Shown: one piece after another, positions 1 to 64,000 of the stretch
Layout: every line of letters starts with the position of its first letter
Position numbering within the stretch: the stretch's first letter is position 1
Assembly (NCBI RefSeq): GCF_910592395.1
Contig: NC_088314.1
Location: forward strand, 992,001-1,056,000
Origin: Lineus longissimus
Taxonomy: Eukaryota; Nemertea; Pilidiophora; Heteronemertea; Lineidae
Direction of reading: 5' to 3'
DNA length: 64,000 nt
The notes under the pieces: generated by a model
What the model was told of the DNA's origin: nothing
Databases searched by the model: none
What the model saw: only the letters and a program-made list of their open reading frames with translations
Position numbers and translations under genes: made by a program

Positions 1-963
1 AATCAGGACTGTGCTATCAGGTTAGTAGAGGAACATACCATTACAAGTATTAGAATGGAAACTATGCTGTTAGTCTAGAATATAAAACATGAGGTTGAAC
101 CCTTTAAGGACAGGTTGTGACATTGTCTTCACTTTTCAGTTGTCCCATGGAGTTTTTTCCCCACAGGTATACTCCAGTCCTTAATGGGCCAAGGGAGTCA
201 GGTGCAAAATTTACAGGGAAAATGCCACACCAAATCATCATCCTACCTTTGCCAAAAAGCTATCATTCGTATCGGCCTAAGAAACAATGGAAACCAAGAC
301 AACTGTGTTAACTCTTCAATCAAGACCAAAACCCAAACCACTAATGATTTCAAAGGCATCTTATCCTGTTGTTGTGCAAAGAGCATCCTGATATATTCCG
401 GCTGCTGGGCAGAGTTCAAACAAATGGATTCAGCTATAAAGTACTTTTAGATTTAATACATGCCTTCCTCAGAGAACATGTAATCACAATCATCATTAAC
501 ACCTTCAGCGCCGAACCACGTAGATCTACGTGGCCCAAATCCCCCTCCCCCTTCGAGCTGGTTATCAGAGTCTCATGGACTTCATGAAAGAACTACGCCA
601 TCGCCATCTTCAGGGCAAGGCTAGAACTGAAAGGGGGCCTGAAAGGACCAAACTATCTTTTCGGTTCCTACCGTGCCCTGAAGATGGCGATGGCGTAGTT
701 CTTTCATGAAGTTCTGAACTACGCCATCGCCATCTTCAGGGCACGGTAGGAACCGAAAAGATAGTTTGGCCCTTTCAGTTCCAACCTTGCCCTGAAGATG
801 GCGATGGCGTAGTTCTCTCATGAAGTCCGTGAGACTCCGATGACCAGCTCAAAGAGGGGGATTTGGGCCACGTTGATCTACGTGGTTCGGCGCTGAAGGT
901 GTTAATCATTGGTCAGTTAGTGGTGAAAAGATTAGACCAATGTATGGAGAGTAAAGGGCTCAC
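1..963. other. Intron or downstream part of the FGD gene; no exon recognised
   Basis: The remaining C-terminal part of PH2 should follow the donor at 963-958 on the minus strand. No stretch here gives a convincing continuation of PH2 with an acceptor, so the last exon or exons probably lie beyond the left edge. The interval is dominated by the foldback element at 496-905. Confidence 0.5.
496..905. mobile_element. Foldback MITE with TTAA at both ends
   Basis: Both ends are TTAACACCTTCAGCGCCG in inverted orientation. The two arms of about 205 bp match over nearly their whole length with scattered mismatches. Within each arm there is a second inverted repeat (AACTACGCCATCGCCATC and its complement), so the element can fold at two scales. 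TTAA at 496-499 and 902-905 looks like the target duplication used by piggyBac-type transposases. No coding capacity. It lies downstream of the last visible FGD exon. Confidence 0.8.
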
Positions 964-3900
964 CTCAGTAAAAGTCTTGATTTCATACCCAAGGAGAGGT
1001 GTACTTCTTGAAGCTGCAGCATCCTGAAAATAAATGTTCCAAATTTAGTGATCAAGCTGCACAAGTAATCAAAGTGTAATTTTCTTTGATCCTCAAAACT
1101 AAATGTTAGGAATCAGGTAGGATTATTAACTCAGAAAGAAGTTTTGTGATTCCTAACACGGAAGTCAGGACCACTGTATACTCTCAAGAGTTGACCTCAA
1201 CCACAAGAGGCTCAGGAGAAGGACCACATCGAAAAAGGAATCAGAAGTTTTACAATGTGCAGACTGACTTTGTCAATTTGGATCTCAAGTTTTATAACTC
1301 ATGGAGGAGAACAGTTGGGAATAACAGCAGATTGACCTTTCCTTGTGTTCTATAACCTTCCAGAGTAAGTGACAAGACAACCCACCTCGCTCGCCTTGTA
1401 TGTATACAGCACTTTGTCCTTGATGACAAACCATCGTTTCTTCCATTTCTTGCCGCGTATCACCTTCATGTAGCCACTCATTACAGAGCCAGTGTCATTC
1501 GCTTGAACCTGGAATGGTAATTCAACATCATCGAGGTGAAAACGAAACTAGTGAGAACATAGAATGGCTTCTATCTCATAATCCTCGTCTCGCACCTTGT
1601 TCTCATTATATCATACTGCTGCAAGATTGGCAGTCAAAATCTGAAGCATTGACACAGACAAACACAACTTACCTCCTTGAGAACTGATGGCCTCTTTATA
1701 TGTAACCGATTCACCCATTTTTTCGACTTCTTAAAGCTCTCGCTGGTGTTCCGTGGCCTTTTTTCCTCACCCTCAGCCGTCGGTGTCAACCGTCCATCTT
1801 CAGCTGCCGCTACTGGCTCTATCTTCTCGAAGCATTCACGACATACGCGCACTGACTTGCTCTTCAAGTATATCAATGGAGCTTTGTAGTCGGAGCATGC
1901 ACCACATATTACCTGGAATAAAGATTCGAAGTTCAAAAGTCTGAATAAAAGGTGTTGACAATCAACAGGAAACATCAATTAACTAATCGTGAGTTGTCCA
2001 ACAACCGTAACTGAGAGACTATGGCATCTCGCCCAAGAAGGCTGATAAGTTCCCACTCATAGGAGAAATATGATGGTGTCATCCTAGTGCCACCAAACCG
2101 GAACGGCATGTAACACTAGCTCACAAGAATGATCACAGACAAAGATAGAGAAACGTGCTACTCACCCTGCCACATGCTCTGCAATGATGTCGTCGCCACG
2201 TCACCGTGAATTCTGAAGTACACAGCATGCACATGGTTACCCTGGCATCAGGAACCCACACCGGGGCCTGCAGCCCTAGCTGGAAGTCCTTGTCGACCAT
2301 AACTAATTTCTGAAATGATGAACGTACATTATTTGGCAGAGAAATATATTCAGGAGATGAAATGTTAAAAGACTGACCCTCGAGCTACCTTTCCGGCACC
2401 GTGAGTGAGTTCTTACTTCACCATCACAATCCTAGGGATTGGCACTTGACCTCTCAGGTAGGTGACGATGGATAAAACCAGGGTAAAAAAGAGATGGTCT
2501 TACCTCAGGGTGGGTCTTTGCCTGCTCAAATGTGCTCCGCTTCTCTGCATTGTCCTCAATTGCTTGGGTCAATGCTGCGAGCCATGCGTCCCTCTCCCTT
2601 GGGGTGCTGGAGAAGAAATGAGACAAGTCGTTAGCCAACATCACATCATAGTATACTTTGGACCCAACAGAAAGAGCTGACAATTGATTATTTACATCAA
2701 AGGAAATCAATCAGTAGATCAAAGCCAGATGTATTGTTAAGGAATTAACACTGCACTGGCAGGTTTCTGTCCAGAAATTGTCAGGCAAGGAATCATCTAG
2801 CCAGGGGTATTCTTATGATGACATGGGTCACAGACTCATTGACCATAACAGGCATCTCATCATCTTCATCACACATAATCAGCAATATGTACAACATGGA
2901 ATGTTCTAGCTATTGCATGAGATAACTACTGCGCTCCTACTAACAGCCAGATACATGTTAGACCAGAAGCTGAGAAAAGCACATGTTGGCCAAAGTCATG
3001 ACAGTAGGCCTATAACCCAGACAATATCAAGGTTAGATCTTTTGGACTAACACTCATCAATCTGGTGCTGAAGTCCACTACATTTTTAAACACATTCCAG
3101 TCAAAACTACTGGATCAAAGTACCGGGTACTTAGACATGCTTATTGTAGGGGAGAACGGGACCTGATGATTGACGGCATAGATTTGCAAGCCATGCTAAC
3201 TTGGGGTCAAGCTAACTTGGAATGTGTTACAATCAGTCAAAAGCCAAGCTCCATGCAGGGAAACAGGACTCATCAAAGAGTCCATCCTTCCAACGTTAAG
3301 GTTAAGATTGTTACCTGCAGTCAAAAACTAGATAATGTGGAAAATCCATCCTATAAAACATTGGATTGAATGTTAACAGTTATAGGAACTAGTAGGGTAC
3401 AAAATGTTGGTGCTTCTAGCTATGGTGGCAGAGTTAACCTGCAGGTTCTCCAACCAATTGACAAACAGATTGGAATCAATTCCTTAAACATCAGACTGAC
3501 AAGTAAAGAGGAAAGTTCAAGGGCTGCAAACAAGAAACTTCAGGACACCAACTCAGGAGAGGTCGTTTTGAATGTGCATTAGATTTATTAGCCAATCATT
3601 TTGCATGTTGTTGTCATTGTTAGTAAAATGATCTGTTAGTGGAATACTCCGATCAGTAAGATAGGGTATGGGAGTAGAAGGTTGGGAAGAGCAGTGGGCT
3701 CACTTTAACATAAAACTGTAAAGACTTACTTTGCACTGATGGTGAATGACCTCTGAATGCTGATCACACTGAACTCATTCTGGAATTCTTCCTGGGTTGG
3801 TTTACACGCTTTCATCCCAGCCAACGATAAGACATGATTGAGCTTGTATTCCTTCCCTGTTACTATTGGTGTCGTGTACAGTAAAACATCATTGAACTGG

Positions 3901-6900
3901 AATGATAATGCAAAACATCATCAACAATCCTGGAAGAAGGATTCCCAATAAAACTAAACCAAACAAAAATAACATTCGAGGGCAGAGTCAGAATCACATG
4001 AAGTAAATTCAGCTTCAAAATCAGTCATCTGAAAGTACTCTTACAACAGGGAATCTTCTAGCTATTACTTACTCACCAAGAACAACATCCGTGGCTGAGC
4101 TTCCTTCCGCGAGAGCTTTTGGAGGATTCCCATTTTTATCAACGTCTGTAAACAAAAAAGGTTATGAAATGTAAACACCTGATCCAAGCTGGTTGAAAAC
4201 TTAGTAGCCATGTGGAGACTGGAGCGAACATGGATTTCAGAGCTTACCTGACCTAGGGGCACACATATACAAAGTTAAAGTTCAATCGATCCAGAGGTTA
4301 AGAAAGCTGCCATGTTTTGAGACATTGTTCAGGTGACGACAGACTCTGCATATTCACAGGTGTCTACTTACCCGGCCCGGTTTGACAACCTCAAAGTTCC
4401 CATGGAGACTGTTTTGGACTTCAAGCAGCTTCTGAAAGTTATCCTGAAATTCAAACATAACACTGCTTGGAATATGATATCGTAAATGCTTTATGGTCAC
4501 ATTTGTTACTTCTAGGTTGTATTCCAGAAAGAGACTACTGTCAAGTGAACGTTGGAGTACGTTGAGCTTGTCTGGTGACACGAACAAACACCAAGATGAT
4601 CCAGATACAGAGACAACCATTTGGAGGAAACTGACAACAACAAAGCAATGGCCAACGAGCTGACTCTATATTCACTTAACACCCAATCCAGAAGAATACA
4701 GCTGATTCACTTACCCCTTCTCTCATACTTTCATTGGCATGTGTAGCTATTTCACTAACAATCGCAAGGGCAGCTGAAACAAGATGAACAAAAATGAGTT
4801 GGGTTGTTATTGCAGAATATGGCAGAGCTACGGAGCTTGTGCAGTGATGTCACTTTTGACCAGTGGTGCACCATGCTGATATCGACAACAAAGTATACTA
4901 CGTCATCATGTCATGGATGTGTCTTTCTGGGGAAAAGACGCTCAGAGTTATGAGAATGTGGCTCCAAAGAAATCTCGACCAAAGGTTGTTGGGAGACCTG
5001 GGCAAGGAGGCCGGGCTTGATCAAGTTATCAACTTACCTGATGCATCTTTGTAGTCTATTGAATGCTCAGACAGGTGGTTTAAATAGTCCTGGAGGAGTA
5101 ACTTGTACTGTGGGATTCTCTGGATCGGCTTCAGCATGTAGTGCCTCAGGGCTAAATTGGCACACCGTTCATTGCCCTAGAGAGAAAAGGAAACACTGTT
5201 GACCATGGGGACAGTTGGTGAGAAATCTTAATGAATTCCTCTCTTAAATACACGTTTTTTAGGCCAGCTCTGTTATTTCTTGGCTTGGAAGAAGTCATCC
5301 GACATTGTACGAATCCAAAAACTTACCTCAAAATCTTTGACCAGTTCATTGAAGATGGGGTACTTCTTACACGCATCATCAAACATTGATATCATCTCAT
5401 CAAACCCCTTGATGTATCCAATATACAGCCTCAGGAATGGACCTTTACACACGAAAATGTCTGCTATTCGGGGATCGTCTTCCCTGGAATGGGACAACAA
5501 CAGATACATGATCCTGTCATTGGCCACAACCTTCGGTTTCCTAATTGTCTTTAGGATTTAGCACCCTTAATAAGCCAGGGTATAAAAACTACATCAATCA
5601 AGTGACTTGTAAGCCCATCCCCTGGCATATCCCTGGAGGGTTGGGATAATAATACAATACACAACCTACCAGTTGTCCACCCTCTTGTGCAAGTCCTGTA
5701 AGAACTCAGAATTGAAACTCTCCAATTGGGGGAGGTAGTGAAGTATCCGATTCAAGACTACCGATGGGATGATTGGGCGGCCAACCTCCTCTGTAGTGCT
5801 GCTCACGGCTTGACGGAAATCCTGTAACAATGTAATAAGAGAATTGCATCACTTTCGATTTCTGATCAACATGAAACTAAAATGCCTCAGAGAGACAACA
5901 CCAAAAATGTCAACAAGAACAGAGACTTTGAACTCACCAAGTTGAGCAGTTTGAGCACATCCACAAAAACTTCTTCGGACGTCATGATTTCCCTGGCTAT
6001 GTAAAATACCTTGGGCTTCTTTGGTTTCTAAACATGATATGAAATGAGAATAATGCAAGGTAAAAGCCAAATCAACATGGTTACAACATGGAGACAAGCT
6101 GAGAAATTATGTCTGGTTTCAAGATGAGATCTTCAATTTCTCAAAACAAAGAGGTTTACTCTGATCAGTGCAGTTACCAAGGTTACTCACATTCTCATCT
6201 TCATCATCGCCAGTCTCCTCCTCGCTTGCTGTGTCCGAGTAATCACTCTGCCCTCCGTGCCAGAGTTCTTCCTGTGATGCTGTCAGGGACTGCAGCTGCA
6301 AACTGCCCAAACTCAGGCTGTGTTCTGTGAAGGAATGGCGCCGAGGAACACCCGTCATGTCAAAATAATCATGATTATCACTGCTGGTACTTGACGTCAA
6401 GGAGTTATGTTTTGGTTGTAAATCATTCAAATTCCGAGAGTCATTGCGTTGAAGGTCTAATTTCACAGGTGAATTGATAGGTGTGCTACTGATATCATAT
6501 GTTGACTCTGATTCTATAAGCGGTCTGCCGGGGAGTATATAGTCATCAGCTCCATCTAAATCATCCTCCATTTGACGTTGTGTTTCCGCCGAATCCCTCG
6601 AAAGACGTATATTCGATATATCATACGTTGACTCGCACTGGATATTTTGACTTTCCAGTGTTGGCTTTGGAGCACCAGGATAGATGTACTCATTATCAGC
6701 ATTCACATCTCTAGCTGGGATCTCTGTATCAACTGGAACAACAAGGCTTAAAATGTCCATACTTTTCTGTCGAAGTGTTTGTCGCTTAGGCCTTGGTGGT
6801 GCCTGCGGTGGGTCCATTTTCTGATACGTGTGTGAAGACGTTGATGAATGTTGTCTCATCATCACCTCCCCTGGAACCTCATAAGTATCATCAACAGGCA

Positions 6901-9900
6901 CATCAGATACACTTTCTATAATCTCCTTTCGTGACGTGTCCACAAACTCATAAATATGCTGCGAGCTGAGGCTTGAATCGCTGCGTTGTTTCTCACCTTC
7001 CTCCTCAGGATAATACTCACTGCTAACATAAGAATACTCCTCCAAATTCGCAGACTGAGAATCTTGTTGTTTTGGCGACAGGTACCCAAGTTCATCACAA
7101 TGTCCTTCCTCAGTTGTTTCATCCAGCAATTTAGGTCTAGGGGGTGGAGGGGGTGGAGCTACTCGGAATGGTCGACGGACTTCCTTTGAAACGGGAGAAG
7201 TCGGAGACACAATGGTAGCTGCTGCCCCTTCACCAACTCTGCTAACTCTTGTCACCTCCCCTGCAGTGGCCTCATCCTCCTCAAGTATCACATCAGACAG
7301 ACCCTCAAAATCAAACTTGATCACATCTTCAACCGGTGTCTGTGAACCTCGATCAGCAGTGCTTGCCCCATCGATAGGGGGAGGTGGGGGAGCCTTAAAC
7401 ACTGGTCGGCCCTCACGACTGCTCTGCCTCGTTACAGGCCGCTCCACCTTGTGAACATCTACGAAGCCCACCCTTTTTAATTTCTCCGACACCTGCTTCA
7501 ATTCCAGAAACGTTTTCTCATCTTCATCTGTCCACTTTTTCTTCTCATCAACATCTTGGCTTCTTGGCCGGAACTCCTCCAAGTGCAATGGGATTGGTCC
7601 AGGAGTTGATTTACTTCGTTTGCGCCCAAGCGGAGGACCAGGAGCTTTCCTAGCCGGTCGTGGCACTTCCTCTTTACCTGGCACAGGTGGGAGGGGTCGA
7701 TTCTGCAGACGAGGACCTTGTGCTTTCACTGAGGAACAAGACGCAACTATTTCCTCTTCAGGGGTTGGTAAAGGTGGGAGTGGACGCTTCTCTCGTTTCT
7801 TACCCTGGTTACCATGACTACTGGCAACATCGGGAGAGCTTGGAGTTACCACAATATCGATGGAGTTGTCTCTCTTCATCTTTGGTGCTGTTCTGACAGG
7901 CACTGGAGGTGGTGGCTCGTTCTCTGCCTCATCCGAGGTCTGTGATGTGACGCTGTGACCACTGCCTCTTCTTGAATCATCCCCCTCACTCTTCTCAACC
8001 ATTGCCATACCCGATCTTGTATCCTTCTTTTCACCTTCCTCAAACTTTGGTGGTAACCTTGGTGGCAATAAAGGCTGTTTAATCACTGGTTGCGGTGAAC
8101 GAGGTTTCTCCCTTGAACCAACTGAACCGATCTCTGGCAGATGCGGAGGTGTTTGCGTTGGCGATAGTAGTCTGTCCTCTTCATTTTCTGATGGCGTGAG
8201 GCCACCATCAGATGAGTTTGACCTCGACATTGGCTTTGGAGAAATACTTGGCCTAGATTTCATTGTTAACTGATGCTGCAAGCCTTTTGCAACTAAACTT
8301 GCAAGTTCCTTGGCACGTTTATTTACCTGAACAGGAGATTGTACATTAGTGTCCTCAATTTTATCACTCTTAACAGACGAAGTTTGTTCAACAGACTTTG
8401 CTGTTGGTTTAGGAGAACTTGAATGCTCAAGTTCTGAGTGAATGTCATTAGCATTTTGGTCAACCTCAGGGGATATCTCTTTCGTCTTATCAATGATTTC
8501 TGGAGAATGGTCTTTACTTTCCGCTACCAACTGACGATCAGGGCCAGCAGGACTTGACTCCCGACTTTTCTTATTCTTCTTTTTACGCGGTGGAATTTTC
8601 AAAGCTTGCGTGTGAGTTTGATTGTCATTGATGATTTCAGTCTTAACTTCTCTGTCCACGACACCTTTCTGTTCAATCTCACAGCCAGAACTCTCATTCA
8701 TACCAGCTTCCACCATCACTTCATCACCTGAATCAATTCCATGTTTGCTCCCTATCTTCTTTGGACCCTGAACCAACAAACCAGCCAACTTTGAAGAAAA
8801 GTCTACTTTCGGTTCAGCAGGCCTAGCAGAAGTAGGCGAACCAGCTGACTTCAGATTAGGTTCTTCATCCACTGACGCAGATTTCTGCATCAGCCGAGCT
8901 ACTGGTAGAGGACTTGGAGGCTTGTTCTCGAAGCTTCGTTGCTTAGGAACTGGTGGCCGTAGGGGTGATCTAGGAGATGCAGGAGATACAGTGTCTTCAG
9001 GCTCTGGAGTCCCCTGGTCAATAGATGACCACGACGTTAAAGAACGTTTCCTTGGCGCAGGTTTCGGCACTCCTTTCGCTGTGGGAGCTCGGGGCCTCAT
9101 AGGGGGCGCTGGAGCCGCTTTTGGTGGCTTGATGTGTGCCTTTTCAACATCAGCAGTTTCTGAGACTGTAATTAGAAAACAAAGGAATGGGTGAAATATA
9201 GTTGATGACATTTCAAAACCATTCACAAGTGAAATCAAACCAACTACATATTCATTAGTGATAACTTGCGACCCTTCACAAGACAAAACCTCACAAGTTT
9301 TGGAAAGAGCAGACATATAGATTTTGATGCCAATTTCCACATGAAATTTGATCAACGGTCTTATATCGATGCCTAAACCTTACTCACCTGCAGACCCTTC
9401 AAGATCACTTCTTATGACCTTGACCTCTGGAAGTGGGCTTCTTTTAGGCGAATTCCTGGCTGAACTTGGAGATCCTTTTTGACACAATGTTGTGACATCA
9501 CTGGGAGTTTGAGCTGCTTCATGACTAGGTGGACACTCGGAGTCTGCCTTTGCTGCTGCTGGGCTGGTTTCACCATCCGTCGGCTTCCCCACTCCAAGAG
9601 CAGGAGGCTTTGATGGAAACTTTGCTGGCAGTTTTGGTGAGAGTTTTGTTGGTGATCCTTTCGGTGGTGTGCATGGTAATGGAGGAGGTGTCTTACCAGG
9701 AGATGATGAGAGCTGGGCATTCGGGGAATCCAAGGAATCTGGAAATCAAATAATGATCATGTAATCACCTGTCCATACTAGTATTGTCTCACATTTTCAA
9801 CTGAAATGAACTTATTTTTGTATCTAAAGCTTCTAGAATGGTGTCACACTGGCGTGTCTCCAACTTCGGGCTACTTTTCCTCATCTACATCGTACATACC

Positions 9901-12900
9901 ATGTTTCATTGGTTTGACACGTGCCACAGGAGAATTCCTTGGAAGGGCTGGAGGAGACCCTTTAAATCTGGTGGATGCTCCAGGCCTGAAACAACAAGGG
10001 GTTAACAATGACAAGACTAGGCACTGCGGTCAAATGCTCTTTCAACATGATTAAAGTCCTAGTCTCTGAACTATCATGGCTGGAGAAGACACAAATGTAT
10101 TGTGGGTGGTACATCTGACTGTCTTGGTGACACTTGTCCTAATTCAATTATGACAGAAGTGACGCTGAATGAACAATTGAAATGACCCAATACTACCAGA
10201 GAAGACCAATTACGGCATGTAGTCACGAGAGTGTGATGATGTTGATGATTGAGGCTTCACTCACGACAACATCTAATCACCTTTTATGGAATCATGATGC
10301 TGGTGCCTTAACGACAACAAGCCCAATAGGGTTGAAAGCTTCCTACTCCATGCATGACAATTCAGGATTACAACTAGTGACCTATTCTAAATGCTAACAA
10401 ATAGGAGTTAATCCAATGATGATCTTCCTGTCAGTCTTTGCCCAATAAAGGACACAAAATCTGTTTATTCAAACATGTTCAATGTGAAACACAAGGAACT
10501 TCTCTTTTGCTCACTTCTATTCTACCGGGTCAGTGGTTTTCACTCTGAATACAAACATACATTCATATTCGTATGACTTACACCACCACAATGAATCACT
10601 GACGTGATTACTGTACCGTAATTATACAAAACTGGTCAATTATGGCATTTCCCAATAACAAACAATCACTTCACTGGTACATGTCATCTGTGACATGCAT
10701 TCGTTGAAACTGGCAATAGGCTATATCTGACACAACAACACAATGAAATGCTCAATACAACTCAAGGAAATAAGAGCTGCTGAGCAAGCAGAGCTGAAAT
10801 CAGAAAAATCTCTGCTGAAAAGGACTAATACACACCCTTTGACTTGTTAGAACTAAAGTGAATATTCCCAGTAAATCTCTTAGATGCTACACTTCTGTTG
10901 AAAGGTGTGGCATGGTTCTAGAACACAAATCACTGAACTTAAAAGTGATTGGTTGACCCTGACATGCCTGAAAACTTCCGTAAAACAAACCTGAAACATG
11001 ATATCATTCAATCAAGAATGAACATAATGCCGGACACACTTGTACTTTATACAGGATAACGTTGTACTTGAGAAGCTTGAACGAATTTTGATTCAGAGAA
11101 AGTTTCTGAATAAGTATGGCACGTGCCTTGAAGCAGCCCGTGAGCAATGTACTTTTCATGACAAACAACATAATGCTAGTTCTGAACTTGATGAACCTGG
11201 CACCAAATAAGATTGCCAGGATATCAAAGTATCTCGTGACCTCCCCGAGATCTCCGCATTACATGCCATTAATTCAAATACATCAGAACGAGTCTGTAAT
11301 CGTTTGACTTTATAAGTGACCTGTGGAGAATTCTTACTTCCCTTTTATACGGACCAAGGTCTCGGGCTTTACAATGAATTTTACAGAGAAACTCTGGGTA
11401 ATCAGGTAGTTGAAGTGTTATTCAGTGCTTGCTTGAGCTTGAGATCGGAATCCTGACCCACAACCCTTGTCCAAATGGGAACCCTCAATATGCCAAATCA
11501 TTTTCACTCTCAAATCAAGAGGAAACTTTGGGAAAACAACTGCAAGTCCACAGATCAACAAAAACTCACTGCCCAGTTGCAGATACAATTGATGAGCAAG
11601 TCAGCAGTCACATATCATAACCTCAGAAACAAATGCTTTGTGTCCTTTAACTCCAGATATGACGAAGACACAAATGAAACAGATCAAACGAACGAATACA
11701 ATTTATCCAAAAGCATAAATCAACAATACATGTATTTCCATCCAGAATCTTGTTGGAAAAAACTGCCTGAGTGTGGAGGGAGTTAATTGGTGCCATTGAT
11801 TCATGGTAATAAATAATCATTGTTGTGGAGTCAATGGTAATTACAAGTACATGGAATTCAGTATTGCACAGTTGGAATGGTGTTTTGCATGACTCTTTTG
11901 AAATGTGACTAATCCTATATGAGTGGACATGTCAACTTCCTTAAATGACACAATCATATGCAGAAGGGACAATGAACCTTTGGCAGCTCTTTGTACGTGG
12001 TTGGTCGATGCTGCATAATCTGTACAGGTTTCGGAAGTTTCCTTTTGATTATTATAAAGTTTTTCAGTATTGTCCTACAATTTATGTATGTACCCGAGGT
12101 TATTGGCTAGGTGTTTTGAAACAGATTAAGGTTTTCACATGAAGCTTGGTGCTCCCAAATGAAGCTGACTCAAATAAATATTCACTTGACATGTGCACCA
12201 AAAGTTAAAACCTACCTCAGAAGAACACAGTACGGCCCTTGGGAACATTGCAACAGTCTCTCCAAAACCATCCTTGACTTTCAACAGAACTTGAGTACAC
12301 ACTCCAAACCAAAACTAGGATTATGATTCCTGGTATCCTTTGCAGTTAAAAACTGCATCTCATATGAACAGTCCTTCTTGCAAAGCATAGAATAAGGCTC
12401 ACTGAACATCAATAAATGAAATTGGAGGGAAAATTGGACAAATACTTCTTCGCACAACTTTCATCACCATCAACAACAGAACTGATACAATTTGCGATAT
12501 CCTGAGTTTAAGTATAAGCTTACTTTGAGGAAGGACACTTTGCCCTGGAAACTGCCAACGGGAGAATAAACCAGGAACTTGGCAAATAGTCAAAACTGTG
12601 GTCTTGGATCAAGAAGGTCATTTCAAGATCACGTCAGTCATTTCAAGAGCACCTTGAAGTAAAAGAAGCTGGGAGTGAAGTTCCTCCTGGCCTTGGATGG
12701 GATGCTAGTCAAACACAGGTTACTAGATGACTTTCCCTGGGACAACTTGTGCCCATTTGTTTGGGTGCATGCGTCGTGCGACACTCTCACCACCTGGTCT
12801 TCCCACTTTTGAGAATGATGAGAATGCCCCCCCCCCCCCACACACACACAACTGGACACAAACAAGTGGTTCATGGTAACATGACTTACAGCAAAAATAT

Positions 12901-15726
12901 ATGAGGGAGTCGATATTACAGCGTGAAATAAATAACTTTTTTGTGAGACACCCTTCATAGTAAGCCACATATAAAAAGACAAGATCAAAGTGATTTTCAA
13001 AGAGAAATATTGAATTGTTTACTTATAAAAGCTCGTGACAAATTCTTGAAGCTAAAATGATACAGTGTTGCCTTTTGCTTCCGATAGGTCTTGTAAAGGC
13101 CAATTTTATATCTGTAGGTTCATGATAAGAGTTCAGCGTTCCTGACAGATTCTGTGGCCATGAGTCATCCACATCTCGGACAGAAACTCTAAGAGCCCAA
13201 CCACCTAGCTTTGATCTGAGAAGTCAATATGTGACCCGCTCTACCAAAACAAGGCGCTTGTCGCATCTGAACTCGACAGGTTGATACGGACTTGTTGTTC
13301 ATTTCCCTATTGTAGACCTTTTGTGAAATCTATTACAAACTGATTTGGTCACATTTCACAAAAGGTCTACAATAGGGAAATGAACAACAAGTCCGTATCA
13401 ACCTGTCAAGTTCAGATGCGACAAGCGCCTTGTTTTGGTAGAGCGGGTCACATATGTGGAATCGTACAGATTCGTGTTTAAGATTTCAGATATTCTATTC
13501 TTCATGACAATCCTTCAGACCAATGGATTGCTTCCTATATCTGGGAAATAACAAATGTGGTGATGAAAAAATAGACCGGTACCATAACGTCCAAGTGTGA
13601 ATGAGAGGTTAAACAACGCGTCATGACAAATGAAGAGGGGTCAGCAGTGGTATGCAGGATATGTGCAGGATATACATCCTCACACTGCCCTCATTATCAA
13701 ATGCCAACAGCGGAAGTCCACACTCTATCACCATTATACAACCACGGATTCATAACATTTAAAAAAACTTTTTACAGAAATCTGGTGAAGGACATCACAA
13801 TGTTGACAAAGAAAGAAACCTCATTCTTGTCACTCAGTACAAGCCCTAGTGATTTAAACTGACAATATCTAATGCCATATATGACAGGTCAAAGTCTCCT
13901 TTGAGTTCAGCATACATGTAGACAGATTTTCATGGATCATTTTTAAGAGCAGCTCTCCTCTAACTTGAAAAGACAATCCAGTTAACTTCAGTGACAAATA
14001 TGACAAATGACATCCTCATGGAATCGATCACCCTGAACAAGACCTTCCACCATTGACATGGTTATTGTCTCGATCAATACCGTTCATCGCCAACTTACTG
14101 TTTTGAGGAGTCCATATCCTAAATGTACGACAACTACACTGACCCAATTGCTCGGCTTAGATGGCATTAGAATGGACTTTTACATAACAATGTTAATGCA
14201 TTAAGAGGGATTATGTAATTAGTCCAAACCATAAAAGCTATTTGTCTCAAACCAGACATGCCAGAAGCTAGAGTCAATGAATGACTTGAGACAAGTTTCT
14301 GTCAAAACTTTCTTTAACTTGCATTGTTTTTACATGCCAATAACATACATTCTCGTAGTACCTCACGTCCGTTATTCTGCATACGGTAAGTATCTCCATG
14401 TTTTGGGGCTGTTACATTTGAAGGCTGCTAGGTGCATATCCCGGAGATTAGAGGATATGCAGCATGCTCCAAAAGGGGGACTATACACATGATAGGTAGG
14501 GATCAATATGCACAGAAAGAGTAAGTTTAAAGACTTGCTCAGTAAGTTAGAATGGCTGCCCGATTCTCGACTAGTTGGGAAACTGTTTATCCAGCGTGAT
14601 ATGAGAGCGTAACAGGGACTTACGTGATTTTGGGTTTTGGTGGCGGGGCAGGTCTTGGTCCATGACTGCCTTGCCTGGGCAGGTTCACCACATTCACTGA
14701 AAACATTAAATGTAAAGGACATCAGTGTCTTCCCTGAAAGTGATACATACTTGGTATGGTACACTGTTTATGTCCGAGCTCATACAAATAAAAGACAAGT
14801 TGTTCTCCTTGGCCGAAAAAGAACATGACATTGATAAAGTGTCTTGCACAAGGATGAAAAATAACAGGGCATGGAAAGGAGAGTGAACCCACAGTGACAG
14901 GGACTGAAGTCTTCTATACACATTTTACATACTTGCTTGTTTTGTTTATAAAATATATGTAGTCCTGGGAGTACAGTCTTATACAGAAATAGATCAAATG
15001 ATAAAATACGGTTTGCTGTTTAAATATATTTAATTAGGACAACTCCAATACCAAGCATGATGGCAAAGTTTTAAGTACAATAAAGTAGGCCGAATGCCCT
15101 TGCTTTCAAGAGCACTTGAGATCAGATTTACAATTTTTGACCATTAAAAACTTATAAACTGTCAGCTGTATGGCATCTTTGACCGTGAAAATCTTTTGTA
15201 AATATCGAGATGGTTTGCTTTCTTGACCCGAGGTGGCAAAGGCATATTTGACAAGAGGCCTATTTCATGATTTTCTTTATCACCCTTCACCTGAGTGACA
15301 GCGCCATCTGTGATTGCGTTTTTAAAGCGTAGTCAGATCCATCAGACATAGGCCTTTTCGAAGAAGACGAATCAGCACCAAACAAATCAAATGCGCACAT
15401 TCAGAACACGTCGTCAGAGGCCTAATAAAGCCAAGACTCGGCGTTGTTCAAGGTGAAATGCATGTCAGCGCCAAATCAAACTTGTTTGAATTTGTCTATT
15501 GACTGAGTATGTCTATGTGTAGATAGTTAACACCATCAGAGACAAAGTTTATAAGTGTGTACACTGTATCAAGTGTACACTGTACATACTACATAGGCCT
15601 AGTATAGGCCTAATAGTATCGAGACTAATATTTTTAGTAACAGTCAGTAGGCCTACCTGCTTCCTGGTTAATAAAAATGATAGTGGTTGACTAAAACTAA
15701 AACTCACCAGGCATTTTACATTCCAT
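964..15726 (-). CDS. FGD6-like: FGD5/FGD6-like FYVE, RhoGEF and PH domain protein, 3' end outside window
   Basis: Guanine nucleotide exchange factor for a Rho-family GTPase (Cdc42 in characterised FGDs), acting at phosphoinositide-rich membranes. Coding exons in transcript order: 15726-15708, 14696-14624, 9985-9900, 9738-9388, 9165-6191, 6027-5938, 5821-5670, 5483-5327, 5176-5038, 4773-4715, 4443-4372, 4145-4077, 3896-3730, 2606-2504, 2309-2166, 1912-1673, 1508-1386, 1023-964. All junctions are GT-AG and in frame (5,079 nt). Residues 1-1168 are proline-rich and disordered. The DH domain (about 1169-1370) starts IAREIMTSEEVFVDVLKLLN and contains LKPIQRIPQYKLLL. PH1 covers about 1390-1510. The FYVE zinc finger (about 1525-1585) has WVPD, WRRHHCRACGR and VRVC. 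PH2 starts at about 1640 and is incomplete. Start: ATG at 15726 in a 19-nt coding exon, giving MECKMP joined to a PPPKPKI motif like the APKP N-termini of FGD5/6. FGD5 versus FGD6 cannot be decided here. Confidence 0.93.
6191..9165 (-). other. Giant 2,975-nt internal exon of the FGD gene, proline-rich and tyrosine-motif linker
   Basis: One exon encodes about 991 residues between the N-terminal PxxP region and the DH domain. It holds many proline-rich SH3-ligand-like stretches (APAPPMRPRAP, PLPPLPTPEEE, RPLPPVPGKEE, APPPPPPRPK). Toward its C-terminal third there is a series of acidic tyrosine motifs: EEYSYVSSEYYPEEE, HIYEF, DDTYEVPG, NEYIYPGAPKP, ESTYDISN, DDYILPGRP, ESTYDISS and NHDYFDM. These look like kinase substrates and SH2-docking sites. 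It ends with an acidic run (ETGDDEDEN) just before the donor at 6191. The acceptor at 9166-9167 and the donor are both consensus. Long disordered N-terminal regions are typical of FGD5/FGD6. Confidence 0.9.
9986..14623. other. 4.6 kb FGD intron with no recognised gene
   Basis: Lies between FGD coding exons 2 and 3 in transcript order. Open frames here are short and lack homology I recognise or paired splice sites. It contains the foldback element at 13228-13454, a poly-C and CA simple repeat at about 12829-12850, and otherwise ordinary AT-rich intron sequence. Confidence 0.6.
13228..13454. mobile_element. Near-perfect foldback MITE
   Basis: A 227-bp palindrome. The left arm starts TATGTGACCCGCTCTACC and the right arm ends with its exact complement. 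Arms of about 100 bp differ by only a few bases and enclose a short loop of about 23 bases near 13330-13355. No open reading frame of note. The high arm identity points to recent insertion. It lies inside the large FGD intron. Confidence 0.8.
15708..15726 (-). other. Tiny first coding exon of the FGD gene (start codon)
   Basis: Minus-strand ATG at 15726-15724 is followed by 16 more coding bases and a consensus donor (GTGAGT, 15707-15702). The exon supplies six codons plus one base, and this phase matches the acceptor of the next exon at 14696 exactly (MECKMP-V-NVVNLPRQG). A short upstream reading frame starts in the presumed leader around 15755. A TATATA stretch at about 15745 is too close to the ATG to be an ordinary TATA box for this start. 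Confidence 0.7.
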
Positions 15727-16858
15727 CGCCACAAACTCAACTCTATATAAAGTTCATCTCTAAAACTCTTCTAGGTTAAAGATTTACAATCCCTTTAGTC
15801 ATGTTTCTACCTCACTTCCTGAACATGCTGAAAGTCCTGAAACTGTACATGTTTTAGGGCCAAGTATGAGTGAATTGCGGTCGTTTCGGTCCCTAACGTT
15901 TCGCCCCAGTCGTTTCGCTCCCACTATGGCGAAACCTTTTTCGGGTAGGCTCTATAGAAGAGACGACCAGGTTGTAGCATGATGAGATGATAGCTCAGTC
16001 TAAGGCAGTGGGCCCTGGTTTGCATGTCGTCTAGAGCACAGTGAGATGTTAGGTCAGAGATATTAATCGCAAGCTCGTGTTATTGACAGCAGAAATAAAA
16101 ACGTGGAAAAAAGATTATGTTGTGTCGATTCTCTCAGCATAGGGGACTACTCTTGTGGCTCATATGACGTTGTCTGAACGTATAGAGTAAAGTATAAGTA
16201 AAGTTCATTCAATCCAGAGGACCACGTTTGTCGTATACAGGAGATCAAATATACATAAGGTGGTTCACTGAGAGTGTTCGCCTAAATAATATTCACACAT
16301 TCAGAAAAAATGATATTCACCAGATCATACAGTACACATAGTGAAGGGGCATGGCACATCCAGCAAATACTTGGTACACTCTCTGGCAACATGGGGAGGG
16401 CATATCCAGAAGAGATAGGACTATGGTGACTACTATCTCTTTGACCGTAAGTCATTTCTGCAGGTAACAATATAGAGCGACGGTAAAATAAGCAGGCTCG
16501 TTGGGGTCGAAAACAGAAATGCCCTCGTATTCACTTTCGCTCTGATGTCTCTGATGTGTTCAATTTCGCATTTCAAACCTTTCTTTCTTATTTGCATGTC
16601 ATATTTTTATCCTCCGCTGATAGCTGTAACTAGCTGAGCTGGGAGGGGGGGGGGGGTTATTCAAATCCTGGATCCTGCACCCTCAGATATACAACAGGGG
16701 AGCTAGGGAGGAAGGACTTTCGTTTAAACTGACCAGAACCTGGGTATAACTGTCCTAAATGTCTGGTCCAGAGTAGTCTCTTTATGTAATTAAGGGTGAC
16801 TTTGATCTCCTGCTCTCCTCAGTCAGATGGACAGCTACACAAAACTAGAATTCTGGAG

Positions 16859-17286
16859 AAAAGACAACCTGGATCATGTCACATCTAGTCTCGGGACAAG
16901 ACAAAAAATCAGGTGGCATTTTAATGATCAGGGATTCACCATAGTGAGTTCAGTGTTCACCATGGTAAATGGCGTGACTTGACAACTTTCAATGTCGCGT
17001 CGGCGTACCAAGTCTTCGCGTTCTTGAGTAGGCCGATTTGGTCATCTGAAGCGAAGATCAAGTGGCGTCTTTCTCCGACTTTGACGTCGCATCTAAGGAA
17101 TCCCTCGGTCTTTCCACGGGTACACAATTATTTCTTCAGGGTCAGACAGGTCTTCCCTGGATGTGCCATCCCACGACAGAGTCTGTCGTGTTCCATTACA
17201 GGAAGTAACATGTCTCTACAAGATTGAAGTGCCATGTAATCTGTACCTTGTCCCGACTAGATGTGACATGATCCAGGTTGTCTTTT
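16859..17286. repeat. Nested inverted repeat with ~40-bp arms
   Basis: Left arm 16859-16900 starts AAAAGACAACCTGGATCATG. The right arm 17247-17286 is its reverse complement apart from a 2-base indel. The spacer is about 350 bp with no recognised coding sequence. The structure suggests a second small inverted-repeat element inserted into the 15871-17784 element. Confidence 0.7.
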
Positions 17287-17579
17287 CTTTTTTATGCCTG
17301 CCCACTCCAGATACCTCCAGTGCTCCTCATGCCTATATTTTGGTCGTGAACTGCATTTAACAGGAGAGGTCGTTCCCCGGTGAACTCGGCCCGGCTCTTC
17401 TGTAATCAGCAGAAAAACCTTCAATTTTCCCCTGTATCGCCCAATGAATTATCTTCAAATTTACAGGAAAGGTAGACTATGGTATACCATGGAGGTATTA
17501 TTACCTCCATGGGTATACCAACTAAACGAGTGCAACTGATATTCACATATAAGAAGAAATTAAACCAAAAAACCCAGGC

Positions 17580-17650
17580 CGAGTTGGTCCGGGCCGAGGC
17601 CGAGTTGGTAGGCCGAGTTGGTAGGCCGAGTTGGTAGGCCGAGTTGGTAG
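17580..17650. repeat. 13-bp tandem repeat (GGCCGAGTTGGTA)
   Basis: About five head-to-tail copies of a 13-bp unit, the first ones degenerate, followed by a variant GGCCGTGTTGG. It lies near the right end of the 1.9 kb inverted-repeat element. No function is visible. Confidence 0.75.
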
Positions 17651-17784
17651 GCCGTGTTGGCGTTAGGCCGGAGATGGCCCGTATTCGTACTTTCCCGGGG
17701 TACTTCCTCAATCCCCAACAAAAAGTCCAAGGGAGCGAAACGACTGGGGGCGAAAACTGCAGGGAGCGAAACAACCGCAATTCA

Positions 17785-17845
17785 ATTTACCTGTAGCCTA
17801 CCGCCATCTTGGGAGTTACGCTTTCTTAATTGTCGCGAAAATAAG
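17785..17845 (+). promoter_or_regulatory. Candidate contactin promoter and 5' UTR exon with YY1-like motif
   Basis: CCGCCATCTTGG at 17801-17812 matches the YY1 motif often found at animal transcription starts. Downstream a possible donor (GTAAAT at about 17845) could splice to the acceptor at 18131-18133 that precedes the contactin start codon. The segment begins immediately after the inverted-repeat element ends at 17784. It is inferred from motifs only. Confidence 0.35.
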
Positions 17846-18147
17846 TAAATATCGAGTAAATATGAGTGTTTTTCTTAATTTTAATGACATGATCGTCATA
17901 ACCCATGTTCTGCCCTTCTTTTGAGAGGTTTTAGTCCTGATTCGATGTACAATTCGTATGTAAAAGTTAGTTTTTTGGTTTGGAAATAGTTGACCTAATT
18001 TGCAAATGACTCACCTAGCTTGGGCAGGGCTGAGCTGTGTACACGATGTACTTGACCTAGCACAAGAAATAACAAAAACACGAACATCATAGGATTCTAA
18101 ATCCTTCTAAATATCAATTCTTCTCCATTTTCAGAATAGCGGCGATC

Positions 18148-21100
18148 ATGAAGGTGTTGGTTGTGTTGACAGCATTTGTTGTTCTGGTGTCAACAAATAC
18201 AAATTTATTAGTGGAAGGTGAGTAGCCTAATCAAAGTAGGCCTAGCCTACTAGTTGTCAAAAAAACCCATTTGAACTTTGTTCCTGCTGATGCCGATGGT
18301 ATGGTTCGCGCACAACTGATCAATCTGCTCACATAACTGAGTTGGCAAATGACATTGCCCACCTAATATGATTTACCTCATTTGCTGGCTCTGTCTTTGT
18401 TAGCGGATTGGTCAGTTAAAAATAACTGCGTGATCTGTACAGTCTCGTCCCGGGGTCGGCATATGCGGGACCGAAGGTGAAGTTCTTATTAATTGTTTTA
18501 TTCACAAGAAATCCAATGTGGAGTGTTAGTCATTTTAAGACAATCTGCTAAGATCTAGTAAGGTTCAACAAACAATCGTGTCAGTCAGATGTTGAAATGA
18601 TGATGATGTTGTTTACAGGCAAGGACAAATTATTAACCTATTTATTAATATTCATCAAGCTCATCCAAACAGACTACTTCGTCGACACTCTCTGGCGTAT
18701 AGAAGTAAACATAGTCAATGTCTACTCTGAAAAGTATTGGTGTCGTTAGTTTGGATTAGACTGTCAAAGACATGATAGACTCCAACCTGAAAACTATATA
18801 TACATTTGAAAATTTAAATTTTAGCCCAGCTTCAGGAGGGTGAGTAGGTGGGCAATGTAATGCCTCAAAAGACATGAAAAAGGTGGCATACTTTAGTATA
18901 GGCTTCTGTACAGCGGAGATAGCAGCTTGCTTGATTGTTGAATTATAGGGGTTAAATTAGCAGGCTTTTTTGGGCTTCGGCTGAAGAATTCTGCTCATTG
19001 TGCATCACCATAGGTGTTGTATAACTACTTATGCATGTGTATGATTGGTTAGGAGGGGACAAGAACACCAGAAGCTTGCTGCATCTTTGTTGTGCTTAGT
19101 GAATGATTGTTGTGTATTGTGTTGTGCTAAGAGTATATTCCCCATCAAGCCAAGCAACTGTTGAGAAAAATGCTGCACTGAATGTGTGGTCCTGTCCATT
19201 CTCCCAATTCATTCTTATTCTTCTGTTATCTAGGCCAGACCAATCCCAACCTGATCTTAGCTGGTAACCGTACGTTGACAATTCATTATGTCATGGATAA
19301 GGAGAGAGATTCTCATTTCTTGCTTGCTTTATACCCTCCTATCATTATCCCTTGAACTTATGCTCTTGACTCCTTTTTATGCCTTGTAGATAAAAATTTA
19401 GTTCAATTCTACTACAAGTTGATTCTGTGCCTCTGCAACCATCCTGTCACGATACCATGTACACTTATTGTCCTCCATTTGTTGTGTAGCTTAGCATTCC
19501 CGTCGCTTATACATGTATCCTCCATACCTAAAAGACTGTTTCAGATAATATACACAGTCATGTAGATTTGACATGCATGCTGGAGTCGCTTTGAGTTTCC
19601 TGTGCTGCAATCGCTACATTTTGTTTACATTTCTGTCCTCTGTTGCTTATTTGGGTGCTTTTGATGTGGTTGCCTTCTAGCAAGCATTGTGGGCTGGGGA
19701 GTATGGTGGCCTGGTTGTTAAAGTGCCTGGCCTTTGACCAAGCAGTCGTGTGTTGTATCCCTTCTGAGGTACTTAGTTCTTTCCTTTGAGAGCTCGAAGG
19801 TTAAGTATTAATGCTTACTCCATGAGGCTGCTCCTAAACATTCCCAATAATATTAGGCAAAGCACATTGAGCAAGTTCTTGTCTGTGGAAAAGTGCTATA
19901 TAAGAAATCTTTTTTCCAGCTTTTACCTACCATACCCATGCTACATGTATCGGTCATTAAACTGACCATTCCCATCTTGAGGTTCAAGCTATGCTAGAGT
20001 GTTAAGGAGACTGCTTCTCCAGCTATGTCTTGGGGGAGGTGTCCATCATACATTGGTTTTTGGTAACAGATTACCGTGGTATGACCGTGTCTATGGGTCC
20101 TGCAGTGTTCATTTTGTACGCCATGTACCGGTAAATTAAAAATATCCCATATCTTGTGTGTGATGCTTTATCACAAGTACTTCTATAACTGAAGAAGTTG
20201 TTCTTGGGCAAACTGCAGAAATTGAGAGTTAACCACATCACCTGCCGTCGTCACGGTCGTAATTTATGAACAAGATAAGAAATGTTTTAAATTATTTCAT
20301 GGTTGTTTTCTCCAGTGTAATCTTCTTTATTGGGTCTTTTCAGAATGTCCAAATTTGTGGGCGACGGGAGACCAGACGTGTTATAGATTTTTCCAAGATG
20401 TCAAAAGGACGTGGGCTATGTCGAAAAAGTATTGTGAGGTGCGTACATGTAGCCGAGATGTTGCTCATTCATCTGGTCTGAAAGGCCAGTAGACCTGCAG
20501 CTTTCAGTCATATCATTTTATGAATAAAAGAAATTAAGAAATGTTAAGATATTACTCAAATGAGAACATGAATTCAAACACGTTACTTCCATATTTTTCA
20601 GGATATTGGTGCTGCGTTGGTGAGTATCAACACTGAGAAGAAACATCAAGAGGTGACAACATGGTTGGGGGCTAATGATGGCCAAAAGTAAGTCATTCTC
20701 ATTCATTGGTTGGTATCAGAACAGATTATTGACAATATGAGGAAGCAAGCAGAGAACAGATGGTATCTGCCAGTTTGAATAGGTTGAAGCCGATTGAGAT
20801 TGTAAGCATGGTACAAGTGTGTGTATCTGCCAGTTACTGTGTGAACAGTTTTAAGCCAATTGGGATAGCAAGCAAGGAACAATTGTGTTTATCTCCCTAT
20901 TACTGTCTGAGCTGATTGAAAGGTGTCTTTACCTCGTATTGGACCTATAACATGTAAAATGGAGGACGTCCACTCGGTTCGCTGGTGTTCACTTGTGTGT
21001 TTATAAGTTAGACTAGATGTGTAATTCTGCCGCACTGACTCAATGACCTTATAGAATGATCTCATCTCCTTCAGCCTTGCTTGGTACACGAGTGGGAGGC

Positions 21101-24100
21101 GAGACACAGCTGAAACAACCTCTCCTGTCTTCTACTGGGAAACACTAAAACCAAGGGCGGCTGTCAAGACGTTCTTCTTCTGGACGGATCCAAAGAATAA
21201 AGATAAACCAGAACCAGACACGATTATAACGTATGTGACAAGTGGTAATACTCGTGGCTGGGATCTGACAGATCCGGCGCAGGCCAAGGCATTTATTTGT
21301 GAAAGTCCTCGCTCCGAGGTTCAGAAGCTGACAGCAGACGACCGAGATTTTAGTAAGTTGATATCGAGAGTTGGCAATTATAGATCCGGGTTTGCCGAGA
21401 TGAGATGAAGGGTTACTGTTACAGTAAACGCTTCACCACAATCCACCGCAATATCGGTCGGTGTGATGATGCACTCTCCGCTCGACCAAATTTTGTTCTG
21501 GCGTCGTCATGACCCAATTTTCTGCATGGAATGACAGTTGACACCAACATGAAAAAAGCTCCTAATTTAATCTTTGAGAAGATGAATTCAATTAAACTTG
21601 TCATTATTTTCTTTAGCATATGGTCAATCCGACATTGGAAATATTGAGAAGGGACCACACTTCATCCAAGAGCCGCCACGATCTGTAATCTTTGCTTCAT
21701 CTGAGGCGAACAAACGTGTCTCTTTCGAGTGTATAGCTGAGGCAAACCCACTAGCTACATACCGATGGGTTAAAGAAGAAGCAAAGGTCGGCAAGACGTT
21801 TGAAATCACGGCCAGCAAGAAGTACACTTTATCGAATGGAAAACTTACGATACACAATCCTCAGCGTACGAAAAAGGTTGATGCAAGTGATCCTGATGCA
21901 GTGACGGACACTGATGTAGGAATATACCAATGTGCCGCCACAAATGCTTTTGGCACCATCCTGAGTAACCGGGTCAATTTTGACTTTGGCTGTGAGTATG
22001 AAATCATTCGGGCTGGGTGTCGGAGGGTTTCAGGCATTGCAATGTAATGTACATTCAGTGGTTATTTCTTTAGCCTCAGAGTCTGGGCTTTACATGAATC
22101 AGATATCTGAATTTATATATTCCTTCTTTGCAGATATCAATGACTTCAGTAAGACGAAGAGAGATCCGATCCAGGCCAGGCTCAATTTCGACACAGCCAT
22201 TCCATGCAATGCGCCTCCATATTTCCCAAGTAAGTTGGTCAGATTATTCTATGAATAGGAATGGAAACTTGATGACGTCAGCGATAACGACTTGGACAAT
22301 GACGCTAATTTGTCAAATCAAGTTTCTTCCAGAATGTTGACGATAAATAATAAGGTTTTTTTTCTTCCAGCAATCCGTTACAAGTGGTACAAAGATGACC
22401 CACTGAACTACATCCGTACCGACCAGAAGCCATACATGTTCATTTCCCAGAATGGCAAGCTCTACTTTTCTCGTGTGAAGAATGATGATGCAGGAAACTA
22501 CTTCTGTATTGCGTCTGTGCCATTGCCGGGTTTCCAAGATGGCAAGACAAGCATGCCAATAGGACTCCTCATTGGAACCGGAGGTGACGAACGAGCACCG
22601 CAGATTCATACTGATTTCCCAGCCATCTATCCAGGCAACCCTAAGAAAGGCGACAATGTGACCATTGAGTGCTTTGCCCTTGGAACGTAAGTCTTGCCAC
22701 TTTTCATCTTCTTACGCCCCTTGTCAAGCAGTCTTATTCGGTGCGTTTGGGAGATAAGTGGTGGTCCTGGCGTACACCTTGAATATTTCACGAGACAACT
22801 CTAGTTTAGCGATGGGACGTTGCTCATGATTGTTTGTTCGCACAAGATGATATGGTAAATTTTGAGAATTAACGAAAGATTGGATGAAAAATATACAATC
22901 CTTTCACAGATTCGATTAGAAATATTCAGTACGTAATCTTCTGGTGTATTGTTTTCAGTGGTGATCTGCAATACAGCTGGGGTCGTGCCAACAATCAGCC
23001 AATGACAAAAAGGGTCTCCTTCATGGACAATAACCGAATCCTGAGCATCAACAAGATTGAACTGGAAGATGGTGGTGATTACACGTGCAGGGTGTCGGCA
23101 ACTGGAGGTCTTGGTGGCACTGGCAGCGACTCTAAGACAGTCAAGCTGGATGTCCAATGTAAGTGAAATGAGGAACGTATTTGCAGTGTGTGCAATTAGG
23201 ACATTGACTGAATTGGAGAGGTATTGGAGTGACCACAGAGCTGAGGAGCCGTATGGTCTCTAAACGTTGTCTTTAGGATTTGAATCCCGTGACTGAACCC
23301 GGTGCTGCTTCATGCGTCCATACACGGTAAACAGATGTCTTATCCTCGACTGAAATATACCATCAATAACATTGTGAAAGAAGAGATGCACTGACACTGT
23401 AGATGATCATGCTGCCGTTCAGACTCTGGCTTTAAAATTAATGAATTTTGCTGTTAAACATTGATCTTTTTCCAGCAATCCCATTCTTCACGAAACCTCT
23501 GAAAAATCATCATGTTGACGTTGGAGCCAAGTTCACCCTGCATTGCGAGGCAGACGGTAAACCTGAAGTGAAGTACAAATGGTACAAGAATGGGGTGCTG
23601 TTTGATAATAGCACGCTGGATACTGAGGACATGGCACGTATCACATTTGATGGTACCAGAGTAACATTCCAAGCGGCATCGGCAGAACGTGACAACGGGA
23701 TGTATCAGTGTGCGGCCTCTAACCAACGAGGGGTGTCCTACAGCACTGCTCAGGTCCGAGTACTTTGTGAGTATGAAGAACATTTCCTTGTTATGTACTG
23801 GCAATTGACACGTATATTCTAATCTAAGTAATCCAGTGAATGATTTTGTCCAAGCATACATGTAGATGGAGCAGTGTCTTCCCATAAGCACTGTGGAATT
23901 TGACAAGGGCGTTGCTGGCACAGGCTGTCCTTCTACCAAGATAGGGGTCTACTGGTCATACAATGCTGTCCTTCTACCAAGATAGGGGTCTACTGGTCAT
24001 ACAATGCTGTCCTTCTACCAAGATAGGGGTCTACTGGTCATACAATGCTGTCCTTCTACCAAGATAGGGGTCTACTGGTCATACAATGCTGTCCTTCTAC

Positions 24101-27100
24101 CAAGATAGGGGTCTACTGGTCATACAATGCTGTCCTTCTACCAAGATAGGGGTCTACTGGTCATACAATGCTGTCCTTCTACCAAGATAGGGGTCTACTG
24201 GTCATACAATGCTGTCCTTCTACCAAGATAGGGGTCTACTGGTCATACAATGCTGTCCTTCTACCAAGATGGGGGTCTACTGGTCATACAATGCTGTCCT
24301 TCTACCAAGATAGGGGTCTACTGGTCATACAATGCTGTTCTTCTACCAAGATAGGGGTCTACTGGTCATACAATGCTGTCCTTCTACCAAGATAGGGGTC
24401 TACTGGTCATACAATGCTGTCCTTCTACCGAGATAGGGGTCTACTGGTCATACAATGCTGTCCTTCTACTAAGATAGGGGTCTACTGGTCATACAATGCT
24501 GTCCTTCTACCAAGATAGGGGTCTACTGGTCATACAATGCTGTCCTTCTACCAAGATAGGGTCTACTGGTCATACAATGCTGTCCTTCTACCAAGATAGG
24601 GGTCTACTGGTCATACAATGCTGTCCTTCTACCAAGATAGGGGTCTACTGGTCATACAATGCTGTCCTTCTACCAAGATAGGGGTCTACTGGTCATACAA
24701 TGCTGTCCTTCTACCAAGATAGGGGTCTACTGGTCATACAATGCTGTCCTTCTACCGAGATAGGGGTCTACTGGTCATACAATGCTGTCCTGCTACCAAG
24801 ATAGGGGTCTACTGGTCATACAATGCTGTCCTTCTACCGAGATAGGGGTCTACTGGTCATACAATGCTGTCCTTCTACCAAGATAGGGGTCTACTGGTCA
24901 TACAATGCTGTCCTTCTACCAAGATAGGGGTCTGCTGGTCATACAATGCTGTCCTTCTACCGAGATAGGGGTCTACTGGTCATACAATGCTGTCCTTCTA
25001 CCAAGATAGGGGTCTACTGGTCATACAATGCTGTCCTTCTACCAAGATAGGGGTCTACTGGTCATACAATGCAGAGGACATTGAACGAGTTGTGTTTTGA
25101 TGAATGTGTCGTGAATTGACCGTTGCATTGATTTTTCAGCGTTTGCTCCATCGTTTGCCAAGCGTCCGATGTCGCCCATCACATATGCTGCTATGGACGG
25201 CAAGGCTACTCTCATCTGTAACCCAGAATCTGCACCAGAAGCAGTCAAAACATGGTACAAGGACGGCCAGCGTATGTCCGTGTCGGGGGAACTTGCTGCC
25301 AGGATTCATGTGTTAAGGAATGGTAACTTGGAGCTGACCAAGATTGTCGCGGAGGATCAAGGAAGTTATATGTGCATGGCAGAGAATAGCTTGGGAAAGG
25401 CTAGCAACACTGGCTCTCTGCTTGTATTGTGTAAGTATGCCTTCATAAATGATCTGCTCGGTCAGAAATAGGCTCTGGGCTCCAGGCAGATGTTTGCTGT
25501 TCCGTTGAGGTGATTGTGCACAGAGTTACCATAGACGGGATGTACGACAGGTAACATTGGCTAAGAATTGATCGGGGGACATTCACTTCAGAACATATCG
25601 TTCTCAAGCAAAGGCCTTCTGAGTTATTTTGAGAAGATTTCATCATGAAGAGAAGAACTCCAGTGTGAAATCATGATTATTAGACCAGTTCATCTACTTT
25701 TCTACTCGACCAAAATCACTTCTAAGCAACTTCGCACCAACTCAGGAAACTTATATAACTTAAATAACCGTTTCCTGGGGGAAAACTCCATTCTATTTTT
25801 GTACACAATATCAATGCTTTCCCTTTCTCCATTCTTAGCAAAATCTGTGATCACTGTCAAGCCATTGAGTCAGATCGTGCGTCAAAATGAGTCTGTCCAA
25901 CTCACATGTGAGGCTTATGTCGATCCCTCGCTTGACTTCACCTATGTGTGGGAACTGAATGGCTTCCCCATTGATCTTGACTTCAATGAGGACTGGAGGT
26001 TGAAACAGTATCGCAACTTGGACAGGTATAAAAGGGTAAGCTCTGCTTGCATAAGTCATCCAACTTTCGTCAGCTTTTTTGTGTTTTCTTGTATTTAGAT
26101 GGTTTGTAACAGTTTTCATGTGTGAACCATTCAATGAGAGGGAGCCATCCATGTTGAGATGGTAGACCTTTTGATGAAAAAACGGTTGATATAAATACTT
26201 ATGTCAATATTTCCTTTGTCTTAGGGTACTGGTGCAGCATGGGGTGATCTCTTTATCCATAACATCACATATAAAGAGGCTGGGATCTATAAATGCATCG
26301 CTTTGACACCACAGGATGAGGCAACAGCAGAGGCCAATGTGACTGTAATAGGTAAGCTTCAACACTTTATAGGCCCATGTTTTGATATTTTAGAACTCCG
26401 CCCCAGTCGACACTGAGGTGGTTGGGTTTGATTTCTGGTCAGGCCATTGATGCTGATGGCAGGACCTGTACAAACGGTGTGTAACCCGCCATAATGTGTT
26501 CATCTCCCTGAACATCCGGGCATCAAGTTTCTACTTGGGCTCTGTTTAAATTCAAGATGGCGCCCGATTGGTATTTCATGCGTTACGTTTTATTCTAGGT
26601 GTTCCCGGTGAACCTGCAGGCCTGGTTGGTATCGAGGGCAGTCTCACATCGTCGTCAATACAACTGACCTGGTCAGCTGGAACAAATCACGGAGCCCTAC
26701 TCACAAGCTACACGGTGGAGGCACACTCCAATCTCAACCCTAAATGGCATGTTGTCAAAACCAACATTTGCCCCTGGTATGGTGACCCGACATCACTGAC
26801 AAAAGGTGAATGTCGAGAGATGACGCCACTGGAAAAGGAGGAAAGTCGACCTGGTGAGATATATTTGAATGTTTTGTTAGATGTGTTCCGTTCGACCTAT
26901 AGGTCATCATGTTGGCCACTTCTTCTACATTATGAGTTGACGCTATTGGACCAGTTTAGGAGTGCCTGAGCAAAAAGATCATCTTGCGTGTAATGGCTGT
27001 GTCTGCTGATTCATTCTCATTCAATGCAACATGACCAAAATTGGGTTTGTGGTGTCTGCTGTACCTGTCAAATAAAACACATTTTTTGGGCATTTCTTTT

Positions 27101-30100
27101 CCAGTAAAATAAGAACATGCGTCCTCGAAAATGTTCCCAGCGTCACTGAGACGAGCGTGGTCCTCCTGTGCAAGTCTGGAGTGAACCACTCGACAGATGT
27201 TTCCTCTAACTATAAATGCTTTCCTCTTCCAGAACTCCTCTAACTATAAATGCTTTCCTCTTCCAGAACTCCTCCAGGAGAAAGATCGACTCAAAACAAC
27301 TGTGACGGGACTATTGGCATATAATTCCTACATGTTCCGAGTTATCGCCTATAACACGTATGGTTCTGGAGACCCAAGTCATCCTTCTTGTAAGTCTGCA
27401 TTTACTCTGTATATGCCATACTAGTAGTTTACTCTCGTGATAGTGCCTGAAGAAGGCCCTTATTTAGGGCCGAAAATTTGAACTTTTTGTATGACTTCAT
27501 CTCAATACATATCATGTGTTCATACAAGGTGCTGTTTATTTATTGGCTTCTTGTAAGTCCGATAAGATTTCTTCTTGATAAGTTTAACTTGTTATACAGG
27601 AATCTTCTTGATTGGTTAGTGGGTTAAAGTGGTTACCATCCGCTTGACAGGTCTCAACACAACATGCTCTCATTTCTGACTGAATTCTTCTCAGAACTAG
27701 AAGGAATGAAAACCTTGCTCTTCATGAATACAAGTCTCACCTAATCAAGCTAACTGTGTGGAGGTCTGTGACATTGGGGGGAGCTTTGAAAACATATCTG
27801 AAAGTGAGAAATTGGAAAGGCATTGAAAAAAAAGGAGTAGCCTAAAGTGCTAATCTCCTGGCAGAAGGGTGTAGTCACAACCAACCTGTACAATAATTTG
27901 TTGTCTGCTTCTTTCTGCAGCGATCTATACCACCAGGCCTGACAAGCCTTTTGTCATCCCAAGGAATCTTGGTGGTGGAGGCGGGAAGGTAGGGACACTC
28001 ACCATCACATGGGATCCTCTCCCGGTGAACGAGCACAACGGACCAGGTCTCATGTATCGTGTCTTCTTCAGAAGGGCGGACATCAGCAATCAAGATAAGG
28101 ATACAAAGGTAGGAGCAGAGGAGTCTTCTAATCAAAAAGGAGTTCTCCCACACACACACCTAAAGCGGTGTCTACTCGCTCCTGACTCATCATCAGAAAG
28201 AACACGGCCAAAACTTCACCTGCAGCTTGATGTGGAGCGGGGTCCTGGGGGCTTACATCCACATACATCGGCCTGTTTCCCTCTCAGTATCACAAACATC
28301 TCCGGGCCTTTCTAAGTCCTTGACACGGCCTGTTGCTGACGGTCTCTGATGTGGACAGAATGCTGCAAAAACATGACAACCCAAGCTCACTGTTGTTGAT
28401 AAATTGTTATCAATCTTTCGATTTGATAAGGGAAATCTTGAGGCTGAAATAGACTTGTCCTTTTTCATTTGCCATGTGTTAAGTGGTTAGAATGAATTGG
28501 AAATATTTGAAATTTAATAAGCAAATGCAGTGTCTCATAGTGATTCTGTTTATTTCCAGGTTGAAGTAAAACATCCCACAGCAATGTATACAGAGACAAT
28601 TGGAGCCCTCAACTTCTACTTGCCATACAATGTGAGGATTCAGGCATTTAATGACATGGGGAATGGACCCATTTCTGAGTGGGTGCAGATTTACTCTGCT
28701 GAAGGAAGTGAGTAAAAAAGTTTCTGATTTATGTTGAAATTGTCCCGACCCGTTAGGTCATATGGTATTAGTACCGGGTATTACAGTTAACTTCTTTATT
28801 TTTGAGGGCCAGTCAAATACGGTGCCCAAAGCTTTAAGTCAACCCAAAGAATAATGCCATTTGTGTTTCAATCTAAAATGTAATAAAGGGCATAGGGACT
28901 TCTTGTATTGTATGGTAGAAGACTGTCCCTGGTTCTCTTCCCATGATTTTAGAAGAATTTGAGTAAACTGGTAAGATTTTTGTTTTCTGTGGCTTTGTAT
29001 AAAAGTATGAAAAATGAAGACTAGTACGGAGTAGTCAAGAAATGAATTGCGTGGGGAGACTGCTAGTCAGCATCATCTCAACGTTGACCTCAACCCTTCT
29101 GCTGTAGCTGTCTTTCTTGTTGTGATGTATTCTTTATGACTTTCATTGTCTTTCAGTGCCTGTTGCAACTCCGATGAATGTCCGTGCACGAGGTTATAAT
29201 TCGTCTGCGCTTGAGGTCCTCTGGGACATGGTGCCTGACACTCGCGAAGGTGTCAAGGGCCGTGTCATGGGATACAGGGTACGCATAGACTCATATGACA
29301 ACAATTATTTGGGCAAAAAAAGAGTAACACCTCTGTCATCACTCCTACAGATTTCCATGGCATGGTGCTTGAAACACGAAACTCATGAGGTGGTGTGACT
29401 GTGAGGATGTCGTTAGAATCCGAGGGATCCATAGCACTTGATTCACTCAATGCAATGTACTTTGACTTGAACAACCACCATGGAAAAGTTAATATCCAAC
29501 TTCTCTGATCATTATATTGCATGCTTCCCTTGTTTTCAGATTAACTACTGGAAGAAGGATATTGAAAACGAAATGGATGATTACATCCGGCAGACTATCC
29601 TAAACCAGACGGACCGTGGCAAGATCATTGGTCTCCGTCCCAACCAGTATTACGAGCTGAATGTGATGGTCTTCAATAATGCCGGCAATGGGCCCAAGAG
29701 TGCTATGCGATATGAGAGGACTTGGAGGAATGGTAAGTCAGGCATCGCGACATATTTCATTGACCAATCTGAGTAAGCTTAAAGGGAACTGGAACCGCCG
29801 AGCGATTTATTCAACTTTTCGACTTTCACCGCCCGAGAAAGTCAAACTTCCCACTTCCTATTCGAGTTCAGATTTGTAGCTCCGCCCCCAGTGCCCGAGC
29901 ATGCACAGTTCAATTTGTTATTATTGAGAATCATGTGAGAATCACGTGAGTCATGCGATCTTTCATTCATGAGTTTTCGTAGTAAATTCCATAGTAGTGA
30001 CGTCACTCAATGATTGACAGCTAGGCGCCATGTTTCATTCATGCCTTGTTCTGATCACCCGATACGCGGGAAATGAAAACGAGGTCATACGAACTGGCTT

Positions 30101-32023
30101 GGCGGTTTCAGTTCCCTTTAACATCGTGCTGAAGCATTTCAACCTTGACCTCATTTCCGTGGTCACAGATGTCTAACTCGAAAAAGTTTCACTGATAGCG
30201 GCACGCAAGAATGAAGAATGAATCCCAACAAAAGCCATTTTGTCTTTATATTTTAGCTCCTCAAGATCCACCAAGGAATGTCAAGGTTAAATATTTGACA
30301 GACAAATCGATCAGCGTTCACTGGCGAGGAGTTAGTATTTCTAATAAGGAGGAACCACTAGAAGGTTACATTGTAAGTTCATCTTCACAGAGTACAGATA
30401 CAACCTTCTTAACTTATTTCAAAGAGATGGTGTTCACAAACAACTATTGAACTAATTTCATCAAGCAATCTCGAATTCCTTGAGCTTTAATTCCATGGGT
30501 AGTGATTTAGATTGGTACAAATGTTTGTTTCAATCTTTGAATCTCGCATTGAACAGTATTGTTGTATTCATGTTGAGTGAAATCCTGCTGGCTTTGTTCC
30601 TTTAAGCTTATCCCTAATGGATTAACCCCTTGCCGTATTTTTAGGTTCGTTACTGGCCTGCTGGAGAATCAATGGTAAACGCCATTGATCATTACGCAGG
30701 GAAGGTAGTGGATTCCGTTCTGACCAATCTGGAGCCTGCCCCGACGCGTTACTATCTGCGAGTGCTAGGCTACAGCCGCGGAGGATTTGGCAAGATGAGC
30801 TCACCTATCTTACAGCTCCAAATAGGTCAGTCCATTCTTAGTCAAGTTAACTTCTCATGTCCTTTCTGTTCATGCCATCTCGTCTTTGCCAGTCTGGTTG
30901 GCCAATGGTGCTCTGACATCAAGGATGTTATCTCTGTGTTGATCAATGCTCTCATAGTAAACACAGAGTCACTCAAGTCAAGCTCCAACCCTGGCCCTAT
31001 GTGTCACCCTGGCCCTAAGTGTCACCCTGGCCCTAAGTGTCAACCTAAGTGTCACCCTGGCCCTAAGTGTCACCCTGGCCCTATGTGTCACCCTGGCCCT
31101 AAGTGTCACCCTGGCCCTAAGTGTCAACCTAAGTGTCACCCTGGCCCTAAGTGTCACCCTAAGTGTCACCCTGGCCCTAAGTGTCACCCTAAGTGTCACC
31201 CTGGCCCTAAGTGTCACCCTAAGTGTCACCCTGGCCCTAAGTGTCACCCTAAGTGTCACCCTGGCCCTAAGTGTCACCCTAAGTGTCACCCTGGCCCTAA
31301 GTGTCACCCTAAGTGTCACCCTGGCCCTAAGTGTCACCCTAAGTGTCACCCTAAGTGTCACCCTGGCCCTAAGTGTCACCCTAAGTGTCACCCTAAGTGT
31401 CACCCTAAGTGTCACCCTGGCCCTAAGTGTCACCCTAAGTGTCACCCTGGCCCTAAGTGTCACCCTAAGTGTCACCCTGGCCCTAAGTGTCACCCTAAGT
31501 GTCACCCTGGCCCTAAGTGTCACCCTAAGTGTCACCCTGGCCCTAAGTGTCACCCTAAGTGTCACCCTGGCCCTAAGTGTCACCCTGGCCCCAAGTGTCA
31601 CTTGAGAAATGTCGACCATTATATGTGTCAGTGATGTGACAAGGTAATTTCAGATAATTGTACCTCCAAACCAGATAGGTTTCGGCAGATTGAGTCGTTT
31701 TGCCATGGAAGTAATTCATCTTGTAGAAAGCTCCGAAAGATGACCTCCAGTAGAAGGCACTCGGTCAGCCGTACACAGTGACATGGACTGATCCCATACG
31801 AGCTGACTAAAGAACAATGCTACAACATGGCTCAGAACAATCAGCCTTTTTGGTGTCATGTGGTTATTGTCAAACACTTGTAATCATTGAACTTTTGCCT
31901 GTATTTTCAGGTCCTGGACCATATTTATACGTCAACCCGAAGCCAGGATCCGCGGGGCACCTGCAGCCATGCCTTTTACTTATCTCCTTTTCTATCTTGG
32001 CACTTTTCAAATATCTGTTATAG
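18148..32023 (+). CDS. Cont: Contactin with C-type-lectin-like domain, GPI-anchored cell-adhesion protein
   Basis: Neural and septate-junction type adhesion receptor of the Ig superfamily, held on the outer membrane leaflet by GPI. Coding exons: 18148-18217, 20344-20438, 20602-20687, 21075-21352, 21617-21991, 22134-22229, 22371-22686, 22959-23158, 23476-23766, 25140-25430, 25839-26035, 26225-26351, 26599-26853, 27267-27389, 27921-28108, 28560-28707, 29157-29278, 29540-29732, 30257-30372, 30645-30825, 31911-32023. They sum to 3,861 nt (1,286 residues plus stop) with every phase matching. Residues 1-22 are a signal peptide (MKVLVVLTAFVVLVSTNTN). The lectin-like domain covers about 24-176 (CPNLW, TCYRF, KYC, AFICE). 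Ig1-6 cover about 177-807, with YQCAA, YFCIA and YTCRV strands. FN3 1-4 cover about 808-1249. The C-terminus is a GPI signal (LLLISFSILALFKYLL). The lectin domain lacks an evident WND calcium site and one usual cysteine, so sugar binding is doubtful. Drosophila contactin shares this unusual architecture. Confidence 0.95.
18218..20343. other. Contactin intron 1 (2.1 kb)
   Basis: No exon recognised. Contains the SINE at about 19694-19908. The rest is unremarkable AT-rich intron sequence with several AGGCCT-rich short motifs near the donor. Confidence 0.6.
19694..19908 (+). mobile_element. tRNA-derived SINE
   Basis: The head resembles a decayed tRNA: GTGGCCTGGTTGTTAAAGTG as box A, then GACCAAGCAGTCGTGTG and a worn box B (GTGTTGTATCCC). 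After a tRNA-unrelated body it ends in AAAAGTGCTATATAAGAAAT, a tail type (AAAGCGCTATATAA) common to many animal SINEs. It lies in sense orientation in contactin intron 1. Confidence 0.6.
23925..25071. repeat. 41-bp minisatellite, 28 copies
   Basis: Unit CTGTCCTTCTACCAAGATAG plus 21 more bases (ending CATACAATG), repeated head to tail. The array length of 1,147 bp is 28 x 41 minus the single-base deletion visible near 24557. Copies differ at only a few positions (for example CCGAGATAG, CTAAGATAG), so the array is very homogeneous. It fills most of the contactin intron between the Ig4 exon (ends 23766) and the Ig5 exon (starts 25140). Open frames through it are repeat artefacts. Confidence 0.97.
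27203..27270 (+). repeat. 34-bp tandem duplication carrying a second 3' splice site
   Basis: A 34-bp stretch spanning a polypyrimidine tract, the acceptor AG and the first exon bases of contactin coding exon 14 is duplicated in tandem. Acceptor AGs are at 27231-27232 and 27265-27266. Only the second keeps frame. Use of the first would read GAA CTC CTC TAA and stop at once. Confidence 0.9.
29779..30121. mobile_element. TTAA-flanked MITE in contactin intron
   Basis: A 343-bp element with terminal inverted repeats of about 21-25 bp. The left end is TTAAAGGGAACTGGAACCGC and the right end is its complement with one mismatch. TTAA lies at both boundaries (29779-29782, 30118-30121), suggesting a piggyBac-type target. 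The interior is non-coding. It lies between the FN3-3 exon (ends 29732) and the FN3-4 exon (starts 30257). Confidence 0.75.
30989..31600. repeat. 12/18-bp composite minisatellite in the last contactin intron
   Basis: Alternating units AAGTGTCACCCT (12 bp) and AAGTGTCACCCTGGCCCT (18 bp), about 40 units in 612 bp. The first copies carry variants (TATGTGTCA, AAGTGTCAAC). Because both unit lengths are multiples of three, frames stay open on both strands. On the plus strand it reads as Cys-His-Pro-Gly-Pro-Lys repeats, in frame with the preceding contactin exon if the intron is retained. Confidence 0.97.
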
Positions 32024-33420
32024 AACCTAACAGATTTGGTGATAATCCTAGGGCCTTATGCTGCTAATGCAGTCAAATGAAGTTTCAATGGGGGGGGGGG
32101 GGGGGTTAACACTGTCCTTGTAATATTTTAAACAGTATGCCGAAGTTCAAGAATTTGTTCTAGTAGGTTCATATCAGAGCAGTTAAACTGAGGCAATAGC
32201 AAAAATGTATAAAGTTTTGTAACAGAACTTAGTGAAGTTCATAGTTAGTTACTGATTTCTGCTTTCCAAATCCTAATCCATCCTGTTAAGACTGTTTCAC
32301 CGTCCACCACTCTGTCTTGATTGTGGCTTATCCGTCTTGATTTTGACACATTCCATCTTCACTGTGACTCATCCATCTTGATTGTAACGGATGTCTTCTT
32401 CATTGTGACACATGAGGTCTGATTGTGATGTTCTCCTTATGAAAATACGATCACAATATACTGGTTGTGTCTTCAACTCAACGGCTCAAAGTCTTCATAC
32501 ATTCCAGTCGAGAAAAAAGTCAACCAGTATTCAATTTCATTTCACTTTTTTCATGACGAAGTTTTAAAGTGAGATGAGTGCAGGTGTCTTGTGTAAGCTA
32601 AGAGTATCATGTAAATATTGCTTGTTGAGGCGCTTGATGTGTAGTCTTTTATAATCCTAGCATTTATTCCGATCATGTACTAGCTGTGCCCTTTTAACAT
32701 TCTGTTTTAATAGATGTAGATTGATTAAGGAATTTGTACAAAATTGAATTATCAAATGATTTATATGTGTATATGTACAGATTCTTATGTATATAAAGCT
32801 AATGGAGTCCAAGACATCATTATGAAATTAATGCCTTCATCATGATTTACCTTCAGAACGCTAGGTCATTTTGGTTCCTGTTGTTAGATGTTTTATGACC
32901 TACTGTAAAATCACTCAGGAGCAGTTGCGACAGTGTGTTATAATCAATAGCATATCTCTTCTCATATGATTTGGTAACACAAATCAACAACTGTCCATTA
33001 GAAGTTTGCAAAATGTAAACAATTATATTCTACTTATCAACTTTGTTACATTCCTGCCATGTCTAATTCCATCCAAAATTTCTAACTATAAGACATTCCA
33101 GATATCGTAGAGCAGCATATCTTCTAGTGTCTAGTGTAACACGGGTACTAGCCTCTTGCATTCACTCTGTGTCTGAGTCTTTGAGTCATTGATGCTGTAC
33201 TGTACACCTTAGTATTCTTGTCTGACAGCATGGATCACACCGAATGTATTGTACTGTACAGAGGGAAAAGTCCATCGTAGAATCTATGTAGGCCTGTGAT
33301 AAAAACTATGATGATTATCACAACCCATGTTTTACATCGGATCACAACACCACAGGAACTGTTTATAACTTTTTATACAAACCATATATGTATGATAATT
33401 ATAATAAAAGCTAAAATTCA
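32024..33420 (+). other. Contactin 3' UTR
   Basis: Follows the TAG stop and contains no further coding sequence that I recognise. It includes a poly-G run at about 32090-32106 and a degenerate series of TTGATTGTG / TTCACTGTGAC motifs at 32300-32430. It ends near the poly(A) signal at 33403. The length is inferred from that signal and not from transcripts. Confidence 0.55.
33403..33408 (+). terminator. Poly(A) signal AATAAA, contactin
   Basis: AATAAA about 1.4 kb after the contactin stop, in an AT-rich context and followed by TTGTTGCG-type GT-rich sequence. It is the best-placed signal before the convergent gene. Confidence 0.55.
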
Positions 33421-33996
33421 CACAATTGTTGCGTATTGATTTGGACTCATACTTGGATTTCATCAGAGCGATCAACAGTGCCGACAAGCTCTCCTTCAGG
33501 TGTTAGCTCAATGAAATGTACAGCTCTTGGCATCATTGGGATTCTACCATGTGTCTGGACAAGAGGTCCTTTGTTGTTGGTCTGGTGTCCTGGACAGCCA
33601 CAACAATGAGTCCATACTAAGCACTGAGCATTTCAGTTCAGTGAGGGAGAACACTTGCCACAGTATCAGTTGAACTCTAGGACATGCACTTGTTGTCTTG
33701 TTTCAAATAGGAATGGTTTGCAATGCTCGGGAACAAGGAAGTTTGCCCTCCCCTGGATATAACTGCCATTGTGTATTGCATCAACCTGTTTCAACCATTG
33801 TCAGCAAGGAGCTGGATGTCATTTGGTGCAAACACTCACTTCTACCTAATTTGCCAGAAGACCATACTAGTTCAGGCTTTCTTCGAGAAGATCTCTACCT
33901 AGCCTTCCTGTTGTATGGATTGAAATGACAAAGACAGAGGGTCAAAATGCCGTCGCAACATGTAGAAATGAAAACACATGTATTTGTGATCATACA

Positions 33997-34002
33997 TTTA
34001 TT
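33997..34002 (-). terminator. Candidate poly(A) signal of the minus-strand three-tail gene
   Basis: AATAAA on the minus strand, 1.4 kb downstream of the most distal alternative stop (35442) and 0.6 kb from the convergent contactin signal. The 34003-35441 interval shows no coding exon and would be 3' UTR. An ATTAAA variant near 35050 is an alternative. Confidence 0.35.
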
Positions 34003-35441
34003 CATTGCATGAAAAATATGGAACACCAAAAGTAAATTGCAAGTATTTACAAAATATACATTTAGAATTCAGTCTTCAACATGGAGTTATGATACATTTG
34101 TTAGTACAATAATGATATTGTGACGATTTCTGGTCAACACACAGGGTCACTTTAGTGAGAAGCAAAAGCATTAAGGTATGTTAGGGACGGAATTTTGATT
34201 ATACGATACAATATCTTACTCTGTGTGTTGTTAATCGGAGAATGTAACTGAACTCGTAGCTCAGTTATGGACTGAACGTCAGCAGAATATGCCCAGCTCC
34301 TCCCAGATATGGGAATGTCCCTGTGGGTATGGTACCCTTGTTCTCTTATTCTTTGTAATAGAAAAGTGTTACCACTGTCCACATTGAGCATACTGTGAGG
34401 ATTAATGTTTTGTTCAGTAAATTAGTAACCAACTGAAGCTCTCAGCCTGAGCACTGGAGCTCCAGCCAACAGCCAACCTAGGCTTACTGGAGAGGTTGAA
34501 GCTTAGGCCTTAGGCAATCAAAAGGAGGCCCAGAAATACTTGAAACGATCATTGGGGTGTCATGACACGATTTCGGAATTGAACACTAATGATTTCTTGT
34601 GCAAAACGAAAAAATACTAAAATTGCATTGTCTAAAAATCATCCAAAATTTTGTTTTTCACGCAAAAAAATCTAACCTAAACACGAAATAAGAGCATTAT
34701 AAACTTTCTACGTATCACAGAGTAGCCTGGGCTTGGATTAGTCTGCTGCCATGGTAACCATGTCTTTGCATTGAACATCTAGTAGTGCTGATTTTTTTTA
34801 TCAAAGTGAATAAATCTAGATGAGAAAAGATGATTTTCACACAAATGGCAATTTAAAGTGTCAGTGCTATGTCAAAAATAAATATTTCATTGAATCAACT
34901 TGATGATCTTCAAACGAGACATGTTTAGTGAGTGTCCCTCCCCCACTTTTCAGAACCATTGTCACCTCTGTTTCGGGACCACAACCACCCAACAGCAGTA
35001 ACCGCAAAAGCCCTCCAAATGTAATGGATTAAGTGTCATCAGGTCAAGTTTAATCCTCCTGAAGTCGTCTTCCCGCTTGCTGATAGTTTGTTCAGACACA
35101 GTACTGTTAATTCGTTCAGGAGCCGTTACAACTTTTGGGCATTGGCACTGGCTGATGCTCTTGCATGCTTCCCTCATGTTGTGAGTCTTGCTGCTGCACA
35201 CATAATTGTTGTGTTGACCAAATGACACTGCTGACCAAGGCCATGCTTGAGAAGGAAGCGTAGTAGACATGATTACAGAAGTAGGATTTTCATTTAGAAC
35301 ATCGTGACGGCCCCTGACCGAATTAACAGTAACTACGAAAGTCATCCAATTTCTGCTTCGGCTATTTCATGGAGCATGAAGTTACAATTGCAGCTGACCG
35401 ATTTGCAGTAGCTGGGAATCCATTGTAGTCAAAAAGAGTCT

Positions 35442-35552
35442 TTACTTCATTGAGCAGCTCCAGTTGATTGGGTTGTACTTGAGCAGCTCCTCCTCGTGTC
35501 TCCAGTTGAGGTAACGACTGCGGCGGTTCCAGTTCCATTGCTCCTCCATCAG
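35442..35552 (-). other. Alternative terminal exon C (distal)
   Basis: A 111-nt exon after a CTTGCAG acceptor (35553-35554). Thirty-six codons start LMEEQWNWNRRSRYLNW and end KYNPINWSCSMK before TAA at 35444-35442. It has the same length and phase as A and B, but its centre is the most diverged. Confidence 0.8.
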
Positions 35553-38500
35553 CTGCAAGTAAGACCAGAAACATATAAGACATTGCACATGCGATGATTC
35601 AACCCAACCTCGGCTCGATGGGAGTCTCTCTGTGGGATTTCGTCAGGCACTAATAGTTATGCAATCAAACTTGTGCGTCGGTGTGAAGTGGTAAGCGACG
35701 ATGTGTCTTTGTCTCCAGTCCTTGACAGAGTGCTCAGGGGACAATGCGTTAAACCGAGTGAACACGGTGTCGTGAGTAATAAGGGTTTGATTGTGCTGAC
35801 GGACTCGGAGTGGTGTTCGTGCAGAAGAGATCAACTACCATTTTAATACCCCACGTTGAAGATCCCGCTCACCCCTCACTTTTGATATTCCAATTTTGTT
35901 TAAATGTGGTGATTGAGTAAATCCTGTTCAGCTGTGGTGACTGACAGATACCATCATATTGATTATCTATTTCTACCTGGCTACATGCTGTTATGGCCAA
36001 CCTGTTGCATGGTAATGGTATTGATGGCATGTTGGTTGTGAGGCAGTTATTGATACGGACTACAGCGATGACAACGACGATTAAAGTCAAAACAACACAC
36101 GACGAAAACTGAGGAAACTGACTCATATTGATTGAATATTGATGAGGTGCACACTGGACAAAATTAAAAAAGTAAAACATGTTTTACAAGTTAATGAAGG
36201 GTGTCCTGTTGTCCAAGCAACTGTGTTGGTGCGCTTTTGTGCTACACAATAGAGAGGTTGAAAAAAACGAACGCAACGTCACGTAGGTGAAACCGAGTCC
36301 CACATAGGTAACAAGGGAAAAGAGAGCATGACAGTTTTCTCAGCCTTCTATTGGGTAGACGCTCAGCCAAACACACACACTCTTTGGACAACTGGACACC
36401 AACAAAATTAGCAGACTTCACGAACGTAAAGGTGGGACGTCACAACCCGATGTTTCACCTTATTTTAATGTTCGTGCCCAGTTTATAGGATTGTATTTGA
36501 TAATTTCTCTTTCATTTGCTATCATGGCGTCGTGTGCTTGTCGATTATGTGCCCACTTCTGTTCCATGAGCTGGGGGAGGAAAGGTAACAGTTAGGGGGA
36601 GGACATGGTGGAAACAATGGGGCGGGAACTACGTTCAGGGAGTGAGGGTTTGGGTGGAATGCTTCATTAGGGGAGAAGTGCCGGTGTGGGGGTGTGGGGA
36701 GTCAGGGAAATTGTGGGAAGGATGTGCGATGACTGAGAACATAAGTTTCCAAAGTAACAATCCTGAAAGATAAAAGTCGGTAGCGTTCTAAAGTTAAAGG
36801 ATTTTGAATAGCATTTCATTAGAAATGGATAGCGTTTGGATAGTTTAACATGCTGAGAAAATATGGTGTCCCAACCGGGTATGATTATGTGAGCGAATGG
36901 CTCCAGTTTATTGGGTTGAACATTGTCAGTTCTCTCTCGTAGCGTATCTCTCGTCTCCTGACTCTCGCCGTATGCGCCCAACGGTCCTCCATCAGCTGAA
37001 AACATCATCATCAACCAATCAAAGAAGATATATAGTTTGTTACTTAAAACACCCTTGAAAACGTCCTGGACGTGGGGAACGTCAGCTCCGGTGTAGGCGA
37101 AATGGGACCTCACCAATTCGAATGGAGACGTAAACTCTCCGTCCACGCAACTGGACAAACGCCAGGCATAAATAAAGAGGCAATCTGCTTTCCAGGCTCA
37201 TCAAGAGCACAGACAGATTGAGACAACAAGAACATCGATACAATATAGACAATCCCTTGGCTTCGGTTGGAAGGCAGCTTGAGAGAAGGTAGAGACAGTA
37301 CACTGGGGCAAATATGAATAACATGGTTTCTTTCCCACCAGGCACTGCAGTTCGACGTTCGCACCGACCCGATAACCTACCGATTTATTCGCATCTCTAA
37401 ATGTCTTCATTTGGTTGAAATGATTGTGATAGTCTTGTGAGTCCTTCACGATGTCTTGTCGGTCTTTCTGCACCGCCTCTTCGGACTCCCTCACGCGCGC
37501 GTCAAACGTCTGCCGGACTTTACTGTCTCGGTCAGACATCTGTTGTTTAAGACCTTCTCGAAACAAACGCCTGAAAAAATAAAAAAAAGATGATTGCGTT
37601 TATATAGCGTGTCTCGTCAGTCTCAAAACAAAAACAAGAGACCATGCATCAACGTCACAGCGGCGTGTGCGCCGTCACAAATCTGTCCTGGTGACAACAT
37701 ATGTGTGACAAGCCCAGTGTGTCTTGAGGACAACCTGAATTCGTTCTGTCACAAGCCCACCCGCCAGCTGGTTCTCTTGAAGACAAGCCGAATTTGCCCT
37801 GTCACTATCCCGCCACTCAATCTTGAGGACAACCCGAACTCGTCCCGCCAAAAGCCTAGTTTGTCTTGCCGACGACTACGCAGGTCTCCATACATTAGTC
37901 TAGATGTTCAAAGTAGTGTTCCTTACACCATGCAATTCATTTCTATGGTAATGAGTACAGAGTACAGACTGCCCCGAGATATCATAATCATCAACATATA
38001 CCACAATCAGAGTGATCCACACCACAGGCAATAAGACCAAAATGATTAAGCGTTACACCTCATAGTAAAGACTTCTTGTAAGCCTTTAGCCGCAGGGGAC
38101 AACCCACAAACCAATTAAAAGTAGAGCCCATGGATTTAACTGTATTAGATCAGCAAAAAAGAACTGTTTATGCGAAGCATTCTGGGTCATCACGGTTTTG
38201 GAAGCAAATGAAAGCATGAACCTCCGTCAAACCTTCAAAAGCTATTTTATGATTGACTTCGAAAGAATCGGTGTCCCGTGTATCGTTTGTCCCCAATCAA
38301 TATATATCGCATGTTAATCTGTCATGTCCTCGTTTGGTGTTCTTTGATAAAAGGACATGGTGATTTAGTGGATTATAAGTAGACCGAATCGACATGTGGC
38401 ATGATATGTCACCGCTGCTGGTGACACGATACTAAGTATTAGCTGTTGATTGGTGCAATGTTGTAGCGAAGTATAAGTGATAACATAACTGTAGCATTCA

Positions 38501-41412
38501 CGGCGACCATTGTTTTATTCTGCGCCAAACGCTGCTTGGTGGTGCGACAACCATGTTAGGGTGTGATAAGCGTGGAGCATACAACATTGGTATTGGAAAG
38601 CAATTTCTATTTGTACGTTATTAAACTTGTTGATTATTCATCTGACGTATACTGTAAGTGCTATGGCATATTTACATCCGGATAGACGATGCTAGCATTT
38701 CATATAGACCAGCAACGCACCGGCTGAGAGTTTATATTGGAATTGATTCCTGCAAGAGTTGACGGACGGACGGGGGGGGGGGGGGCAGCTCAAAGGTGCT
38801 AGGTACTATGAACGTAAATCGATTTGCCACTGTTGCCATGCCATGGCTGTGTGGCGAGTAACGACTATGAAATCACCCCCGAATAGCAGATGAAGTTTGT
38901 ACCTAAATGAGATATATACTGATATATGAAAAGCAATAACCCGCTTTTCCGCCATCGGGTGTCCGGTCAAGAGATTTCACCGGAATATGAATAATTTCAT
39001 GCCGCAAGTATAGATTTATGCGATAGCCATTATTGTAAGTCCATTTAGCTAGAATTAGAAAATAAAACGAAGCTAACACGATAGCATTCAGGGTAACGTG
39101 CCCCATGCAATACATAAATCATACGTCAGCATTTACCAAATAATTTAGTCAAGTATGAATAATCTGAATAGGTCTTATATTCAGCCCAACTTGTCTTTCA
39201 CAAAGACCATTGAACTACCAAAGGAATCGTTCACAGGAACGAAACGTTTAAGCCTCTATGACAATCCAAATACATTTATTCATTTGCTAATGGTCAACTG
39301 AGGATTTTTATGATTGTTTTTAATGATTTGAGGCAACCTTCACAACCAGACGTAATTTACAGATTGGTTCCGATTGATTACGAAGTACAAAGGTATGAAA
39401 TGTTGTGTTTAACATAAGTTGAAGGGGTCTCAGTGATTGAAAAGACCAGTGTTTTAGGGGCCACTCAAAGTATAAGGCACTTTCCAGGGAGAACATTTGG
39501 ATGGCATTTTATGTGTGGAAAAGATCCTTGTTATACGAAACTATGCAAGATTAGTGATTTGCAGTAAGATTAAAATCCGCGAAATCGGCCATATCCGCAA
39601 ATTAGAACCATTGCACCGAATCTTCAGGATCAGCCGGCCACATCCACCAAAAAGGGATGAAGTGAACCAAACTTTCCCAATCACTTTGCCTGGCTCGATA
39701 TCAAATCTTTAGCCAAAGTGCACAACTTCTGTTAAGAAATATTGTCAACACCAAATATTAGATAAGGCAAACCAAGGCATTATACGATATAAGAAAAGGA
39801 ATGGATTTATTTATTTTAGGCTTATAATGTATTTATGTATGTTTGCCAAGACGACATATCAATGTATTCGTCTCCTCGGGGCTTGCATGAGTATTATTTT
39901 CAAAATCAATCACTCAATATTTAAAGGGGGTCTCATGTTGACCCACGAGTGATAATTGGCTGATATTTAAAACAGCACCTTTGATTTTATGGCTGAAATC
40001 ATTATTTCAAATGCTACTCGAGGGACAAGTTTCAATTTATAGCAACAATGAATGCAAAAACGCCATAAAACTCCATCTTGACCCTCAATGTATATTGACA
40101 TTGCTCAGCTTCCAGAAAACGCGCGTTGATGTGTAAAATTCTGCCGTGTGCAACTTTTGCCACAAGTTAAGTGGTACCGGTAGGGCGAGCAACCCTGTCT
40201 CCTGAAATATTACGGGCTCGGGATATGAAAAGCGGTAGGGGGAAGTTCTCTTGTTCACGTATCTACCCTCCAAACATCTTTTGGTACGTCAAAGCAGAAT
40301 CGTATTGCCTTCGCTCCATACACGAATCAGAAACGGCTAATTCGTTGTCGCCAAGACGTCCAATGTCACCAGAGTCGAGGTCTATACCCACGTGAAAGGA
40401 AGAATAGAAAAAAACGGTTTGCTTGCCCAATTAGTGTTACTTCAATTTTTCACGTTGGTTGTGACTTTCCGTGCGTCTTACCTAAATAACTTTGTCAATA
40501 TTGAACCCAGGCCACTGTTTCAATAACAGTAAACCACGAACTGCTTACTATTTCCTGTGTTATGTGTGAGTTTAACCACTATTCCATAGAAGAGGGCCAG
40601 TATTGGGTAGGAGATATTGCTTAATTTCGGCAATGTTCTAGAAACTTAGAGACGAAAACGATGGGAGCAAAGAAAAAATACTCAGTGTCCTTGAGTTTCT
40701 GTTTTGTTCCTGTCACTGCTCGATACTGTAAGGACTGTTATCGGTCCTGGCTATGGTAGGTCGACTGTCCTCGAGACAAAATTGTCCCTGTTAGGATGAT
40801 TTGTCATCAAGACGAACTGGTGTTCCTCAGGACGAATTGTTATTGGGACTAATTGTCCTCAGGACGGATTGTCCTCATGATAGATTGTGCTCATGACGTG
40901 TTGTCCCAAATACGAATTGTCATCAGGTCAAGACACACTTTCCTAAGGACGAATATTGTCTTCGGGACGAGTTAATGATTTGTGGGAGACTCTTACCTGT
41001 ATATTTCTTTCTCTGCCGGTGATCCGTAAGCCCACTTTTGATACGCCGTATGATACCGACTTCTGTGCATCTTCTGCATCAAGTCACTCCGCTGGTTGTT
41101 CTCCCAATGTGGTTCGACTGTCTCCAACATGGCCGTACGCCTCTGGGGCGGCGCCGGAGCTAGAGGGTTCACTTTGGAGGGAATTTTTCTAAAGTCCACA
41201 TTATCTATTGAAGTGATTAGTCTCGGAGGAAAAGGTTCATATACTGATGGTACGTGTATGTTTTGGAGGGTTTTCGGTCTTGTCATCGCTGTCGGGACGG
41301 CAGCTATCACAGGCGGCGTACAGACATAGGAATGAACGCTCTTTGCGGGAGACGGCGGGGTGGCCACGGGCGTCCCCTTCGGGCTGATCTTTGGCAGTGA
41401 CGTGGCTGCCAT
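35442..41412 (-). CDS. Unrecognised ~238-residue protein with three alternative C-terminal exons
   Basis: Common exons: 41412-40997 (416 nt from ATG MAATSLPKISPKG) and 37570-37381 (190 nt). The second ends in phase 0 at a GTAGGT donor and can join any of three last exons of 111 nt (36995-36885, 36570-36460, 35552-35442). Each combination is 239 codons including the stop. The N-terminal 140 residues are basic and proline-rich (NPLAPAPPQRR, LETVEPHWENN, AYQKWAYGSPAEKE). The middle is highly charged and helical (LFREGLKQQMSDRDSKVRQT, ESEEAVQKDRQDI), probably coiled coil. All tails begin LME and contain a NPINW motif. No signal peptide or membrane segment. I do not recognise the family. Size, charge, short Trp/Tyr motifs and an upstream X-box would fit a ciliary or microtubule-associated protein, which is inference only. 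An acceptor just upstream of the ATG (41427-41428) implies a separate 5' UTR exon. Confidence 0.75.
36460..36570 (-). other. Alternative terminal exon B (middle)
   Basis: A 111-nt exon after a CCTCCCCCAG acceptor (36571-36572). Thirty-six codons start LMEQKWAHNRQAHDAMIANE and end KYNPINWARTLK before TAA at 36462-36460. It is homologous to exons A and C, with identical length and phase. Confidence 0.8.
36885..36995 (-). other. Alternative terminal exon A (proximal)
   Basis: A 111-nt exon after acceptor TTTTCAG (36996-36997). Thirty-six codons start LMEDRWAHTARVRRRE and include FNPINWSHSLT before TAA at 36887-36885. It is the first alternative met after the shared donor at 37381. Its NPINW codons contain an AATAAA hexamer (36907-36912, minus strand) 20 nt before the stop. 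Confidence 0.8.
37571..40996. other. 3.4 kb intron of the three-tail gene
   Basis: No exon recognised. It holds degenerate GACAA/GAATT-type repeats at 37680-37860, a poly-G run at 38775-38786, and the degenerate tandem repeat at about 40745-40975. Open frames here are short. Confidence 0.55.
40745..40975. repeat. Degenerate ~18-20-bp tandem repeat (GACGAATTGTCCTCAG-like)
   Basis: About ten diverged copies of a unit resembling TCCTCAGGACGAATTG (for example 40834-40850, 40858-40876). It ends just before exon 1 of the three-tail gene. A similar but more worn series lies at 37680-37860 in the same intron. Confidence 0.6.
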
Positions 41413-42691
41413 CTTGGTCAGCACAACTAAAAAGAAGAAGTACATGTATATCATTGACCAACGACATTGAAAATCTACATTTTGGATCAATGATATGGCC
41501 CCAGAAGTCCTGACAAAAATGAAGATCAAAATACATATTCAATACCATATCCGTCAGAATACAATAGGGCCGGACACTTTTTCCAGGGGGAAATTTCTAC
41601 TTCTTTACCGGGCCGCGGTGTCGTCTGTGTCAGTGGATTTATACGCCGACCTCGATGCGCACAATGAAAGCTAAGCCTGCTTCGGTCATATTTTCATGCA
41701 TCGACATATAGTTGAATTCGTATACACCTTATTAATATCGCCTTGTGGCAAAATATATAAGGCTATGACGAAGTTTTAAAAGCCTTTATGCGAAGTGTTC
41801 ATGCTTGATTTCTTGAGGATCGTTTAATATGGAGTTATTTCTGTGAAGCAAAGAATATATGGTGTCCTTAATGCCAGAAAGCTTAGCCAAATATTGGCGA
41901 TGGATGAATACAAGGACTTTGGAAATATTTTAATCAAGCGAATATTACAATGATTGTGACTTGTGATCGACAACGCTGTATTTGGATTGATGGGACGCTT
42001 AGAAATATAGCTAATTGGTGAAAGTCTGACAAAGCGGTGATTCTCACTTTATATGTTAAATAAATTTGCATTCGGTCTAAAATGTGCAACAGAGCATAAA
42101 AGTGGGCATTGAACCAAGCATCAAGTTGCCTGAAACTGACAGTTACTCAGTGATAACAAGTTTCGGAAATTAGCTAGTGGTTGTGACATTGTCTCTTACG
42201 ACATCCTATACCAGCTGTTTTGAGTTGTATTTCATCAACAGTTTATACCACAGTTAGTGAGGATAGTCAATTAAATGCGTGCGGCTGCTTGATATTATAA
42301 GTCAACCACACAAATCACCCGCTTTTAAAACACTGTTCAAAACCCCGGTTCCAAACTAGGGTGCACGAAATGCCTTGGCGTGATTAAAGGCCGAAGGCTT
42401 TTACATATAGGCTATAGTCTCTATTAATGGACGGTGTGATTTATGACAGAACCTTTATGAAGACAACATAATCATATGACAGAAAATCACCTACCTTCGT
42501 CTAAACGTACGAAATTCCACCACAAATCCTCGAAGAATCAATGTTTTACACTTATCTAAGATATGAAAATATATCCCTTCATTATAAAATCTTCCCACCC
42601 AAGTTAAATTAAATGTGTACAAAATACTTCAATATGTGGACATAAGCACACGACAGGCCTTCTGTTGATCTATGGGTCACGTGATACAAAC

Positions 42692-42705
42692 GTCTCCTCG
42701 GCGAC
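42692..42705. promoter_or_regulatory. RFX X-box match
   Basis: GTCTCC-TC-GGCGAC fits the consensus RYYNYY-N(1-3)-RRNRAC at every position. A CACGTG E-box lies just upstream (42677-42684). A possible minus-strand 5' UTR donor (GTAGGT near 42494) lies about 200 nt downstream in the direction of the three-tail gene. X-boxes bound by RFX factors control ciliary genes. The link to this gene is inferred. Confidence 0.4.
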
Positions 42706-43888
42706 CAACGGGACGTTGCTCTTTTGTTGAATGGCGGGGTTTCTAATAATCACAGTGCGCGCTAATCGAGCCATGAATTATTTCGTGACGAGTTTTGCGA
42801 TAAGATTGAGCTAATCTCCGGCAACTTCATCGATTTTATGTTATAATTAATTGCTCGTGATGTGAAATAGCATCTAGTATGTAGCAGAACTTTGTCGCGA
42901 GTTCTGGGCCAAGCGGGATGACCAAGCGGCGGTGTGTCGGCGGCAATGCCGTCGTCTAGATATATAAAAACAATGCGTTTGTTTGCCTCATCCTCACCCC
43001 ACACACGGGTCCCCTCCTGATATTCCATACACGTCATTTGTTCGGTATCTTTGACCAAGAATTTTACTGAAAAACGTCAAAATCTGCATGAAAAACACGT
43101 TTTTCGGTGATCATTGGGGGCCGGTAGCCCCCCCCCCCCCGTAGCCGGTATATACTGTCCTAACGTCTTATTCCTAGTCTGCTGCTGGCGGAGTAGAATT
43201 GTGCCAGGAAAACCTTTCTGGTCAACCCTGCAGAGTTTCGCGAGTTTCGTCATCAATGATTTTGACAGGAACCCCACCTGGCGCCATCTGAGCTAAAAGA
43301 AATGGTACTGCGCGATTACTTAAAATTAAAAAATATCCCCGTCTTGAGGTGGACATTTTCCCCATTTTTAGAGAGGGGGGGGGGGGGGGACACGGGGAAC
43401 GAGTTATTCCATGCATAGGGGATTTTAAAGGCTCACGCCGTCTGCCCGTTTACATTGGTCGTCGCTTGAATGAAAATGACACACGCCACTACCGTAACCG
43501 TACCGGTTCTCCAGTAAATATATGTGAACGAACGGCGATCCCCTTTAAACATCCTGGCAGCAGTGTTTTTCAATCTACTCCGCCTCTCGATATGACGAAG
43601 AAGTATAAAAAGTTTGAATTTCAGGATGTCTTTAACTAATTCTGATTGGAGAAGTCACGGTCTGACAGAAATACATTTCCACCCCAATGTAGCCTCGAGA
43701 AATCTTGCTGCTGATACGAATCATCCCCGGAAGTACTCGAATGCATGGAATCAGTGCGTGCTGCTGTTTGAAAAAGTTTGTTTCGGTGGTTTTCTTCAGG
43801 ATATAATAATGATAAAGATAATAATGAAAATAATAACATGAACATGAATGAATAGATAACAAGATGACGAAAAAAAATAGAAAAAAAG

Positions 43889-43960
43889 GCAGATTCACCG
43901 GGAGTCGAACCCGTGACCAGCCGAACCACGGCCTAACACTCAAAGCGCTGTACCGTCAAT
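43889..43960 (-). pseudogene. tRNA-like fragment (degenerate tRNA or SINE head)
   Basis: On the minus strand a good T-arm (GGTCACGGGTTCGACTCCC) is followed by GGTGAATCTGCC and a T-run that would serve as a Pol III terminator. The 5' half (GACGGTACAGCGCTTTGAG) keeps only a weak box A and does not pair well with the 3' acceptor end. This favours a tRNA-derived pseudogene or SINE head over a working tRNA. Confidence 0.5.
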
Positions 43961-45431
43961 GCTTTCATGGTCTCGGAGGATTTTATTTGCCTGTTATCAA
44001 CGAGCCAGGTGATGCATGACCAGATGACATCCCTCTAATACCATTCACGTCGTCGCCATGTTGAAAACGCGCCGCAATTGTGACAAGGTTGCGCAGGTGG
44101 CAGAGTGATTAGCCGAAATAGTTCCAAGTAATCTCATATTTCGATAGTTGTACAGATTTTTCTCAATATATCGTATTTATACACCTCAGTGGTATAAAAG
44201 ATGAAGCTAGCAGTTGATTTCACGCTCGAATGGCCTTTTTGAAAAAGTTTTTAGAATCGAGGTCAACAGGGTCAAAAGAAATAGTTTTTGGCGCCAACGA
44301 TGTCAGCGACATGGCGGATTTGTTCTAAACTTCGAGTCGACTCCCTTGGAATCTATTCTTCCCATGCTCACTGTGCCGGCCGGCTGTGATTTGAAGGGAC
44401 AAATTAGGTTTGGGATCTCGGTAACCAAGATGACTTGTGTTCGAATTCCCTTCCGTGCACCTCCTCATTCTGCAGCATACTTATTCTCGCTAATAATGAT
44501 TTTGCAAGTGTTGTGAGGTGGTTTTGATATGTCTTGCAAATCTAAGGCCAACAGTTACATTCTGTTGGTGAGATCTTTATTGGAGTTGGTGATTGTTTAA
44601 ATGTTACCGTACTGTAGGTCTAATGTAGGCTTTAAAAATTCTGTTCTAAATTTGTGGTTCTGTTTAATTATATTCTTGCAGTTCGAAAAGGCTCTATGAT
44701 CTTGTGTTTAGCACTTATGCCTTAACGTGTGCGAGGGGAGGAGCATTTGGCTTATCTTAAATGTCTCAAAGAATTACTTTTATTGGCAACCAAGAGACGA
44801 ATACATTTTGATATGTCGTCTTGGCAAACATGCAAACATTTTTTGCAACTTAATCTTATTAAAGGGATACGCCGTCCGTAATTACTTATGGTCCAGTTAA
44901 ATAGAAATCTACTATGACACAATGCTGTAGTGCAGTAGGCCTAATTGTGAATACAAATTTTTTTAACTTGGTATTCATTGTATTTGTATCAGTCTACACA
45001 ACGCATCCTGACTCTCATGCGTTTGCGAGCTACCGCTAACGAGCTCCACTCTGGGCGAGTGATTCCATTTCGCCAGATTATTCAGTTTCACATTTTCTAC
45101 GAACCCGCTCCAATGGGGGCTGACATCTTGAATGCCGGTGATGACGCGGACCAATCAAATCTCGCCAACTGTACTACACATGTACAGTGCATGTGTACAT
45201 GCTGAATAAGCAGACTACACATTCGTTTTCTCCTAGTATTTACCCTATTTATTGCCGACAGTACAGTCATAATCACTCTGACTGTTCAGTCATCATTCAT
45301 CACAATATACAGACGACCTGAAGACGCAGTTTGGTGGATTTCTTTTATTGAATAAGTTAGATATCGCTGTTTGAAAAGGAGTGTGATTTCTCTTTTCTTG
45401 TCAGAACTTTCAGTTTCAGAAAAATCCTAAA

Positions 45432-47197
45432 ATGAACTGGTCAGGATATCTGAAGTGGTGGTCATGTACCGCCCTGCTTGTCTGTGTCATGTTCACGCAA
45501 GTGTACGGCTTGAAACCAAAGACGGAGGAGAACTGTGAAGGTTTGTATTGGTGATTGAATCTTTTCTGCTTTGCCAGGGCCAATGATTGATTTATAGGAG
45601 GCATGACTATGATAGCCAGGGCAGGGATGGCAGTGCTGTCGCTGACAAAGTGACATCAGACATGGCACAGATTGTAAGCCACACCATCGATTTCTACTTG
45701 GCTTAGAGTGTATAGCCTGTCGTCCAGTCATCGATCGTCCAACCCCAAATAGGGTCTACAGGCCATTCTTGCATTGGTTTGATCGTGATATTTAGGCTGT
45801 GTCTGAATGGGAGGGTGTGTGAAAATACCCACGCCTGGATTTGCCGCTGTTTAAACTATGGCCGTGACTCTTCAGTTGATGCTGAAGTTGTCCCATCCCA
45901 TGTAGACTGTCTAGACTATAGGCTAACCTAATGTTCTTTTATTTCAGTATGTGTGAAGTTTGTTACCAAATTTATGGCTGGCCTTCCTGATGATGAGAAG
46001 TATAACCAAGAAAAGATTGAAAAAAGACTTATCGAAACGTGCAAGACAAAGAAAGGAAAAGATGAACGATTTGTAAGTGCATAATAGATATTGACAATTC
46101 ACATTGGGTCTCATTTATTTAGGTATAAAGCTTTGCAGGTGTTTTTAAGCAAGTAAAGAAGTCCTCAACAGTTTACAAGTAGTAAATATGTCATTTTGGT
46201 TTTGGCTCAGTAATCTTGAATGTTGCCTTTGAAGTATGTAACTGGGATCGAATTTTAGCAATTTCATGGTCAACTGGTAAGAATTTGGGAGAGGGTCTGA
46301 TCATTGTCTTGTTTTCTTTTGCCTCTCTTCTTTGATCTGCCTTAGTAGCCCCTGTTCTACCCGAGCTCTAACTTCTAGGCAATTTCATTTCATTTCAGTG
46401 TTATACTATTGGTGCTGCAGAGACCTCTGCCACTAGGATGTTGAATGAATTAACTCGGCCTGCCAGTCTAGGAATGCCTGCTGGAAAGATTTGTGCAAAA
46501 ATTAATGACAAAATGGATAGCGTCTGTGACTTGAAATATGGTATGTAGGTTTCTTTGTGGCTGGTCACTGTGAAGGCTCTACACCTGGCTGAAAGGATGT
46601 TGAGACTGTGAGTGAAGTCTGAAAAAACCATCATCACATCCACATTTCGAGGATAGATTAAGCTGCTGTGTGACTTTCCAAGATTCCAAATTTAGTATAA
46701 GGCAACAAGTACAATGGGCAAATGTTGTTCATGTCAGACCATTCTCTGTGTTTCCACTATTGTCATCCTTATGCCTTGTTGCTGTATTGTGCCTATTTCT
46801 GTCATGGATACATAGATTGTATTTGGCAACCATGGAAACTAGTAAACAAACTGCCTACTGCATTGGCTTTTGAAAGATTGAAAAGGTTTACTAGTCTACA
46901 TTGTAAGTAGCTGGAGTTCAGATCTACATGTTTCATGGCTCATGCACAACATCTAGTGTGTCACTGTCAATGTGAGTCCCTCAATTTTTTCTCTTATTTT
47001 CAGAAAAACAGATCGATTTGGCATCGGTTAACTTCAGGAAATTGAAAGTGAAAGACTTGAAGCGCATCTTATCTGACTGGGATGAAAGCTGCAAAGGATG
47101 CACAGAGAAGACCGACTACATTAACAGGATCAAGGAACTTATGCCAAAACATGATCCAGAGGCTGCAGAGAAATTACGCCAGAGGGAGGAATTATAA
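45432..47197 (+). CDS. MANF: Mesencephalic astrocyte-derived neurotrophic factor (MANF/CDNF family)
   Basis: Secreted and ER-resident stress-response protein. Exons 45432-45540, 45948-46072, 46399-46540 and 47004-47197 join in frame to 190 codons including the stop (189 residues). Residues 1-26 are a signal peptide ([13 protein letters not shown]). The saposin-like N-terminal domain follows with the conserved cysteines [29 protein letters not shown] and SVCDLKY. The C-terminal SAP-like domain contains [19 protein letters not shown] and the CKGC redox-type motif (residues 155-158), then [15 protein letters not shown]. The protein ends REEL, a KDEL-like ER-retention variant (RTDL in mammals). 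The ATG follows TCCTAAA and precedes a clear signal peptide. Family assignment is certain. Invertebrates usually have a single MANF/CDNF member. Confidence 0.97.
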
Positions 47198-48960
47198 TGC
47201 TTATGTTCCTTAGGATTTTGAATTATGATTTTTCAATCAAGTTCACATGGCTTGGGGTCATTTCACAGCACATGATCTCTCCAGTAATGTAGTCAGGTCA
47301 TCTTTTGGTTGGGAGAATTCTGCTCTTAGACGGTAGGAAATCCTGATCGCCAAGCTGTACTTCCATTGATTGGGGTTATGAATTATCGGTCAACTGTCCT
47401 GTGAAGTGGCCTGTTGGCAAGACAAAACATTCCATTTCATAGCCCAACTATCACCGCATTGCTTTTGTTCCTTATTTGATGTCAAATTTCACTTTGGGTT
47501 TGTTTTGTGTTGCCAAACCTGAGCACGGATGGCGGGTTGTGCTTGAGATCAAATTCCACCATTCAGATTACTGGTGTGTTCATTTACTGTTGACAAAACT
47601 GCCATTTCCACTTAGCACTTTGAAAAAAACAACGAATAAGATTTAAGGTTGATCCATTTCTTAGTGTTCCATAGCTTTAACACTGGAAATGATACAAAGA
47701 GCAGGGTCTTGTGCTGTGTTTGATGATGAGATGATTTCAATCTTTCAGAATCAGCTGAGAGAAAGTTCTGTTGCTCTAAAATTTGGCGTTGTTCATCATG
47801 TGTGATGACTAATACACCAACTTAAATTATTGCAAATTATAGTAGACTTTGGGTTGATGGTTTATTTATGTTTTGATTTATTCTCTGTCAGTTTTCCAGT
47901 CAACGAGATCTCATCATTTGCTGGTTCTCTCAATTAATTTCTGTGTTATCTTTACATCACATCTACCCATTTGTAACAGTACGCACAACGAATTTGAGCA
48001 GCAAGAGTTGGTATGTGCTTGTTTGGTGGGCGTATGATCATCAAACGACAGCTGTCAATTTTGGACAATATTTATGTTGATAAAGACTTGGACTGAAAAT
48101 ATTGGTGGTTTGATGTGGACACCAGTCGGGTTGTGCTATGGTGGTGTGCTGTTGTGAAAATGAATCTTACTTCAGGTGCTTTATAAGTGCATCGGGATAT
48201 TTCTAACTTTGATAGCTCTTGTGAAAGACTATAAGTGTATTCATTGTTATGTAGTGAAGAACAGGTTCCAGTGTATAACTCCTAACTTGGTGGTGTTGAC
48301 CTCTGTGGCAAAGATCGTTTGACATGACACTATTGTAGTTAACTTTGTGACTATTTTGTAGTCTCATTTTGTGTCCTTATCACCAGATAATTGACCTGTA
48401 AATGATAATCGATGATTGTGGTGGAGGGCCTAGTAACCTTGTTCTTCATGTGTAGGATAATTCCACTTTTAGTGGTTCGGAGGTCAGATATCACAAAAAA
48501 CCAAATGAGGTTCGTGTCATGGAAATCAGTCGTCACGACTTCAATGCAGATCCTGTTATGAAATCTTTCATTGTTATGAAATCTTTCATTGCAGACTCTT
48601 TCTAAAAGCCATGGTAGCTCCTGGCTAGTTTTGCAGTACCTGTAAGTGTAAAAAACCTGTATGTATCTTCTTGACATCATGTAACTCCTCTTCATTTGTG
48701 AGCCATTATCGTCGAATGCATATTGCTAGGTTTTTAATGATAACCCCTTGGTACATATTTTTCACCTCGGTGATCTCAAATGAAGTGTGGTAAGATTTAT
48801 TTTGACACCATACGTGAGTTTCATAGATCCCTTCAAGTCACCCGTCATATCATCTCTGTTCCTTAATCATTTGCCACCCAATTTTGATACATAATGTACA
48901 AAAGGCAATGTGCTGTTGTATATGACTTCTAAAAACAAAATAAAAATATTTGTAAATAAT
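47198..48960 (+). other. MANF 3' UTR
   Basis: 1.75 kb of non-coding sequence between the stop and the AATAAA at 48939. No second gene seen. A 114-codon minus-strand frame at 48351-48695 has no domain or splice support. Confidence 0.5.
48939..48944 (+). terminator. Poly(A) signal AATAAA, MANF
   Basis: AATAAA in an A-rich context, 1.74 kb after the MANF stop and the first strong signal downstream on this strand. Confidence 0.5.
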
Positions 48961-51900
48961 ATCAAAGAGTTGATAATCCTTTGTTCTTTAACATTCGAAC
49001 AGGATCACGTGCAAAGTGCATTCTGGAATATCATATCTAGAGGTTGAATTGAGACAACATTATGTCATTACAATTTGAGCTTGCGGACAGCAGGAAATCC
49101 AGAAGTAGCTCTCCTCATAGTATGGTCCACTTCAATCCTGTCACTTTAGTCTGAAGAAGGTGTTGTCTTGTCAGACCATGCACCAGTATTCAGCACAGAT
49201 TTGGAGAAAACGTAACTTGATGTCAACCCTACTGTGAAGGGAGTGAATGACTGGAGCGTCCAACTTCCAAGACGTCCATGAAACTGGATGTGGCTTGGGT
49301 CAGGCAGCTGTTACACAACTACTTTCATAGATGGCGTATGTGTTCCCTTCGCTATGACCAGGTCCGAGGACAATAGCACATCCTGAGCAAATTTGCTTGA
49401 TGGTTTTGCCACCTATGTTCTGATCCACGCACTGATTTCAAAATGTGATCTGTCATAACCCATTCAATCAACACAGATTTCAAATTCAAGGCCTCGTCAA
49501 CAGGTCCCATTTCGACTAAGAGCTTGTAGAATTTTAGAAGGGAACATGCTAAGCGAACTGAGGTGACGAGGTCGCTACATGCTGACATAAACATGGGACC
49601 AAACCACATATAGGCCTATAATAAATAGTCCATGGACTTATGGTAATATCTGTCTCAGTATGGAATTATTCTAGACTTCTCTGAGGCACATGTTCAGGAA
49701 TCAACGCTCTTAGAACTGCATTGAAACTCGTTAAGACATATTCCTTCTTGCTTCCTCACTTTCAATAAGGTAAGTTTTTATCTTATATCAGCAGATTATA
49801 GGTTTTGAATGAACAGCGTGAGGACATTCGCAAGTCCTAAATGGCCTTAAGGATCAGGGAACCCAATGAGGACTTTCCAGGTCCTTTCCGACCCACAGGC
49901 TTGAAATATTCGCATCATTTTTGTCTCACTATTTATATTAGAGTTGTAACATCCGAAATCATATTACATGTATTCATAAGAGAGGTTTTGAGTTCAATGG
50001 TGATAGTTAGACTCCCGGGGCTGGCAAATAGTCTTCCATCAGGAACAACACATATCATGATCAAATTGGGTCACATGAGAAAATGGGGTTGAACATCATG
50101 ACGCATCCCAAATTTCTTTTGATAGAAATAGTGCAAAAAGAGCTGTCTTTATGCAGCAGGCAATGGCGTTATAGTAAAGATAGTTGAATGGGGCCCTTTC
50201 AAATTGCGGCCTATATCTACAGTGAGATTTATTCAGATACAGTCTTATCATGTGTTATCACCATTAACCACAGCTTAGAGTCAATATAAACGCAATCTAA
50301 TTAATTCCCAGGACAGGTTTGATCCGGGTCGACACGTCCTCAACCTGACCCGACTCAAATTGCCTCGTCTTTGACCTTTGATAATGCTCCGTAAAAATCC
50401 GTTGATGAGATGAGTGTAATGGGATGGCAACTATGTCATTTTCGCTCAATACATCATCCCGCAATTACGGTGAAAAAAGAAATTATAAATGTGAAGTTGG
50501 TGGTGGCAATGCATCAAGAGAATGAATCCTTGGTGGTGGACATAATGCTTTCCACCCTGTATAAGCACAGCAATTTGGTATGTTAGACCATCAAACCGAC
50601 CTTTGCGGAAAAATCTAATATGGCCGCAACAAATTCAAAATGGCCGCCAAACTACCCGATTGAAAAGAACCTTAAATCAAATGGTATGGGTTCTAGGCAT
50701 TTTATTCCCTTTGAATTGTGACAAAATATGACCAGTTTGTTGTTGAGCAAAAAGTCGTATTTGATTTCATAGCACTTTGGAGTGTTCACACGGTACGGAA
50801 GCCAAAACAAACCGTGACAGATTATCCTAATGTAACACTTGTCAATAGTTTAAGAAGAACAAACATGCGGCATGTCGTCGAGACCAAGTCTTCGATCTGC
50901 ATGCGTACGTCAATACAACGAATAAGAAGTGCTAAAACAGCCAGATCTGACCAGTTCTGTGATTTCCGAATCTAATGAGATAGACACCTAACAAATATTC
51001 AGTCACCTTGGATACTGCTCCGCGGGGTTCCTCCAGTCACACCCACGCATTTACAACATGCCTAGGTGATAATTTATACGTGTTGTACCTCTCAAGAACT
51101 AATGAAATTATGCTACGAAAGCATTCAAAATTCCTCATAGATTTAGTTGATTTCTTCCGTAGGAGCAACTGTCCGGATGAAGACAGGTAGGGCTGTCTTC
51201 TATTATTACATTTCCCTCGTCTTTATTGGGTAGGGGAACTCCCTTCAGCCATTTCATGGGAATAACAGATCAATTATGTGGGGATATTATGAGGGTAAAC
51301 GTTTGTAGTAAGAATTTGGAATAGCTGCCAAAAATGCCTTTGATTATTTAAAGTTATGGACGACGGGGTCATCGTCTGCTAGTGTAGTCCTAACGACTCC
51401 TCAAATACGTTTACATTGACATTGCGTTTACACACAAATCATCTGGTTCATAATGTGCAGCAAACCACATACGTCGGCATCAGTGTTCTTGTCTGAAGTT
51501 AAAGACACGCTGTCATGCTGGTTGTGACTATGTCTTCACAAGAGTAATTTGGGATGACCGGAAAATGTAATCAAACACCACTGACTCTCTCCATGCAGCT
51601 CAGCGGTGGATTATCTCTTCTGTGTTAATTATGTGTTGACAAGGCGAACCAATGTCAGTGTCATCAATGGGGAACAGTGATATAAAATTGGGAGAAATTG
51701 GGTTCAACTCACTACCAAGGATGGTACATCGGTACATAGAGTAGGCCTAATCAACTTACGACCTGACCTACATTTGCGGTATTTACTTTATCATTTTATG
51801 TTTATATTACATTTTAACGAGAATAAATAAATTCTGCTCTCTTGTACTGATGGGTATTGTGAATATTCCGTACCAATAAGTGCATCAAGGCTTTGCCGTG

Positions 51901-53640
51901 TACACTTTACAGTTCACATGTCTCCTTTGAAGCACCAGTATCTCATTTTACGAGTTGATCATGCAACTTTGGCTGTGCATGTGTCTGGTATGAGAGAGTT
52001 TAATCTCAAGATAATCAAACCCTACCAAATTGCCCTTAATTGAACCTGATGAGCTTGGACACGACAGGACAGAATTCTTATGTATAAGATATGCACTATA
52101 ATAACAACATAATAACTTAAATTAGCCAAAATTCTTGTATCAGCTCGGTATATTACAGCTAACATTGTCACAACCAGGAAGACAGTCCACATACCAGCTG
52201 ATTATGACGTTTTCTTTCTGCCTACTCATAGGGCCTACAGTCCATAAATGATTTCCGATGTTCTTCACGTCATTCATTGTCTTACAAGACTTAGATCATG
52301 TCGTCCAAGGAACACTTACTGTAGGAAATGATGGGTATAATACTGGTGATTGTAGCTCAATGACGTCTGCTGCTGACGTCAAAGCGTCTCAGTTCAACAG
52401 TTTAGAGACAGTGTTAAAATCTGGTATCCGCCTTACAATTGATGAACTGGTCATGATAGTCGTGAGAATAGTGAATTCCTTGTTAGAAAATAAATATGCG
52501 GGGGTGGCAGTAAGATGTTGCTTTGAATAACTATAACTGACATATCTGAGGGTGTATTGTATTCTATCTCAACAAGGAAGATATGGTCAGAGTTATTTCT
52601 TCATTCACATCGCCGCAAATCTAGACCCACCCATCTCACACTGACTGATCGCCAGCATCTTCCTGTGGTGTTGAAGTTTCATTGGCTTGGCTGTCAACAG
52701 AACATACAATAACTCACTCAAGCAAGTGAGGTGGGAGGAGACGACCATATGGTGGCTGCTTATGTAGCCCTGCAGGTGAGCTAGCATGGTCAGTGACGGG
52801 ACAATCCCATGCCAGACAGTATCAAAACAGGTCTTTGACATCAAGAAACCAGATGGCAGCCATCAAGAGCAGACGATAGATTCCACACTGCCATTCGAAC
52901 ATTCCACGCCAGAATGCCAATATTCCTGTGATCTCATATAACATGGACGACATCTCATTGGTGATGGAGTTTCGTCAGGGAATTGGTGTTAAAGATCTTA
53001 ATTCTTCATTTCACGTAGCAGGCTCACCAAGCAGACGCAATTCTTCATGTAGATTCATTTCGACTGGCTTCAACTGATATGTAGATTCACGAACCGGTGC
53101 TGGAATAGTAGGATCGATATGCTTGCATTACACATATACACTTCAAGCTGATTTATTCAACAGGTGTCACTATTTGGTTACTGATTTTGCCCAGCTTTCG
53201 TCAGTGGGATTGTGTCTCTGCCGGTACGCATACATACATTACCAAACAGGAGTCTGGCCTGTGTCTATATCGGTACACATACATACATTACCAAACAGGA
53301 GTCTGGCCTGTGTCTCGACCGGTACACATACATACATTACCAAACAGGAGTCTGGCCTGTTTTGTAACGAACCGTTTTACATTGTTGTTACTTCTTCATA
53401 TCTTTTTTGATCTGCCTTTACTCATTTGATCATGATTCTTTCTGAGTGCGTGTTTCCTGAGGCGGGAGGTTGATCACAATTTACATTGGTTTGCAATTTG
53501 ACACCAGACTGTACACACTGCCCAGACTTGTATGGCTTGGAGATTCATGGTATTTCTACATGCAAACCGAGACAGACACGGCACTGCGCAAATCTATAGT
53601 GGGCCACAGTACGCGCTGACCCCAAAGGACTAACACGGAC
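48961..53640. other. Gene-poor intergenic region
   Basis: About 4.7 kb in which I see no convincing gene. Open frames are all under 100 codons, with no recognisable motif and no paired splice sites. It contains a 49-bp tandem repeat at 53222-53360. A distant promoter, enhancers or non-coding RNA could lie here but leave no sign I can read. Confidence 0.45.
53222..53360. repeat. 49-bp tandem repeat, three copies
   Basis: Copies start at 53222, 53271 and 53320 with CGGTACACATACATACATTA (first copy CGGTACGCAT) and share CAAACAGGAGTCTGGCCTGT. The third copy is truncated. Non-coding. Confidence 0.9.
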
Positions 53641-53879
53641 TGATTGCGGTTTCGGGATGTCACTTGACTAATATTACTTCTCTCTCTCCTCTTCTAGTGA
53701 TAAATGGCCAGACAATGAGTTTGACCAATGAGGATGAAGAAAACACAAGACAATATACATTCGTGAACCTCTGTCGCCGTAAGGCTCGACACAACCTCTT
53801 GTTGATTTCGTATTGTCCTCTGTGTTTAATCCGTTATGTTTTCTCTCTTCGCCAGGGCTTGACGACCTCAACATGAGCT

Positions 53880-53951
53880 TGGATACGGAGGATAACTAGA
53901 ACAGCCGAGAGATGGGTGGAAACCTCATCAGTTGCCATGGAGATAAAAAGG
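53880..53951 (+). other. Candidate first coding exon with MGGN N-terminus
   Basis: ATG at 53912 gives MGGNLISCHGDKK plus one base before a GTAAGC donor at 53952. The phase matches the main-exon acceptor at 57747 exactly. Gly at position 2 with a nearby Cys8 resembles an N-myristoylation plus palmitoylation signal, although Ser is at position 7, not the preferred 6. A pyrimidine-rich acceptor (CTTCGCCAG, about 53855) just upstream would make this the coding part of an exon with a spliced 5' UTR. Confidence 0.5.
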
Positions 53952-56900
53952 GTAAGCGTCTATATCAAGGCCTTGTCGGCATTTCGAAACGATGTCTTGG
54001 TGCATAGTTCAACAATAGCGCCTTCAAGAAGTCGTATCGGATCTACACTTTTAGTGGTCTCAATTCCAATTGCTTCGGGGGCCCTCACCCCACTGCCTGG
54101 GGAGTGTAATAGAAGCTCGTCATGTAATAGTGGTATTAGACCCTTGGATAGGAAGTCCGGGTATGAAATGTTCTATTGTAAGGTCTTGTCATTTGTCTTG
54201 TTGGTACGGGGCAGTAATCTCAAGAGGATGGATTATCTCCTAAAGATATCCAGTTCAAACAAGTTCAAAATAATCCGGATATCAAAAAGCATTGCATTAA
54301 GTTTGTGGCAGACAGACAACAATAGACCTCAAAATGCGCCTGACATGTTCAATACAATGTCTAATTAGTTAGGTTAATAAGGGTTGATCTTTCACACAAA
54401 TTGCATTCCATAAGGTATTGTTCGGGCACTGTACATTCATGTCAGTTATACTCAACTACATGTATTTTGTGGAGAAAGGTTTTTAACCCATTACATACCA
54501 AGTTCAATACCGCCAAATAGGGATTTAGTTTTCATAACGTACACGTAAACGTATGGGTAAACGTGTTGATTCATGTCATAGGTTGACGGACTATCAGTCT
54601 ACGCTTGGTTAACGTGCCATAAAACTGTGTTTAGCCAGGTATTCTGTTCAAAAACTGACAAAACTCGATATAAAGGCCTGTCAGATTTTCAGTGCTCAAC
54701 AGTGCTGAAGATAACAACTGAATTTTGCAGGATGACCGACCAATTACCATCCTAAAGTATATTATGCACCCATTAATCTAGTTGTCTCGACTGTCAACCC
54801 ATTAACATATCCATAAGACCTGTTGCATACATGAATTGCATTTCACTTTTTCTCCGCAAAACACTTTCACTGTTTCAAGTCCACTTCAAAACATATTTTC
54901 AATATTCAGTATGTATTGCGTGAAAATACATGCCAACGGACGTCTGGTGGTATGTAGTGGATGCAAATTTGGCACACTCTTAACGAACAATGGCAACTTA
55001 CACCAGAGTCAGACTATGCTTACACTAAACGCGATAATGATTTTGCTTAACAGCCAGGAGCCGTCACTTCTTCCAGGTTGGTTGGACCTGTCTGCATCGA
55101 CACCAACACCGAAACGGCTCCTGGCTGGCTTTACAGTAAAGTGGCCATTGACGGTAGATATCTGTTCTATCTGACGATACTGAAAAAAACCCACACAGAT
55201 ATCAAGAAACTGGTCATCACCAAGCATGTGAAGCGAGTTGTTTTGACATCAATTAAGGCAGATGTGACGCGATTTTTCTGCCGCAGCGTCAACAGATATG
55301 TCTAATGATATGAGACCGCTACAGGCTGAACTAAACTAGGACTGAACATTATGTTCTCACAATTATCTGGGCCTACTTGAACATTCCAGATGTGATTGAA
55401 TGTACAAGTACTTTGCACTTGAATCGTAAATCGCATTGCCAGGTTAGACTTTCAACAGTTCGTCCTCAACTTTTCGGACTGCATCTTTCAATACCCAGTA
55501 ATCAATCCGGGCGGGCGCAGTCCCTGGTCAACACGAAGAGAAAATCTGAACTAAGTTAACAAGAATATCCATACCCAACGCTTGCTCAAAATGATAAAAA
55601 CTCTAATTGCCTTGACCATGGGACATCAATTAGGTGATTTGGTAGATGTGATCCCATTCCTGATTATAAGGATGTATAATTAAAGTAAACATGTATGCTA
55701 CTAATGTGGGTGAATCGATACGATTAGGAGATCTCTTGACATTAATACCAGTGTTAGTTGTTAATTTCATCATTCGATTAAATCGATTTAGGAGTTATCG
55801 ACATATACAAGTATCAGCCTATATTCAAAACCTTGAACTGTGTATTCTTGTTGTCTACTGGCAATGCCATTATCCCTTGAATTCCTCTTATCCGTGTCAA
55901 AAGCAACATTCCGTTGTGTGTAACACCATCAGAGATCAGTGGTTTACGGTGTGGTTCAATTTCTGTGAATGGGGTCAAGCTTTGGCGGAATATGGTCAGA
56001 GACTGTCATAAAATGTGTTTAGGAGTAGGTCTTTAGAACGACCAGTAACATTCTCCTCACATTTCGAGAAGCTCAAGCAATGGAAACGTTATTCTCTAGC
56101 AAGATTCATTGGAACTAATGATAACCAGGAGACTTCGGCCTCTCTTTGTGTTACAACTCCCACTCAAGAATCACTTCCAACTGCTATGGCGTGGTCGGGG
56201 GTTCAGGCGATCCCACTCTTTGTCCCATCGTGCTGTTTCTCCGGATCTGGAAGTGACACTGATTCGGCAAATGGCTATGGTAAGATTCGTTGCATTTCAT
56301 CATCATTGACATCATCATGGCATCGGGACGGGCCTTATTCGCATCACCATTCGTATCACCATTCGTATCGCATACCTTTCACGTCCTGATTCGTCTCCAT
56401 GACAATAGTGCTCTCAGACAGCTGTTGGTCTCGTTAATTGGTTCTCTGACAATGTTTTGGGCCGAAATAGCGGGTTAATCTAGATCGAGCTTTCTAAAAT
56501 GATTTCGACTGAAAAAAGTGTGTAAGTTACAATAGAAGATTGTCAATTACACGGCAGTCATGCATTTGGCCCTCACACCGGGTTTTCTTCAAACTGGACG
56601 TATTCTGCAGATTCCACCCATTCCGTTATTCCGCCAAATCCGTTGATTCGGTCCAGGGTAACCTGACCTTGACATTGTCCAAAGCCATGGATACCAGTCC
56701 TGTTTTGCATCAGAAGGAAAGTCTGACATCTTGCACTGATTTCTCTCCAAACCAAATGGCGACTTGTTCTCATTACCTATGACATGTTTCTCGCATTTAA
56801 AACAATACACGGCTCAATTAGTTTAACATCCAATTCACATTCCTGTCCCTCAGGCGTGACAGATGGAAACCTCAGCAGTCTGTCCCACTTTGAAATGACC

Positions 56901-59900
56901 CACTGACCCGGTACATTGATCTACGCGTCAATGTAAACTGAATAGGTAAAAACTGCGATGACACCGACTATAAATTGATTTCATCACAAATTGAGCGGAT
57001 GCCCGTGCAGTTGCACATGTATAAATGCACGTCTATTTTGGTCCAACTTATAACCTAACACTAACAATCAGGAAGGCAGGCGATAAGTTGATAATTGATG
57101 CTAATGAGACTGATTAAGCCGCAGATTTGCAAGTAAATGTCGTACATGATAGGAATTTGTACACATGACAGGCCATTTGGCGCTCATTTTCGCAGACGAA
57201 CTTCGTCGGAGTACCATGCCTGATCGGCGCTTCGATATATAATTCGTGTTTTTTTATCAAGCGGGGAAGAGTTTCTCATTGGATGCATCAGACATTCAAC
57301 TTCGTTATTACCCATTACCAGACCCAGTTACATGTCGCTTGGACAAGGTCGACGACACGACAGACGTCTACAAATGTACGGTTATGGTACGGTATACATG
57401 TTGTGGATGTGACATTGTCCCTTTCAGTGTGTGTGTTTTCAAAAGGAATCCCGATATGATTCGTGACTTTTAAGGTGGGTTGCCATTGGAAGCTGAATCA
57501 ATATCTGGTCACTTTCACAACTTTCACATTATGGATCGGGTCACGGGTAGCTAAGACGTACTTAGCAGACCAGGTCATCCACTATTTTAACCAATTCACC
57601 ATGCATCCTTTCAGCGGTCGTCTTGAAATCGGGCATGCTGACGATGAAAGGATAAGTTTGTTTTCAGAAGTACATCATCTGATCTTGATTGCCTGGAATT
57701 CCTCCTGTAGCCATTGACTAACGCTAAGCCCTATTTATCATTCCAGGTTACAACCCCTTCGAAGTTTACGGCCTCAAGTTGGATGGCAAGGAACCCCTGC
57801 CAATGCGTCCAAAGGCGAAGGACAACAACTATACGTCACTTCCGATCAAGGCTGAGAGCGTTCAACAGACGTATTGTGAAAACAACAACTCAAAGATGAA
57901 CCACACTCCTGATCAGACCCCGAATGGGATTGGGAAGATATCGAACGGTCGCGCCAAACGGGTGTCCATCTCTGATGTTCTTTCAGTGACACATTCCTCT
58001 AGTTGTCCGTCTTCGCCGTGCGCGTCTGGACGGCGAGCCAGTCAGCGTCCACCGCCAAAACCGCCACGCATGCGTAGCTATGCGGACAACCAGTACAACA
58101 CCATCGACTGTACTCGGCGAATCTTAGACGAATCCTTGAAAAGGGCGATCAGGGAGATTAATACTCGACACGGGTCTTTGGGCCAGGGGAAACGGAGACT
58201 GGAACTGGCCGAGGCGGGGGAGTGGGTGGACAGTACTGGAGGTAACTTTGTGTCCTTGACCCCTAACAAGTTTGCAAGCAGCCGGACCAGTCTCCTGACT
58301 CTGCCCATCGCTGAGAAGTACTCGCAAGTGTACTCATTATGCCAGGACGTTCTCCAACAGATGTTGGAGCCTGATGCGATCCTTGGTCAGTGCGTGGAGC
58401 GTGGATTGATCACGCCAGAGACAGAACTAGAAATCATGGGTTGTCTGACGAAACAACGGCGGTCTAGTCTGTTGGTAGGCGCGGTCGTTGATGACAATCC
58501 GACTAACCTTGGACCATTCACCGAAATACTCCGAGAGGTCCCGAATCAGAAGCACTTGGGTGATTTAGTAGAGTGTTTGACCACGATTATACAGTCTGTG
58601 ATTGATATTAGGGACGAACAACTTAGGAATGGGGTTTCTCCCCACTCCGGTAGCCAGGAGGACTTCCTGTCTCAGGAGGAATGTGCAATATTCCAGATTG
58701 ATATATGTTACTGTGATACTGAGACTGGGGAAAGTGTAACTTTAGACGAGGCGAGATATTTAGACAAGAGCTTGGAGGAGGCGCTTGAAGACATGGGGAA
58801 AATTAAACGTAGGTCATACTATGAGATGTGCGCATTGCGAGACTGGAACGCGAACCTGACAAGTCAGAGTCGAGTTGTCCCTGTTGCAAAGGTGGATTTG
58901 TACAACAGGAAGCTAGGCATGGAAGGGGTTAAGTTTCTCTCGGGAGTGTTGCAGGACTATAGTTGCATCAGAGAGTTGTATGTAGCAAAGAATAAGATAG
59001 ATAAGGACGGCGTTGAGTTATTAAGCCGGGCGCTGGTCGCAAATCATGGATTAGCGAAGTTAGATTTGCGGCTGAATGTGTTCGGGGACGACGGTGCCAC
59101 GTTCATTGCGGAAGCACTCCGACGGAACAAATCACTCCGGTGTTTGAATGTGACATGCACAGGATTAACTGGGGTGGGTATGAACAGGATAGCAGCATCT
59201 CTGGCGAAAAACAACTCTCTAGCTGAGTTAGATGTAGGGTTTAATGATCTTGCTGGTTCAGGATGTGACTCGTTGGCAGAGATTCTAAAAAACAACGCGT
59301 ACACAAAACGTCTCCGATTGCGCCATACCAATCTCTGTTCTGAAGGATACTCAAAGATTTTCAAATCTCTGCGGATAAACTCACGGTTGAGTATGTTGGA
59401 CATCAGTGGCAACCGGATAGGGGATGACGGGGCGTCTATCCTGGCCGAGATCTTGCTCAGCAACCGGACACTCCTGGAGATCAACTTGGAGAAGTGTGAG
59501 ATCACCAGCGTGGGTGCCGTAGCATTGTCTCGATCGCTCAAAGCCAATACGACCTTGAAGACAATGGACATGAGCATGAACACGATCCATGATGAAGGGG
59601 CCACCGCCCTCGCGGACTCCATGAAATACAACCACACTTTAGAATGTATCTGTGTGAACATGTGCGGCATCGGCAACGCTGGCTTCATCTCGCTGCTAAA
59701 CGCTTTACGCGTCAACACGTCCATAACGGTGCTAAAGATCTGTTATAACGTCCTGGGACACGAGGAACAACCCGAGGAGATCGAGAGGTACTATCTGACA
59801 TTGGAGTCTGTGTATGAGAAGCTGAGCCAGGTCCTGCGGACGCGGCCAGAGGTGAAACTCCTACTCTGGGGCAACCGTCTCGACGAGACATTCCTCTCAG

Positions 59901-59920
59901 ACGACGTCAAGCTGACGTGA
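53912..59920 (+). CDS. CARD-like and leucine-rich-repeat protein
   Basis: Probable cytosolic or membrane-tethered adaptor. The main exon 57747-59920 (acceptor TTCCAG) encodes nearly the whole protein. It is joined by a phase-1 junction either to 53912-53951 (MGGNLISCHGDKK, 737 residues in total) or to 56186-56279 (MAWSGVQAIPLF..., 755 residues in total). In the shorter form, residues 1-200 are disordered with RPPPKPPRMR. About 200-290 form a six-helix CARD-like region (CQDVLQQMLE, ILGQCVERGLITPETELEIM, FTEILREVPNQKHLGDLVE). About 390-685 hold around ten ribonuclease-inhibitor-type LRRs of 28 residues (LDLRLNVFGDDGATFIAEAL, LDISGNRIGDDGASILAEIL). This is the layout of NOD-like receptors with the NACHT ATPase missing; no P-loop is present. 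I do not recognise a named orthologue. The LRR call is secure, the CARD call moderate, the first exon uncertain. Confidence 0.8.
53952..57746. other. Intron region of the CARD-LRR gene
   Basis: 3.8 kb between the MGGN exon and the main exon. Apart from the candidate exon at 56186-56279, open frames are short and unsupported. No repeats of note. Confidence 0.45.
56186..56279 (+). other. Candidate alternative first coding exon (MAWSG)
   Basis: ATG at 56186 opens a frame ending SGSDTDSANGY plus one base before a GTAAGA donor at 56280. The phase also matches the acceptor at 57747. The frame stays open upstream to about 56015, so an internal exon with an acceptor near 56128 is another reading. 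Confidence 0.4.
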
Positions 59921-60225
59921 GAGAACCAGAGGTTAATGTCTTCGAAGATTGACCTTAAAAACCCGGGCGCAGTCGTTCCGCCGTCTTTGATTTCTACGAT
60001 AGTTTGATGGTGACTATAAACGTCATCTCGGTTAGTCAAAGACAGTAGAAACTGCTCGTCTCTGGTCCTCCTGACGGCCTGAGACGAAATCCTACTCTAG
60101 TCGTCGGCCGACCGCGATGCCTTTTTCACACACGCTTATGCCGGGATAGATCTATCCACCCGTTGGTATATCACGTGGTTGCATTCAGTTTCAGATCATT
60201 AGATATTATTTATGATGCCAGGCCT

Positions 60226-60231
60226 AATAAA
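60226..60231 (+). terminator. Poly(A) signal AATAAA, CARD-LRR gene
   Basis: AATAAA 306 nt after the stop. A second AATAAA at 60467-60472 could serve as an alternative, longer 3' end. Confidence 0.5.
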
Positions 60232-60479
60232 ATAATTGTGCCTAATACGATATGTAATTATGAATAACATATTCAAATAGTGTTATGTGCAGGTCTGATA
60301 GTTGCTTTAGATAGCCGTAACAGCTCCTGGCCGATTTCACCGTATCGGAACAGATGCCAGTATGTTGTCTTCACGAGGTAGGCCTACTGCCTCTTCACAA
60401 ATTTCATTATTTGTTGAAATGATGATGTTGTTGGTTGTGTACATAGCTGTATATTTTGCATCATGTAATAAAACTCTAG

Positions 60480-61612
60480 TCACACCCACCGATTGTTCAT
60501 TCTCTCTACCTAAATGGCGCGGGAAATGGCATTGCTCGTCTCGCGCTGTATGCGCGTGTGCTCCTCAATCACGCTAGTTTGTCTCTGACAATGCAGATGG
60601 CGCCAACATTCCGCGATTGCTCGACTAACGGGGCAGACTATTTTGTCATCCTGAGTCCCGTGTCTCTCCTTATGTTAGGGCGACGGGTAAAGCTGGTCCA
60701 CTGCATCCGGCGTGTGCTTGAGCGGATCACCTGCACAGTATCAGTCGGCGGTCACTATCATGTGCTTCCTGCTTGAGAAAGCACGTTGGGTAGTACGCTC
60801 CAATACACTCATTGTGTGTCCTTGATACTCATGATTGTGACTTTGTCTTTCGGTATTGTCTTTGTCGTCGGCGTTTGGAATAGTCCTGCTTATCCCCCAA
60901 GCTATGGCTTACAAGGGCTCGTCTTCGAAATGTATGGTTGTGACCTCCATAAATCCCCAGGATTTGAATGTCATAATCGTGTTTCACCTGGTGGCCTTCT
61001 CTCCCACGAGAGATGATGAGCCCCTGACCAGGCCGAGGTTGTGTTGCACCTCTTGTTTGGAGAGTGTCAACCCAGACATAATTAAATTAAGGGACAAATA
61101 TCGTAATTTGCCGTAAATATGTATACTATGTCGGCGTTGTTTGGTGTCTGTTTTAGACTTGATGTGTTGGGTAAGAGAATGTTTTCATACTCGGACATGT
61201 AAACAATGGCACGAGCGTTCATTGTGTCCCTCTCGTCTGATCGATATATATCGGTAAACAATGGATTGATTAAATGGCCCGCAGTAACTTTCTGATCCCA
61301 TGACATTGATTGGCCGGCGTTTCTTGCTAACAGAGTGGAGAACGCTGCGACAAGGAGCAAGAGGTGGCAAGGAATCGACCCCGAATAATCTCGATAATTG
61401 TATTTTGACAAGACTTGAATTTTTTATGAACTTACATTGTGAGACTTCATTTATCGTCTGCAAGTCGATTGAATCGCTTAATTGAAATATCAGAGGATTA
61501 TCGTCATTTGTATTGTTGTGGAATATTTCCTTTTGCAAACAGGACGTATTTTAATCAAAAACTTATTGGATTAATGTTCAATTTGGATTAAAACTTAATA
61601 CTCTTTTATAAA
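60480..61612. other. Intergenic and 5' flank of the 356-codon gene
   Basis: No gene recognised. Several short frames on both strands (60558-61411) lack domains or splice partners. The segment just before 61613 is AT-rich and ends TATAAAATG at the start codon, so a leader exon or a very close transcription start is possible. Confidence 0.45.
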
Positions 61613-62683
61613 ATGCCTCGACGAATTTTGCGTGACCCAGTGCGTGGTTGGCGCGGTTGGGAGGAGACAGTGAACCAGGTGACGCAGATGAGTCTGGTCT
61701 CCATGTATGCAACCAAGATCAACAATGGCCAAGCCCGTCACAAGGGCGAGGTGACCTTGAAGCAGATAGAGGATGATCAGAAACTATTTGAGATCAAGTC
61801 CCAGAGAGAGTTGAATGGATTACGAGCCGAATTCAAAGAGATGTTGGCTTATAAAAGGGTTTACGCCAAACACAGATTCAAGAATTACGACAAGACGAAG
61901 AACGCACAATCCGAGACGGCGGAGACGAAGGACAAAACGACTGGAATCGCGTATCCGAAAGATCTAAAGGAGGATGTTGAGAGCAGTGATTCTGACAGTG
62001 ACTCGGACTCTAATTCTGACTCTGATATGAGAAATCCACACGCCAGGACGTTTGATGGCGTAACGCCCAGGCAGACGACGGAACTGACGTCACAACCAGC
62101 CGTTCCAGTGGCAGAACCCAGCTTCATGCCTGTTATTTTGGCGAAACCACGGCCTTCTATATTCACACTACCTAAAAAGAGGGACTTGGATTTGATATCT
62201 TGGTCTGATATAGATGATGACACACCAAAGAAGCTAGGAATCGATGTTAAACAACAACTCAAGTCATCTCTCCCGCCTATGACTCACATGCGTCATGTGA
62301 AGGCGCTCTACGGACGCCTCTATGGGAAGAGCAGTCAATTCCTCAGGAGCCTCTCCTGTCGTCTGCAGATCTTCCCGGGAGATTCTAAAAACACATTCAT
62401 GTTGAAGAGGTTCCTGAAGGGAGAAGTCGATGGCGTTTTGAACCAATGGTCGCCAAGCTATAGACGACAGTCTCAGATTGAGAAACTAAAGGAGAACAGC
62501 CAGCTACCGGATGTGATCAGTTATGATAGGACTACGTCTGCTATCTTCAGGGACTTCCGGTCATTCCAGGATGAGAAGAAGACGAAGACACGAACGCTGT
62601 CTCTGCCTGCGATGGAGCTGAGGATGGTGCGAGCCCAGAGACCGAAACCTGTCAGGAGGGCCAATACCCTCCCAGCCGTCTAG
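61613..62683 (+). CDS. Intronless 356-residue protein of unknown function
   Basis: A single open frame from ATG 61613 to TAG 62681. I do not recognise a family. The N-terminus is basic and Trp-rich (MPRRILRDPVRGWRGWEETV). Residues 45-100 are charged and helical (TLKQIEDDQKLFEIKSQREL). An acidic Ser-Asp run follows at about 124-141 (SSDSDSDSDSNSDSDM). The C-terminal half is basic, with a repeated leucine or proline pattern in SLSCRLQIFPGD, RTLSLPAME and RRANTLPAV at the terminus. LSLPAM and NTLPAV, with RR or RT before, resemble basophilic-kinase or 14-3-3 type sites. No signal peptide or membrane segment. Length, sustained frame and biased composition support a real gene; absence of introns contrasts with its neighbours and could reflect retroposition. 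Confidence 0.7.
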   Translation: MPRRILRDPVRGWRGWEETVNQVTQMSLVSMYATKINNGQARHKGEVTLKQIEDDQKLFEIKSQRELNGLRAEFKEMLAYKRVYAKHRFKNYDKTKNAQSETAETKDKTTGIAYPKDLKEDVESSDSDSDSDSNSDSDMRNPHARTFDGVTPRQTTELTSQPAVPVAEPSFMPVILAKPRPSIFTLPKKRDLDLISWSDIDDDTPKKLGIDVKQQLKSSLPPMTHMRHVKALYGRLYGKSSQFLRSLSCRLQIFPGDSKNTFMLKRFLKGEVDGVLNQWSPSYRRQSQIEKLKENSQLPDVISYDRTTSAIFRDFRSFQDEKKTKTRTLSLPAMELRMVRAQRPKPVRRANTLPAV

Positions 62684-63294
62684 AGCCATCACAGCCAGTG
62701 GTCGAAGAAGAGTTCAAACTTTGTGAGGAGGGCCAAAGCCCTACCAGCTGACTTCATAATCGTTTCTCTTATGAGCCAGTCTGGTGATGCGTTCTAAAGA
62801 ACTGAAAGTTATGTCGCGTCCCGCATCTACTCATGTCTGATGCACTTTCTATCGATTAAAAAAGGCTGTCACGGGACGGACGAGACTTATACGACTGTGT
62901 CTTCAATTGAGGTTGTGACACTGTCCTGCCTTGGAGGTACATAAGAGATCCTACCATGGAGATATATTTTGATGTAGTGACATTGTCCTGCCATTAATGT
63001 ATATTAGAGTTCTTATCACGGAATTTTGATGTTGTGACATTGTCTTGTGCGGTCATGAGGGAAATATCTACACTTCTAACTTCAACGTTTTGGACAAATG
63101 CTTCCTAATACTAAGGTGTAAGACTTCGTTAAGAGTATTTTCTTGTAATCTATACGAGAGCTTTCCCTCCCGAGGCCCTAATTTCTATATTGATACGAAC
63201 TTTGCGAAAAGGCCAGATTCTTACATCAACAGGGCTCTGTGCCAATAGGAACAACACTAATCAACCTGTCCTTGTTGGTACAGTTTAACTTCCT

Positions 63295-63300
63295 AATAAA
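63295..63300 (+). terminator. Poly(A) signal AATAAA after the 356-codon gene
   Basis: AATAAA 612 nt downstream of the stop. Between them (about 62915-63045) lies a three-fold degenerate repeat containing TGTGACATTGTCCTG. Confidence 0.45.
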
Positions 63301-63582
63301 AACAACCTGTTCATAAGCGGATAAGGCCTTTTAGAACACTTTACTTTACTTTAATGCATGTGATAAGCTTTCAATGAATCCCAAACAAGAGCTCGGTGAG
63401 GGAGATAGAAGCTCGGCCAGTCTTACTTAGCCAGTCTTACTAAGGTAGGAATGGGGTGGATCCTTATCCAAGAAGGCACCTGGGTCTGTCTTCAAGAGCA
63501 CTGTGAGATAGAAGCTCCACCAAGACAGACGAGTCATTGGGTTATACATGGAGTAAAGTGAGATAAAGGTATTCTCCAGGCG

Positions 63583-63854
63583 GAAGGGTCCTGATGCTGT
63601 CCTTGGGACAAGAGTGTTGATGTGTCCTGATGCTATAGATGGGTTGTACCTCATAGAGCTTGTCTACTGGGCTGTGCCTGTCTTCAGGTGCACAATAAAG
63701 GCAGAGGGGCCTGATGCTGTCCTTGGGACAAGAGTGCTGACGTGTCCTGACGCTAAAGATGGGTTGTACCTCATAGAGCTCGTCTACTGGGCTGTGCCGA
63801 TCTTCAGGTGCACAATAAAGGCAGAGGGGCCTGATGATGTCCTTGGGACAAGAG
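63583..63854. repeat. 120-bp tandem repeat, two full copies plus a partial
   Basis: Copies start at about 63583, 63703 and 63823 and share CCTGATGCTGTCCTTGGGAC and GGGTTGTACCTCATAGAGCT. The 120-bp unit is 40 codons, so one plus-strand frame stays open through it (CPDAIDGLYLIELVYWAVP). More diverged relatives flank it (63470-63560 and 63940-64000), so the array probably continues past the window edge. I see no evidence that it is translated. Confidence 0.9.
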
Positions 63855-64000
63855 GTAACCTCAGGTACATGAACTTCTACTTCAAGTTCGCAACTTGAGT
63901 TGTCTCGTAGCTATTCGAGCCCGTCTTCAAGTGAACGGTGAGATATCTACCATAGGTGGAAGGGTCAGATGTTTTCCAAAGTACATCTTCTCCTGGGACA

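Follow-up and report, generated by a model that had tools for sequence, protein, structure and literature searches.

The window analysed here is a stretch of 64,000 nucleotides of Lineus longissimus DNA (NC_088314.1, positions 992,001 to 1,056,000), a species whose genome measures 391 Mb, chromosome 7 accounting for 21.16 Mb of it (PMC8593623). Its minus strand carries LOC135491366, a gene in which two shared coding exons, together encoding 202 residues, are followed by three homologous terminal exons of 36 codons, each entered in phase 0 (Table 1). The tails encoded by these exons, a tail being defined as the last 36 residues, read LMEDRWAHTARVRRREIRYERELTMFNPINWSHSLT (tail 1), LMEQKWAHNRQAHDAMIANEREIIKYNPINWARTLK (tail 2) and LMEEQWNWNRRSRYLNWRHEEELLKYNPINWSCSMK (tail 3). 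The residues of exons A and B are identical to residues 1-202 of NCBI LOC135491366 isoform X2 (P0001), and this isoform is, letter for letter, the 202-residue core plus tail 3. Two sequences make up the database cluster of isoform X2, and the label X2 hints at a further NCBI model of the gene.

Table 1. Features of LOC135491366, in window coordinates; a slash marks the splice boundary
Feature	Position	Strand	Description
Coding exon A	40997..41412	-	ATG at 41412; 416 nt = 138 codons + 2 bases; donor CAG/GTAAGA
Coding exon B	37381..37570	-	190 nt; finishes the 202-residue core; phase 0 at its end, the shared donor TCG/GTAGGT
Tail 1 exon	36885..36995	-	111 nt, 36 codons + TAA; weak acceptor; 67.0 bits against the family profile
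Tail 2 exon	36460..36570	-	111 nt, 36 codons + TAA; strong acceptor; 54.1 bits against the family profile
Tail 3 exon	35442..35552	-	111 nt, 36 codons + TAA; strong acceptor; 71.0 bits against the family profile; tail of isoform X2
ATTAAA	35049..35054	-	nearest AATAAA/ATTAAA past tail 3, 388 nt after its stop; hexamer match only

Exons A and B have matching phases and GT-AG ends, as read from the sequence. An initial annotation of the window had placed a shared donor at 37381, in phase 0 after a common part of 202 residues, ahead of three last exons of equal length. Both points hold: the two upstream exons give exactly 202 residues, and every tail exon runs from a CAG/CT acceptor through an LME start in phase 0 to a TAA stop. 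The same annotation credited every tail with a good acceptor, which is correct for two of the three. Splice sites were ranked with a crude donor and acceptor matrix drawn from the general metazoan consensus, over the minus strand from 41500 to 34000 (391 AG sites and 450 GT sites). On this scale the best of the 391 acceptors is that of exon B, with tail 2 in 2nd, tail 3 in 4th and tail 1 in 106th place; among the donors, exon A ranks 1st and exon B 10th of 450 (score 6.56). The third-ranked acceptor, at 36762 on the minus strand, lies between tails 1 and 2 and is part of no family tail; its use would lead into a short unrelated frame or a piece of 3' UTR.

Additional hexamer matches on the minus strand fall within the gene. 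An AATAAA at 36912-36907 lies within the last codons of the tail 1 coding sequence and an ATTAAA at 36469-36464 within those of tail 2, and use of either would leave almost no 3' UTR. A further ATTAAA is found at 35847. Apart from the hexamer inside tail 1, neither motif occurs between tails 1 and 2.

The protein family and its predicted structure

A single-sequence protein search returned nine proteins at E <= 1 from 142 candidates, and a profile search returned 81 at E <= 0.1 from 1469 candidates. Sequences with a named source come from molluscs, annelids, nemerteans, a brachiopod, a bryozoan, hemichordates and an amphioxus, and further from sharks and rays, frogs and toads, an acoel and flukes. 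Arthropods, nematodes, bony fish and amniotes do not appear among the names of the 81, in a search of limited reach in which many rows are nameless. Members are labelled uncharacterised, hypothetical, unnamed or by tag, and LOC135491366 appears to represent an uncharacterised conserved bilaterian protein. In the part of the literature search results that was viewed, nothing concerned this gene or such exons in Nemertea, no paper was found to name any of six LOC numbers of the family, and the letters NPINW led to no title on a protein sequence.

Most members share a C-terminal signature, with (N/T)PINW falling within the last 10 residues of 65 of the 80 non-Lineus proteins; the other 15 end or diverge ahead of the tail. 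Ten of these 15 end in YR or YK, the point at which exon A ends in Lineus, which suggests that an intron after exon A is common to the family. LOC135491366 itself combines the core with a 36-residue tail that has NPINW near its end, the combination by which the family is recognised. Other species have one tail each in the proteins compared, and no second species was found to join one core to two family tails among pairs within the 81 proteins sharing at least 35% of core 7-mers. The initial annotation had proposed searching tails and core against proteomes; this recovered the core-and-tail family and the tail 3 isoform, and a search with all three tails (three proteins from 24 candidates) returned no second nemertean variant among 90% clusters that may hide isoforms.

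Comparison with Pfam (E <= 1) gave three weak, unrelated families for the window's protein, all below cut-off. Among 56 of the 81 members (25 were dropped as truncated or near copies), the trichohyalin-plectin-homology (TPH) model was matched weakly by 16 at E <= 0.1 (best 8e-5), the RIB43A model weakly by four at E <= 0.1 (best 0.0014) and the Paxillin model weakly by four. P0001 matches neither TPH nor RIB43A. TPH and RIB43A are both names of ciliary and flagellar proteins, and the matches may arise from the composition of long charged helices. There were no sequence relatives in the PDB for the full protein (E <= 5), other PDB searches giving noise-level rows only (five at E 1.4-2.9 and one at E 2.4), and the window has no Rfam match at gathering cut-offs. 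AlphaFold2, run on P0001 with 55 relatives (mean pLDDT 74.9, low pTM of 0.42), predicts an irregular region over residues 1-98, a helix at 99-123, a single helix at 132-227 and a short end, with a mean pLDDT of 98 over residues 171-220 of the long helix. Given this helix, the tail exons are predicted to encode its last ~25 residues and the NPINW end.

Family membership, age and constraint of the tails

A score matrix was built from the 65 non-Lineus tails (61 different) with (N/T)PINW in their last 10 residues and was used to scan the window in six frames. Tails 3, 1 and 2 stand out at 71.0, 67.0 and 54.1 bits against a background with a mean of -87.7 and a standard deviation of 12.9; the best other place scores -24.5. 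This gap rules out chance likeness of the three exons, and the scan holds no fourth family-like tail close to these scores. The homology of the tails put forward in the initial annotation is thereby borne out, as a profile made without them finds all three and the pairs are identical at 16, 17 and 16 of 36 residues. The 65 family tails score 60.3 to 114.9 (median 99.2), and since these same tails built the matrix, the comparison is tilted against Lineus. Tail 2 falls under the lowest of them.

Within the family tails P28, I29, N30, W31, S32 and L35 are each present in 65 of 65, and M2 (60), E3 (63), W6 (55) and E22 (61) are also conserved. Tail 2 is without the serine, and tail 3 without the leucine, that all 65 possess. 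Start and end stay in register in these tails, giving fixed ends and a variable centre over 36 residues, and among the sequences aligned this is a family-wide pattern. The shared register identifies the three Lineus exons as real family tails. Conversely, the initial annotation had taken conserved ends and differing centres as a mark of selection for distinct tails, and this argument is weakened because the 65 other tails look alike in the same respect.

The age of the duplications can be approached through codon positions. Third-position identity of the tail pairs is 13, 14 and 11 of 36, the fractions expected at random from composition being 0.26, 0.30 and 0.21, and the NG86 method gives no dS, synonymous sites being saturated. 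In every pair, positions 1 and 2 are more often identical than position 3 (42/72 v 13/36, 42/72 v 14/36 and 44/72 v 11/36; one-sided Fisher p 0.024, 0.044 and 0.0025, uncorrected, for pairs that are not independent, the first two values being modest). The introns flanking the tails have no likeness beyond shuffles in six comparisons (the observed score is equalled or exceeded by 60 to 189 of 200 shuffles), and recent duplication was rejected on the lack of residual similarity in these flanks. Of 14 well-conserved columns, defined by a single residue present in 80% or more of the 65 family tails, tails 1, 2 and 3 keep 12, 13 and 12. When tail 1 was evolved neutrally to 55% identity, at least 10 of its 12 residues were kept in 0.0002 of 5000 runs; the open frame alone survived in 0.178, so that the open frame of tail 1 is weak evidence by itself. 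Synonymous sites are saturated and the introns unlike, yet 12 or 13 of 14 family residues are kept, a combination which indicates that the three tails are, to judge from their codons and flanks, old duplicates, each constrained.

Whether the Lineus tails have evolved faster receives a mixed answer. End branches of the tail tree measure 0.57 to 0.62 for the three, as against a median of 0.16, and these long branches and the low profile scores speak for acceleration, whereas residuals from core divergence remain inside the range. The mean residual of tail against core divergence is -0.054 for tails 1 and 2, on the diverged side with 6 of 55 other proteins lower, and -0.022 for tail 3, which is less diverged; all three lie within the spread of the 55. 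The residuals of a nemertean protein (P0030, the NCBI homologue of Tubulanus polymorphus, +0.021) and of the relatives P0002 (-0.007) and P0048 (+0.036) are higher than those of the Lineus tails. Mean likeness of the Lineus tails to the family is 15.7, 15.8 and 16.8 of 36, about as far as they are from each other. The order of duplication has no resolution in a tail tree of 36 columns, and a single clade of the three Lineus tails is compatible with the data (p-AU 0.618).

The remainder of the gene was found once. A search of the genome (391 Mb, 30 contigs) with the protein carrying tail 2 gave 13 candidates, all of them scored, and located each of the five exons (A, B and the three tails) a single time, at this locus; one further row, on another contig, is at noise level (E 5.99). 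Within the reach of this search there are no tandem copies, second core or retrocopy.

Precedents and the proposed use of the tails

Terminal exon clusters of this kind have precedents. TPM1, Drosophila Tm1 and C. elegans lev-11 each have three tandem duplicated 3' exons, apparently of separate origin, and of 236 human tandem-exon substitution events half are internal, 40 N-terminal and 77 C-terminal (PMC9741552). The Lineus gene resembles the tropomyosin genes in having three homologous 3' exons that offer alternative C-termini to a long helical protein. It differs in that its protein has no tropomyosin match and in that tail use is seen for one tail, in a database model: tropomyosin is absent among the Pfam families of the window's protein (E <= 1) and of P0001, and among 25 of the 30 Pfam families listed for the 56 family members. 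By analogy, the likeness would be one of working and not of descent, and the two arrangements may work alike. Human capping protein beta, a different protein, also has homologous 3'-terminal exons as its last coding exons, with multiple poly(A) sites; homologous terminal exons have been classed as multiple poly(A) or differentially included, and of 101 counted on the X chromosome of the fly, 14 are alike in both homology and length (PMC3228551). Drosophila pip and PGRP-LC, like the worm gene, have tandem homologous terminal regions; in the two fly genes these are mutually exclusive, with competing RNA structures reported for PGRP-LC. Unlike the worm gene, pip has eight repeated clusters and is treated under UTRs (PMC9013439).

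Predicted 3'-terminal exon clusters number 34 exons in C. elegans and 41 in A. thaliana (PMC3923563). The Lineus exons share with the clusters of WebScipio and Kassiopeia a similar length, the same frame, the splice pattern and homology, and the rest of the gene is unduplicated across the 391 Mb within the reach of the genome search, as in a homologous 3'-terminal exon cluster. Examples in the portions of the WebScipio and Kassiopeia papers used here come from flies, a nematode, a plant and human, and the present case is nemertean. The suggestion in the initial annotation that the arrangement may be undescribed can thus be kept for the gene family, which appears uncharacterised, and has to be dropped for the mechanism, which was already described in tropomyosin and others. 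The kind of arrangement is known and ordinary; the gene family is unnamed.

The interpretation that we consider likely is a nemertean gene, found once in its genome, with three anciently duplicated last coding exons, each mRNA joining exon B to one of them. What follows on whether tails 1 and 2 are used, on cell-type choice and on function is inferred. In each mature mRNA the exon B donor would be spliced to one tail exon, and the same 202-residue body would receive one of three homologous 36-residue tails, each forming the end of the predicted long helix together with the family's C-terminal NPINW motif and presumably tuning what the helix end binds. A transcript with tail 3 would pass tails 1 and 2, so tail choice would be regulated. 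The choice would probably depend on acceptor strength, which is low at the nearby tail 1 and high at tails 2 and 3, in combination with 3'-end choice, either through poly(A) sites belonging to the individual tails or through stop-carrying exons that share a 3' end past tail 3. One protein with three tails is what the initial annotation had claimed, and the triplicated terminal exon, the single core and the constrained tails agree with it; tail 3 is the one seen, in the NCBI model.

The version of this explanation with stop-carrying internal exons, differentially included ahead of a shared 3' end past tail 3, is given a little less than an even chance. A donor-like AAG/GTGAAA one base past the tail 2 stop scores 6.7 on the crude matrix, above the exon B donor, so that tail 2 may carry its stop on an internal exon that is spliced onward to such an end, an arrangement for which the fly muscle myosin gene offers a precedent (PMC3228551). 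Tails 1 and 3, however, have weak donor-like sites close to their stops (best 3.8 and 3.9), and while the space between tails 1 and 2 holds no AATAAA or ATTAAA outside coding sequence, in keeping with a shared end, the hexamers at 36912, 36469 and 35847 are present and point the other way. It is unlikely that tail 3 is the only one used, with tails 1 and 2 as old duplicate exons no longer, or hardly, spliced in. Both are open, stop at the same codon and keep their conserved residues after synonymous saturation, and tail 2 has the second-best acceptor, all of which argues for use; on the other side stand the single readable isoform sequence with its tail 3, the weak acceptor of tail 1, the lowest family score in tail 2 and a divergence of both tails somewhat above what the core predicts. 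Tandem gene copies with separate last exons, or joining by trans-splicing, are named as look-alikes of such clusters in the Kassiopeia and WebScipio papers (PMC3923563, PMC3228551). For the present gene we regard them as highly improbable; as regards tandem copies, the genome search, within its reach, finds exons A and B here only, once each.

Taken as three alternative last coding exons on one core, the locus is a clear example, from a ribbon worm, of last coding exons that were triplicated long ago and have stayed constrained; the family it belongs to is nameless although its members range from acoels and flukes to sharks and frogs. As other species have one tail each in the proteins compared, the worm constitutes a natural experiment on the role of the conserved C-terminal NPINW end. 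A bolder account, quite unlikely in our estimation, starts from a tail of fixed length, 36 residues, across Bilateria that exon triplication would have set free in ribbon worms. The long-helix protein, possibly a ciliary one, would then be docked by its three tails onto three different partners or cell types, and the 3' UTRs of tails 1 and 2 would be very short, their poly(A) signals lying in the last codons.

Other features of the window

Several further coding features lie in the window. On the plus strand, an exon at 46976-47194 encodes an ARMET C-terminal domain (Pfam PF10208, E 1.3e-25) and marks a MANF/ARMET-like gene. The region 20200-30500 of the same strand contains an immunoglobulin domain recognised by Pfam (23445-23819) and several more immunoglobulin-type exons by eye, in an exon order which we take to be contactin-like; a downstream piece at 26550-26966 has no Pfam match. 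A 726-residue open frame at 57740-59917 (plus) has leucine-rich repeats (Pfam LRR_6, E 2.4e-24), and a 356-residue open frame at 61613-62680 (plus) has no Pfam match at E <= 1. On the minus strand, a FYVE zinc finger (PF01363) at 1637-2384 is split over two exons, of which 2136-2384 scores 49.2 bits and 1637-1978 scores 24.6 bits, under the cut-off of 27.8; a 1086-residue open frame without a Pfam match lies on that strand at 6122-9379. Two minisatellites are also present, one at 23924-25072 (28 copies of a 41-base unit with 98% matches) and one at 30988-31601 with 18/30-base units, where long open frames on both strands are probably meaningless.
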